Of a stretch of 48,147 bases of DNA, positions 1-48,147 are shown in pieces. The stretch spans positions 1-48,147 of the forward strand of contig NNSG01000013.1 of NCBI GenBank assembly GCA_002256485.1. The letters are read 5' to 3'. The notes below the pieces were generated by a model. That model did not search any database, was not told the origin of the DNA, and saw nothing but the letters and a program-made list of their open reading frames with translations. This DNA comes from Fidelibacterota bacterium 408169 (GTDB taxonomy: Bacteria > Fidelibacterota > Marinisomatia > Marinisomatales > TCS55). Numbering within the stretch: position 1 is the first letter of the stretch; each line of letters opens with the position of its first letter. Made by a program: the position numbers and the translations under genes.

Positions 1-1
1 G

Positions 2-91
2 GTATTTATAGTAATTATAGTAATGATATTTCTTCTCATTTGGGCTGAACTTGCAGTTGGATTATTTGGAACACCATTTGCCGGGGATTGA
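2..91 (+). CDS. C-terminal end of a small membrane protein (partial)
   Basis: The frame is open from the left edge to a TGA at 89-91 and gives about 29 residues. These form a strongly hydrophobic helix (VFIVIIVMIFLLIWAELAV) followed by a short tail, GLFGTPFAGD. This looks like the last membrane segment of a protein cut by the window edge. It converges on the CTERM-like gene at 157-324, with a shared bidirectional terminator between them. The family is not recognised with confidence, and the start lies outside the window. Confidence 0.4.
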   Translation, partial: VFIVIIVMIFLLIWAELAVGLFGTPFAGD

Positions 92-115
92 ATATCTACC
101 CATCATCCCACAAAC

Positions 116-142
116 AAAAAACCCCACTGATGTGGGGCTTTT
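116..142. terminator. Bidirectional rho-independent terminator
   Basis: CCCCAC (122-127) pairs with GTGGGG (132-137) across a TGAT loop. There is an A-run on the left (a T6 tract on the minus strand) and TTTT on the right. It sits between two convergent genes and can terminate both; the minus-strand T tract is the better one. A near-copy of this stem occurs at 6402-6417. Confidence 0.75.
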
Positions 143-156
143 AAATGTAGAGTTTC

Positions 157-324
157 TTACTTTTTTCTCAATTTTTTATACGCAAGCGCCGCACCTCCAG
201 CCGCTAAGAGCCCTAAACCTCCGATTGGTGCCTGAGCGGGTTCATCAGGGAAAGTCACTCCTTGAGCAAGGATAGTAGCATTCGCGATAAATGCATTTAG
301 TATCATATAGTATTTTTTATTCAT
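157..324 (-). CDS. 55-aa secreted CTERM-type sorting peptide
   Basis: This small ORF begins with ATG at 324-322 behind a good ribosome binding site (AGGAA) and ends at 157. The N-terminus is signal-peptide-like (charged MNKKYY, hydrophobic stretch, ILAQG). A short acidic/proline linker (FPDEPAQAP) follows, then a C-terminal tripartite tail: PIGG motif, hydrophobic LGLLAAGGAALAY helix, and basic KKLRKK end. That architecture matches the PEP/PID-CTERM class of exosortase-sorted micro-proteins. It lies 9 nt downstream of the LamG/T9SS gene on the same strand, so the two are probably co-transcribed. No exosortase is in the window. The function of such tiny CTERM proteins is unknown; the assignment rests on the tail pattern. 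Confidence 0.6.
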   Translation of the reverse strand: MNKKYYMILNAFIANATILAQGVTFPDEPAQAPIGGLGLLAAGGAALAYKKLRKK

Positions 325-333
325 TATACATTC

Positions 334-3123
334 CTACTTTATGAAGGTAATTTTTTGATGTCTGGTCTTGTTCTTTGTCTTGAGTTTAAAGAGATACATG
401 CCAGATGCAAGTTCACTTGGTGGTGTCCACCTATATTGATAGGTTCCTGCAACTTTACTTTCATTTAGTAATGTCCCTACTAGTGCTCCTTTAAGATCAT
501 AGACGCTTAATGATACTTTTCCAGTCTCTGGTAGATCAAAGCTGATTGTAGTAGAAGGGTTAAATGGATTGGGATAAGCAGCATGTAAAGCAAACTCTGC
601 TGGTAGCGTTTTGATAGTGCCACCATTGATTAGAGCGTCATAACTGACTGCTAAACTAAATCTAGCTTCACCAAGGGCAGGGTAAGTTCCTACTGGTCCA
701 CTATAGCTGGTACTAAAAGAACCCTTGGGCTCAGTGGTAAAAGTAATAGATGATACTAGACCCATATCTGTTTCAATAGTTGTAAGCTGATCAATAAGCG
801 TTAACGAGATATGATCTGGTAGATTGCTGACATCCCATGTAAATGTAATTTCTTCTTCCTGAGTTACATAGGATTCTCCATCTAGCTGCAGCTTCATAAT
901 ATCAAATGGGATCAATATATCTTCCTCATGATCATATGGAAGGTTATTGATATCTAGACCCGTATCATTTGCATAGATTAGTGCAATTAAACGGTCACTA
1001 TGATTTAATGGGAAAAGCTTATACCCATCTGCATTATCTAGACCAGTTTCTCCTTCGCTTTGGAATGACATAAATGTTTGATCACTAAACTCAGAGGAAC
1101 TTACATCAAAGGTAACACTGCCTGATTCTTGCATATCTGATACACGGTATAAGGTACCTGCTCGACCTGCTTTATCTGAAGTAGATATCGTAATCGATCC
1201 AGTTCCTCCACTCGCTTCAACCCAGAACCCTTGGTAAGGAGCGATCAAACCATCCGTAAGTCCGCCAGTAGAACCATTCCAACTTTTATAGGCACTAGTA
1301 GCATCATCCCAAACATATACTGTGGATGCAATATTAGTCTTTGATATTAAATCCCAATCTATTGTTGAAGAGTATGGGTTACCTGCGAGTCCCCAATCAG
1401 CACTGCCAATACTACCATAGGTAGCATCACTATTGTTTTCAGTACCACTCACACTGATTGTTGCAGGTAGATCTGCAGTACCATCATTATCTGTATCTTC
1501 AAACACATAGACTAAAAATCCTTGTCCAGCAGCAATAGAAGTTCCTGAAGTTGATATATCACTGAGAGCTGTCCAACTTTGCCCAGCAACATCTAATGTC
1601 CATACATTAGCACTAGCGCCAGTCATGTCAGCACCGGTCATTCCTTGGGTCCAAAGGTTTGTTAGTAAACTTCCTAAAATTTGCCCAGAAACAGGGGAAG
1701 AGAGCATGCGAAAACCTGAGTTACCAGAAATTGAGGTACCTAGTATTTTAGAGTTGGTCCAATCTGAACTAGCATCCATGTTGGTCATGGTGCCATTATT
1801 ATCATTACTGGTAAGATCAAGAACGGATGCCCCTCTACCATCGTTAAAATTATAGTAAGCAACTAAATTACTTTCGTTGCCAACAAGTTCTTTGTACATA
1901 TTATCTTGGATCTCAGCTTGGGTACGAACATCATCCCAAATACGAACTTCATCAATTTGACCATCCCAAATCCTAGCTGCCTTGCCAATAAGAGTGTTAG
2001 CGCTTTGAAATACAGTATTATCTGTTCCTGTATCTTCTAAAATACCATCTAAATATAATTTTATATCACCTGATGAGCTCCTTGTAGCGGCAAGATGATG
2101 CCAATCACCATCATTAAAGTCTGTTGGGGCATAAGCTTTATTAGCACCACTTTTCCAATAAATGAAATTACCTGATGTTATTGCCAATTTAAATCGGTTG
2201 GTTCCAGTAGTGCTTTGGCTTATTAAAGCTTTTGTACTTGCGCCAGTGTATGTAGTTTTAGCCCAACACTCTATAGTATATGCTTGCGAAGCATTTGAGG
2301 TTGAAAGTAAGCCAGACCCCAAGTCTACATAATCATCCGTACCATCAAAATCTAGTGCATAATCCTGCGCAAAAAGAGTGTTGGATACCCAATCACTGCT
2401 CGCATCCATGTTGGTCATGGTACCATCATTTGAATTAGAAGTTAGATCACTTGAAGTAGTACCACTACCATCATTAAAGTTATAGTACGCAACAAGATTA
2501 GCCTCGCTACCAGATAGTTCAGTATGCATATTTGCTTTGATCTCGGCTTGAGTGCGGACATCATTCCATACTCGTAATTCATCAATAGCACCATCCATGA
2601 AATTACAGTTGCAACTGGCTCCTTGTCGGCTAATATAGGCGACGCTGGAACCACCGCCATTACTTATTGCTGTTTGACTGCTAGTGTGGGGGCCATCCTT
2701 AACTCCATTAATATAAAAATACACCGTCAAATTTGAACCATTATCTATGACGGTTACCGCAACATGATTCCATTCGTTGTTTAAATATGTTCCGGTGCTT
2801 AAAATAGCAGAACCACATGCAGCCTGATCCCAAAAAGCTAATTTTAATGATGATTGGCAGGAAGTACTTGATCCTGTAAGAGCTAATCCGTATCCATAAC
2901 TACCTTTCATCCAGATAGTTTGCCAATCTGTACGAGATGGTTTGACCCAAGCTTCAATAGTTACTTGGTCTGAAACATCTAAACTACTATTGTAAGAAAT
3001 GCTGATTTGATCATCTGAACCATCAAAATCTAAAGCTTTATTTTGAGCAGAAAGAGGGGTTAAAAAAAATAAAGGTATGAACAGCTTTATAGCCAAACTG
3101 ATAAAGATTAGCAAGTCCTTCAT
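334..3123 (-). CDS. Secreted protein with two LamG domains and a T9SS C-terminal sorting domain
   Basis: The 929-residue protein opens with a signal peptide ending near LSAQ (residue about 27). Two LamG/concanavalin-A-like lectin domains follow at roughly 30-240 and 255-465, each beginning ALDFDG(S/T)DD and ending in a near-identical NLVAYYNFNDG...DASSDW block, which indicates an internal duplication. A middle region of about 380 residues with repeated 'GNPYSSTIDWD'-like surface-protein motifs is followed by the type IX secretion/FlgD-like sorting domain (residues 844-929, starting near ALHAAYPNPFNPSTT and ending KITFIK). It is expected to be exported and anchored or released at the cell surface, probably binding glycans. 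ATG at 3123 is preceded by AAAGGA. The ligand cannot be told from sequence. Confidence 0.85.
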   Translation of the reverse strand: MKDLLIFISLAIKLFIPLFFLTPLSAQNKALDFDGSDDQISISYNSSLDVSDQVTIEAWVKPSRTDWQTIWMKGSYGYGLALTGSSTSCQSSLKLAFWDQAACGSAILSTGTYLNNEWNHVAVTVIDNGSNLTVYFYINGVKDGPHTSSQTAISNGGGSSVAYISRQGASCNCNFMDGAIDELRVWNDVRTQAEIKANMHTELSGSEANLVAYYNFNDGSGTTSSDLTSNSNDGTMTNMDASSDWVSNTLFAQDYALDFDGTDDYVDLGSGLLSTSNASQAYTIECWAKTTYTGASTKALISQSTTGTNRFKLAITSGNFIYWKSGANKAYAPTDFNDGDWHHLAATRSSSGDIKLYLDGILEDTGTDNTVFQSANTLIGKAARIWDGQIDEVRIWDDVRTQAEIQDNMYKELVGNESNLVAYYNFNDGRGASVLDLTSNDNNGTMTNMDASSDWTNSKILGTSISGNSGFRMLSSPVSGQILGSLLTNLWTQGMTGADMTGASANVWTLDVAGQSWTALSDISTSGTSIAAGQGFLVYVFEDTDNDGTADLPATISVSGTENNSDATYGSIGSADWGLAGNPYSSTIDWDLISKTNIASTVYVWDDATSAYKSWNGSTGGLTDGLIAPYQGFWVEASGGTGSITISTSDKAGRAGTLYRVSDMQESGSVTFDVSSSEFSDQTFMSFQSEGETGLDNADGYKLFPLNHSDRLIALIYANDTGLDINNLPYDHEEDILIPFDIMKLQLDGESYVTQEEEITFTWDVSNLPDHISLTLIDQLTTIETDMGLVSSITFTTEPKGSFSTSYSGPVGTYPALGEARFSLAVSYDALINGGTIKTLPAEFALHAAYPNPFNPSTTISFDLPETGKVSLSVYDLKGALVGTLLNESKVAGTYQYRWTPPSELASGMYLFKLKTKNKTRHQKITFIK

Positions 3124-3304
3124 AGTAATTCCTTTAAATTGCTTTTAAAAACAACTAACTAATAGTTATGTGTAAAATACATAGCAATTTATTTTAACAT
3201 CCATTTAAATATTTTCCAAAGGAGATTCTTTAAGTTATTGTTCATATTTAACTCCTAAAACAAGATGATTAATTTAGTAATTTCATAGACATACATCTAG
3301 CTAT

Positions 3305-3332
3305 AAAAAAGCCCTCGAAAGAGGGTTTTTTT
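3305..3332. terminator. Terminator downstream of the Fic gene
   Basis: GCCCTC / GAGGGT stem with a GAAA-type loop, flanked by A6 on the left and T7 on the right, so it is usable in both directions. It lies about 20 nt past the stop of the minus-strand Fic gene. The rest of the gap 3124-3351 shows only the likely promoter region of the LamG gene; no other gene was seen. Confidence 0.7.
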
Positions 3333-3351
3333 ATGTATATAATATTTGATT

Positions 3352-4197
3352 TTAACCATGTACTTTGAGATATGTCCTAAAGAAATAATTAATAAAATTA
3401 TTTTCATCACGATTTAATGCATTATAGTACTGGTTCCTATTATTATACTCAATAACTAGAACTGGATATCCAGAAAACCATAAAATGTGATTCATTAACA
3501 AACGACCGATCCTTCCGTTCCCATCACCAAATGGATGGATCTTTTCAAATCGGTAATGGACAATTGCAGCCAGCTCTACCGGGTTTATGTCTCCTTTCAT
3601 TTGTTTGATGAACCTAATCAATTGGTTCATTAGTTTTTTCACTTCAGTATAATTTGGTGCAAGGTATGATCCGACTCGGACGTTATAATCTCTTATTTTC
3701 CCTGCTAACTCAGGTTTAGTTTCACCAAATATGGATTTATGCCAATCTAACATTAATGATGTTAAAACCGGTTTTTCTTCCTTTATCATTTCTAGAAAAA
3801 CGGTGTTGTGTGAATCTGCTTCCTTTACATCTCGTAGTGGTTTCCCCGGAGATACTTTGTCCAGAATGATGCCACGGACTTCTGGCTCTGTGACGGTTGA
3901 TCCTTCTATCGCATTGGTATGATATGTAAAAGTGATCGCTAATTCTTGCTGTTGTTTTACTTGGATGCTTTTAGGGAGTTTACCCCAATCCTGTTGGAAA
4001 TTTTTGTGAATAGAGTCAAGACGCATATATAATTCCGGTTGGATTTCCATCCTGAAATCTCTTTTTACTTTATCCAATTCATCAGGCAGTGATTTACCCA
4101 GGTATTTCTCTTTTGTTGTTACTTTACCTTCAGACCTGAAAGAATGTTGAAGATAATAATACGGATGCCCCTTCCTTTTTCTGGTTAAAACTCTCAC
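3352..4197 (-). CDS. Fic-family protein (putative AMPylase), class II
   Basis: The 281-residue protein carries the full Fic active-site loop HPFGDGNGRIGR at residues 221-232, with catalytic His221 and the anion-binding GDGNGR turn. At residues 94-99 it has TNAIEG, matching the inhibitory helix motif (S/T)xxxE(G/N) that in class II Fic proteins lies N-terminal to the Fic core and blocks ATP positioning. It is therefore likely an autoinhibited nucleotidyl transferase modifying a protein hydroxyl. The N-terminal about 80 residues are basic and unlike the core, possibly a nucleic-acid or target-binding segment. No separate antitoxin gene is adjacent, as expected for class II. A perfect 14-bp inverted repeat lies just upstream of its start. 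Confidence 0.88.
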   Translation of the reverse strand: MRVLTRKRKGHPYYYLQHSFRSEGKVTTKEKYLGKSLPDELDKVKRDFRMEIQPELYMRLDSIHKNFQQDWGKLPKSIQVKQQQELAITFTYHTNAIEGSTVTEPEVRGIILDKVSPGKPLRDVKEADSHNTVFLEMIKEEKPVLTSLMLDWHKSIFGETKPELAGKIRDYNVRVGSYLAPNYTEVKKLMNQLIRFIKQMKGDINPVELAAIVHYRFEKIHPFGDGNGRIGRLLMNHILWFSGYPVLVIEYNNRNQYYNALNRDENNFINYFFRTYLKVHG

Positions 4198-4204
4198 AAT
4201 AATA

Positions 4205-4257
4205 TTGCCATTACATTAATAATCTTTTCACTATTCATATCACTAATGTAATGGCAA
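4205..4257. repeat. Perfect 14-bp inverted repeat upstream of the Fic gene
   Basis: TTGCCATTACATTA (4205-4218) is exactly reverse-complementary to TAATGTAATGGCAA (4244-4257), with a 25-bp spacer. It begins 8 bp upstream of the Fic start codon, so it lies in the promoter/leader of that gene. It could be a paired operator, or a stem-loop in the 5' leader. There is no T tract, so it is not a normal terminator. Confidence 0.75.
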
Positions 4258-4388
4258 CCTACGAAGAATACAACAGATATTTATACAATAAGAGAAATCA
4301 AGTGAATGATAAATATGAAGAATTAAACATCAACGGAAAAAAGAGTTCTTTGAGTGTAATGTCCACCCCGCATCGTCTCCCGACGTAA
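4251..4388 (+). CDS. Possible 45-aa ORF, unknown
   Basis: ATG at 4251 opens 45 codons ending in TAA at 4386-4388. The product is rich in Tyr, Asn, Lys and Glu at the N-terminus (MATYEEYNRYLYNKRNQ) and ends in KKSSLSVMSTPHRLPT. The start codon lies inside the right arm of the inverted repeat and there is no clear ribosome binding site. The codons for KKSSL(S/R)V fall in the repeat shared with 5153-5173, so the 3' part may be repeat rather than gene. No family is recognised; it may not be expressed. Confidence 0.22.
   Translation: MATYEEYNRYLYNKRNQVNDKYEELNINGKKSSLSVMSTPHRLPT
4338..4358 (+). repeat. Direct repeat, left copy (flanks toxin-antitoxin module)
   Basis: AAAAAGAGTTCTTTGAG followed by TGTA; the first 17 bases are identical to 5153-5169 and the next four differ at one base. 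The sequence after it (GTCC, CC, ATC and GTC in order) is also loosely similar to that after the right copy. The two copies bracket the HigBA-type pair. Confidence 0.7.
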
Positions 4389-4461
4389 CACTCAGTGAAC
4401 CCAGGTTCAATGTGTGTTTATCTTTTATCATTAATAAAACAATAATACACTTGAATGTATA

Positions 4462-4477
4462 GTAACTTATATGTTAC
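4462..4477. promoter_or_regulatory. Candidate toxin-antitoxin operator
   Basis: GTAAC-TTATAT-GTTAC is a short perfect inverted repeat overlapping the putative -10 region and the first ATG of the toxin gene. HigA-type antitoxins commonly autorepress by binding such palindromes at their promoter; assignment here is by position only. Confidence 0.4.
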
Positions 4478-4809
4478 CTTCCCTTGTGATAATTAGAGAA
4501 TATATTACTGAAGATGGTACCAGTTCTTTTAGTAAATGGTTTAATAAACTGAATTCTCAAGCAGCAGCAAAAGTTACCGTTACACTGTCACGGATGGAAG
4601 CAGGTAATCTATCAAACGTTAAATGGTTTAAAGGAATCGGGGAATACAAAATTAATTGGGGTCCTGGTTACAGGATCTATTTAGCAAAAGATGGAGATAA
4701 ACTAATTATTTTGTTTGGTGGCGGAACAAAAAAGAGCCAAGTAAGAGATATAGAAAAAGCTGTTCAACACCACAAGGAATACAAAAAACGTAAAAAAAGT
4801 AAGGATTAA
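4471..4809 (+). CDS. HigB/RelE-superfamily toxin (Gp49-like)
   Basis: This 112-residue protein matches the phage-Gp49-like/HigB toxin family of about 100 residues. It has the N-terminal pattern REYITEDGTSSFSKWFNKL, a central KWFKGIGEYKINWGPGYRIYL sheet region, the LIILFGGGTKKSQ strand and a lysine-rich C-terminus. By family knowledge it would be a ribosome-dependent mRNA interferase or a related gyrase/ribosome poison. Two starts are possible: ATG at 4471, which lies inside the small palindrome GTAAC-N6-GTTAC, or GTG at 4486, which fits the usual family N-terminus better. Neither has a clear Shine-Dalgarno. TATAGT at 4458-4463 could be a -10 box giving a nearly leaderless transcript. The gene is followed 2 nt later by its antitoxin. 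Confidence 0.8.
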   Translation: MLPSLVIIREYITEDGTSSFSKWFNKLNSQAAAKVTVTLSRMEAGNLSNVKWFKGIGEYKINWGPGYRIYLAKDGDKLIILFGGGTKKSQVRDIEKAVQHHKEYKKRKKSKD

Positions 4810-4811
4810 CC

Positions 4812-5135
4812 ATGGCCAACTTCACAAAAGATTATAAAGAAACAATTAAAAATAGAATTAATCAAGATCCTGATTTTGCCCAACATCTTTTAGATGAAGC
4901 CATTTCACTAATACTAAATGATGAACCTGAAACAGCCCGCCTTGTTTTAAGAGATTTAGTCAACGCTACAATTGGCTTTGAAAAGCTATCTGAAGAAACA
5001 CAAAAAAATAGTAAGAGCCTTCATCGAATGCTATCGGTCAAGGGGAATCCTTCTATGAATAACCTGACCCATATTATTAATGCTTTACGGAAAACTCTAA
5101 AGGTAAACTATGAAATTCATGCAGTTCCCGCTTAA
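4812..5135 (+). CDS. HigA-like antitoxin, XRE-family DNA-binding protein
   Basis: This 107-residue protein matches the HI1420-type 'addiction module antidote' family: an N-terminal DYKE/FAQHLLDEAI segment, a LNDEPETARLVLRDLVNATIGFEKLSEET helical section, then a C-terminal helix-turn-helix (TQKNSKSLHRMLSVKGNPSMNNLTHIINALRKTL). It follows the toxin by 2 nt with AGGA of its ribosome binding site inside the toxin's last codons, so the pair is coupled. Toxin-first order is typical of HigBA. It should neutralise the toxin and repress the operon promoter. No truncation is seen. Confidence 0.82.
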   Translation: MANFTKDYKETIKNRINQDPDFAQHLLDEAISLILNDEPETARLVLRDLVNATIGFEKLSEETQKNSKSLHRMLSVKGNPSMNNLTHIINALRKTLKVNYEIHAVPA

Positions 5136-5152
5136 AAGTTAATCTGTACTTC

Positions 5153-5173
5153 AAAAAGAGTTCTTTGAGGGTA
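5153..5173 (+). repeat. Direct repeat, right copy
   Basis: AAAAAGAGTTCTTTGAG followed by GGTA, matching 4338-4358. It also sits in an imperfect hairpin whose outer arms are CTGTAC and GTACAG. Just downstream GTCCG...CGGAC forms another imperfect stem (about 5180-5215). It lies just past the antitoxin stop codon. Confidence 0.65.
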
Positions 5174-5232
5174 CAGCTTGTCCGCCGTATCCGTCAGTAG
5201 GGATAGTAGTCGGACCCGTCCCCGCAAATAAA

Positions 5233-5262
5233 AAAAGCCCTCATTCGAGAGCTTTTTTATAT
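5233..5262. terminator. Terminator after the toxin-antitoxin module
   Basis: AAAAAAGCCCTC / GAGAGCTTTTTT stem-loop with a T6 tract on the plus strand, about 100 nt past the antitoxin stop and just before the IS1595 remnant. Confidence 0.65.
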
Positions 5263-5313
5263 ATTTTTAGGGTAAAGTCGCAGTTTAGCCACCAATGTTG
5301 ATAAATTACACAT

Positions 5314-5757
5314 ATGAAAAAGCAATTAAAGTGTTTGCGTTGTGGCTGTCAAAAGCTTTACTCTGTCCGAAGAGAAAAGAAGCGTTGTAGTAATTGTGAT
5401 TATGAATGGAAACCAGGCAAAATACCCTTGCATTTATCCCGGAAAGAATGGACCAATATTTTACACTGGTTTTTACGGGGTTTACCAGTGATTGCAATAG
5501 CTCAGGAAACAGGGATCCACAGACAACGGATATTGCGTGCATTAACCTATGTAAGAGAGAGTTTTCAGAAAGATGTACCAGATATCTTTTCAGGCACTGT
5601 AGAAGTTGACGAAACCTATATTGGCGGACAATGGAAAAACAAAAGACACAGTGCAAAAGCCGGTGGCAGTAAGCGTGGAAGAGGGACTTCCAAAACGCCT
5701 GTATTTGGCATCTTGTGCCGGGGTGGCAAGGTATGGGCACAAGTGGTATTCATATAA
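5314..5757 (+). pseudogene. IS1595-family transposase, 3'-truncated
   Basis: About 145 residues of an IS1595/ISXO2-type transposase remain; family members are about 290-310. An N-terminal zinc ribbon is clear (C9, C12 and C25, C28: CLRCGCQ and CSNCDYEWK), then a helical DNA-binding part (NILHWFLRGLPVIAIAQETGIHRQRILR), then the start of the DDE catalytic domain with the first acidic residue in VEVDETYIGG. Homology stops at KVWAQVV (about 5748), so the second D and the last catalytic residue are missing and the enzyme cannot be active. The junction is with a DUF4268 gene fragment in another frame. GGGTAAAG at 5270-5277 may mark the left terminal repeat of the element. Confidence 0.85.
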
Positions 5758-6044
5758 GTATTTCAGTCAGATTTGTTTGGGGAAATGATATTGGCTGTGA
5801 GCTCTATATTGGGACAGAAAAAGCAAAAGAAATTTTCCATAATCTACACAATCAAAAAAGCGAGATTGAGTCAAAATTTGGCTGTGAGCTTGACTGGAAA
5901 GAGCTACCTGAAGGAAAGGTCAGCCGTATCGTTTTAAGGAATGACATTAATCCAAATAATAAGGATAATTGGAATGATTGCTTTGATTGGTATGCTAACA
6001 CTGTCGACCAATTTAGAACCATTTTAGTGCCATTGTTGAAATGA
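5733..6044 (+). pseudogene. DUF4268 domain remnant, 5'-truncated
   Basis: The frame reads GTSGIHISISVRF...NDIGCELYIGTEKAKEIFHNL through RFKT-like LVPLLK and ends in TGA at 6042-6044. This is the C-terminal half of the DUF4268 fold, which normally follows a longer N-terminal nuclease-like part in stand-alone proteins. The N-terminal part has been replaced by the IS1595 fragment, and the join lies in about 15 bases read in both frames. ATG at 5733 is the first in-frame ATG but is unlikely to be a real start. The stop overlaps the next gene's ATG (ATGA), so the original gene was probably coupled to it. Confidence 0.65.
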
Positions 6045-6463
6045 GTAAGGTAATTAACGTTCACGAAATCATTCTTCAACTTGTGAGAACAGACTCTCAA
6101 TTTCAGGAAGAAGATTTAAACAAACTTATACCGATTAGCACCGTGCAAAAAGGATTTGGTTTATATAATGGTGTTCTTCCTATATCCTTTAGCCCACATG
6201 AAGATTATGATATCGACCCTTACGAATTAGATGTCAATTTAGATGATGATGAAGAACGTATTGAAAAATTAACGCAAATCAATTTGGATATTCAAAAATA
6301 CAATAAATGGACAGCTGAAAAATCTGCAGATTATGAAGAAACAAATATATGGTATGCTCCAAAAAAGGAGTATCAGATGTGGCAGTTCGTTGTTTCAAGA
6401 GCCCCACCATCGTGGGGTTTTTTGTTTCCCTCATTTTGTGTAATTTTGGTGGAATTAGTATGA
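6041..6463 (+). CDS. Hypothetical protein, overlapping both neighbours
   Basis: The 140-residue protein begins MSKVINVHEIILQLV with an ATG overlapping the DUF4268 stop, and its stop overlaps the ATG of the TPR gene (ATGA at both ends). The middle is acidic (EDYDIDPYELDVNLDDDEERIEKL). It has no signal peptide, membrane helix or recognisable motif. The last about 22 residues (APPSWGFLFPSFCVILVELV) are encoded across a perfect terminator-type hairpin at 6402-6423 and look unlike the rest, so the original 3' end may have been lost or shifted. It may be the partner of the broken DUF4268 protein. Confidence 0.45.
   Translation: MSKVINVHEIILQLVRTDSQFQEEDLNKLIPISTVQKGFGLYNGVLPISFSPHEDYDIDPYELDVNLDDDEERIEKLTQINLDIQKYNKWTAEKSADYEETNIWYAPKKEYQMWQFVVSRAPPSWGFLFPSFCVILVELV
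6402..6423 (+). terminator. Terminator hairpin inside the 3' end of an ORF
   Basis: CCCCAC (6402-6407), loop CATC, GTGGGG (6412-6417), then T6 at 6418-6423. It has the same stem as the terminator at 116-142 and the same following TTTTTTGTTTCCC as the one after the TPR gene. It lies within the upstream ORF and 37 nt before the TPR start. Confidence 0.7.
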
Positions 6464-7998
6464 AGAATCAGTTGAAAAATAATATTATACTACTGTTGAT
6501 GTTGGCAGGATGTTTATTTGCCACTGAAAAGACCTTTGTCCGTGAGTATACATACCAAGCCAGTGATTATGACAGTAAAGTAACATCCCGAGCCAATGCA
6601 CTTGAACAGGTAAAGACAATCTTACTGGAAGAAGTCAGTGTCTTTATTCAAAGCGAATTCGAGATGAGAGACTGGGAAGAGCAGATCGGTGATAAGGTTG
6701 AATCAGGTGAATTCGCAGAACAGAGAATACTGGCTGTAACAGCTGGTGTTACGGAAACAAAGATACTTGATGAAAGGTGGAACGGTGTTGAATACTGGAT
6801 CAAAGCAGAGATCACAATTGATCCTGATGATATCGAAAAGAAAGTAGATGCAATTATTAGCAATAAGGACAAGCTCAAGGAACTGGAGGAGATAAAGAAC
6901 AAAGCTGATAATGCTTTGGCAGAAATAGAAAGGCTGAAAAAAGAACTGGCAAGATCCAAGTCTGATGCTGAACAGTTAAGGTTAACCAAAGCCTATAATA
7001 AAGAGACGGATATCTTGAGTGCTACAGATTGGTTTAACAAAGGCTACAATGCTGCAATGAATGAAGAATGGGATAAGGCAATTTCATTCTTTTTAAGAAC
7101 CATTGAGTTAGATCCTGATTATGCTCTAGCCTATTACAACCTGGGGGTTGCTTACAAAAACCAAGGCAATCTTACCAAAGCCATAGAGAGTTATAAGAAA
7201 GCCATTGAGTTAGATCCTGATTATGCTCTAGCCTATAACAACCTGGGGGTTGCTTACAAAAACCAAGGCAATCTTACCAAAGCCATAGAGAGTTATAAGA
7301 AAGCCATTGAGAGTTATAAGAAAGCCATTGAGTTAGATCCTGATTATGCTCTAGCCTATAACAACCTGGGGGTTGCTTACAAAAACCAAGGCAATCTAAC
7401 CAAAGCCATAGAGAGTTATAAGAAAGCCATTGAGTTAGATCCTGATGCTGCTGATGCCTATGTCAACCTGGGGAATGCTTACAAAAACCAAGGCAATCTC
7501 CCCAAAGCCATAGAGAGTTATAAGAAAGCCATTGAGTTAGATCCTGAATATGCTCAAGCCTATTACAACCTGGGGAATGCTTACAAAAACCAAGGCAATC
7601 TCCCCAAAGCCATAGAGAGTTATAAGAAAGCCATTGAGTTAGATCCTGAATATGCTGATGCCTATGTCAACCTGGGGAATGCTTATTATGACCAAGGCAA
7701 TCTCCCCAAAGCCATAGAGAGTTATAAGAAAGCCATTGAGTTAGATCCTGATGCTGCTGATTCCTATAACAACCTGGGGGTTGCTTACAAAAACCAAGGC
7801 AATCTAACCAAAGCCATCCAGATGTATAAGAAAGCCATTGAGTTAGATCCTGAATATGCTGATGCCTATGTCAACCTGGGGAATGCTTATTATGACCTGG
7901 GCAAGCCAGAACTACAAATATCAAACTATAAGAAAGCGGCAAGGTTAGGGCACAAAGGTATTCAAGACTGGCTCAGGGAGAAGGGCTATGATTGGTAA
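6460..7998 (+). CDS. TPR-repeat lipoprotein
   Basis: The start is ATG at 6460 (GGTGG upstream), giving 512 residues. Earlier in-frame codons run through the terminator and are rejected. The N-terminus is MKNQLKNNIILLLMLAGC, with a lipobox LAGC and Cys18 as the likely lipidated residue. Residues about 20-170 form an N-terminal domain ending in a charged coiled coil (LKELEEIKNKADNALAEIERLKKELARSK). Nine tetratricopeptide repeats follow, of type AYxNLGxAYKNQGNLxKAIESYKKAIELDP, then a typical closing segment (GHKGIQDWLREKGYDW). Repeats 2-9 are almost identical at DNA level. It is probably a periplasmic or outer-membrane-anchored protein-interaction scaffold; the partner is unknown. Confidence 0.85.
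   Translation: MKNQLKNNIILLLMLAGCLFATEKTFVREYTYQASDYDSKVTSRANALEQVKTILLEEVSVFIQSEFEMRDWEEQIGDKVESGEFAEQRILAVTAGVTETKILDERWNGVEYWIKAEITIDPDDIEKKVDAIISNKDKLKELEEIKNKADNALAEIERLKKELARSKSDAEQLRLTKAYNKETDILSATDWFNKGYNAAMNEEWDKAISFFLRTIELDPDYALAYYNLGVAYKNQGNLTKAIESYKKAIELDPDYALAYNNLGVAYKNQGNLTKAIESYKKAIESYKKAIELDPDYALAYNNLGVAYKNQGNLTKAIESYKKAIELDPDAADAYVNLGNAYKNQGNLPKAIESYKKAIELDPEYAQAYYNLGNAYKNQGNLPKAIESYKKAIELDPEYADAYVNLGNAYYDQGNLPKAIESYKKAIELDPDAADSYNNLGVAYKNQGNLTKAIQMYKKAIELDPEYADAYVNLGNAYYDLGKPELQISNYKKAARLGHKGIQDWLREKGYDW
7102..7905 (+). repeat. Near-identical 102-bp tandem repeats encoding TPRs, with a 21-bp duplication
   Basis: Each unit encodes one 34-residue TPR and adjacent units differ at only a few bases, indicating recent expansion or gene conversion. 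One unit carries a tandem 21-bp duplication (7291-7311 and 7312-7332), which adds an extra KKAIESY heptad, keeps frame and breaks the 34-residue period. Confidence 0.85.
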
Positions 7999-8019
7999 CC
8001 CAAAGAATTCAAGCAAGAG

Positions 8020-8043
8020 CCCCGCTAACCAGCGGGGTTTTTT
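8020..8043 (+). terminator. Terminator of the TPR gene
   Basis: CCCCGCT / AGCGGGG stem with an AACC loop and a T6 tract, 22 nt past the TPR stop codon. Confidence 0.85.
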
Positions 8044-8186
8044 GTTTCCCCCACATTTGTTCTTATATTTCAAAAGAGTAATAATCATTGAATCAAGACT
8101 AGAAATTGAATAACTTTAACCAACGTTATGGCCGTGCTTTAACCCAACTTGCAGGCGGCTCAAAAGAAACTGCTAAACCGGGAAGG

Positions 8187-8220
8187 AAATGACTCCGGCC
8201 CGGGAGTCATTTTTATTTTC
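8187..8220 (+). terminator. Stem-loop with T-rich tail
   Basis: AAATGACTCC (8187-8196) pairs with GGAGTCATTT (8203-8212), followed by TTTATTTT. It has terminator form but no recognised gene ends just before it. The stretch 8044-8186 shows no gene I can support. Confidence 0.5.
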
Positions 8221-8222
8221 GG

Positions 8223-8321
8223 GTGTTAATTGAAAACAGCGTGGAGATTTGCGAGGATTGCAGCCACGAAAAATATGTGCTAAACCCTCAAAGCCGGATA
8301 TATACGCCGGCTCTGAAATAG
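8223..8321 (+). CDS. Possible 32-aa ORF with CxxC
   Basis: GTG at 8223 opens 32 codons reading VEICEDCSHEKYVLNPQSRI in the middle and ending ALK before TAG. The C-x2-C pair and codon use differ from the surrounding AT-rich sequence. It lies 36 nt before the next small ORF. It could be a zinc-binding fragment of a former mobile-element gene; the evidence is thin. Confidence 0.2.
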   Translation: MLIENSVEICEDCSHEKYVLNPQSRIYTPALK

Positions 8322-8330
8322 ATCCCCGCA

Positions 8331-8352
8331 GGTCTCCCTAAAATAAGGAGAC
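8331..8352 (+). promoter_or_regulatory. Hairpin that sequesters a ribosome binding site
   Basis: GTCTCC (8332-8337) pairs with GGAGAC (8347-8352) across a 9-nt loop. The GGAG in the right arm is the Shine-Dalgarno of the ATG at 8358, so folding would hide it. A second stem, AGCCGG (8292-8297) / CCGGCT (8307-8312), lies just upstream. Whether it regulates translation is inference. Confidence 0.4.
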
Positions 8353-8357
8353 TGAAA

Positions 8358-8552
8358 ATGAATCATAACAATAATACGGAAGCGTCGTTAATCCATGCAA
8401 GGCTGGAAGGCGTGATGGCTTCCTATGGCCAATTCACACCCATTAACCAACAACTGGCAGAATGGATGGCGGATTGGGCATTCTACAGGCAGCTGCTGAA
8501 TAAATCAGCCGGTTGCAGTACGAATGATTGGGATGTCCGATTTTTACGATGA
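8358..8552 (+). CDS. Small hypothetical protein (64 aa)
   Basis: ATG at 8358 is preceded at correct spacing by GGAG. The product is a soluble helical peptide with the pattern EGVMASYGQFTPINQQLAEWMADWAFYRQLL, which looks like a real protein helix pair. The last about 14 residues (CSTNDWDVRFLR) may be read-through into other sequence. No membrane segment, signal or known motif is seen. It has higher GC than its neighbours and stands alone between the TPR gene and the convergent ygeY. I do not recognise the family; acquisition with a mobile element is possible. Confidence 0.4.
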   Translation: MNHNNNTEASLIHARLEGVMASYGQFTPINQQLAEWMADWAFYRQLLNKSAGCSTNDWDVRFLR

Positions 8553-8636
8553 AAACTTGCTCTAGAAGAATAGCAATATGTTTGGAGTATTCTAATATTT
8601 TTCCATTTTTTGATTAATAAATAATTCAATCCTTTT

Positions 8637-10175
8637 TTATTTCGAAGCGTAAGCACTCGGGAAACGTGATAAGAATGCAATCGCCAGTCGCAATTCTCGT
8701 TTATCAACACATTCACCAATTTTATGTGTATTTTGCTCAATCCCGGGACCGATGCCGAACATAGCAGGATGTTTATATCCACCAGCATGCACCCAATCTT
8801 TTTGATCGGAAATGTTTATTGAGTTATTCTCTTCAGGAATTGGGAATCCCACGCCATCAGTAGAGAATATCCATCGATCAATGCGTGGTTCTTTCCGTAA
8901 AGTTCCTCCCGTTTCCACTTCTGTTTCCACATTGGGAGACACCACATTTCGATACACATCTGCAGCTGTTTGAATGGCTGGATGTTCTTCAGGTGTCGCC
9001 CAACCCATATAAATTTGTTTATTCCCAGGTCTGTAATTACGCCATGTTAAATCGTCATATTCGGGGACAGACACACCCACATCCAATCCAGCATCACGTG
9101 CACGTTTTACTGATTCGAGGATTTCAATATCCTGTAAAGCTTCTTCAGGAACTTCACCCACCGTTAGTCTTCTGTCAAATCTGAATGTAAATCTATCCGG
9201 AACCGCACAATCGCTGGGAGTTTCTAATTGAGCCCAAGATGCTGTTCGTGTTCCATGACCTAAAAAGGGGTCATCTTTAAATCCTTCTCGATCATTATAC
9301 TTTTGAGCTGCTTCCGCAATAATAGCACCACTATATTCTAAAGGATTTAATCCTTCCCAAGGCATTGATCCATGACAAGAACGTCCCGTAACTGTCACTT
9401 TAATTTGCATCCGACCACGTTGTCCACGATAAATTCCCAATGCACCTTTATTGGCATCCCCTGTACCTTCAGTTAGAACAACCACATCTGGTACTAAATC
9501 TGCACTTGCACCTGTCAATACCTTATTCATGAGATACATGGGGCCTGCTCCGTCATTGTCTTCTTCTGCTGCTGTGCCATAAGCACGAATTATTGTTCCT
9601 TTGAGTGCACCTTCATCTGCCAATTCTAAGGCTATTTTTGTAGCAATTATTTCAGAAATAACACCACCTAATTGATCTGCTGCACCTCGGCCAAAAATGA
9701 GATTATCCCACTCATCATCAGGTGGTAAGTAACCCAATTCATTCTTTAAGAAATCTTTAGCAATATTTTCTGGTTCTAATACGCCATCATATACATCAAC
9801 ACTACCACCTGTTTTTGCAAGCCATTGATCTCTCAATGCTCCTACCGTATCCGTATGACCATCAAAATAGATAATACGTTTTTCTTCATCAGGGATTCCA
9901 TCATTGATATCTTTTACTGTCCAAACAATATTCCCATATTCATCGAACCAAACATCTTCTTCGGATCGAACTGCTTTAATTTCTACAATTCGTTTTTTTA
10001 AATATTCTAAACGAGGGCCTTCATGGTTACTCAAACCACAATCTGGATCTCCACCTTGATCAATCGGTCTATCCACATAATCCGCCGGAATGCGAATCGC
10101 TTCTTTTAATAATTCTTCAGCTAATGGTAAATATTTTTCACTTAATTCCGTAATTCTTCTGTCCAAAACATTCAT
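8637..10175 (-). CDS. ygeY: YgeY-type M20 metallohydrolase
   Basis: This 512-residue M20/M28-fold amidohydrolase resembles YgeY, which clusters with selenium-dependent molybdenum hydroxylase genes. Metal-site motifs are present in order: FDGHTDTV (His and Asp ligands), FGRGAADQLGG (bridging Asp) and YGTAAEEDNDG (catalytic and ligand Glu). A dimerisation-domain stretch (GQRGRMQIKVTVTGRSCHGSMPWEGLNP) follows. Family members are usually about 400-440 residues; the extra length lies mainly in the N-terminal half. Its substrate is not certain; context suggests hydrolysis of a ureido or amide intermediate of purine-ring breakdown. ATG at 10175 has a strong AGGAAA site. It is the last gene of the long operon. 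Confidence 0.85.
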   Translation of the reverse strand: MNVLDRRITELSEKYLPLAEELLKEAIRIPADYVDRPIDQGGDPDCGLSNHEGPRLEYLKKRIVEIKAVRSEEDVWFDEYGNIVWTVKDINDGIPDEEKRIIYFDGHTDTVGALRDQWLAKTGGSVDVYDGVLEPENIAKDFLKNELGYLPPDDEWDNLIFGRGAADQLGGVISEIIATKIALELADEGALKGTIIRAYGTAAEEDNDGAGPMYLMNKVLTGASADLVPDVVVLTEGTGDANKGALGIYRGQRGRMQIKVTVTGRSCHGSMPWEGLNPLEYSGAIIAEAAQKYNDREGFKDDPFLGHGTRTASWAQLETPSDCAVPDRFTFRFDRRLTVGEVPEEALQDIEILESVKRARDAGLDVGVSVPEYDDLTWRNYRPGNKQIYMGWATPEEHPAIQTAADVYRNVVSPNVETEVETGGTLRKEPRIDRWIFSTDGVGFPIPEENNSINISDQKDWVHAGGYKHPAMFGIGPGIEQNTHKIGECVDKRELRLAIAFLSRFPSAYASK

Positions 10176-10204
10176 TGTTCGTTTCCTATTTCCTTTTTTA
10201 TTTT

Positions 10205-10285
10205 TACCGCAAAGGACGCGAAGGAACGCAAAGAAACAATTATAGTTTTTTAATCTTTGTGAAGCTTCGTGTACTTCGTGGCTAT
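10205..10285. repeat. Dispersed 'ACGCAAAG / CACGAAG' inverted repeat, copy 1
   Basis: CCGCAAAGGACGCGAAGG and AACGCAAAG on the left are matched imperfectly by the complement of CTTTGTGAAGC and GTACTTCGTGGCT on the right, giving a long imperfect hairpin. It fills the gap between ygeY and the upstream molybdenum-subunit gene and runs up to that gene's stop codon. Related copies lie at 12571-12700 and 24776-24856. Confidence 0.6.
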
Positions 10286-12570
10286 ATATTCAATTGGTTT
10301 ATTCCATTCAACACCTTTTCTGGTGTAATGGGACATTCTCTAATTCGTACACCACAGGCATTATAAATGGCATTTGCAACAGCAGGTGCGGGCCCATTAA
10401 TGGGTATTTCCGCTACTGCTTTAGCGCCATATGGTCCTGTAGGTTCATCCGTATGGACAAATTCTGCGATTATCTCCGGCATATCAATGGATGTAAAAAT
10501 ATGGTAATTCTCAAAGTCTGTATTGATAGGTCTACCTTTATCATCAAAAATCATATGCTCCGATAATGCCATTCCTAAAGATTGGGGAATTGCACCCTCT
10601 GCCTGCCCTTCGGACATTTGAGGATTGATGACTTGCCCGGAATCTGTAATGGATACAATTTTATTTACTTTTACAAATCCTGTTTCCGTATCTACAGTCA
10701 CATCAGCAAATGTGGCATTGTAGGGCGGTGGACTATCGTAACTAACTTTGGAAGCAACAGCCTGAATCTGGGTTTGATGATCTGTATAAAACGATTTTAT
10801 ACAAATATCCTCATAAGAAATGGATTTCCCATCTTTCGAAACAACATGATTATTTACAATGGATGCTTCTTCCACTTCAAGAATTTTCTTTCCCTGTTCT
10901 AATATTTGGCTTAATACATCTTCTGCTGCTTTCTTCACTGCAGCACCTGTTACATAGGTTGTACTGGAAGCATAGGCTCCCGTGTCAAATGGCGTCGTAT
11001 CTGTGTCAGATGATATGACTATTATTTTTTCAACAGGAAGGCCCAGAACCTCTGCTGCAATTTGCGCTAAAGCTGTATCTGAACCTGTCCCCAAATCTGT
11101 AGCACCCATATTCAAATTAAAGCTGCCATCTTCATTCATTTTAATAAACACAGAACCCATATCGATACCTGCAATGCCAGATGCTTGTGCAACGGTCGCC
11201 ATACCCACACCCCTTCGGAAAACACCTGATTTCTGTTCATTTTTTAGTGTATCCCAATCAATCAATTCACGTCCGCGATCAATACATGCATCTATTCCGT
11301 TGGATTGTAAAATTACAGGAAATCCTTCTCTTCCTTCTCCTAGAACTTTTGCAATTGGTACCTCTTCTCCTTCTCGGAAATAATTCTTTTTCCGTAATTC
11401 GATGGGGTCTACATTTAGTTGTTCAGCAATTTCATCCATAATTGATTCTAAAGCAAAATATCCTTGAGGCGCACCATAGCCACGGTATGCTCCTGCAGGT
11501 GGTAAGTTTGTATAAACCGAATTTGCTGTAACTTTCACATTTGGTGCACGATACAATGCCAACGTTTTACTGGCGCTCACAGACATGACCGTTAAAGCAT
11601 GTGGGCCGTATCCACCGCAATTTTGAAGAATTTCCATATCAATGGATTGCATCATTAAATCTTTATTTAATCCAATTTTATAGGTCACCTTTTGCGGATG
11701 ACGTGAACGGGCTGCATAAAATTCTTCTTCTCGGGTATATTCTAATCGACATGGTTTTCCCGTATCTAACGTAACAGCGGAACACACTTCTTCATTCAAT
11801 ATTTCTTGCTTTCCGCCAAATCCGCCACCAATTCTCGGTTTTATAACTCGAATCTTTCCCACAGGAATATCTAATATTTCCGCCACTACTCTCCGAACGT
11901 GATAGGGTACTTGCGTAGCTGTGCGTATGATGAGTCTATCGTTTTCATCCAACCAGGTTAATGTAATATGGGGCTCAATACTGCACTGCTGTGCGTAGGG
12001 TGTATAATACGTGCCTTCAAAAACATAGTCGGATTCATCAAACCCTTTTTGAACATCACCCAATTCTTCATTAATGTTTGCCGCTATATTTCTAGATGCA
12101 TCATGGAGAAAACTAAATCCATCTTTACCAGGGTGAATCACCGTTTCATTGTCTAATGAATCTTCCATATCAAAAATAGCTGGCAATTCTTCGTATTTAA
12201 CATCAATCAACGCTAACGCTTCTTCCACCACTTCCAATGAAGTTCCTGCAACAACAGCTACTCGATCGCCCACAAATCGCATTGTTTTATTGAACATACT
12301 CGTATCTCGCGGCGATGGTTCTGGATACCCTTGACCTGCCGTAGTAAAATAATGGGGTTCAAAATCTTCATGAGATAATATAGTTTCAATACCATCTAAT
12401 GCGAGCGCCTTGCTTTTATCTATTGATACAATCTTTCCATGAGCAATCGGACTATGAAGAATTTTGGCAAATAAAAAATCTTTTTTAGGCATATCATCTG
12501 CAAAAACTGCCTTTCCTTTTGCCAAGGATAACCCATCTACACGTCGTGTCTTTTGTCCAACTACCTTCAT
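10282..12570 (-). CDS. Molybdenum hydroxylase large subunit (xanthine dehydrogenase family, second copy)
   Basis: This 762-residue molybdopterin-binding subunit is of the xanthine oxidase family. Motifs include the N-terminal GKAVFADDM segment, IGGGFGGKQEI (Mo-cofactor binding), GAYRGYGAPQG (substrate pocket Arg), MGATDLGTGSDTALAQ, GQAEGAIPQSLGMALSEH, and YGAKAVAEIPINGPAPAVANA, whose Glu corresponds to the catalytic base. ATG at 12570 is chosen; a GTG four codons earlier is possible. It sits with an FAD subunit (13129-13890) and an unusual iron-sulfur subunit (12671-13132), so these probably form one heterotrimer. Association with YgfK, YqeB and YqeC suggests a selenium-dependent enzyme of the XdhD type; its substrate (urate, xanthine or another purine) is inference. 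Confidence 0.85.
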   Translation of the reverse strand: MKVVGQKTRRVDGLSLAKGKAVFADDMPKKDFLFAKILHSPIAHGKIVSIDKSKALALDGIETILSHEDFEPHYFTTAGQGYPEPSPRDTSMFNKTMRFVGDRVAVVAGTSLEVVEEALALIDVKYEELPAIFDMEDSLDNETVIHPGKDGFSFLHDASRNIAANINEELGDVQKGFDESDYVFEGTYYTPYAQQCSIEPHITLTWLDENDRLIIRTATQVPYHVRRVVAEILDIPVGKIRVIKPRIGGGFGGKQEILNEEVCSAVTLDTGKPCRLEYTREEEFYAARSRHPQKVTYKIGLNKDLMMQSIDMEILQNCGGYGPHALTVMSVSASKTLALYRAPNVKVTANSVYTNLPPAGAYRGYGAPQGYFALESIMDEIAEQLNVDPIELRKKNYFREGEEVPIAKVLGEGREGFPVILQSNGIDACIDRGRELIDWDTLKNEQKSGVFRRGVGMATVAQASGIAGIDMGSVFIKMNEDGSFNLNMGATDLGTGSDTALAQIAAEVLGLPVEKIIVISSDTDTTPFDTGAYASSTTYVTGAAVKKAAEDVLSQILEQGKKILEVEEASIVNNHVVSKDGKSISYEDICIKSFYTDHQTQIQAVASKVSYDSPPPYNATFADVTVDTETGFVKVNKIVSITDSGQVINPQMSEGQAEGAIPQSLGMALSEHMIFDDKGRPINTDFENYHIFTSIDMPEIIAEFVHTDEPTGPYGAKAVAEIPINGPAPAVANAIYNACGVRIRECPITPEKVLNGINQLNI

Positions 12571-12700
12571 GATAATAGCCACAGATTCACACGAATAAAC
12601 GCGGATTGAAGTTGATATTTTATCATTATTATTTTGTCAAAATTAATCGTATCCATTTGAATTATTCGTGTCACTTTGCGTTCTTCGTGGTTAAGTAATT
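12571..12700. repeat. Dispersed 'CCACAGATT ... CCACGAAG' repeat, copy 2
   Basis: GCCACAGATTCACACGAATA and AACGCGGATT on the left face CACTTTGCGTTCTTCGTGGT on the right. The right arm is used as coding sequence: the last seven residues of the iron-sulfur subunit (LTTKNAK) and its stop are repeat-derived. It fills the gap before the molybdenum-subunit gene. Confidence 0.6.
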
Positions 12701-13132
12701 TGTTGCGGCTATGACAGGTTTTACATATCCTGTACATCGGCAGTATACACCGGCTAATACATCTTTTACATCAGATTCGGTTGGGTTTTCTTTTTCTCTT
12801 GCTAACGATTCAATCGCTAACACCATCCCTGGTGTGCAATATCCACATTGAATGGCACCCTCTTCGATAAATGCATCCTGCAATGGATGAATATCCTGAC
12901 CGTGCGAAAATGATTCCACAGTTTCAATATATTTACCCTCAAGGGTATGAATAAGTATCAAAGATGCATTCATTATTTTTCCATCAACTAATACAGTATC
13001 TGCGCCTGTTTCTCCTTTATCTGAACCATATTTCACACTGAAAAACCCCTTTTCTCGAAGAAAGTCAAACAGTGTCGTACCAGAACGAACTTGCGCTTCT
13101 GTCAGTGTTCCATTTAATTGAAATTGAATCAT
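12671..13132 (-). CDS. Iron-sulfur subunit of the second molybdenum hydroxylase, one cluster lost
   Basis: The 153-residue protein has the two-domain fold of xanthine-dehydrogenase iron-sulfur subunits. The C-terminal four-helix [2Fe-2S] site is intact (C96 and C99 in QCGYCTPGM; C131 and C133 in YCRCTGY). The N-terminal plant-ferredoxin-like site, normally GCxxGxCGxCT plus NSC, reads GSDKGETGADT and NAS, so all four ligand positions are Ser37, Thr42, Asp45 and Ser57. The fold around it is kept. The start at 13132 is fixed by a 4-nt ATGA overlap with the FAD subunit gene; the longer open frame upstream is discarded. By family knowledge electrons pass Mo to FeS I to FeS II to FAD; here only one cluster can form. 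Confidence 0.88.
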   Translation of the reverse strand: MIQFQLNGTLTEAQVRSGTTLFDFLREKGFFSVKYGSDKGETGADTVLVDGKIMNASLILIHTLEGKYIETVESFSHGQDIHPLQDAFIEEGAIQCGYCTPGMVLAIESLAREKENPTESDVKDVLAGVYCRCTGYVKPVIAATNYLTTKNAK

Positions 13133-13890
13133 AATGTTTCTCCAACTCTTTGGAGTGCCGTCGCTATCAACTTTTCTTTGTATTCCAAAGAACCAAAGTG
13201 ATTTGCAACAAAGGCATTTACTGCTTCTTTCGCCCATGCCAAGTTTTTATTTTCAGACCATTCTTCTATTCGACAGCTAAATGTTTGAATCGTTCCAGAA
13301 GAACCACCGATTGAAAATTCAAAATGGTCTCCACTTTTTATCGCACCCACAATGACCAAAGCTGGAGCGGAGTCTAACACAGAAAATCGTTCTAATTCAA
13401 TTCCGTCAATTTGATTAGGAAAATAACTGATTTTGGTAATGATTCCATCTCCATTCCAATCTCGAATTGATACAGTTTTTTCAGTTTCCATAATAACGGT
13501 TAATTCAGCATTCACTGCATGCAGGAATACCATGATTTCTGAATTGGGTCGTCCTTTTCCAATTTCTCCACCAAATGTCCTTTGATTGCGAATTTGTTTG
13601 GATGGACAGGAATATTTTATTCCTTTCAATAATCGGCATTCCGAATTAATGGATTCCACTGTATCTAAAAAGGTCTGTAGGGTAGCGCCTGCATCAATGT
13701 GGATGCCTTCCATACTGGCTGTCACCCCATGGCCCACCAAATCATTAATATCAATTAATGACTGTATAGAAGGATTTTTTTCTGCTACTAAATAACTCCC
13801 ACCCGAAAACAATACACGCGTTTTATTCTGTAATGAATATGCTTCTTTGAGAGAATCGGGTTTAATAATTTTATTTATTGAATACCACAT
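13129..13890 (-). CDS. FAD-binding subunit of the second molybdenum hydroxylase
   Basis: This 253-residue protein is of the CO dehydrogenase/xanthine dehydrogenase medium-subunit family. It keeps the N-terminal FAD-pyrophosphate loop in altered form (LFSGGSYLVAEKN instead of the usual AGGTDLL) and the second FAD segment, IRNQRTFGGEIGKGRPNSEIM. It is somewhat shorter than usual (about 280-290), and the C-terminal domain (KEKLIATALQRVGETL) looks trimmed. It overlaps the next gene by 4 nt and follows the amidohydrolase gene by 21 nt. It probably passes electrons between the single iron-sulfur cluster and a nucleotide or protein acceptor. Whether it still binds FAD is uncertain because the first loop is divergent. 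Confidence 0.82.
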   Translation of the reverse strand: MWYSINKIIKPDSLKEAYSLQNKTRVLFSGGSYLVAEKNPSIQSLIDINDLVGHGVTASMEGIHIDAGATLQTFLDTVESINSECRLLKGIKYSCPSKQIRNQRTFGGEIGKGRPNSEIMVFLHAVNAELTVIMETEKTVSIRDWNGDGIITKISYFPNQIDGIELERFSVLDSAPALVIVGAIKSGDHFEFSIGGSSGTIQTFSCRIEEWSENKNLAWAKEAVNAFVANHFGSLEYKEKLIATALQRVGETL

Positions 13891-13911
13891 TTTATAAATT
13901 GGATTTATGGA

Positions 13912-15300
13912 TTATTGAAATTTTATTCCTGTATTATCTTGCGCTTTTGTTAACATGTTTTTTGCAATTTGATTATGGGTTTTTGCTAATGATGTTTCAT
14001 CTATTTTTGTTTTACCATTTTTAATTTGAATCTTTCCGTTCACAATTAAATAATCAACTGGAGTTGTTCGAACAGAAAATACAAGGGATGCCAATGGGTC
14101 CGATAAACCACCTGCGTACTCCAACCCTCCAAGCGAAAACAGTGCAATATCGGCTTGTTTCCCAGTAGACAATTGGCCTATGTCATCACGCCCGAGCACA
14201 GATGCTCCACCACGTGTTGCCATCCATAACACATCTCTTGCCGTTAGCCAATACTTTTCATCACGAAGACGGGAAATCATCATTGCATTCCGAATTTCCA
14301 TGAGAATATTCCCCGCATCATTTGACGCAGAGCCATCAACACCAAGGCTAACTTTTACCCCTTTGTTCAACATTTCTTTTATTCGTGCTATCCCGCTCCC
14401 CAAGCGCATATTCGATGTAGGGCAGTGACTCATCCCTGTACCCGTATCTGCCATCCTTTGGATTTCTTCATCATTTAAATGTATCGCATGGGCATACCAG
14501 GCATTGGAGTTCATCCAACCCAGTTTATCCGCATAAATAGCGGGACGATCACCATATTGTTCGATACAAAATGCTTCTTCATCTAACGTTTCTGCAAGAT
14601 GAGTATGTATCTGTAACCCATTGGCTATAGCAAATTCTGCGGTGGACTTCATGAGTTCTGGTGTCACCGAAAAGGGTGAGCAAGGCGCTAATGAAATTCG
14701 AGTCATGGCACCATCTGAATCATCATGGTATTTTGATAATAACCGTTCCGTATCTTTCTGTATTTTTTCTTCAGTTTGAACCGTATCGTCCGGTGGTAAA
14801 CCACCTTTTGATTTCCCCAAAGACATTGACCCTCTAGTTGGTTGGAATCGGGCTCCCAATTCTATCGCACTGCCGATTTCAGCATCAATAAGTTCATCGC
14901 TTGTATGATGGGGGAATAAATATAAATGGTCAGAACTAGTTGTTGTTCCGGATTTCATCAATTCCAATAACCCCGTTTTTGTACTCACAGATACCGCTTC
15001 AGCTGTTAACTCTCGCCATACTTCATAATGATTGGACAACCAACTGAATAAGGGCTGATTTTGCATTAAAGGAATATTTCGCGTTAATGATTGATATAAA
15101 TGATGGTGTGTATTTACAAATCCAGGTAATACAACCATACCAGAAGCATCAATAAATTCATCTGCTTGCACATCTATTCCCTCCGACCCCAAGGAAAGAA
15201 TTTTATCATCTTCAATCAGAATGTGACCGCCGGAATATTCGTCTAATGAGTCATTCATCGTGGCAACAGCCAATGGATTTTGGATTAAAATTCTGCTCAT
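13912..15300 (-). CDS. 8-oxoguanine deaminase-like amidohydrolase
   Basis: The 462-residue TIM-barrel amidohydrolase (COG0402 type) shows the complete mononuclear metal site: H65 and H67 in NTHHHLYQSL, H232/H234 in HTHLAET, H271/H274 in HAIHL and D322 in GVDGSASND. The segment RGSMSLGKSKGGLPPDD (156-172) is characteristic of 8-oxoguanine deaminases and related hydroxy-triazine aminohydrolases and is not found in ordinary guanine deaminases. The predicted reaction is 8-oxoguanine to urate plus ammonia. It overlaps ygfK by 4 nt. A different aminopurine substrate is possible, but metal ligands and context make a purine deaminase likely. Confidence 0.8.
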   Translation of the reverse strand: MSRILIQNPLAVATMNDSLDEYSGGHILIEDDKILSLGSEGIDVQADEFIDASGMVVLPGFVNTHHHLYQSLTRNIPLMQNQPLFSWLSNHYEVWRELTAEAVSVSTKTGLLELMKSGTTTSSDHLYLFPHHTSDELIDAEIGSAIELGARFQPTRGSMSLGKSKGGLPPDDTVQTEEKIQKDTERLLSKYHDDSDGAMTRISLAPCSPFSVTPELMKSTAEFAIANGLQIHTHLAETLDEEAFCIEQYGDRPAIYADKLGWMNSNAWYAHAIHLNDEEIQRMADTGTGMSHCPTSNMRLGSGIARIKEMLNKGVKVSLGVDGSASNDAGNILMEIRNAMMISRLRDEKYWLTARDVLWMATRGGASVLGRDDIGQLSTGKQADIALFSLGGLEYAGGLSDPLASLVFSVRTTPVDYLIVNGKIQIKNGKTKIDETSLAKTHNQIAKNMLTKAQDNTGIKFQ

Positions 15301-18300
15301 GATATTCCTGAAATTAGTAATGGGTACTCATGAAGATTTTCGAATAACGAAATCATTTCCGCTAAATGAGTTAATGTTGTATTCGTGTTCCCATTTAAAA
15401 AGTCCGCTGATAATATTTCAAAATTTGAAGAATCTAATTGAATATCAATCACTTCAGATTTATATCTGTATCGTCCGTCACGCATCGTTAAAGATGATTC
15501 CACGCCACCTGATTTTGAATAGAGAGAGTTTCCATCCATCCAATACCCATTTCCTTCTTTTTCGTATGTTATTTTTGAAAGATAAAATTGGGGCTTTGTT
15601 TTATAGGGGTCACCAGAGGTTGGGCAAAATGTCGTGCAATTCCCGCATTCATTACAAAAGTCTCCAATGTTCAAAATTTGTGGTTCTTGAGCCAATACAA
15701 ATGTATCTTTTTGTGCTGCTGAAAATCCAGATTCTGTTTTGGATACAGAATAAACAGGGTAGGATTTTGGTAATGCCATGTAGGATAGAAGCGCCAGATT
15801 CGGACAAACACTAACGCAAACATCACAGACTTCATCACAATAGAGACAACGGTCTGCCTCTGCCATTGCTTCTTCTTTAGTTAATGTGCGCGTAACCAAA
15901 TCAAAATTGATGCGGTCATCCGGGGCCAAATGGGGTGTCGAAAGTCCATATTCACGAAAGGCTAATTTCTGTTGGTATTCTTCCTTTTTTAACCTCAAGC
16001 CATTTGATTCAATTTCATTACTGGATTGGCCAAATACTTTCATCATATTTAGAGCTGCATTCCGTCCATCCCCTATTGCATTAATGACCGAAGACGCTCC
16101 ACGAACAACATCACCACCGGCAAAAACATTTTGAATCTTTGTTTCATTTGTTTCCGGATTAACGCGTAAATCATCCCAAGATAAGAAATCAAAGGCAATA
16201 TCCTGCCCGATAGATGGGATAATCGTATCAAATTCCAAATCAAACTTGGACCCTTCAATTTTCACAGGTTGAGCACGGCCACTATCATCTACATCTCCCA
16301 ATTCCATCCGAGAGCAATTCAAATACACACTGCCATTACCATTAGAATAGATTTTTTCCGGAGCTGTTAATTCTTCTAATGTGATGCCTTCATCTAATGC
16401 AGCAACAATTTCTTCTACATCAGCTGGCATTTCTTTCATGGTTCGTCGATAAACAATGGTCACATCTGCCCCTAATCTTCGGGAAGTTCTGGCCGCATCC
16501 ATAGCCGTATTTCCACCACCAATTACCGCAACTCGATTCCCAATATTATCCATTTCATTGCGCCGGACTTTAGATAAAAAGGATAAGGGTTCTATCACAT
16601 TTGGAAGCAATTCACCTTCTATGTTTAACTTTTTATTATTTTGAGCTCCCGCACCAAGATATATAGAATCGTAATCTCGCTGAAGTATTTCAAACTGTTT
16701 TTTATCAATAGATGAGTTATATTGGATATCCACGCCTACAGACTTCACCAAATCAATATCGTTCTTTATACTTTCGTCTTTCAATCTAAAAACAGGAATT
16801 GCATCTGATACCATTCCGCCGGAGAATGGTTTTGCTTCAAGAATGTCAACCTTGAATCCTTCCATAGCTAAAAAATAAGCGCAGGAAAGTCCGGATGGTC
16901 CTGCTCCCACAATGGCAATTTTCTTACCATTGAATGCTTTTGGTATAACCTGAACATCATTACTGTTCTCCTGGGCGAATCGTTTTATTTCTCGAATGAG
17001 CAATGTACTGTCCATATTATGTCGGGTACATTTTTGTTGGCATAAATGATCACAAACTGAACCTGTTACACCAGGCATTGAATTAGTATTTAAAATCGTT
17101 TTATACGCACTATTAAAATCACCTTTAGCGACATGGTGTATATATTCAGGAATTTCTTGGTCTGTGGCACAATTTTCCATACAGGGTGCAGAGACACAAT
17201 CATAGGGTGTTAATGTTCGTTGTGTTTTTATGGAATCAAAATGTTTATTGTCTTTATGATAGGCAAAATTATCCAGTACTTCTTCCGCATATTGATATAA
17301 TTTTTCTAATCCAGCATCTGTTACGTTTGAAGAATGGGTATCGGCTAAAATGAATTCATCGATTGTTGTTGCACCTTTTTCTATGAAACGAGACTTGATT
17401 TCATGCAAATATTGCGCAAGTCGTGTATATCCTCCCGGCTTTAAAATATCTGTACAAACAGTAATTGGTTTAATATTGGCAGCTAACACATCTGAAACAT
17501 TAAATGCATCCATCCCAGCAGAGAATGAAATGTCCAATTGCCCATCAAATTCATTCTGGAGTTTTGCTGCAACATTGATGCTGATAGGGTGAAGAGATCG
17601 ACCACTCATATACATCATTTTTTCATGTTCTGGGAAGATAGGTTTATGATTTTGGACTTCCAATGTATTCGTCAATTTCAATCCAAAATCAACGCCGTTT
17701 TCTGTCGCTTTTTTCTGCAAGTTTCGAATCAGATTAACACCATCTGGATACTTTAAATCATGTCCAAATGCTTCATCAGGAACTATGACATCTTTGTAAC
17801 CCAAATGTTGATTTAAAATGTCACGTAATTGATCTGGTCCTAATAATGTCGGATTAAGCTTGACTGTTGTATGATATTTTCTCTCTTCAATCAAATAAGT
17901 AGCGATTGCTTCAATTTCATCCGGTGGACATCCATGCATTGTGGATAATGTTAAATTATTAGATAATTGGGCTGGAATATTTAGATTTTTCACATTTGGA
18001 TAAATGGTAGAAATGGCATCAAGTCTTTTATCTAATTCAACTTGACCATTTTCTATTAAATCAAGGAAACCCTGCACATTTGCATTTTTCACACCAGCTA
18101 AATCATAACCAGCGCTCATATTAAAAAGCCCTCCCAACTCTGAATCTAATCCCCAACCGTATTTATCTTTCAAAATATGAATCACAATCCACGCATTTAA
18201 ATATTCAGAATAAGATTGATGTAACTTTAATTCTTGTGACCATTCACAATTATAGCCTTCGTCCTGCATATCGATACATGGTTTGGAAACTTCTAATTCG

Positions 18301-18569
18301 TCTAAAGTTTGTATTGTTTTGAGTTCTATATACCTTGCGCCCAATAGCCACGATAAAATAATATTTTGAGACATTTGAGTATGGGGGCCAGCAGCAACAC
18401 CAATGGGTGTTTCCATAAGCTGACCATATCGGTTCATCCGGAAAACATCATCTTCCTTTGGAATAAAAAATAAATCCTTTGTAACTCCAAAAATGGTTCC
18501 TTGTTTTTCTTCTTCAAAAACCCATTTTAACAAATGGCCTAATTCAATAGGATATAGTTTATCCGACAT
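15297..18569 (-). CDS. ygfK: YgfK, multidomain FAD/iron-sulfur oxidoreductase
   Basis: The 1090-residue protein matches YgfK ('putative selenate reductase subunit'). Residues 1-450 form a dihydroorotate/dihydropyrimidine dehydrogenase-like barrel (PIGVAAGPHTQMSQN, TLSTMHGCPPDEIEAIA). About 455-530 is a GltD-like iron-sulfur segment (CVSAPCMENCATDQ, CQQKCTRHN). About 545-850 is the FAD/NAD(P)-binding pair (KIAIVGAGPSGLSCAYFLA and AVIGGGNTAMDAARTSRRLG). The C-terminus carries ferredoxin-type 4Fe-4S cysteines (CLYCDEVCDVCVSVCP and CNECGNCTTFCP). The layout resembles dihydropyrimidine dehydrogenase, which suggests NAD(P)H-dependent reduction of a purine or pyrimidine-type ring. It overlaps genes on both sides. 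The true substrate in this organism is inferred, not shown. Confidence 0.9.
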   Translation of the reverse strand: MSDKLYPIELGHLLKWVFEEEKQGTIFGVTKDLFFIPKEDDVFRMNRYGQLMETPIGVAAGPHTQMSQNIILSWLLGARYIELKTIQTLDELEVSKPCIDMQDEGYNCEWSQELKLHQSYSEYLNAWIVIHILKDKYGWGLDSELGGLFNMSAGYDLAGVKNANVQGFLDLIENGQVELDKRLDAISTIYPNVKNLNIPAQLSNNLTLSTMHGCPPDEIEAIATYLIEERKYHTTVKLNPTLLGPDQLRDILNQHLGYKDVIVPDEAFGHDLKYPDGVNLIRNLQKKATENGVDFGLKLTNTLEVQNHKPIFPEHEKMMYMSGRSLHPISINVAAKLQNEFDGQLDISFSAGMDAFNVSDVLAANIKPITVCTDILKPGGYTRLAQYLHEIKSRFIEKGATTIDEFILADTHSSNVTDAGLEKLYQYAEEVLDNFAYHKDNKHFDSIKTQRTLTPYDCVSAPCMENCATDQEIPEYIHHVAKGDFNSAYKTILNTNSMPGVTGSVCDHLCQQKCTRHNMDSTLLIREIKRFAQENSNDVQVIPKAFNGKKIAIVGAGPSGLSCAYFLAMEGFKVDILEAKPFSGGMVSDAIPVFRLKDESIKNDIDLVKSVGVDIQYNSSIDKKQFEILQRDYDSIYLGAGAQNNKKLNIEGELLPNVIEPLSFLSKVRRNEMDNIGNRVAVIGGGNTAMDAARTSRRLGADVTIVYRRTMKEMPADVEEIVAALDEGITLEELTAPEKIYSNGNGSVYLNCSRMELGDVDDSGRAQPVKIEGSKFDLEFDTIIPSIGQDIAFDFLSWDDLRVNPETNETKIQNVFAGGDVVRGASSVINAIGDGRNAALNMMKVFGQSSNEIESNGLRLKKEEYQQKLAFREYGLSTPHLAPDDRINFDLVTRTLTKEEAMAEADRCLYCDEVCDVCVSVCPNLALLSYMALPKSYPVYSVSKTESGFSAAQKDTFVLAQEPQILNIGDFCNECGNCTTFCPTSGDPYKTKPQFYLSKITYEKEGNGYWMDGNSLYSKSGGVESSLTMRDGRYRYKSEVIDIQLDSSNFEILSADFLNGNTNTTLTHLAEMISLFENLHEYPLLISGIS

Positions 18570-19389
18570 AAATTTCCTTGATTGTAAATTTTAAAACATT
18601 TTTCAACACAGAGCGTCTATAGTTCGAAGATGCGCGAATATCATCAATAGGCGATATATCGTTATCGACTAATTGAATGGATTCATCTACATTATTTCCA
18701 TCGCATAGGGCGTTTGCAAATGTTGTTAAAGATGCCACTGTGGGTGCAACTGAACCGGCAGCAATTTTTAATGACTTCCAACGACCGTTACCATCTAACT
18801 CATAAGCAATTGCAAAATTTATCACTGAAATGGCCATTGATTGCCGTAATCCTAATTTGTAGAAAATGGATTTTTCATTTGATTTTGGTAAAATGATATT
18901 AATTACTATTTCGTCTTTTTTTAAAGCTGTCTGCCCAACACCTGTAATAAATTTTTGAATAGAAATTCTCTTTTTCCCCTTTGATCCGGCTATTTCTATG
19001 ACAGCATTATAGACATACAAACTGGGAATTAAATCACCTGCTGGAGATGCATTGCAAATATTTCCGCCAATGGTGGCTCTATGTCTGATTTGAACACCAG
19101 CAAACTCTCTGGCAGATTGTGATAAGGCAGAAAATTCTTGTTGTATAATTGGGTCTATTTTCAACTCTTGAATTGTGGTTAATGCACCTATAATTATTTC
19201 TTTGTCAGAATATTGAATACTATTCAATTCATTCATTTTTTTAATATCAACCAACACTTTTGGCTTTATGGATGAATCACTCTGCCACCTGGGTAAAATA
19301 TCTGTTCCACCAGCTAAAATGGATATATTATCATGGGCTTGACAATATTTATTGAATTCTTTCAATGTTGTGGGAGCGTAATAAATCAT
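18559..19389 (-). CDS. FAD-binding subunit of a xanthine dehydrogenase-type enzyme
   Basis: The 276-residue subunit has a canonical first FAD loop (ILAGGTDILPRW, residues 24-35) and second FAD motif (IRHRATIGGNICNASPAGDLIPSL), then the CO-dehydrogenase flavoprotein C-terminal domain. Length is normal. It overlaps the preceding iron-sulfur gene by 4 nt and ygfK by 11 nt. It is the standard electron-exit subunit of molybdenum hydroxylases, similar to YgfM/XdhB. Its molybdenum partner is probably the subunit at 26168-28423, which is 6.8 kb upstream in the same operon, although pairing with the second large subunit or with YgfK cannot be excluded. Confidence 0.88.
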   Translation of the reverse strand: MIYYAPTTLKEFNKYCQAHDNISILAGGTDILPRWQSDSSIKPKVLVDIKKMNELNSIQYSDKEIIIGALTTIQELKIDPIIQQEFSALSQSAREFAGVQIRHRATIGGNICNASPAGDLIPSLYVYNAVIEIAGSKGKKRISIQKFITGVGQTALKKDEIVINIILPKSNEKSIFYKLGLRQSMAISVINFAIAYELDGNGRWKSLKIAAGSVAPTVASLTTFANALCDGNNVDESIQLVDNDISPIDDIRASSNYRRSVLKNVLKFTIKEIYVG

Positions 19390-19859
19390 GAAGTTTCACT
19401 CACAGATTCTATAGCATCAACTATTTTTTGATAGCCTGTACATCTACATATATTTCCAGACAAATCTTCTTTTATTGTATCTCTGCTTGGCTTCTCATGA
19501 TCTTTTATGATTTGTTCTCCCGATAAAACCATTCCAGGGATACAATAACCACATTGAACAGAATGATGATCTACAAATGCTTCCTGCATTTGATTTAGGT
19601 TGCCAACATCTGAAAGCCCTTCAATAGTGGTAATTTTTGAACCATTAACCTCTACCGCAAGAATAAGACAAGAGTTTACAGTCTTTCCATTTAATACAAC
19701 TGTGCAAGCTCCACATTCCCCTTCACCACAAACTTCTTTAGCCCCAGTTAAATCCAATTCATACCGCAAAAAGTCCAGTAACCTCATTTCAGGAGACACA
19801 TCCGCAGTGATAGTTTGGCCATTCACCTTACACGATATTGGATATGGTTGATTAATCAT
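19386..19859 (-). CDS. [2Fe-2S] subunit of a xanthine dehydrogenase-type enzyme
   Basis: This 157-residue protein has all eight cluster ligands: C44, C49, C52 (VCGEGECGACTV) and C64 (NSC) for the ferredoxin-like cluster, and C103, C106, C138, C140 (QCGYCIPGM, ICRCTGY) for the helical cluster. It is the normal counterpart of the modified subunit at 12671-13132. It carries electrons from the molybdenum site to the FAD subunit, whose gene overlaps its 3' end by 4 nt. Length and motifs match XdhC/CoxS-like subunits. Confidence 0.92.
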   Translation of the reverse strand: MINQPYPISCKVNGQTITADVSPEMRLLDFLRYELDLTGAKEVCGEGECGACTVVLNGKTVNSCLILAVEVNGSKITTIEGLSDVGNLNQMQEAFVDHHSVQCGYCIPGMVLSGEQIIKDHEKPSRDTIKEDLSGNICRCTGYQKIVDAIESVSETS

Positions 19860-19863
19860 TAGA

Positions 19864-21090
19864 TTAATTCCAATGTTCTTTAAATGATTCTAAATTTGGC
19901 GAAATTGCTGCGGGTATTTTTATCAAATTTTGAGCGGCTTTAATGTCTTTCAATCCTGTACCCGTCACTAAAACAACCACTCGTTCGTCTGCTGAAACTA
20001 ATTCTTGATGGATCGATTTCACCAGCCCGGCAAATCCGGTTGCTGCAGCAGGTTCAGCAAATATACCAGAAGATTTAGCCAAAACATGTTGTGCATCCAA
20101 AATAGCGTCATCAGACACATTAATACCCGCTCCATTTGATTCCTTTACGGCACGTATTGCCTTTAATCCATCTCTGGGTAAATCAACAGAAATACTGTCT
20201 GCAATTGTACTTGCATTCACTGCGGATAATGTACCCGTGGATAAAGCGTTTACAATGGCCGAAGAACCATTCGATTGAACGGCATGAATTTTGGGTATTT
20301 TTTCAATCCAGCCTAATTTAAGTAAATCATAAAATCCCTTATAAACACCACCGATAATGCACCCATCACCTACAGGGACAAATACATGATCCGGGATTTG
20401 CCAATTCAATTGTTCTGCAATTTCCAAGGAGACCGTTTTTTTACCTTCGGATAATATGGGATTAATTCCCGTACTGCGTGAATACCAACCAGTGTCTTCT
20501 ACCACTTTTGTAGACAAATCAAAGGCATCATCATAACTTCCATCCACTGGGAATAATTTTGCACCATATTGCAAAATTTGAGTGAGTTTTGCTTCTGGAG
20601 CTGATGATGGAGCAAAAATAACTGCTTCCATATCATGTTGGGCAGATAAGCACGCTAATGATGCAGCTGCATTCCCTGTAGAAGCGGCAACCATTGTTTC
20701 TTGACCCATTTCTTTTGCATGTTGAATTCCGACTTCCGTTGCCCTATCCTTCAATGATCCAGATGGGTTTCGAGTATCATCTTTTAACCACAATCCTTTG
20801 ATTCCAAATGATTGAGCCAATGGCTCTGATTGAATTAACGGTGTACCACCTACTTGGATGGTTGTGTTAAAAGGTTGACTAAATACAGGTAATAGTGGAA
20901 GGTATCTCCAAATGGATCGTTCAGAATTTTTGAATAATTCATCTTTGGACCACATTCTACTAATGGCACTATAATCATAAACTACATCCAGATTTTCACC
21001 ACACGCATGACATGTATAATGAAAATGCTCCGCTGAAGATAATTCTCCGCAAGAGACACATTTTAATCCAATATAGTTTGTTGTTTCCAT
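19864..21090 (-). CDS. Threonine synthase-like PLP enzyme
   Basis: This 408-residue fold-type II PLP enzyme has an N-terminal zinc ribbon (C11, C14, C27, C30) as in one class of threonine synthases. The Schiff-base lysine is K114 in NPSGSLKDRA. The AASTGNAAASLA loop and VPVGDGCIIGG phosphate-binding turn follow, with VLVTGTGLKD near the C-terminus. Ordinary threonine synthase is the family baseline, but its place between a cysteine-synthase-like gene and an iron-sulfur subunit in a purine operon suggests beta-elimination on a purine-derived amino acid such as diaminopropionate, the job of YgeX in other clusters. That role is inference; sequence alone does not separate the two. Confidence 0.75.
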   Translation of the reverse strand: METTNYIGLKCVSCGELSSAEHFHYTCHACGENLDVVYDYSAISRMWSKDELFKNSERSIWRYLPLLPVFSQPFNTTIQVGGTPLIQSEPLAQSFGIKGLWLKDDTRNPSGSLKDRATEVGIQHAKEMGQETMVAASTGNAAASLACLSAQHDMEAVIFAPSSAPEAKLTQILQYGAKLFPVDGSYDDAFDLSTKVVEDTGWYSRSTGINPILSEGKKTVSLEIAEQLNWQIPDHVFVPVGDGCIIGGVYKGFYDLLKLGWIEKIPKIHAVQSNGSSAIVNALSTGTLSAVNASTIADSISVDLPRDGLKAIRAVKESNGAGINVSDDAILDAQHVLAKSSGIFAEPAAATGFAGLVKSIHQELVSADERVVVLVTGTGLKDIKAAQNLIKIPAAISPNLESFKEHWN

Positions 21091-21129
21091 TAACTTGTTT
21101 TATTTAGCGTTTCATTGCGACTTTTTCGG

Positions 21130-22596
21130 CTAAACATATTCCTTTGCTAAACCAGTTTTTTCATTGAATTCAGTTATCATTTCATCCCACATATCTTGTT
21201 GGTTAAATGACTCGCTCCAATAGGTATCATCATACCATTGAGCATCCAACTCTTCAACCGTTTTACCTTGCTGCTCAATCCATGTGAAATATTTCAAATT
21301 ATGCATTCGTTTTTTATCATAATAAGATAATTCCATCACACCTTCTGAATCCAGCCCCATAAGTTTTGCTTCAAAATCAACCGCTGCACTTTGTGTGGAA
21401 TAATTACCATGTTTTTGACGCTCTTCAACCAGGCGTGATCCATACATTTCCATTGAATCTGTACCAACAGTGAATACAGTATCATTTTCATTAAATTCAT
21501 AATATTTAGCCATTTTGATGGCACCTGCAAGATTAGCAATACCAGAAATACCTAATAGATGAAGTTTCTCAACAACATCAGAATCAACACCTTGCTCTTT
21601 CAAAAAGTCTAATCCTGTTGGTTCATTAAACAGACGCATAAGATTTATAGAAATATTGTCATCAATACCGATAACCATATCCATATTTTTCATATTATGG
21701 ATCCAAGGTACATGCTTATCACCAATACCTTCGATACGATGAGCACCATACCCATTATAAAGCAATGTGGGGCATTGGAGCGCTTCTCCAGCAGCAATTT
21801 TCATTGACGGGAATTTTGTTCGAAGATAATCTCCAGCACCCAATGTGCCAGCAGAGCCTTGAGTCAAAAACAAACCACTGAATTTTGAATCATTCGTTTT
21901 ATTCTGCTCATACACATCTTCCAACGCACCACCTGTCACATGGTAATGCCAAAACGGATTTGAGATTTCTTCAAACTGATTTAAAACAACTAAATCTTCA
22001 CCACGTTCAGCCTTTAATGCTTTTGTTCTATCATAAATTTCTTTCACATTACTTTCACTACCAGGAGTCCGATGAACTTCAGACCCAATATCTTCCAACC
22101 AATCAAATCGTTCTTTACTCATTTCTTCTGGTAAAACAGATACAGAACCACAACCCAATAATGCTGAATTGAATGAACCACCCCGACAATAATTCCCAGT
22201 TGAAGGCCATAGAGCTTTTTGATGCGTTGGATCAAATTCACCTGTAATCAGCCTTTGGACTAATGGACCAAATGTAGCGCCAACTTTATGAGCTCCTGTT
22301 GGAAAATATTTTCCTAAAAGAACAAAAATACGAGCTTTAACCCCTGTTAATTCTTTAGGAACTTCTAAATAATTTGCATTTCCAAATCCACCACCAGATG
22401 GGACTGGTTCATTTTTCCATGTGATGCGGAATAAATTTCGCGGATTAACATCCCATAAACCAATACCAGATAATTCATCTTTAATTTTGTCCGGTATGAG
22501 TTCAGGATTTTTCATTTGTTTGTATGTAGGGAGTAATACATTTCGTTCCCGACATTGATTAATTGTATTATCTAATACTTTTTCATTTATGTTCAT
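21130..22596 (-). CDS. PLP-dependent enzyme of the cysteine synthase/TrpB-like fold
   Basis: This 488-residue protein has fold-type II PLP features: a lysine in PTGAHKVGATFG (K104) as the likely Schiff base, the STGNYCRGGSFNS loop that holds the substrate carboxylate, and GSAGTLGAGDYL as the phosphate cup. It is longer than cysteine synthase (about 310) with extended N- and C-terminal parts. It lies 10 nt after the carbamate kinase gene with an AAAGGA site. Similar proteins are annotated simply as PLP-dependent subunit-beta-like and occur next to YgeW-type genes. It could catalyse elimination or replacement on a small amino acid; the substrate is unknown. Confidence 0.7.
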   Translation of the reverse strand: MNINEKVLDNTINQCRERNVLLPTYKQMKNPELIPDKIKDELSGIGLWDVNPRNLFRITWKNEPVPSGGGFGNANYLEVPKELTGVKARIFVLLGKYFPTGAHKVGATFGPLVQRLITGEFDPTHQKALWPSTGNYCRGGSFNSALLGCGSVSVLPEEMSKERFDWLEDIGSEVHRTPGSESNVKEIYDRTKALKAERGEDLVVLNQFEEISNPFWHYHVTGGALEDVYEQNKTNDSKFSGLFLTQGSAGTLGAGDYLRTKFPSMKIAAGEALQCPTLLYNGYGAHRIEGIGDKHVPWIHNMKNMDMVIGIDDNISINLMRLFNEPTGLDFLKEQGVDSDVVEKLHLLGISGIANLAGAIKMAKYYEFNENDTVFTVGTDSMEMYGSRLVEERQKHGNYSTQSAAVDFEAKLMGLDSEGVMELSYYDKKRMHNLKYFTWIEQQGKTVEELDAQWYDDTYWSESFNQQDMWDEMITEFNEKTGLAKEYV

Positions 22597-22606
22597 TTTT
22601 TGTCCT

Positions 22607-23569
22607 TTAATTCAATATTATTTCTGTACCTGAATCACCGTTTAAGGCAGATAAGGCATTATTGATTGATGTTATAATTGCTCTTTCTCCCCCATTTTTA
22701 ACAAAATCAATGCAAGCTCTCACTTTCGGCGCCATACTTCCTTCAGGAAATTGGCCATCCGCTAAATACTCATTTGCTTCTTCAATTGTCATTTGGCGAA
22801 CTGGCTTTTCATTTTCTTTTCCATAGTTGATATAAACATGATCGACATCCGTTAGTACGAGGAATATATCGCCATCAACTACTTGAGCTAATTTCATTCC
22901 AGCCATATCTTTATCAATGACAGCTTCGATGCCAACTAATTCTCCATTTGGCTGTTTCATGACAGGAATTCCACCGCCACCTGATGTAATAACAATGACG
23001 CGTTTTCCTACCAGCGTGCGAATAACTTTTGCTTCAACAAGTCCAATGGGTGCGGGAGATGGCACAACTCGTCGCCAATTTTTATCCGTCCCAGATCGTG
23101 CTTCTTTTACAATATATCCTTTATATTTTTCAAGCTCTTTCGCTTCTTCTTCTGTGTAGAATGGACCAACCGGTTTGGATGGATCCTGAAAATCTGGATC
23201 ATTCTTGTCCACAATCATTTGTGTAATAAGTGATGCGATGGGAATTTCCCTTCCGTCGCGACGAAATGCATTTTGTAGTTGGTTTTGAAACATATACCCA
23301 ATTTCACCTTGTGTCATAGCATCCACCACATCTAAAGGCATAGAAGGAACTAATTTGCTCCCTTCTTCTTGCTGAATTAACAAATTTCCAGCTTGGGGGC
23401 CATTTCCATGAGTCAAGACCATCAAATAGTCCTGTTGGTTCATTTTCACCAATTGTTCACAAGAAATTGCAACATTGCGGAATTGGTCTTCAGCAGTCCC
23501 AATTTCACCAGACTTTTTAATGGCATTGCCACCTAAAGCAATAACAACCAGCTTTTTACCGTTAATCAT
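22607..23569 (-). CDS. arcC: Carbamate kinase
   Basis: The 320-residue enzyme is full length for the family. Motifs include VIALGGNAIKK (residues 9-19), LTHGNGPQAGN (52-62), and the ITSGGGGIPV nucleotide-site loop. It converts carbamoyl phosphate plus ADP to ATP plus carbamate. It starts 1 nt after the ygeW stop codon, so the two steps (release of carbamoyl phosphate by a carbamoyltransferase and recovery of ATP) are directly linked, as in other fermentative purine/allantoin clusters. Soluble cytoplasmic enzyme. Confidence 0.95.
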   Translation of the reverse strand: MINGKKLVVIALGGNAIKKSGEIGTAEDQFRNVAISCEQLVKMNQQDYLMVLTHGNGPQAGNLLIQQEEGSKLVPSMPLDVVDAMTQGEIGYMFQNQLQNAFRRDGREIPIASLITQMIVDKNDPDFQDPSKPVGPFYTEEEAKELEKYKGYIVKEARSGTDKNWRRVVPSPAPIGLVEAKVIRTLVGKRVIVITSGGGGIPVMKQPNGELVGIEAVIDKDMAGMKLAQVVDGDIFLVLTDVDHVYINYGKENEKPVRQMTIEEANEYLADGQFPEGSMAPKVRACIDFVKNGGERAIITSINNALSALNGDSGTEIILN

Positions 23570-23570
23570 T

Positions 23571-24752
23571 TTAGTGCCGCTTCTTATTTTGATTCACAAG
23601 TTCACTTAATTTTTCTATTGGATTATTTAATCGGCCCAAAAACATCATGGATGCTATGACGAAAGGCTTATAACTGGCTTCGATATAAGTATCCTTTCGA
23701 TATCGATCAAATACGGTTTTACTGACTTCACCTTTTTCACAGCTCACATCCGTTATATCTGCTGGAAGGCAATGCATATAGAGCGCTTTCCCATCCTTTG
23801 TGGCTGCCATTTTTTCTTCATCACATTCCCAATCAGTGAACCGAGCATTATTCGCCAATGCATCTTGCTCAAGAGACTTTAACCCAGCTTTATCCCCTGC
23901 TTTTAGCAATTCTGTTCGTTGCCCCATTACATCATAGGGAGCCCAGGATTTTGGATAAACGATATCCGCAACTTGAAAAGCTTCGGTCATGTCATTACTT
24001 ACTGAAAAAGACCCACCGCTGGCAACAGCCTGCTTACCTGCTAATTCTGTCACATCTGGAATGAGCCCATATCCTTCAGGATGGGCCAATGTTACATCCA
24101 TGCCAAAGCGAGTCATTAGTCCAATGATTCCCTGGGGGACAGAAAGTGGTTTCCCATAACTTGGGGAATAGGCCCATGTCATTGCAATCTTTTTTCCTTT
24201 TAAGTTGTCCAAAGATCCGAATGTATGTTTCAACATTGCTAAATCTGACATACTTTGGGTTGGGTGGTCAATATCACACTGAAGATTCACAAGTGCAGGT
24301 CGTTGGTGCAATGTACCTTCTTCAAATCCAGTTTGAACAGCGTCTGCTACTTCTCTCATATAGGTATTTCCTTCACCCAAGAACATATCATCACGAATAC
24401 CAATCACATCTGTCATAAACGAAATCATGTTGGCTGTTTCACGAACAGTTTCCCCATGGGCTATTTGTGATTTTTCTTCATCTAAATCTGCAACTTCTAA
24501 ACCAAGCGCATTGGCGGCAGACGCAAAACTAAAACGAGTCCGAGTAGAATTATCACGAAAAATGGATAATGCTAAACCCGCATCAAATGTTTTATAGGTT
24601 AAACCTTGTTTATGCATTTCTTTGAATAATTCTGCCAAATATAATGTAGCTTTTATTTCATCATCCGACTTATCCCAAGTGAGTAAAAAGTCTTTACCGT
24701 ATCCACTAATATCCAGCTGGGATATGGCCTTTAATTGGTCTTGTATGTTCAT
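23571..24752 (-). CDS. ygeW: Knotted carbamoyltransferase YgeW
   Basis: The start is set at ATG 24752, 393 residues, because the 16 residues upstream are repeat-adjacent and non-conserved. The carbamoyl phosphate site is clear (FRDNSTRTRFSF, about residues 65-76), as are GIRDD, LVNLQCDIDHPTQSMSDL, and MHCLPAD near the C-terminus. This pattern matches YgeW, a trans-knot transcarbamylase found with selenium-dependent hydroxylase genes. In reverse it would phosphorolyse a carbamoylated (ureido) intermediate to carbamoyl phosphate, feeding carbamate kinase. It is the first gene after a repeat-filled gap. Confidence 0.92.
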   Translation of the reverse strand: MNIQDQLKAISQLDISGYGKDFLLTWDKSDDEIKATLYLAELFKEMHKQGLTYKTFDAGLALSIFRDNSTRTRFSFASAANALGLEVADLDEEKSQIAHGETVRETANMISFMTDVIGIRDDMFLGEGNTYMREVADAVQTGFEEGTLHQRPALVNLQCDIDHPTQSMSDLAMLKHTFGSLDNLKGKKIAMTWAYSPSYGKPLSVPQGIIGLMTRFGMDVTLAHPEGYGLIPDVTELAGKQAVASGGSFSVSNDMTEAFQVADIVYPKSWAPYDVMGQRTELLKAGDKAGLKSLEQDALANNARFTDWECDEEKMAATKDGKALYMHCLPADITDVSCEKGEVSKTVFDRYRKDTYIEASYKPFVIASMMFLGRLNNPIEKLSELVNQNKKRH

Positions 24753-24775
24753 TCTTTTCGTATTCCTATTTTTTT

Positions 24776-24856
24776 TTATACCAAGTAGGCTCAAAGACAC
24801 AAAGTGTTATTAATTATTTTTACTTCGTGTTTCTTTGCGTGCTTGGCGGCTATCAT
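24776..24856. repeat. Dispersed inverted repeat, copy 3
   Basis: ACCAAGTAGGCTCAAAGACA and CAAAGTG on the left are matched imperfectly by the complement of ACTTCGTGTTTCTTTGCGTG and CTTGGCGGCT on the right, forming a long stem. It lies between ssnA and ygeW and reaches the ssnA stop codon. It belongs to the same 'CACGAAG/GCAAAG' family as copies 1 and 2. Confidence 0.6.
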
Positions 24857-26178
24857 ATTTTTTCCATTTTTTGCCACAATTGTTGTGACTGATTTTCTGC
24901 ATTTTTTATTAAATCTTTTTCATTAAATCCGATGAATTCATTATTTCTAATTCTAAAAATTCCATTTGTCATAACATCACTTGGCTTTTCCATTCCAAAC
25001 AACGTATGTCCAATCCAATTGTTTCCATTGAATTCTGTTCTTGGGATATAATCAAAAATGACCAAGTCTGCTGCATATCCAGGGTCGAGTTTTCCAATTT
25101 TTCGCCCAAAAAGTTTTGTAGCTATTTCAGGGTTATTTTTGAATAACAATTCGGCATAATTCACACTGGCTGCACCCCCTGCAAGATGTCCGCTCCGAAT
25201 GAGCGTTCCTTCTTTGGCTTCTGCTAACATATTTCCCTGCATCCCATCTGTTCCTAATCCTGATTTCAATTGTTGAATTGTTTCATTAGGTGTCATGCCA
25301 ACACGGTTGTTTGCATTTGATGAAGGATTATGCACTAACATAGCACCTGTATCTTTTGCGATTTTTAAATCTTCTTCAACAAAATGAATTCCATGAATAA
25401 CAAGACTATTTTCATTTAATAAACCAAAATGATTCAATCGATCCAATGTGGACTTATACCCGCGTGAGACAGCATCTAATTGATCAGCTTTATCTTCAGC
25501 AGTATGGATATGAATTCCCCAGTGTGACTCAACCTTCAATACATCAGATATAGCCTGAAGTGATTCATCAGAGAGAGTAAATGACGCATGTAGTCCAATT
25601 AATGGACGAATGTTGTTCGACTGATCAAAAGATCGATGAAAGGAAATATTTTCATTTAAACTTTCTTGAAATGTTTTTTCGCCATTTCTATCTGTCATTT
25701 CAAATGCGCCAGAAATATTGACTCCCAATTTTTCGGCCGTTTCAGCAAGGAGTTGCAAAGAGCCATTTATAAATGATTGGCTGGAATGATGATCAATCAC
25801 AGTTGTTACGCCATGGCGTAAATGATCGATCAATCCTGACTCATAAGATGCACGTGTACTATCTTTGTCTAAAGCTAAATCTAAAATCCACCATACTTGT
25901 TCCAACACTTCTGTAAAGTTGGTTGGATTTCCCGTTGGAAAAGGCATTCCTACAGCTAAAGCAGAATACAAATGGGCATGGGCATTAATCATTCCTGGTA
26001 AAACAGTTTTGCCGGCTAAATCGACAGTTTCATCCACTTGAATGGATGAGTCTAATAATCCTAATTTTTTAATAATCCCATTTTCAATTAAGATGGATCC
26101 ATTATCCAAAAATGGTATTTCACCATAAGGATTTATAATTCTGCAATTATTTAATAAAGTTCTCATATTATTTTCCAT
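24853..26178 (-). CDS. ssnA: SsnA-type aminohydrolase
   Basis: The 441-residue amidohydrolase resembles SsnA of the E. coli purine/selenium cluster. It has HxH (H67/H69 in MINAHAHLYSAL), the WWILDLALD and VIDHHSSQSFINGSL segments typical of SsnA, IHIHTAED (metal His), VIHGIHF and GLGTDGMQGNM (metal Asp). It should be a zinc- or iron-dependent deaminase/hydrolase acting on a purine-derived heterocycle; the exact substrate is unproven. Two starts are possible: 26178, overlapping the upstream gene by 11 nt, or 26166, which has GGA at good spacing. It differs clearly from the 8-oxoguanine-deaminase-like protein at 13912-15300. Confidence 0.87.
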   Translation of the reverse strand: MENNMRTLLNNCRIINPYGEIPFLDNGSILIENGIIKKLGLLDSSIQVDETVDLAGKTVLPGMINAHAHLYSALAVGMPFPTGNPTNFTEVLEQVWWILDLALDKDSTRASYESGLIDHLRHGVTTVIDHHSSQSFINGSLQLLAETAEKLGVNISGAFEMTDRNGEKTFQESLNENISFHRSFDQSNNIRPLIGLHASFTLSDESLQAISDVLKVESHWGIHIHTAEDKADQLDAVSRGYKSTLDRLNHFGLLNENSLVIHGIHFVEEDLKIAKDTGAMLVHNPSSNANNRVGMTPNETIQQLKSGLGTDGMQGNMLAEAKEGTLIRSGHLAGGAASVNYAELLFKNNPEIATKLFGRKIGKLDPGYAADLVIFDYIPRTEFNGNNWIGHTLFGMEKPSDVMTNGIFRIRNNEFIGFNEKDLIKNAENQSQQLWQKMEKI

Positions 26179-28423
26179 TTAATGCATTTAATACACGTTC
26201 TGGTGTAAGCGGGATTTCATTCATTTGGATTCCAATGGCGTTACTAACTGCATTTGCTACTGCACCTGCTGTGGGGATTATGCTTGGCTCACCTATTCCT
26301 TTCGCTCCCCAAGGGCCTTCTGGTTCCGGTTTTTCAATGATAGCTGTTTCTACGTCAGCACTATCCATTGCTGTTGGTAACAAATACGTCGTCAAGTTTG
26401 GAGTTTGCACTACACCATCATTAATTCTAAAATCTTCCGTTGTTGCCCAACCAATTCCTTGCGAAGATCCACCTTCAACTTGTCCTTCTATTCCGGAAGG
26501 ATTGATTGCTTTCCCCACATCGTATGCAGCATAAATATTTTGCACATTAACGAAGCCTGTCAATGTATCCACTTTTACTTTGGCTATTTGAGTTGCAAAA
26601 GAATAAGAGAAATAAGCTTCTCCGATCCCTGTTTCAGCATTATAGTCTAATTCAGGTGTATGCCACCAGCCAGTGAATTCCATATCTGTTTGTGCTTTAC
26701 CCATATAATCACATAATTCATGGAATTGAATTTCTGTCCCCGAAGAACGATCTTTAATTATATCATTACCAATGGATATATCTTCGATTGAACAATTCAT
26801 CCATTCTGCAGCAGAATTTTTCAATACAGGGAGAATTTTTTTAGTCGCATTTTGAATGGCATTTCCGGTCATAACCACATTTCGACTTGCTACTGCTGGC
26901 CCACTATCTGGGACTTGAGCCGAGTTTGTAGGCAGCACAGTTATTCTATCGATGGAAATACCCATGGCTTCTGCTGTCATTTGGCGTACGGCAGTTTCGG
27001 ATCCTTGCCCCATTTCAACTAAACCATAAGCCACATGAACATTTCCGTCTGGAAATATTTTTATATTAACTCCAGAGCCATCCATATGCCATCCAGCGGC
27101 GCCAAGACAATTTCCATAGTGAATAGAACTCATTCCCAATCCATATCTATACCGACTATCATTGGTTGGTTTAAATGTATCCCATTTTGCAAGTTTAGCC
27201 GCTTCTTGAATTGTTTCTTCTGCGCCCACACTTTCATTTAGCACTTGTGCTGTCTGTGTTTGGTCTCCGGGTTTAACAATATTTATTAATCGTAATTCCA
27301 TGGGCTCAATGCCTAACGCATCCGCAATGACATCCATCATGCGTTCATGGCCAAAAGCCGCTTGTGGAGATCCAAATCCACGAAACGCACCGGTGGTTGG
27401 TAAGTTTGTAAGGTATGAATTGGAATCAACATGAATATTTGGAATCACATAAGGTCCCATTGCTTGTGCACAAGATCGATAAGAAACTACCGTGGATAAT
27501 GTGGCGTATGCGCCTGCATTTTCTTCTAATAATATTTCAGCTGAAACCAATGTTCCATCATTCTTAACGCCCACTTTATAATGCATTTGAAATGGATGTC
27601 GTTTACTGGTGAGTTGCACATCATCATGACGCGTGTAGACTACTTTCACAGGGCGATTAATTTTCATGGCAGCTACGGCAGCACGCGCGCAAACTTCTGA
27701 CGGAATATCTTCCTTACCACCAAATGCACCACCGGTTGGTGCTTGTTCAACTAATATATTCTCATAGGGCCAATCAAATACTCTCGCGATAGCTTTTTGG
27801 ATATAAAACGGACATTGGAGCGACCCCAATATTTTAATTTTATCCGGACCGTCCGGCGAAGCAATACATGCTTGGGGTTCTAAATAATAATGTTCTTGGT
27901 ATGGTGTTTTGAATCGCGCTTCGATGATATGATCAGATTCTGCAAAACCTTTTTGGATATCGCCTTTTCTTACCTTGTGACGACAAGCCAAATTGGATTC
28001 ACCAATAAAATTGTCTTCAGCATCTCTGCTTTCATCAATAGTATAATAGGGTGTTTTTTCTCTGTATGCTATGGATACAGCTTTGGCAGCTTTAATCGCA
28101 GCTTCATGTGTTTCAGCTACAACCAATCCAATGCTATCACCAATAAATCGAACTGTTTTATCTGCAAAAAGGGGTTGGTCGGGAACAATGACACCAATTT
28201 GATTTTCAGCAAGGATATCCTTGGCAGAAACAAAATCAATATACCCATCCACTTTTTTTGCTTTAGACAAATCAATATTTGTGTATTCACCAAATGGAAT
28301 AGATGAATAAACGGGTGCTCCATGAACCATATTTTCAACGGTGATATCGGTTAAAAACCGAGTTTCCCCTGTTGTCTTTCCCGGTGCATCGGGTCGGTTG
28401 ATTGATTTACCCAGTATACTCAA
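26168..28423 (-). CDS. Xanthine dehydrogenase molybdenum-binding subunit
   Basis: This 751-residue large subunit of a molybdenum hydroxylase contains TGETRFLTDI near the N-terminus, PTGGAFGGKEDI (Mo-cofactor contact), GAFRGFGSPQA (substrate Arg region), GLVEMGQGSETAV, EGQVEGGSSQGIGWA, and GPWGAKGIGEPSIIPTAGAVANA with the catalytic Glu. It is the second gene of the operon, 3 nt after adenine deaminase, so hypoxanthine made by that enzyme is a likely substrate. Its FeS and FAD partners are probably 19386-19859 and 18559-19389, an unusual distance within an operon. YqeB, YqeC and XdhC encoded nearby would supply selenium/sulfur to its cofactor. Confidence 0.9.
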   Translation of the reverse strand: MSILGKSINRPDAPGKTTGETRFLTDITVENMVHGAPVYSSIPFGEYTNIDLSKAKKVDGYIDFVSAKDILAENQIGVIVPDQPLFADKTVRFIGDSIGLVVAETHEAAIKAAKAVSIAYREKTPYYTIDESRDAEDNFIGESNLACRHKVRKGDIQKGFAESDHIIEARFKTPYQEHYYLEPQACIASPDGPDKIKILGSLQCPFYIQKAIARVFDWPYENILVEQAPTGGAFGGKEDIPSEVCARAAVAAMKINRPVKVVYTRHDDVQLTSKRHPFQMHYKVGVKNDGTLVSAEILLEENAGAYATLSTVVSYRSCAQAMGPYVIPNIHVDSNSYLTNLPTTGAFRGFGSPQAAFGHERMMDVIADALGIEPMELRLINIVKPGDQTQTAQVLNESVGAEETIQEAAKLAKWDTFKPTNDSRYRYGLGMSSIHYGNCLGAAGWHMDGSGVNIKIFPDGNVHVAYGLVEMGQGSETAVRQMTAEAMGISIDRITVLPTNSAQVPDSGPAVASRNVVMTGNAIQNATKKILPVLKNSAAEWMNCSIEDISIGNDIIKDRSSGTEIQFHELCDYMGKAQTDMEFTGWWHTPELDYNAETGIGEAYFSYSFATQIAKVKVDTLTGFVNVQNIYAAYDVGKAINPSGIEGQVEGGSSQGIGWATTEDFRINDGVVQTPNLTTYLLPTAMDSADVETAIIEKPEPEGPWGAKGIGEPSIIPTAGAVANAVSNAIGIQMNEIPLTPERVLNALNGK

Positions 28424-28426
28424 TTG

Positions 28427-29452
28427 TTAATTGTTATTTTTTTGATAATATTGTTCTATTTTCCGAATCATTATTTCTTTATCATCATCAGATAAAAAGC
28501 TGGATTGAAAACTGTTTTTCGCCAATTCCTTAATCTGTTCTTTGGATAGGTTCAATGCAGATGCAATACGACAATAATTTTCATTCATATATCCACCAAA
28601 ATACGCCGGATCATCAGAATTAATGGTAACCATTAACCCCGCATCCATTAATTTAAGCAATGGGTGATTTATTAAATCGTCAACCACTTTTAATTCAAGA
28701 TTGGATAATGGACAGATTGTTAATGGAATTTGTTTATCTGAAAGGAATTTTATTAATTGATCATCATCAAGAGATCGATTTCCATGATCGATTCTGGAAA
28801 CTTTCAACAGATTAATAGCTTCCCATATATAATCTGCAGGTCCTTCTTCTCCTGCATGGGCAACTGTAATAAATCCTTCATCGATCGCTTTAGAAAACAC
28901 ACGCTCAAATTTTGATGGTGGATTTCCCAGTTCAGATGAATCTAACCCCACCGCTGTAATCCACTTTTTATAGGGTAATGCTTGGTTTAATGTTTCAAAT
29001 GCAGATTCTTCATCCAAATGACGCAAAAAGCACATAATCAAATGGGAACTGATGCCTAGTTTTTCTTTTCCAACTTCTAAAGCATTATGGATACCATGGA
29101 TAACCGTTTCAAAAGAAACACCACGATCCGTATGGGTTTGTGGATCAAAAAATATTTCAGTATGAACTATATTTTGTTCATGAACTTTTGTGAGATAGGC
29201 CCAGGTTAAATCATAAAAATCCTGTTCTGTTATGAGCACACTTGCGCCAGCATAATAAATATCAAGAAATTCTTGAAGATTATTAAAGTTGTATGCTTTT
29301 TTAAGATCATCAACAGATGAATAATTGATCGAAATATTATTTCGATGTGCAATTTCAAACATAAGTTCTGGCTCAAATGTACCTTCGATATGTAAATGGA
29401 GTTCCGCTTTCGGAATCCCTTCAATAAATTCGTTAATTGAGATTTGATTCAT
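28427..29452 (-). CDS. Adenine deaminase (adenosine deaminase-like family)
   Basis: The 341-residue enzyme shows the family zinc motifs: [23 protein letters not shown] (H19, H21), HAGEEG (catalytic Glu and zinc His), RIDHGNRS and [13 protein letters not shown] (zinc Asp). The [11 protein letters not shown] and [10 protein letters not shown] variants are those of adenine deaminases rather than adenosine deaminases (HLDGS type). The predicted reaction is adenine to hypoxanthine plus ammonia. It is the first gene of the 20-kb purine operon, with a leader of about 320 nt containing the conserved palindrome/terminator element at 29613-29665. No Shine-Dalgarno is evident before its ATG. Confidence 0.85.
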
Positions 29453-29612
29453 AGTGTTTTGGTATTTTGATTTGAGTTTTTTCTAAAGGTCTTTTATCAA
29501 ATGATATTCTTCTTCGAATTAAATTGATTATATCTCCATAAAATGGATTTGACTAATTATTTCTATATTCCCAAGAATTTCATGAATCTACACATTTTTT
29601 CAAATTAGACCC

Positions 29613-29644
29613 AAAAAAAGGGCTGGTTGAACGACCAGCCCTTT
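29613..29644 (-). terminator. Terminator hairpin in the purine-operon leader
   Basis: Plus-strand AAAGGGCTGGT (29617-29627) pairs with ACCAGCCCTTT (29634-29644); read on the minus strand it ends in T7. It lies about 127 nt after the permease stop and about 160 nt before adenine deaminase. It may end the transporter transcript, or act as an attenuator for the catabolic operon, with the conserved element directly 5' of it. Confidence 0.75.
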
Positions 29645-29645
29645 A

Positions 29646-29665
29646 TTCCATTCCTGAATGGATAC
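29646..29665 (-). promoter_or_regulatory. Conserved 20-nt leader element, copy 1
   Basis: On the minus strand this reads GTATCCATTCAGGAATGGAA, containing the perfect palindrome TCCATTC-AG-GAATGGA (29647-29662). The identical 20 bases occur at 36061-36080, in the same orientation and also just 5' of a terminator hairpin. It could be a regulator operator or the first stem of an RNA attenuator. The remainder of the gap 29453-29770 holds no ORF I support. Confidence 0.7.
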
Positions 29666-29770
29666 ATATGTGCCAAGAAGTTAAAATATTACAGATAAAA
29701 TTCCAAAACCTGCTGAAAATATACACATTAAATCCTCGTTTGGATTATGACGATTATTTTACCTGAATTA

Positions 29771-30715
29771 TCATGATTTTTGTTCTCTTGAAAAGGGTTT
29801 CCCAAGAGCGCTGGGTCCCATGGAGACAGAAAGACCAACCGCTTTCTTTTTGGCTCGCCACATAGAAATAGCTAATAGGAAAATCGTAAACACATAAGGA
29901 AGCATTCCCAATAAATGAGTAGAAATTTGAGCACCGCGTGCTTGGAGAGCAAACCCAAGGGCATCCATTCCTCCAAATAAGTAGGCGCCAAATACAGCCA
30001 TTTTCGGATTCCACATAGAAAAAATAACAAGAGCAATAGCGACCCAGCCGCGACCTGCAACCATATTTTCAATCCACATTGGTGTATAGGCTAATGAAAG
30101 ATAGGCGCCGGCCAAGCCCATCATTGCACCACCGGTAAAAATGGATGCATAACGAATTCTGGTTACATTTAAACCCACTGTATCAGCTGTTTGGGGATTT
30201 TCCCCCACACTTCTGATATACAGACCAATTTTTGTTTTAAATAAAACAATCCATGAAATGGGTACGAATAAATATGAAAAGTAAACCAGTGCATTATGTT
30301 GGAAAAACACCTGTCCAATCAATGGAATATCACTTAATAACCACACATTAATTTCTTCAAAAGAGGGTGCAATTACACCAACCAACGGCGCCCCCAGCAC
30401 TGCGCTAACACCCGTCCCAAAAAATACGAGAGACAAACCGCTTACAATTTGGTTCACATTTAATGTAACAGTTAAGAAAGCATGTATCATACTAACAGCA
30501 CCTCCAGAAAAGCATCCAATGATAGCACCTACTATAGGATTTCCTGTCCAAAGAGAAGCCATAAAACCTGTGACGGCACCAATAAGCATTAGTCCTTCAA
30601 TCCCCAAATTAATATTCCCGGAACGTTCCGTATATATTTCACCAACCGTAGCAAAAAGAAGAGGTGTTCCAGACCTAACAGCCGCTTGGAGAAATGGTCC
30701 TAAAAACTCAATCAT
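29771..30715 (-). CDS. Nucleoside/nucleobase ABC transporter permease 2
   Basis: This 314-residue permease of the branched-chain/BMP-type importer family (NupQ/YufQ-like) has about eight to nine hydrophobic helices and the family markers GEIYTERSGNINLGIEGLM at the N-terminus and GLNVTRIRYASIFTGGAMMGLAGAYLSL in the middle (EAA-like coupling region). It overlaps the other permease gene by 4 nt. It is an inner-membrane protein. Substrate by context is a purine nucleobase or nucleoside. Confidence 0.9.
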   Translation of the reverse strand: MIEFLGPFLQAAVRSGTPLLFATVGEIYTERSGNINLGIEGLMLIGAVTGFMASLWTGNPIVGAIIGCFSGGAVSMIHAFLTVTLNVNQIVSGLSLVFFGTGVSAVLGAPLVGVIAPSFEEINVWLLSDIPLIGQVFFQHNALVYFSYLFVPISWIVLFKTKIGLYIRSVGENPQTADTVGLNVTRIRYASIFTGGAMMGLAGAYLSLAYTPMWIENMVAGRGWVAIALVIFSMWNPKMAVFGAYLFGGMDALGFALQARGAQISTHLLGMLPYVFTIFLLAISMWRAKKKAVGLSVSMGPSALGKPFSREQKS

Positions 30716-31785
30716 TTTTTAATCCACTGTATTTTATATCTTTTAAATGCTTCTCCGGCCAGTACAAAAAAGAGTACCATCCCTTCAAACATATGAACAA
30801 CACCTTTTCCAAAACCCATTGTCATTTGAAGACTGTCTCCACCTACTAGCAACGCCCCCATAAATAAGGCGACAAAAATGACCGCTAATGGATTTCCATT
30901 TGCCAAAAAAGCAATTATTATTCCGGTATACCCATAGTTGTTAGATATTCCGCCCAAGCGAAGTTTATGCTGAAGACCGGAAATCTGAAGCATGCCGCCT
31001 AATCCGGCAATGGCACCACTAATCATCAATACCCTGACAATATTTCTATTTACTCTTATTCCCGCATATGTTGCTGTTTTTCTACTTTGACCAATCACTT
31101 GAATTTTATATCCCCATCCGGTTTTTTTATATAAGACGTATAGAACAATAGCTAATATTACACCAATTATAATACCCATACTTAAACGAGTATTAAAGTA
31201 TTGGTGAAGTAAGGCGGCATCCGGATAGCGGGGAGTTTGAGGGAAACCCGGATATCGAGGATCTTTCCAAGGTCCATACAATAAATAATTCACATAAAAG
31301 ATAGCTACATAATTTAAAAGAAGTGTGGTAAGGATTTCATTCACTTGTAATCTTGTTTTTAGAATTGCTGGCGGTAATCCCCAAAGTGCACCAGCAACTA
31401 CAGCTGACAACATCAATAATGGAATTAAAATCCACGGCGGTTGGTTGGAAAATGCTTGAGCTGCCCAGGTGGCGCCCATGGCCCCCATGAAAAATTGTCC
31501 CTCTGCGCCTATATTCCATAGAAGCGTTCTTAATGTTAAAGAAACGGCTAATCCTGTAAAAAGCAGAGGTGTTGTTTGTACCAGCGTTTCCGACAATGAA
31601 TATCCATCGCCAAAGGCACCAACGAACATTTCTTTGTATGCTTCAAATGGGTTTGCACCATTTATCCAAAACACAAAACTTCCAGCAATAAGTGCAAAAA
31701 GCATTGAAACAACCGGAACGATGTAATCTAAGTTCTTGTTGTAAGATAATCGTTTTTCTAATTTAAACTGCAGCAATTTTCCCAC
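30712..31785 (-). CDS. Nucleoside/nucleobase ABC transporter permease 1
   Basis: The 357-residue inner-membrane permease (NupP/YufP-like) has conserved segments TTPLLFTGLAVSLTLRTLLWNIGAEGQFFMGA and GVRVNRN-type coupling helix (KTATYAGIRVNRNIVRVLMISGAIAGLGGML). It has about nine to ten membrane helices. It overlaps the ATPase gene by 23 nt and permease 2 by 4 nt, so all three are translationally linked. It pairs with 29771-30715 to form the heterodimeric channel. Confidence 0.9.
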   Translation of the reverse strand: MGKLLQFKLEKRLSYNKNLDYIVPVVSMLFALIAGSFVFWINGANPFEAYKEMFVGAFGDGYSLSETLVQTTPLLFTGLAVSLTLRTLLWNIGAEGQFFMGAMGATWAAQAFSNQPPWILIPLLMLSAVVAGALWGLPPAILKTRLQVNEILTTLLLNYVAIFYVNYLLYGPWKDPRYPGFPQTPRYPDAALLHQYFNTRLSMGIIIGVILAIVLYVLYKKTGWGYKIQVIGQSRKTATYAGIRVNRNIVRVLMISGAIAGLGGMLQISGLQHKLRLGGISNNYGYTGIIIAFLANGNPLAVIFVALFMGALLVGGDSLQMTMGFGKGVVHMFEGMVLFFVLAGEAFKRYKIQWIKK

Positions 31786-33286
31786 CTGTCATTAGAAGCC
31801 CCAATGCTTCAATATTGGTATCTTTTGTTAGCGACACGTCAACGATTTCACCCTCGTAAATAACTCCTATTCGATCTGAAACGGCTAATAGTTCTTCCAA
31901 ATCTTCTGAAATTAACAGAATTGCAGCACCATCGATTCTTTGTTTCTCCAAAGAATCTCTAACAAATTCTGTGGCACCAACATCTAATCCTTGTGTAGGA
32001 TGTACTGCAACTAATGCGGATGGGGATTCCGATATTTCACGGGCAATAATTACTTTTTGTAAATTTCCGCCGGAAAGAAGTTTTACAGGAGACTCAATTC
32101 CAGAAGTTTTTATATTAAATTTTTCAATCAATTTTTTGGTATAGTTAATGATGGCTTCATTTTTTAGAAATATACCTTTAAATGAGAATCTTTCTTCACG
32201 ATAATTTTTTAATACCATACTTTTAGGCATGCCTAAATCAGGAACAACCCCCATACCAATTCGATCGTCCGGTATATGGCCCACACCTTCTCTTATGGCT
32301 TTACGAGGAGTATTTTCCGATATATCTTTTCCATTTATAACCATCTTACCATCTGTGGAAGGACGTAACCCTGTAATCACTTCGGCTAATTCCTTCTGTC
32401 CATTACCGGACACACCTGCTAATCCAAAAATTTCTCCTTGATTCACGGTAATAGAAAGTTTATTTAGTGCTGGTGTTTTCCTATCGCTTAATGCAGAAAT
32501 TCCTATTAATTCAATCACAGGAGGTCCGGGTGTATATTCCGCTTTATTTGTTTTTAGAAACACTTCCCGTCCAACCATCATTTTTGCTAATTCTTTTTCA
32601 TTGGTATCCGTAACGTTTACAGTTCCAATATGTTTTCCTTTTCTTAACACAGTGATTCGATCACAAATAGAAAACACTTCCGGTAATTTGTGAGAAATAA
32701 ATATAATTGATGTTCCTTCCATTGCTAATTTTTTTACAATTTTAAAAAGATCATCTGATTCTTGAGGGGTCAATACAGCTGTCGGTTCATCCATTATAAG
32801 TACTTTGGTCTCATGCATCAACGCTTTTATAATTTCTACGCGCTGTTTTTCCCCAACAGAAAGCTGCCATATTTTAGCGTTTGGGTCAATTTCCAATTGA
32901 TATTTTATACCCAGTTCTGTAATGGTATTATAAATTTTTTCATAATCTGGAAAAAATGGAATTGATAGATCTGCCAAAGCAATATTTTCAAGAACAGTAT
33001 GCTCTTCAACCAGCATAAAGTCTTGATATATCATTCCAATACCCTGTTCAAGTGCATCTCGGGCAGACCATTTTAGAGCATTTACTTTATTCCCCTTTAT
33101 TGATAGTTCTCCTTCATCTAACTGGTATCGTCCGGACAGAATATTGGTGAGTACTGTTTTGCCAGCTCCATTTTCGCCGAGAAGGGCGTGGATTTCTCCC
33201 GGGAGAACATCAAAATCCACATTGTCCAAAGCAAGCACACCTGGAAATCTTTTTGTAATTCTCTGCAACTTGACGTACGGTTTCAT
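31763..33286 (-). CDS. Nucleoside/nucleobase ABC transporter ATPase (two nucleotide-binding domains)
   Basis: The 507-residue protein carries two fused ATPase domains, as in NupO/YufO and sugar importers. Domain 1 has Walker A GENGAGKT (38-45), signature SVGEKQRVEI and Walker B VLIMDEPTAVL. Domain 2 has a degenerate Walker A (GVSGNGQKE), signature LSGGNLQK and a degenerate Walker B (ALVAVHPTQGLD), as usual for the second half of this family. It powers the import of purine nucleosides or bases. A strong stem-loop lies upstream, between it and the binding-protein gene. Confidence 0.92.
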   Translation of the reverse strand: MKPYVKLQRITKRFPGVLALDNVDFDVLPGEIHALLGENGAGKTVLTNILSGRYQLDEGELSIKGNKVNALKWSARDALEQGIGMIYQDFMLVEEHTVLENIALADLSIPFFPDYEKIYNTITELGIKYQLEIDPNAKIWQLSVGEKQRVEIIKALMHETKVLIMDEPTAVLTPQESDDLFKIVKKLAMEGTSIIFISHKLPEVFSICDRITVLRKGKHIGTVNVTDTNEKELAKMMVGREVFLKTNKAEYTPGPPVIELIGISALSDRKTPALNKLSITVNQGEIFGLAGVSGNGQKELAEVITGLRPSTDGKMVINGKDISENTPRKAIREGVGHIPDDRIGMGVVPDLGMPKSMVLKNYREERFSFKGIFLKNEAIINYTKKLIEKFNIKTSGIESPVKLLSGGNLQKVIIAREISESPSALVAVHPTQGLDVGATEFVRDSLEKQRIDGAAILLISEDLEELLAVSDRIGVIYEGEIVDVSLTKDTNIEALGLLMTGGKIAAV

Positions 33287-33337
33287 CAGTTTTTATATGC
33301 TCAAGGTGTTAATAAATTATAAATAGATTGAATTGTA

Positions 33338-33375
33338 ACTAACCCGTTGCACAAAAATTTGCACAACGGGTTAGT
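33338..33375. repeat. Perfect 12-bp stem-loop between binding-protein and ATPase genes
   Basis: ACTAACCCGTTG (33338-33349) is exactly complementary to CAACGGGTTAGT (33364-33375) with a 14-nt loop. There is no T tract on the minus strand, so it is not a strong terminator. Such stems in transporter operons often protect the upstream message from 3' decay, giving more binding protein than ATPase. Confidence 0.7.
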
Positions 33376-33384
33376 GATTTCTAA

Positions 33385-34506
33385 CTAATGGTAGCGAACT
33401 TCGCCGCCGGGAAGGCTACCAACAATACCTTTTACAAGATAATATTGGCTTAATAATTCATCGTCCGTTGGTGTTACACCAGTTGGGATTACAATATTTC
33501 CACTTTGATCATGTATTTCACCCCCAAAAACAGCAAATTTTCCATCAAGTATTTCCTGTTTCTTGGCTTCAATTTTTGCAATCACATCTTCAGGGACCAT
33601 TTTACCAAAAGGAGATAATCCAACCACTCCTTCTTTAAGTCCCCACCAAATAGATTCCGGTTCCCAAGTACCTTCATGTAGATCTTTTGCTAAACTGTTT
33701 AATATTGGTGACCAATCCCAAACAGCTGAAACCAAATGTGCCTTGGGGGCGAATTTGGTCATATCAGAATTGTATCCTGTAGAGTACAGTCCTTTTCTCT
33801 GGGCAACCTGTTGAACAGCGGGAGAATCTTGATCCTGGCCCAATACATCTGCTCCTATTGCTACAAGGCTTTCTGCACCTTCTCTTTCTCGAGGAGGATC
33901 AAACCAGGAATTCGTCCAAACTACATGTACTTTTACATCTGGGTTTACAGCTTGAGCACCTAATGCCCAAGCATTAACATTGCGAATAACTTCAGGAATA
34001 GGATGAGCTGCTACAATGCCAAGAATATTGGATTCTGTCATTGCACCTGCTGCCATACCTGCCAAGTACATAGCATCATGTACACGGCCAAAATAATTGC
34101 CCATATTTTCACTGGTAAGAAAACCGGAGCAATGCTGAAAAACAGCGTTTGGAAAACGGCGTGCAACATTTAATGTTGGATCAGCATATCCATAACTTGT
34201 AGTAAATATGAGATTAAAACCCTTTCGAGCAAATTCCATAATGACTCGTTCAGATTCACCTTCGGGTACGGATTCTATAAAAGCCGTCTTTTTTACATAG
34301 GGAAGCTTCCCCAATGCTTTTCGTCCTTCATTATGCATGTATGACCAACCGCCGTCACCGACAGGTCCTACCAGCACGAATGCTGCTTTAATATCACCCG
34401 GTTTTCCCGGTGCAGCCATATCGCCTGCTTGTACTTGCATCAATGGGATTAATAGAAAAATCCCTGTGATACTGCTTATGATAAACTTTTTAAGATTATT
34501 TTTCAT
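33385..34506 (-). CDS. BMP-family periplasmic purine/nucleoside-binding protein
   Basis: The 373-residue protein starts with a Sec signal peptide (KKFIISSITGIFLLIPLMQVQA, cleavage near residue 27). There is no lipobox cysteine, unlike many Gram-positive BMP proteins, so it is probably free in the periplasm. Family motifs include AFVLVGPVGDGGWSYMHNEG, FTTSYGYADPTLNVA, VAAHPIPEVIRNVNAWALGAQ, VVWTNSWFDPPREREGAESL and GADVLGQDQDSP. It is close to purine nucleoside receptor/NMB-type members that cluster with xanthine dehydrogenase genes. It is the first ABC gene and lies 36 nt downstream of the porin gene. Confidence 0.9.
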   Translation of the reverse strand: MKNNLKKFIISSITGIFLLIPLMQVQAGDMAAPGKPGDIKAAFVLVGPVGDGGWSYMHNEGRKALGKLPYVKKTAFIESVPEGESERVIMEFARKGFNLIFTTSYGYADPTLNVARRFPNAVFQHCSGFLTSENMGNYFGRVHDAMYLAGMAAGAMTESNILGIVAAHPIPEVIRNVNAWALGAQAVNPDVKVHVVWTNSWFDPPREREGAESLVAIGADVLGQDQDSPAVQQVAQRKGLYSTGYNSDMTKFAPKAHLVSAVWDWSPILNSLAKDLHEGTWEPESIWWGLKEGVVGLSPFGKMVPEDVIAKIEAKKQEILDGKFAVFGGEIHDQSGNIVIPTGVTPTDDELLSQYYLVKGIVGSLPGGEVRYH

Positions 34507-34542
34507 TTTTAATACCTCTAAATAAAGGGTTAATTGTCCACA

Positions 34543-35970
34543 CTAAAATAAGTAAACGAGCCTACACATAAAGATCTTAATATCTTCTGCTGCTTCATCA
34601 CCCGCAGGATTCTGAATTACGGTAAAACCAGGAATTACATCCATTCCCGGTGACAATTGATGACGCCAGAAAAATTCGATCCGTTGTTCATCTCCTGAAA
34701 TATAATCACTAATCCTCGGAGCAAACCTTGCATCAACTTGGATAGGTCCATCTGCCCAATTTGGGTCCATTAATGACATACCTGGATCATCAAGAGTTGT
34801 TGCTTCATGGGAGGTTATTTTCGCCCAACCAATTCCAAAATAGTCTTCAGCAATAAAGCCGAATCCATTAGGTGAATACGTAATTCCTGCACCGATTTTA
34901 GATTTATTTCCTGTAAGTGAATAATTGATTGGATTTGCTTCTGCTTCATCATAGATGAAGTAAGCCATAATACCGCCGATACCTGTATTGGGGGTAATTT
35001 CATGATCAATATTGATAAACCAAGCAGACGCTGGATTGTCATCAATTGCAAGGGCACTGTTCCAAACTTGTCCGTATCCTGCTCTCCATCCACCTTTTAA
35101 ACCCATAAAATGAGAATAATATCCAACTTGAGCATAAGCTGCATTATAATCTGTATGTTCCTTTCCTGCTACTCCCACTTCAGGTGGGCTGTTAAAACCA
35201 GGGCCAGATAATGGACCGCCTGTATTCATTACGTCATTAATATCAGATGTGTGCCAACCAACTTCCAATGACAACAATTTACTTGTCATACGTCCGGCCA
35301 CACCCCAAACTGAAGGAGTTGCAGTAATAAGAGTTGGTGTAAAAGAATCTCCTGTGTAGCCGATAGTACCCACAAAAGCCCTGTCTTCATAAGCAACAGC
35401 ATTATTGTTAGTGATACCTACCGCACCTGTGAAATATTGATCCAATGGAAAGTGCTCAAAAATATCATATAGACCTGCAACAACTTCGTAGGAAGTTGCA
35501 CCCGGTATAGGTTTCCAGTAAATATTTGCTTTTTCAAGTGTTACACCGGGTATATTTGCTCCAGCTTCCATCTGTCTATCTGAAGAAACTGTATTTATAA
35601 TATCCCAGGTGGGCCTGAATTGATTCAAGTTGTCGGGTGCAAAGGGTAAAATATTATATGGACCATGAGCGGACACAAATCCTATAGTTGCTTTAAGAGT
35701 TTGCCATTCTTGAAACGTGATTTCTGCTCTTAACCTAGCACGATAGGGCAGCATAAGGACACTTCCATTTTCAATTTCTGTCCCTGCGAATGAAACAATT
35801 CCAAATTCATCTAAAAATGGTTCACCCGCTGGCAAATACTGAGGCGCCAAATGAAATCCGCCATGAAAGTTGATTTTGGGTTGGGAGTATATTGGATTAA
35901 GAAGAAAGATAATTGTTAAAATGGGAACAAAAACCATCTTGCTTATCCAAGTGAACTTTTTGTTTAACAT
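34543..35970 (-). CDS. Outer-membrane porin of the purine uptake module
   Basis: The 475-residue protein has a signal peptide (cleavage after about residue 30, IYSQ) and alternating aromatic beta-strand segments through to a terminal phenylalanine (MCRLVYLF), typical of outer-membrane barrels. Parts resemble carbohydrate-selective OprB-like porins (VEKANIYWKPIP-type and DYFGIGWAKI segments, and a late EFFWRHQLSPGMDVIPGFTVIQNP block, close to OprB C-termini). It has a strong AAGGAG site 9 nt before ATG. Position upstream of the BMP/ABC genes suggests passage of purines or nucleosides; this is inference, since the family is known mainly for sugars. Confidence 0.75.
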   Translation of the reverse strand: MLNKKFTWISKMVFVPILTIIFLLNPIYSQPKINFHGGFHLAPQYLPAGEPFLDEFGIVSFAGTEIENGSVLMLPYRARLRAEITFQEWQTLKATIGFVSAHGPYNILPFAPDNLNQFRPTWDIINTVSSDRQMEAGANIPGVTLEKANIYWKPIPGATSYEVVAGLYDIFEHFPLDQYFTGAVGITNNNAVAYEDRAFVGTIGYTGDSFTPTLITATPSVWGVAGRMTSKLLSLEVGWHTSDINDVMNTGGPLSGPGFNSPPEVGVAGKEHTDYNAAYAQVGYYSHFMGLKGGWRAGYGQVWNSALAIDDNPASAWFINIDHEITPNTGIGGIMAYFIYDEAEANPINYSLTGNKSKIGAGITYSPNGFGFIAEDYFGIGWAKITSHEATTLDDPGMSLMDPNWADGPIQVDARFAPRISDYISGDEQRIEFFWRHQLSPGMDVIPGFTVIQNPAGDEAAEDIKIFMCRLVYLF

Positions 35971-36026
35971 CTTTGAATCTCCTTGGTTTTTTATTTTTTA
36001 AAAATATCCATGTTTTCAAATCAGGC

Positions 36027-36057
36027 AAAAAAAAGGTCGGCGCTCGTGCCTGACCTT
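36027..36057 (-). terminator. Terminator hairpin in the porin leader (attenuator candidate)
   Basis: Plus-strand AAGGTC (36033-36038) pairs with GACCTT (36052-36057), with an inner GGC/GCC stem. On the minus strand it is followed by T8. No minus-strand gene ends upstream of it, so it does not serve as an ordinary 3' terminator; it stands about 57 nt before the porin ATG. Confidence 0.75.
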
Positions 36058-36060
36058 ATT

Positions 36061-36080
36061 TTCCATTCCTGAATGGATAC
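36061..36080 (-). promoter_or_regulatory. Conserved 20-nt leader element, copy 2
   Basis: Minus-strand GTATCCATTCAGGAATGGAA, with palindrome TCCATTC-AG-GAATGGA at 36062-36077, is identical to 29646-29665. It lies 3-4 nt from a terminator hairpin, in the divergent gap between the porin and yqeC. As a DNA operator it could act on both directions; as RNA it would be the upstream stem of an attenuator. Confidence 0.7.
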
Positions 36081-36254
36081 AAAACGTTATAGAACGTACT
36101 TTTATATTTAATAATGCTACAAGAAAAATATTTAGGATAATAGGATAGAAATATACAATTAATTACATAATCTAAAATAATTCTGGTCTATTAATAAAAT
36201 TGAGAATTATTTATTAAAAAAGAATCCATTGATAAAACTACGTTAATTTTAACT

Positions 36255-36986
36255 ATGAAATTCTCCAATCTTCTTTCAAAAAACACAACCGATAAAAGTA
36301 AACTGATTATTGCTTTATTTGGTGGGGGAGGAAAAACATCTTTACTGTATCAACTTGGTATAGAATTCACACAAGAGTATGATAGAGTATTGCTTACTTC
36401 TATAGTGAAAGCCGGACCTTCACCAGATATTCCAATCGTTCTTTCAAAACCAAAAAACAGTATAGAAAATTTATTTGTTGATCATAAACCCCTGTATCTT
36501 TTAAAAGAAAAAATCAGCACATTCAAATATAAAGGATTTGAATCCATTGAGTTAAGGAATTTTTATTTGAAAACTGATATTACTATATTTGAAAGTGATG
36601 GTTCTAGAAATTTACCTTTAAAGGTTCACAGCGAATGGGACCCTGTTGTTCCAGATTTTGCCACTCATGTGATTATCGTTATTGGAGCTGATGTAATAAA
36701 TACAAAACTTGTTGACGGCAAAGTACACAGGTCCGATCAGTTTAAATCTCTTTGGGAAATTGAAGATGATACTCTCATTGATATACCATTGATAACAAAA
36801 GTTGTAACGGATAAAAAAGGATATCTTTCAAAAATACCTGAAGGAATCGAAACAGTTTACTTCGTTAATAAAGCGAATACATATCATGGTCAAGCAAGTA
36901 ACTTGGCTCATTCGATAAGATCTAAATCGAATGCTTCAGTATTTTATGGAAATGTGTTTGAAAATTGGTGGAAACAAGTAAAGTAG
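36255..36986 (+). CDS. yqeC: YqeC, selenium-dependent molybdenum hydroxylase maturation protein
   Basis: The 243-residue protein has an N-terminal P-loop-like turn (LFGGGGKTSLLYQL, about 21-34) and the later FESDGSRNLPLKVHSEWDPVVP block with VIGADVI, both typical of YqeC. By comparative genomics the family is tied to selenium as a labile cofactor in molybdenum hydroxylases, along with SelD and YqeB. The gene overlaps yqeB by 22 nt and diverges from the porin/import operon across a 284-bp regulatory gap. Its exact biochemical step is not established. Confidence 0.85.
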   Translation: MKFSNLLSKNTTDKSKLIIALFGGGGKTSLLYQLGIEFTQEYDRVLLTSIVKAGPSPDIPIVLSKPKNSIENLFVDHKPLYLLKEKISTFKYKGFESIELRNFYLKTDITIFESDGSRNLPLKVHSEWDPVVPDFATHVIIVIGADVINTKLVDGKVHRSDQFKSLWEIEDDTLIDIPLITKVVTDKKGYLSKIPEGIETVYFVNKANTYHGQASNLAHSIRSKSNASVFYGNVFENWWKQVK

Positions 36987-37801
36987 ATAAATTGAAAATA
37001 ACCAAACCAAAACTATTAATCTGGATTCGTGGAGCTGGTGAGATTGGAAGTGCCACTGCTGTTTCTCTTTGGAAATCCGGGTTCAATGTTATAATTAGTG
37101 AAATTAATCCTCCTTTAGCCATTCGCCGATCCGTTACTTTTAGTGATGCAATTGTAGATGGTAAAACGACTGTTGCCGGTATACACGCGAAGCATATTCA
37201 ATTAAATCCATTCGATAATAAATTTCAAACGAATTATATCCCAGTTTATCTTGACAATCCTGTAAAAATACGATCCCTTTCTCCAACAATTCTAATTGAT
37301 GCTAGGATGATTAAAACTTACAATGAAGATTATCGAAATTGGGCTGATTATGTTATAGGATTTGGACCCGGATTTTCTACTTCCTCGAATTGTCATACTG
37401 TAATTGAAACAATGCGGGGACACAATCTTGGAGAAATTATATTTGATGGTTCGGCAATGAAAGATACCCTTATTCCCGGAACCATTGGCGGGGAATCAAA
37501 AAGACGTGTTCTTTATGCAGAGTCGGAAGGCTATCTAAAATGGAGTGTGAAATTTGGAGATATCGTTGAAGAAGGTGAATTAATGGGATTTATTGATTCC
37601 TCTGTTGAAATTCTGTCACCATTTTACGGAATGGTTCGCGGATTAATTCATCCGTCTGTCCAAATAAAACCTGGATTGAAAATCGCAGATGTTGACCCAA
37701 GAGGTAAAGAAATTGACTTTAGAAGCCTATCTGATAAAGCAAGAAGTCTGAGCAGAGCTGGATTAGAAGCAACTATGATTTTTTTGAAAAACCATCCGTA
37801 A
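36965..37801 (+). CDS. yqeB: YqeB, selenium-dependent molybdenum hydroxylase system protein
   Basis: The 278-residue protein has an N-terminal Rossmann-type WIRGAGEIGSATAVSLWKSGF segment, EINPPLAIRR, VIGFGPGFSTSSNCHTVIETMRGHNLGE, and a C-terminal KPGLKIADVDPRG segment. This is the pattern of the EF2563/YqeB family, a marker for the selenium-molybdenum cofactor trait. It overlaps yqeC and is followed 12 nt later by the xdhC-like gene. It implies that the host genome has selD, which is not in this window. Confidence 0.88.
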   Translation: MVETSKVDKLKITKPKLLIWIRGAGEIGSATAVSLWKSGFNVIISEINPPLAIRRSVTFSDAIVDGKTTVAGIHAKHIQLNPFDNKFQTNYIPVYLDNPVKIRSLSPTILIDARMIKTYNEDYRNWADYVIGFGPGFSTSSNCHTVIETMRGHNLGEIIFDGSAMKDTLIPGTIGGESKRRVLYAESEGYLKWSVKFGDIVEEGELMGFIDSSVEILSPFYGMVRGLIHPSVQIKPGLKIADVDPRGKEIDFRSLSDKARSLSRAGLEATMIFLKNHP

Positions 37802-37813
37802 TTTTCAACCCTA

Positions 37814-38812
37814 ATGGAAAAACGATTTTACCAGCAATTACTTGATTTTGATTTCAGTGAACCCAGCGCCCTTTGTACAGTTTTAGAATGGAAAGGATCT
37901 GTCCCCAGAAAAGATTATCCCATGATGTTAGTATGTAAATCCGGGAAAACCATTGGGACAATTGGCGGAGGCACCATGGAAAAAGAAGCAATCGAAAAAG
38001 CATTGGTATCCCTTGAAAATAATCAAACCTCACTCGATTCATTTGATTTCACAAACAATGATTTATCCAAAGATGGGGGACTTTGCGGCGGAACTGTCAA
38101 AGTTGCCGTTGAACCTTATACGAATGAAGTACAATCATTTTGGGCGGGATTATATGAGATGGAAAAGGAACAAACCTGGCTCACATCATATCATTTTCAA
38201 ACAAAAGAAATAACCCGACATTTGGTAGAATCTAGAAATGAAATTTCTGGTGTTTCTGTGGAAAAATTGGTTCAAGATAAAAAAAGTAAAACCATAGTTG
38301 AGGAAAATGCTATTCATCTATTTAGATACATTTCTCCTAGTCCAGTTCTTCATATTTTTGGCGGAGGTCATGTAGGTAAAGCTGTGGGAGAACTTGCTCA
38401 CTATATAGATATTGATATTACAATTTATGATGATCGTAAAGATTTTGTGAGTGAGGAAAGATTCCCCTTTGCAATATCTCGTTCGTTTGAACCTTTGAAA
38501 TCATATATAAATAACACACGTTTATCATCAAATGCCTTGGCTCTCGTAGCAACGCGAGGCCATCATCATGATTTAAAATTAATTCGATGGATATTAAAAA
38601 CTAATGCCCAATGGATCGGACTTGTAAGCAGTAAACGAAAATGGAAAATGCTATCTCAAGGGTTAAAAAAAGAAGGATTTACTCTAAAAGATTTAGAGCG
38701 GGTTCATGCACCTGTAGGATTGGATATCCATGCTCAAACAGTCCCGGAAATTGCCGTGAGCATTATAGGTGGAATTGTTGAATTTTTACGAACAACCAAA
38801 ACAAAGGATTAA
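37814..38812 (+). CDS. xdhC: XdhC/CoxI-family molybdenum cofactor maturation protein
   Basis: The 332-residue protein has an N-terminal XdhC/CoxI domain (CTVLEWKGSVPRKDYPMMLV, TIGTIGGGTMEKEAI, GGLCGGTVKVAVEPY with C91) and a C-terminal Rossmann domain (HIFGGGHVGKAVGELAH, TRGHHHDL, IGLVSSKRKW, HAPVGLDIHAQTVPEIAVSI). XdhC-type proteins hold the molybdenum cofactor and help convert it to its sulfurated (or selenated) form before insertion into xanthine dehydrogenase. It is the last clear gene of the yqeC-yqeB-xdhC unit. Confidence 0.9.
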   Translation: MEKRFYQQLLDFDFSEPSALCTVLEWKGSVPRKDYPMMLVCKSGKTIGTIGGGTMEKEAIEKALVSLENNQTSLDSFDFTNNDLSKDGGLCGGTVKVAVEPYTNEVQSFWAGLYEMEKEQTWLTSYHFQTKEITRHLVESRNEISGVSVEKLVQDKKSKTIVEENAIHLFRYISPSPVLHIFGGGHVGKAVGELAHYIDIDITIYDDRKDFVSEERFPFAISRSFEPLKSYINNTRLSSNALALVATRGHHHDLKLIRWILKTNAQWIGLVSSKRKWKMLSQGLKKEGFTLKDLERVHAPVGLDIHAQTVPEIAVSIIGGIVEFLRTTKTKD

Positions 38813-38819
38813 TGTTTTG

Positions 38820-38939
38820 TTGATAAAAAATGATCTAATAATCCACTCATGTGGAAAATGTCAAGAATATATTCGAATTACCGGGAAACAATTCACAGAA
38901 GTCCAACCAAACAACCGTAAAAGATTAAGTCGTTCTTAA
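38820..38939 (+). CDS. Possible 39-aa ORF with CxxC
   Basis: A TTG-initiated frame 7 nt past the xdhC stop reads 39 codons including HSCGKCQEYIRITGKQF and a basic C-terminus. AAAGGA lies upstream, but the spacing to TTG is long. The C-x2-C pair hints at a zinc or redox peptide. No family is recognised and it may be non-coding. Confidence 0.25.
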   Translation: MIKNDLIIHSCGKCQEYIRITGKQFTEVQPNNRKRLSRS

Positions 38940-38986
38940 CACAAAAGGGAGATTGTATTTACCCTGTGACCACAGGATTAGCTAGC

Positions 38987-39190
38987 TCATGAAAATCCCG
39001 ATGGTGCACCACAGGAATTACTGGGTGTAGCTGAACTTCCATTTGTGGATATACTTGGTGCAGACAGCATCCGTTTTGATTTTTTATCATTACATTTTGG
39101 ACATTTTATTTCCGAATCTGATTTGGAAAATGATACCAATTCATCAAATCGGTTTCCGCACGATTCACATCTATAATCATATACTGGCAT
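38987..39190 (-). CDS. FmdB-family zinc ribbon protein
   Basis: The 67-residue protein starts MPVYDYRCESCGNRFDEL and continues IKCPKCNDKKSKRML, so two CxxC pairs form the single zinc ribbon of the FmdB family. The tail is Ser/Gly-rich with one extra Cys. These proteins are proposed regulators or accessory factors; their role is unclear. It ends the redox operon. ATG at 39190 is preceded by a weak GAGAG site. Confidence 0.85.
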   Translation of the reverse strand: MPVYDYRCESCGNRFDELVSFSKSDSEIKCPKCNDKKSKRMLSAPSISTNGSSATPSNSCGAPSGFS

Positions 39191-39267
39191 AGTTAGTGCT
39201 CTCGTTTATTAATTTTTGATATTTCATTATTTATATTTTCTTTCTCAACCTGAGGATGGGGATTCTG

Positions 39268-39357
39268 TCATGTGGGAATACCTATTTTAGGAAAAATAAC
39301 TCTGTTTATAAAATACCACGCACCTAAAATAATGATGCCCAATAGAACATCATTCAT
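39268..39357 (-). CDS. Tiny membrane protein, UGA possibly read through
   Basis: ATG at 39357 overlaps the DUF302 stop (ATGA), strong support for translation. The 29 residues form one membrane helix (VLLGIIILGAWYFINRVIF) and a short tail, PKIGIPT, before UGA at 39270-39268. The same frame then runs 24 further sense codons to TAA at 39195-39193, 2 nt before fmdB's ATG. The extension is soluble and charged (QNPHPQVEKENINNEIS). If UGA is recoded the product is 54 residues with selenocysteine at position 30. A mini-stem CUCA-GGU-UGAG lies 13 nt after UGA. The plain 29-residue reading is the safe one. Confidence 0.5.
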   Translation of the reverse strand: MNDVLLGIIILGAWYFINRVIFPKIGIPT

Positions 39358-39740
39358 ACTGCGTCTACTGCTGTTTTCAGCCACAAATTGACTTGACCTG
39401 CAAGTTCATTTAAATCATCTCGACCGGTGACAGATAGCATTTTTTTTGCATTGATAGCTGATAACGTAACTGTTCCATCATCATTTTCCCAAATAGTTAC
39501 ATTGCAAGGTAATAATAATCCAATCTCCAATTCTTCAGACAAAGCTTGAAATGCTGTAGGTGGATGACACGCACCCAAGATTTTATATGGGCGGAAATCT
39601 TCATTTAATTTTTTCTTCAGTGTTTCATTCACTGCAATTTCAGTCAACACACCAAATCCTTGTTCCTGCAGAGTTTCTCTTATTTTTGTATCCACTTCAT
39701 CGAATGATTTATTAAGTATTCGTTGGTATCCATAATCCAT
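39354..39740 (-). CDS. DUF302 family protein
   Basis: The 128-residue protein is a full-length DUF302 domain: GYQRILNKSFDEVDTKIRETLQEQGFGVLTEIAV near the N-terminus, then YKILGACHPPTAFQALSEELEIGLLLPCNVTIWEND. The conserved CHPP and PCN motifs are present. It has no signal peptide. The function of the family is unknown, but it commonly sits with rhodanese and thioredoxin-type genes, as here. The ribosome binding site AAGGAGA overlaps the end of the DUF6132 gene. Confidence 0.88.
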   Translation of the reverse strand: MDYGYQRILNKSFDEVDTKIRETLQEQGFGVLTEIAVNETLKKKLNEDFRPYKILGACHPPTAFQALSEELEIGLLLPCNVTIWENDDGTVTLSAINAKKMLSVTGRDDLNELAGQVNLWLKTAVDAV

Positions 39741-39743
39741 ATT

Positions 39744-39920
39744 TTATTTCTCCTTATCTTTTTTACTTGGCCAACCCCAAACCAAACCAATTAATGCTCC
39801 ATAGATGGTACTGTTTAGAGGAGAACCGGTAATAGCACACCCATTCTTACAACCTATGAGCATATAATACAAATACCCTAATACAGCTCCTCCGGCTAAA
39901 AATAAAATTCGTTTATTCAC
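39744..39920 (-). CDS. DUF6132-like small membrane protein
   Basis: GTG at 39920 overlaps the rhodanese stop by 8 nt and opens 58 codons. The product has two membrane segments (ILFLAGGAVLGYLYYMLIG and LNSTIYGALIGLVWGW) around a CKNGCAITGSPLNS loop. The C-x3-C-A-I-T-x-S-P pattern matches DUF6132, a small membrane family common in FCB bacteria. It ends with a lysine-rich tail. It is probably part of a membrane sulfur/redox system with the neighbouring rhodanese; the function is unknown. Confidence 0.75.
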   Translation of the reverse strand: MNKRILFLAGGAVLGYLYYMLIGCKNGCAITGSPLNSTIYGALIGLVWGWPSKKDKEK

Positions 39921-40314
39921 CGGAAATAACGGGTCCTTGCCATTTATTCATGCCACCTGCAAGATTTACAGCATTATAGCCATGCTTAATTAATATGTTA
40001 GTTCCGGTTTTAGATCTGTTACCACTCCGACAATAAACGACTATTATTTTATCCTTATACTTTTTCAACTCATCAATCCGGCTTTCTAATTCTTGAATTG
40101 GAATAACAGGTGTATTGGGAATCGCTTTTGCAAGGTGTTCTTTTATCGTTCTTACATCCACAAAGACATAGTCTTTATTCCCATACAGTTCTACTCCTTT
40201 TGCGGATATAATAGTCGGTATTTCAATGTTCTTGCCTTCTTTATTATCATTGATAGAATTGTAGGCAAATCTACCCAGCACACCCATGAGTAGTATAATT
40301 ATTACTATTTTCAT
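39913..40314 (-). CDS. Membrane-anchored rhodanese
   Basis: The 133-residue protein has an N-terminal membrane anchor or signal (MKIVIIILLMGVLGRFAY) and one rhodanese domain: YVFVDVRTIKEH and the active-site loop VVYCRSGNRSKTG with Cys95, ending in LAGGMNKWQGP. It would carry sulfur as a persulfide on Cys95, probably on the periplasmic face. The ATG overlaps the anti-sigma stop (ATGA). Confidence 0.88.
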   Translation of the reverse strand: MKIVIIILLMGVLGRFAYNSINDNKEGKNIEIPTIISAKGVELYGNKDYVFVDVRTIKEHLAKAIPNTPVIPIQELESRIDELKKYKDKIIVVYCRSGNRSKTGTNILIKHGYNAVNLAGGMNKWQGPVISGE

Positions 40315-40559
40315 TTATACATTTCCAGTTTCAGAGATTTATATAGTCTTTTTTCCACATCAATGGGAAGATTTGTATTCACATCAATATTTTTAATCAA
40401 ATTAATCGTTTGCTTAACACTATCCAAATATATATGGCAATCAGGGCAATCTTTCATGTGCAGTGAGACTTCTGCAATGACTTCAGCATTCACATCTTTT
40501 CCCAATTGTTTTTGAACCAATTGTATAATTTTATCATCTTTTTTATGGATATGTTTCAT
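40311..40559 (-). CDS. Zinc-binding anti-sigma factor
   Basis: The 82-residue protein has HxxxCxxC (SLHMKDCPDC), the zinc anti-sigma signature, and a downstream helical segment. It has no membrane helix, so it is cytoplasmic. It overlaps the sigma factor gene by 1 nt. Zinc anti-sigma factors often release sigma on thiol oxidation, which fits the thioredoxin/rhodanese neighbourhood. The redox-switch role is inferred. Confidence 0.75.
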   Translation of the reverse strand: MKHIHKKDDKIIQLVQKQLGKDVNAEVIAEVSLHMKDCPDCHIYLDSVKQTINLIKNIDVNTNLPIDVEKRLYKSLKLEMYK

Positions 40560-41146
40560 TATGCATTTGCCTCAATACAATGGAGATTTTTTGCCATATT
40601 ATCTCTAAGAAAAAGCCTTGCTCTCATCAGTCGTACTTTGACATTTGATTCACTTAAATCAAGCATGTTAGCTGTGCGTTTAACGGATATTCCCTCCAAA
40701 TCTCTCATGACAAAAACAGTTCGATATGATTCAGGTAATTTTTCCAACGCTGCTTTCATACATGATTGGATGGATTCGTCTTTCCACATTTGATTTACTT
40801 CTTCCGGCCAGGAAAGTAATTGTGTACCGGTTAACGGTTCAAACTCCAACTCATCCAAGTCCATATCTGATTGCCGATTCTGTTTATCCCGAAGTTTTCC
40901 TAAAGCAATATTGGTTGCAATTCGATATAACCACGTTGATAAAGTAGAATTTTCTTTGAATGTGTCTAATTTTTGAATCATGATAAGGAATGTTTCCTGA
41001 AGCACATCTTCTGCTTCAGATTCATTCTGCATGAGCCTCAATCCTACATTATAAATATTAGAAGAATGTTGCTTTACCAATTCAGCCATTGCTGTTGAAT
41101 CACCTGATTTAGCTTGTTGTATTAATTCTTTTTCAATCTGTTCCAA
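40559..41146 (-). CDS. ECF RNA polymerase sigma factor
   Basis: The 195-residue protein has sigma region 2 (IYNVGLRLMQNESEAEDVLQETFLIMIQKLDTF, STWLYRIATNIAL) and region 4 (LEKLPESYRTVFVMRDLEGISVKRTANMLDLSESNVKVRLMRARLFLR). Length and order are normal. It lies 3 nt after the thioredoxin gene and is coupled to the anti-sigma factor. It likely controls this operon and other redox-stress genes. Confidence 0.93.
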   Translation of the reverse strand: MEQIEKELIQQAKSGDSTAMAELVKQHSSNIYNVGLRLMQNESEAEDVLQETFLIMIQKLDTFKENSTLSTWLYRIATNIALGKLRDKQNRQSDMDLDELEFEPLTGTQLLSWPEEVNQMWKDESIQSCMKAALEKLPESYRTVFVMRDLEGISVKRTANMLDLSESNVKVRLMRARLFLRDNMAKNLHCIEANA

Positions 41147-41149
41147 GTA

Positions 41150-41482
41150 TTAGTTTGCCATTAAATAATAATCTAGTTTTTCAACCAGCGATTGCTTTGG
41201 AACTACTCCAACAATGCGATCCACCTCCTGTCCGTTTTTGAAAATGAGCATTGTGGGTATTCCGGAGACACTAAGTTCAGCCGGTTTTCTATTTTCGTCA
41301 GCATTTAATTTACAAATTTTTACTTTATTGACATAGACATGGGCTAATTCTTCCACCACAGGTCCGATCATTCTACAAGGTGCACACCAAGGTGCCCAAA
41401 TATCCACAAAAGCTACACCTTTGTAATCTTGAATTTCTTTAGTCCAGTTCCCATCTGTTATTTGAATTGATTTATGTGTCAT
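41150..41482 (-). CDS. Thioredoxin
   Basis: The start is ATG at 41482, chosen over an in-frame ATG 30 nt upstream because AAAGGA lies at proper distance. The 110-residue protein has FVDIWAPWCAPCRMIGPVVEEL with C33 and C36 in WCAPC, and the cis-proline ISGIPT-like SGIPTMLIF segment. It is a cytoplasmic disulfide reductase and the first gene of the redox/sigma operon. Confidence 0.93.
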   Translation of the reverse strand: MTHKSIQITDGNWTKEIQDYKGVAFVDIWAPWCAPCRMIGPVVEELAHVYVNKVKICKLNADENRKPAELSVSGIPTMLIFKNGQEVDRIVGVVPKQSLVEKLDYYLMAN

Positions 41483-41656
41483 GATTTTTTCCTTTTTAAC
41501 ATTGTTTATCATTAGATGAAAAGTAGGAGAATTGGTTACAGTTTTTTTTATTGATTATAATCCATAATTCATTCCGTGAAAAATTCAATAATCAATATAT
41601 TATTTGTAGTTATAGTTAAGCAGGTAGTAGTCTCGTCAATTAAATAAGGGCTAATA

Positions 41657-42493
41657 TTGCAGGAAATACTCCAATTTTTCACAAATATCTCCGACGAATT
41701 CCGATTAATCTTTCTTGTCTCGGGATTGGTTTTTTTCTTTTTTCTTGAAATGGTTATTCCACTTTTCAAGATGAATTATAGTAAAGGAAAACATGCTTTA
41801 ATTAATATTACGCTTACAATAATAACTCTTATTGTAAATCTTTTAGGCGCTGTTTTAATCCTCTCTGCAGTCAAATACAATGAAACAAATGGCACAGGAT
41901 TATTAAATCTTGCCGAAATGCCTTTATGGCTTTATGTGATTATGGGATTGATATTGATGGATTTAATCGGTGCGTGGCTCATCCATTGGATTGAGCATAA
42001 AATCAAGTGGCTTTGGAAATTCCACCTCATCCATCACACCGATCCAAATGTGGATGTCACCAGCGGGTTGCGCCATCATCCAGGTGAGAATATCTTCCGT
42101 TTGTTATTCACAACACTGGCCGTTTTTGTAACAGGAGCTTCATTTGGGCTTGTGATGATGTACCAAACCATTTCAGCATTTTTTGCCCATTTAACCCATG
42201 CCAATATCAAAATGCCACACATGTTGGATAAAGTACTATCTTATATTTTTGTCACACCCCATTTTCATAAAATACATCATCATTATATCCAGCCACATAC
42301 AGATAGTAATTACGGCAATATTTTTTCCATTTGGGATCACGTTTTCAAAACAGTAACACGTGTGAAAAATATGGATGACATTTTCTATGGTATCGACACC
42401 CACATGAAACTGGAAGAACATTCCAGCATTAAGAATCTATTAATGATCCCTTTTCAAAACTATCGCCCACCCGTTGGATCTAAATTCAATTAA
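41657..42493 (+). CDS. Fatty acid hydroxylase / sterol desaturase-family membrane enzyme
   Basis: The 278-residue membrane protein has about four hydrophobic segments and the family histidine boxes: HWIEH (110-114), HLIHH (123-127), LRHHP (139-142), HLTHAN (178-183) and HFHKIHHHY (202-210). These bind a di-iron centre used for O2-dependent hydroxylation or desaturation of lipids. The start is TTG at 41657 with AAGGG well placed; no closer ATG fits. It converges on the TonB receptor gene. Its lipid substrate is unknown. Confidence 0.87.
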   Translation: MQEILQFFTNISDEFRLIFLVSGLVFFFFLEMVIPLFKMNYSKGKHALINITLTIITLIVNLLGAVLILSAVKYNETNGTGLLNLAEMPLWLYVIMGLILMDLIGAWLIHWIEHKIKWLWKFHLIHHTDPNVDVTSGLRHHPGENIFRLLFTTLAVFVTGASFGLVMMYQTISAFFAHLTHANIKMPHMLDKVLSYIFVTPHFHKIHHHYIQPHTDSNYGNIFSIWDHVFKTVTRVKNMDDIFYGIDTHMKLEEHSSIKNLLMIPFQNYRPPVGSKFN

Positions 42494-42505
42494 TAAATTT
42501 TTTAA

Positions 42506-45022
42506 TTAAAAATCCATATCCATTCCACCGCCACCATCTCCTTTATCTCGACTCACTTTTCCCCAGCGTTTCTTTTGTTCCATCTTCCCGAAATTGTAGC
42601 TTAATACTAGATAAACAGTTCTTGGACGACGTCTTCTTTCTGCGTCCAGAATATTATTACTGATCGTTTCTGTCAACTCATTATAGGCCTCTCGCTCAGT
42701 ATGTACTGTAAATATTCCACTATCGAAAACATCGCTTACTTTAAACGTTAAGTTCAATTTATTATCCATAAATCCCTTTTGTATAGATAAATCTGCAGTC
42801 AAACTACTTCCTATACTCCCATCGGTGATTTTCATAGAACCTCGGTAACGGCCAGATAATTCCACCCGAGCAATATTTGGGACGGTTAATGTGGCCATTC
42901 CGAAAGCAAAATACCCATTTGCTGTTCCATTTAAATCCGATTCACCGGAACCATAAATTCTGGAATTCCATGTGGTAAGGGACAACATCATATTTAATAA
43001 TGGCATAGGCCTATAATTCACCATGAATTCTATACCGTGAGATTCAGCATTACCCGCATTATCAGCTGTATGTACTTCATAAATCGTATCGTTCACTGCA
43101 AGAAAGTCGCTATCCCACCACCGCATCATATCTGTTGTATTTTTATAATATAATCCAGAATTGAGTGTCAGTTTTCTGGTAAAGTGAGAAAAATTCAATT
43201 CAAATACATCACTGAATTCCGGTTTCAAATAGGGATTTCCGTTACGGATCATTGCAGTATCATAAAAATCTCTCGGGAAGGGATTGATACTTCTTCGACG
43301 AGGTCTATTTACCCGTTTACTAAAACCAAATTGTATCTGGTCTTTTTCTGAAATGGTATACAACCAAAATAAGCTCGGATACATTTTAAAATACGGATTT
43401 TCATAGGGAGATTCAGCAATAGCATTATCAATTATTGTAGTAAATATATTAACCGTATCCTGTTGAGATTCATTACTTATCGATACGTCTGAACTTGTAT
43501 TGGCTTGTTCAATTCTTGCTCCAAATTTTAACCCCCACTTTTCATTAAATTCATGACCAAGCGTTATATAAAATGCGTGAACATCTTCATTATAAAGGAA
43601 TAAATAGGGAACAATTAAATACTCTAAATCAGTATTAAATCGTTTTAACGTACTTTTAAAACCAGTTTCCATTATTGTTCGATCACTCAATGGATGTATG
43701 TAATCCCCTTTAACAATCAAATTCGAACGCCATTCATCAAAATGGGAATGCCCTTCATTTATTCCTCCATGTTCCTCATGGTCATGACCATCAACTTCTT
43801 CATTATGTTCCTGCTCCTGTCTATCATCCGTGAATGAATAAGACACTTCAAAATCCAGCTTTTGTTTTGGGTCATCATAATCATGAGAAAAACTTAAATC
43901 AACTTGTTTTGTCGAGCCTATGTCCGTTTCTTTTGAATGTATCTCATATTCAAATGGATAAAGATAATGTGCTTCCTCTTCAGATGAGTTGGAATGGTTA
44001 CTAAGAGTTGAACTTAATGAAAGGGTATTTTTTTTATCTATAAAATAATCGCCTCCAACTTTTAATGAGTACGTTTCAGGAATTCGTGTACGGTCATTGT
44101 GTTGGAATGATGAATCCCTGATGGTGGGGAATTCCACAACAAAAGATCTCTCACTATACCCTGCATTATTACCTAATCTATAACTACCATTCACATATGC
44201 ATTCCACTTTTTACTACGAAAATTCATCATTCCAGACGCATTGTATTGATTGAACTGGCCTACAGACAAAGATGTATTACCGTTAATCCCTTCAAATTTT
44301 CCTCTTTTCAAAATAATATTGATAATCCCGCCCATACCATCAGGATCATACTTTGCTGAAGGATTCGTTATCACTTCCACTCTATCAATCATTGCAGCTG
44401 GAATATTATCCACCATTGACCTTCTGTCGCCATGGGTAAGTCCGCTTGGCTTTCCATCAATCAACACAGTAACATTTTGATCTCCTCGTACACTGATATT
44501 GCCATCAATATCAACATCAACAGATGGAATATTCTTCAAAGCATCTGAAGCAGTTCCCCCCTGTACTGATAAATTTTTATCTACAAAAAATATTTTCTTA
44601 TCAATTGTTTGTATTATTTGTGGAAGTTCACCCACAACTTCCACTTCTTGCAATTGTACAGAAGAGAGAGATAGTGAAATTTGACCTAGATTTTTTTCTA
44701 TTCCACCACCTTCACCAGGAAATAAATTTATTGGTTCAATAATCTTTTTTTCAAATCCAATAAATTCAATTACAACTTTGTATTGGCCTAATGGTATTTG
44801 TGGTATATAGAAATGTCCTTCAGCATTTGTAACTCCACCAGTTACAACATCATTATTACGCATTCTAATAATAGACACAGATGCATATTCAATTGGTTCA
44901 TTGTTGCTTGAATCAATTACATTTCCTTGCATCACCCCGATTGCAGCGGGATTTCTTGATATTTTACCTTGAGCATATAGGCAAGTAATGCTCAATACTA
45001 TGAGTATTAGAATTTTTTTCAT
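42506..45022 (-). CDS. TonB-dependent outer-membrane receptor with His-rich loop
   Basis: The 838-residue protein has a signal peptide (ILILIVLSITCLYAQ), an N-terminal carboxypeptidase-like beta domain (GNVIDSSNNEPIEYASVSIIRM...GHFYIPQIPLGQYKVVIEFIGF), a plug (SDALKNIPSVDVDIDGNISVRGDQNVTVLIDG, NPSAKYDPDGMGGIINIILKRG) and a beta-barrel with a C-terminal YLVLSYNFGKMEQKKRW end. Around residues 402-428 a loop is rich in His/Glu/Asp (HDHEEHGG, EGHSHFDEW), which suggests metal binding. It likely imports a metal or metal complex or serves as a peptide/metal receptor. A DUF2946-like gene lies 49 nt upstream on the same strand. Confidence 0.85.
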   Translation of the reverse strand: MKKILILIVLSITCLYAQGKISRNPAAIGVMQGNVIDSSNNEPIEYASVSIIRMRNNDVVTGGVTNAEGHFYIPQIPLGQYKVVIEFIGFEKKIIEPINLFPGEGGGIEKNLGQISLSLSSVQLQEVEVVGELPQIIQTIDKKIFFVDKNLSVQGGTASDALKNIPSVDVDIDGNISVRGDQNVTVLIDGKPSGLTHGDRRSMVDNIPAAMIDRVEVITNPSAKYDPDGMGGIINIILKRGKFEGINGNTSLSVGQFNQYNASGMMNFRSKKWNAYVNGSYRLGNNAGYSERSFVVEFPTIRDSSFQHNDRTRIPETYSLKVGGDYFIDKKNTLSLSSTLSNHSNSSEEEAHYLYPFEYEIHSKETDIGSTKQVDLSFSHDYDDPKQKLDFEVSYSFTDDRQEQEHNEEVDGHDHEEHGGINEGHSHFDEWRSNLIVKGDYIHPLSDRTIMETGFKSTLKRFNTDLEYLIVPYLFLYNEDVHAFYITLGHEFNEKWGLKFGARIEQANTSSDVSISNESQQDTVNIFTTIIDNAIAESPYENPYFKMYPSLFWLYTISEKDQIQFGFSKRVNRPRRRSINPFPRDFYDTAMIRNGNPYLKPEFSDVFELNFSHFTRKLTLNSGLYYKNTTDMMRWWDSDFLAVNDTIYEVHTADNAGNAESHGIEFMVNYRPMPLLNMMLSLTTWNSRIYGSGESDLNGTANGYFAFGMATLTVPNIARVELSGRYRGSMKITDGSIGSSLTADLSIQKGFMDNKLNLTFKVSDVFDSGIFTVHTEREAYNELTETISNNILDAERRRRPRTVYLVLSYNFGKMEQKKRWGKVSRDKGDGGGGMDMDF

Positions 45023-45071
45023 TTTTTTCCTAAAATTTTGTTAATTAATGTTTATAAAGTTTTATTGGAAA

Positions 45072-45398
45072 CTAAACAAACAAAGGCGGTGCTCTGGAGA
45101 TAAAACCATAATCGACTATATCTACATATAATTCATTTGATATTTGAAAATAATAAGGAAAAACAAAAGTTATAATAGAATAATTTGAATCATAAAATGT
45201 CGTATTTATATTTCTTTTTTGCAGGCACCATAAACAATCTTTTAATACGCGGTGATGAGACTCATCAATGCAGTTTTCCTGACAAAAACCTAAGGTATTA
45301 ATATCACTTTTATCATCATGAGGGTTTAAATCCATAGTGACAATAACTGTTACAGTTGGCAGCCAGATTGATAAAAATATGTTTATATACTTTTTCAT
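45072..45398 (-). CDS. Small exported Cys-containing protein, DUF2946-like
   Basis: The 108-residue protein has a hydrophobic N-terminus (MKKYINIFLSIWLPTVTVIVT), four cysteines in LGFCQENC and KDCLWCLQKR, and a C-terminal ISRAPPLFV. The CxxC-LL-type motif in the middle and the R(A/G)PP close to the C-terminus resemble DUF2946, short proteins found next to TonB receptors and linked to copper. The similarity is by pattern only. It is probably co-transcribed with the receptor. Confidence 0.55.
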   Translation of the reverse strand: MKKYINIFLSIWLPTVTVIVTMDLNPHDDKSDINTLGFCQENCIDESHHRVLKDCLWCLQKRNINTTFYDSNYSIITFVFPYYFQISNELYVDIVDYGFISRAPPLFV

Positions 45399-45441
45399 AA
45401 CAACTTTTTATAAGATATATAAGTTAACACGTTCACTTTTA

Positions 45442-45996
45442 TTACACTATTGAAGATTCAAACTCCGACAACTGTTGTTTCAAATCTCTTGGTGATTTGA
45501 CTTGTATGAGTTTCTTATTCGGAATTTCAAATAAATCGGCTTTTGTCCTGAATGAGGTTTTATCTGAGCGAAATCTTTTGGTTCCTTTTGGAAAAAATTT
45601 TGCTTTATCCTCTAATTTATTTTTTGTTAACCAACCGCAAATTGTCAGTTCTTTTTTATCTTTATAATAACTACAAAAAATATAAACATCTGTTGGGTAA
45701 TCTTTCTGGAGAGCGATAAAATTATTTACATAATAGTCCTTCACATCCGTGGTTCGGCCCATTGTTTTTACATCAATTGATAATCCCGAAAATTCTAGAT
45801 CTTCACCATGATCAAACCCTTCCTCACCTGTAAGCAGATCAACATGGAACATCGTTTGGATTGTACATTGACCAATGATACCGGTAAGCTGCTCATTATA
45901 ATTTCCATCGGCAATTCCCCTGTTACCAAAATTATGTTCCTCCAGCAATCCTGTTGCATAATCAATAATCTTATTGGAAACTTTTATTTTAAACAA
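45442..45996 (-). CDS. Type II restriction endonuclease (PD-(D/E)XK type)
   Basis: The 184-residue protein lies 18 nt after the methyltransferase stop on the same strand. A PD-(D/E)XK core is visible: ED at 65-66 in FDHGEDLEF, then LSIDVKTMG with D75 and K77. The region WLTKNKLEDKAKFFPKGTKRFRS with many Lys/Arg may contact DNA. I do not recognise the specificity. Pairing with the methyltransferase is the main support for a restriction enzyme; another nuclease role is possible. Confidence 0.75.
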   Translation of the reverse strand: MFKIKVSNKIIDYATGLLEEHNFGNRGIADGNYNEQLTGIIGQCTIQTMFHVDLLTGEEGFDHGEDLEFSGLSIDVKTMGRTTDVKDYYVNNFIALQKDYPTDVYIFCSYYKDKKELTICGWLTKNKLEDKAKFFPKGTKRFRSDKTSFRTKADLFEIPNKKLIQVKSPRDLKQQLSEFESSIV

Positions 45997-46014
45997 CGTT
46001 CATCCAATTAAAGT

Positions 46015-47154
46015 TTATTCCAATCGTGATCGAGCCGTTTCGCAATATTGTTCTGAAGTATCAATACCTATATAATTCCTACTCAATTTTTTTGCTACAG
46101 TTGTTGTCGTTCCTGCTCCGTTAAAAGGATCAATAATTATATCATTTTTATAGCTGAACAATTTTAATACTCTTTCCACCAATTTTTCGGGAAACATAGC
46201 GGGGTGATCATATTTTTTCATTTTGCGTTCAGGCGCCACAGACCATTTAGCCACCACCCATTCCTTGAATTCATCCGCTGAAATATCGATATTTTCTTTT
46301 TCACCTGTCTTTTTCATTTCACCTTTGCAAAATATTTCGATGAATTCCCACGTATACTTCAGGTAAGGATTGCTGGGGCTTTTCCAGCTACCCCATGCAG
46401 TATATTTGCAATTATAATTATTCTTTTCCCAGAGGACTTCTCCTTTCCAAATCAATTTCTTTTTAATACAATAATTACTGATAAGATGATGGCTGGGGAT
46501 ATAATCAGAAAAAAGTGGCTGAACATTAATAATTAACCGACCGCCGTATTTTAGTACGCGAATGCATTCATCCAAGATGCGGAAGAGTTTTTTGAAATAT
46601 GCATCCCAATTATGATCATCATTACTATCCTCATAATCAAGACCAAAATTATAGGGTGGGGACGTAAAAACGAGGTCAATGCAATTATTGGGTAATTTTT
46701 GGAGTACATTCTGACTGTCATCGCATATGATTTGATTTTTGAATTTTTCAGGTAAATCGTTATTTTGATTTAAATATTGATTGTTCAGGGCATAAAAATA
46801 CTTACCTCGTCGTCCTTCTTTAACAATCCTGTTTTTTACTTTACGTTCACTATTATAATTTATATATAGGCGTTTTCCATTTTTGATACCATAACTTTTA
46901 ATAGCATTGATGGATTTTTCTATTTCAGTAAGGATATAACCAATTTCCTTACCAAAATCTGCTTCAACTGTATTTTTAATTAGAGAGAATTGTTGCAAAT
47001 CAATTAATCGCAGATTTATAGTCAATTCAGATTGATCAATGGTCACGTTGAAGTCATTGGGGTTAAAATAAGAATTCAATTCTTTTAGAGCCATCTTTCC
47101 CAGGGCATCCAGTTTAGAATCCAAATTGATAGTGATTTCTTTAAAGTCCTTCAT
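46015..47154 (-). CDS. DNA methyltransferase of a restriction-modification system (beta class)
   Basis: The 379-residue protein has motif IV TSPPY (164-168) before motif I DPFNGAGTT (342-350), the order of beta-class amino-methyltransferases; TSPPY favours N4-cytosine but N6-adenine is possible. The first about 135 residues form an unusual N-terminal extension with no clear motif, rich in Lys/Ile, followed by a basic RKVKNRIVKEGRRGKYF stretch. It methylates the site cut by the downstream endonuclease. The target sequence is unknown. Confidence 0.88.
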   Translation of the reverse strand: MKDFKEITINLDSKLDALGKMALKELNSYFNPNDFNVTIDQSELTINLRLIDLQQFSLIKNTVEADFGKEIGYILTEIEKSINAIKSYGIKNGKRLYINYNSERKVKNRIVKEGRRGKYFYALNNQYLNQNNDLPEKFKNQIICDDSQNVLQKLPNNCIDLVFTSPPYNFGLDYEDSNDDHNWDAYFKKLFRILDECIRVLKYGGRLIINVQPLFSDYIPSHHLISNYCIKKKLIWKGEVLWEKNNYNCKYTAWGSWKSPSNPYLKYTWEFIEIFCKGEMKKTGEKENIDISADEFKEWVVAKWSVAPERKMKKYDHPAMFPEKLVERVLKLFSYKNDIIIDPFNGAGTTTTVAKKLSRNYIGIDTSEQYCETARSRLE

Positions 47155-47327
47155 GTAATAAAATTAACTGTTTTCAAAACCCTTAACAATACAGATGTTA
47201 TAAATTTTTAGCTTTTTAAAAGTTCAATGATAAGCAATTACTAAAAAACATACATGATAGAAATATATCATAGAAATTACTATTCTATAAAAAATACGCC
47301 TAAATCCTAATACGATATATTAATTGA

Positions 47328-47903
47328 TTAAGGAATTGAATCCAATTCAGTCGTTATAATATCCAACAATAATTCATCATTAAATCCAGCTTGTGAATAC
47401 ACCACGTTCATTTTGTGATCAATAATAACATTGTACGGTATAGCACTTAAACCGAACTGATTGAAAACAGCATATTCTGTATCATCCAATATTGGATATG
47501 ATAAATTAAATGTTTCTGCCCAAGCTTCACAATCAAGTGGTGTCCAATCAATTCCAAATGAAAAGATCTCCAATCCTGCATCTTTAAATTCTTTATAATG
47601 AGCTTCCATTAAAGGTGCTTCTTGCTGGCAAGGAGTACACCAACTAGCAAATATGTTTAATACAATAACTTTATAGTCACCACCATTTATTAATCCATTA
47701 TAATCTGCTAAGCTCCATGTTCCAGTATCATTATAACATATTTCGCTGGGAGGGACCCAAATAGTATCGCCCTGATAGAAAACAGCAGTTGTATCGCCAG
47801 AAACTAAAGCTATATTGTCTTCTACAATCACTTTTTCAGCTTGTTCATCACACGCTTGAAAAAGCCATAGGGTCATGAAACAATATTTAATAAACCAATT
47901 CAT
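47328..47903 (-). CDS. TlpA-like thioredoxin-fold lipoprotein
   Basis: The 191-residue protein has an N-terminal lipobox (LFQAC, Cys18), a linker, and a thioredoxin-like domain with NIFASWCTPCQQEAPLME (C89, C92), IDWTPLDCEAWAETF and SAIPYNVIIDHKMNVV. It resembles the TlpA/ResA/AhpC-TSA group and is probably a periplasmic membrane-anchored thiol reductase. The gap 47155-47327 before it holds no gene I can support. It ends with ELDSIP; length is normal. Confidence 0.87.
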   Translation of the reverse strand: MNWFIKYCFMTLWLFQACDEQAEKVIVEDNIALVSGDTTAVFYQGDTIWVPPSEICYNDTGTWSLADYNGLINGGDYKVIVLNIFASWCTPCQQEAPLMEAHYKEFKDAGLEIFSFGIDWTPLDCEAWAETFNLSYPILDDTEYAVFNQFGLSAIPYNVIIDHKMNVVYSQAGFNDELLLDIITTELDSIP

Positions 47904-48019
47904 TTAATTAATATTACTTTACCTTTAGATTGTGTAGTTTTTTAATTAGCCGGACTATTTTGATATAAAAGTTAAGGTGATACTTTTGGGTAATTTACCG
48001 TTGAACGAAAGGACAAATA

Positions 48020-48147
48020 ATGACCCCAAAATCAAGTTCCGAAAAGACAGTCCGTGAGATCAAACGGAGAACTCGCCGGAAGTATTCAGCAGAAGAGAAA
48101 ATCAGAATAATCATGGATGGTCTTCGTGGAGAAGACAGCATAGCAGA
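48020..48147 (+). CDS. IS3-type transposase orfA, 5' part (runs off the window)
   Basis: ATG at 48020 opens a frame reading MTPKSSSEKTVREI then KRRTRRKYSAEEKIRII and GLRGEDSIA, the N-terminal helix-turn-helix region of an IS3-family (orfA/IS600-like) transposase. GAAAGG lies upstream. The sequence from TGA at 47978 (TGATACTTTTGGG) may be the left terminus of the element. The rest lies beyond the right edge. Confidence 0.75.
   Translation, partial: MTPKSSSEKTVREIKRRTRRKYSAEEKIRIIMDGLRGEDSIA

Follow-up and report, generated by a model that had tools for sequence, protein, structure and literature searches.

We found a 20-nt palindrome, followed directly by an intrinsic terminator, in the leaders of two purine operons in the window (the whole 48,147-nt stretch of DNA that was analysed) and at the same place before the purine genes of relatives. 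This bears out the proposal in the initial annotation of the stretch that the two operons share a control element. Our tentative reading, the chances of which we put just short of even, is that the element forms the shared cis-regulatory leader of a regulon for purine uptake and breakdown and works as an attenuator read by a trans-acting factor. It is the gene context that suggests a response to purines.

Palindrome, terminators and purine genes in the window

Two exact copies of GTATCCATTCAGGAATGGAA occur in the window, both on the minus strand (copy 1 at 29646-29665 and copy 2 at 36061-36080), and dinucleotide shuffles gave a chance expectation of 0 for this 20-mer. Read as DNA, it is a 7-2-7 palindrome (TCCATTC-AG-GAATGGA). 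The initial annotation would have given up its proposal if the 20-mer were scattered over unrelated genes; no such scatter was seen, and when the own genome (2.47 Mb) was searched with as many as 3 mismatches allowed, no third site came up. The annotated positions were confirmed, as was the hairpin with T7 or T8 behind each copy, namely GGGCTGGT/ACCAGCCC with T7 behind copy 1 (29613..29644, minus strand) and GGTC-A-GGC/GCC-GACC with T8 behind copy 2 (36027..36057, minus strand). Both of these hairpins are strong and lie directly 3' of the 20-mer, and their sequences are unlike each other. Each has the make-up of an intrinsic terminator, that is, a GC-rich hairpin and then a T-run, which is retained among relatives. 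For the 20-mer itself, a 5-bp stem with the hexaloop UCAGGA had been annotated; folding gives 6 bp and a CAGG tetraloop instead.

Copy 1 leads the adenosine deaminase/xanthine dehydrogenase operon, in which adenosine deaminase (28427..29452, PF00962) is the first gene 3' of the element, and a xanthine-dehydrogenase-like molybdenum subunit and an amidohydrolase occupy 24853..28423. Copy 2 stands in the leader of the porin/nucleoside-import operon, which consists of an OprB-like porin as its first gene (34543..35970, PF04966 at its cut-off), a BMP/PnrA-like nucleoside-binding protein (33385..34506) and the ABC ATPase and two permeases of a nucleoside-type transporter (29771..33286), and all of these genes lie on the minus strand. 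The leader placement of the terminators is evident from divergent neighbours. Copy 2 lies between a YqeC-type gene that starts at 36255 on the plus strand, where divergent YqeC / YqeB / XdhC-type molybdenum-cofactor maturation genes cover 36255..38812, and the minus-strand porin with its ATG at 35970; its terminator is therefore in a 5' leader, and the previously annotated distance of 57 nt to the porin ATG is right. Terminators are not often met in leaders here: the 97 divergent intergenic regions of the genome gave 14 candidate matches, several of them at tRNAs or two-way terminators.

The window encodes two xanthine-dehydrogenase-type molybdenum subunits (10282-12582 and 26168-28423; 32% identical), and of these only the second belongs to an operon with the 20-mer in front. 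A minus-strand cluster at 8637-24800 holds YgfK, YgeW, a carbamate kinase, a YgeY-like hydrolase that scores under its cut-off, and an amidohydrolase that exceeds the 8-oxoguanine deaminase cut-off (8-oxoguanine-deaminase/SsnA-type). Genes of the YgfK, YgeW, YgeY and SsnA types are markers of the recently described reductive uric-acid pathway (PMC12507026), and here they are found in a genome of the uncultured, marine Neomarinimicrobiota, beside the genes led by the 20-mer.

Distribution, conservation and descent among relatives

Among 100 relatives, the 20-mer (0-2 mismatches) with an adjoining terminator was found in G004 (twice), G029, G081, G049, G054, G040 and G013. Two-mismatch matches in G060 and G024 had no terminator behind them, and neither had most of the weaker matches (2-3 mismatches), which were taken as chance. 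A covariance model of palindrome and terminator, built from nine copies, gave ten copies with 51-78 bits (high by construction, since nine of the ten served to build the model) in 8 of the 130 genomes of the order, and the next match had 30 bits. The terminator lies directly 3' of the 20-mer in all ten. No further convincing copy was found in 245 genomes of the phylum (next best 34 bits), and matches below ~35 bits were treated as ordinary terminators. The independent evidence for the element is the pattern search together with the score gap below the ten copies. When 84,980 species were searched for the exact pattern, 17 stretches were returned, and a GC-rich hairpin before the T-run was present only in Neomarinimicrobiota; matches from outside this phylum and from viral contigs had no such hairpin and were rejected. 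The G081 copy equals that of G029 over exactly 141 nt up to the end of the G081 contig (L035 1-141 versus L032). These genomes are of different families, the identity is probably that of a shared assembly k-mer, and the G081 copy, whose contig ends before the downstream gene, was left out of the independent count.

Nine of the ten copies lead purine genes, the tenth being the G081 copy at the contig end. The genes led by the element are adenosine deaminase (window, G004 and G029), adenine deaminase (G054, G013 and G040), xanthine dehydrogenase (G049) and the porin/import operon (window and G004); in relatives, some were assigned with Pfam and others by similarity of protein starts and of xanthine dehydrogenase. 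Among the more distant purine-operon leaders of the same order that were readable (G048, G051, G061 and the G064 porin leader), none carried the 20-mer, so that the element is confined to one group of operons. Homologous leaders without the 20-mer had been named in advance as evidence against a shared element: such leaders do exist outside this group of operons, while inside it the relatives carry the 20-mer.

The xanthine dehydrogenases of G029 and G004 are 93% and 86% identical to that of the window, whereas NusG is 95% identical to that of the own genome in G004 and 64% identical in G010, the genus-mate of G029. This mismatch suggests horizontal transfer in which the leader moved along with the operon; the element thus travels with an operon that was probably transferred, and few independent lineages are available. 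In G004, porin and BMP binding protein share one 879-aa open frame (L033 3733-6372), in which the porin match ends at residue 343 of 475 and the Bmp match starts inside its domain, owing either to an in-frame deletion/fusion or to an assembly error. An AAA/DUF4143 ATPase gene lies directly 3' of xanthine dehydrogenase in several relatives (L034 3946-5094, identified with Pfam; L128 4166-5000, L131 4754-5968 and L039 12708-13729, assigned by likeness of the N-terminus) and is absent from that place in the window.

The palindrome is nearly invariant across copies (TCCATTC-WG-GAATGGA). The sole change in its stem is C to T in G013, where a G-U pair is retained, and no pair of the stem is altered on both sides in the nine-sequence alignment. 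The loop of the hairpin is a CAGG or CUGG tetraloop, the GT on the 5' flank is invariant, and the 3' flank is variable beyond one A. In the terminator stems, the sequence has turned over and pairing is mostly kept, with two pairs altered on both sides, although covariation counts among the nine sequences were not above those of shuffles; the terminator loop is not conserved. The arms of the 20-mer hairpin and the terminator do not overlap.

Promoter-like boxes, possible attenuation and competing readings

Two sets of promoter-like boxes, P1 on the 5' side of the 20-mer and P2 on the 3' side of the terminator, may be promoters. The putative P1 of copy 1 (29676..29706, minus strand) comprises TTG (29706-29704), N20 and TAACTTCT (29683-29676), and that of copy 2 (36091..36122, minus strand) comprises TTG (36122-36120), N21 and TACGTTCT (36098-36091), with a predicted start at ~36087-36090. 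Seven of 9 copies have a TAnnTT box 17-18 nt 5' of the 20-mer, and 6 have TTG 40-42 nt 5' of it; the per-copy chance is 0.04-0.08, an optimistic value because the pattern was picked after the leaders had been viewed. Another TAnnTT box, the candidate P2, stands 72-76 nt downstream of where the 20-mer starts (7 of 9 copies) and would supply the -7-like boxes TAGATTCA of copy 1 (29583..29590, minus strand) and TATTTTTA of copy 2 (35999..36006, minus strand). The latter is situated 19 nt 3' of a T-run plus G, a candidate -33 box, and several copies have T-run plus G 19-21 nt before the P2 box. In G013, the hairpin region is 3 nt longer, which is compensated by a shorter spacer downstream, toward the P2 box. 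The boxes resemble the Bacteroidetes promoter consensus TTTG / TAnnTTTG (PMC7366714), and Neomarinimicrobiota may use such a promoter. In the own genome, an unsupervised search for promoters failed to converge on one; TTG-N17-21-TAnnTT[TC] was about twice as frequent in the sense as in the antisense direction of its leaders (55 versus 28), which supports a promoter weakly.

Considering that most copies have a promoter-like box 17-18 nt upstream and that terminators are kept in leaders, we regard transcription of the 20-mer as probable: if a leader terminator has a divergent gene on its upstream side, transcription through it must start just upstream. Terminator stems that vary and yet stay paired are also as expected if transcription passes through. 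If transcripts begin at the predicted P1 start, 7 of 8 leaders have hairpin and terminator together as their minimum-energy fold, and this, together with probable transcription of the 20-mer, favours attenuation. P1 would start a transcript ~6-10 nt 5' of the 20-mer, and the nascent RNA would fold the 20-nt hairpin and then, 0-4 nt on, the strong intrinsic terminator, because of which most P1 transcripts would end as ~60-nt RNAs. A putative trans-acting factor would bind the 20-mer, most likely in RNA, and set the read-through into the purine genes, and P2 may supply basal or separately controlled transcription. In its narrower form, namely a very short antitermination element in which a 20-nt RNA hairpin and a purine-responsive protein would control the adjoining terminator, we hold this reading with somewhat less confidence. 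The one-sided conservation, with a fixed 5' GT and a variable 3' flank, counts for the attenuator, as do the G-U pair retained in the G013 stem and the terminator that adjoins every one of the ten copies although few leaders of the own genome carry one. The shuffle-level covariation counts of the terminator, the small number of independent lineages and the probable horizontal transfer of the operon count against it, and so does the weakness of the hairpin (-4.7 kcal/mol, dropping to -2.4 in G013), which in the full leader pairs with a probability of as little as ~0.26 (G040). A further point against it is the invariance of the stem without covariation, which is expected of a DNA operator with 7-bp half-sites.

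Such an operator, bound by a dimeric purine-sensing transcription factor, is a close rival, plausible but on balance doubtful. It would lie near position +9 if it served P1, or near -78 if it served P2, and the terminator would limit leakage from P1 or insulate P2. The invariance of both stem arms fits an operator equally well or better than an attenuator, since both half-sites are almost invariant in operons whose xanthine dehydrogenases are as low as 67-77% identical to that of the window, and the steady distance from 20-mer to P2, with the length offset in G013, also speaks for a DNA site. However, an operator needs no terminator directly behind it in every copy and gives no account of flank conservation on one side. 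In G013 and G040, moreover, the P1 box is absent and a co-oriented gene lies upstream, but the 20-mer and terminator are retained, so that the 20-mer is not merely an operator of P1; this argument leaves room for a DNA site acting on P2. Known regulator families were not in favour of an operator either. When consensus HTH sequences were run against 78% of the own genome, none of the candidates followed up tracked the element. LacI was found in none of the own genome, G004, G029 and G049, and GntR in none of G029, G049 and G054, absences that may be gaps because the MAGs are ~89-96% complete. IclR was rejected as the regulator, being full-length only in G000 and G029, MarR candidates did not track the element, and one TetR partly tracked the purine genes but belongs to an ABC-transporter cluster and is missing from G013 and G029. 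As for RNA-directed factors, no RNA-binding antiterminator came to light; an ANTAR-domain protein was not matched in 8 genomes, where controls gave no match either, and NusG gave one match per genome at E <= 1e-10 and none in G029, a search that a distant paralogue (LoaP/UpxY) could escape.

P1, 20-mer and terminator could also make up a ~60-nt trans-acting regulatory RNA, termination of which would interfere with P2 as well, the -33 box of P2 overlapping the T-run. The predicted unit does own a promoter-like box and a terminator, and the T-run plus G spaced before P2 suits this idea; but the copies are always placed in cis, ahead of purine genes, an RNA acting in trans would not need two near-identical copies in a genome, and no targets were found, which makes it improbable. 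The initial annotation had further considered a riboswitch-like element. A compact purine aptamer governing the terminator would agree with the gene context and with a site directly before a terminator, but we consider it very unlikely: Rfam at gathering and permissive thresholds returned nothing relevant, including purine, xanthine and preQ1 riboswitches, and conservation is limited to the 20-nt hairpin, with arms clear of a terminator whose stem and loop vary freely. Equally unlikely is a border repeat without regulatory function, left by duplication or insertion of a transport cassette, which explains, as had been suggested, why two same-orientation copies flank the import module here and why G004 has one copy before each operon and module-less relatives have one copy, but not why those single copies keep 20-mer, terminator and spacing, nor why the window copies differ in terminator and P1 and are identical in the 20-mer.

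Comparison with known regulatory systems

How uric-acid genes are regulated across gut bacteria is, according to PMC12507026, poorly understood. No description of a purine element in Neomarinimicrobiota was found in the open-licence literature. The defined 20-mer is a handle for catching the regulator and for locating the remaining regulon, and it would be an antitermination site of unusually small size, provided that it acts in RNA.

The PyrR, LicT/SacY and ANTAR systems use a hairpin in the leader as recognition site and couple it to an intrinsic terminator, ahead of genes that share a pathway. The element is like these attenuators in that a 5'-leader hairpin is coupled directly to a terminator within a single pathway, and unlike them in that it matches no Rfam motif and its hairpin is clear of the terminator. 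ANTAR sites consist of a pair of neighbouring hairpins, each with a conserved hexaloop, of which the second overlaps the terminator, whereas the element has one conserved hairpin with a tetraloop. RutR, PurR and PucR are transcription factors that act as dimers on purine or pyrimidine genes through operators of their own, and the element resembles these operators in being a short, nearly perfect palindrome close to the start of several operons from one pathway; in contrast to them, the element is always tied to a leader terminator, and no regulator that tracks it was found. Its sequence is not known to resemble the RutR, PurR and PucR sites. With the guanine/adenine and xanthine riboswitches it shares the purine gene context and the terminator, but it matches none of the Rfam purine riboswitches and has no multi-helix aptamer. 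As a cis-element it is new, though the kind is a familiar one.
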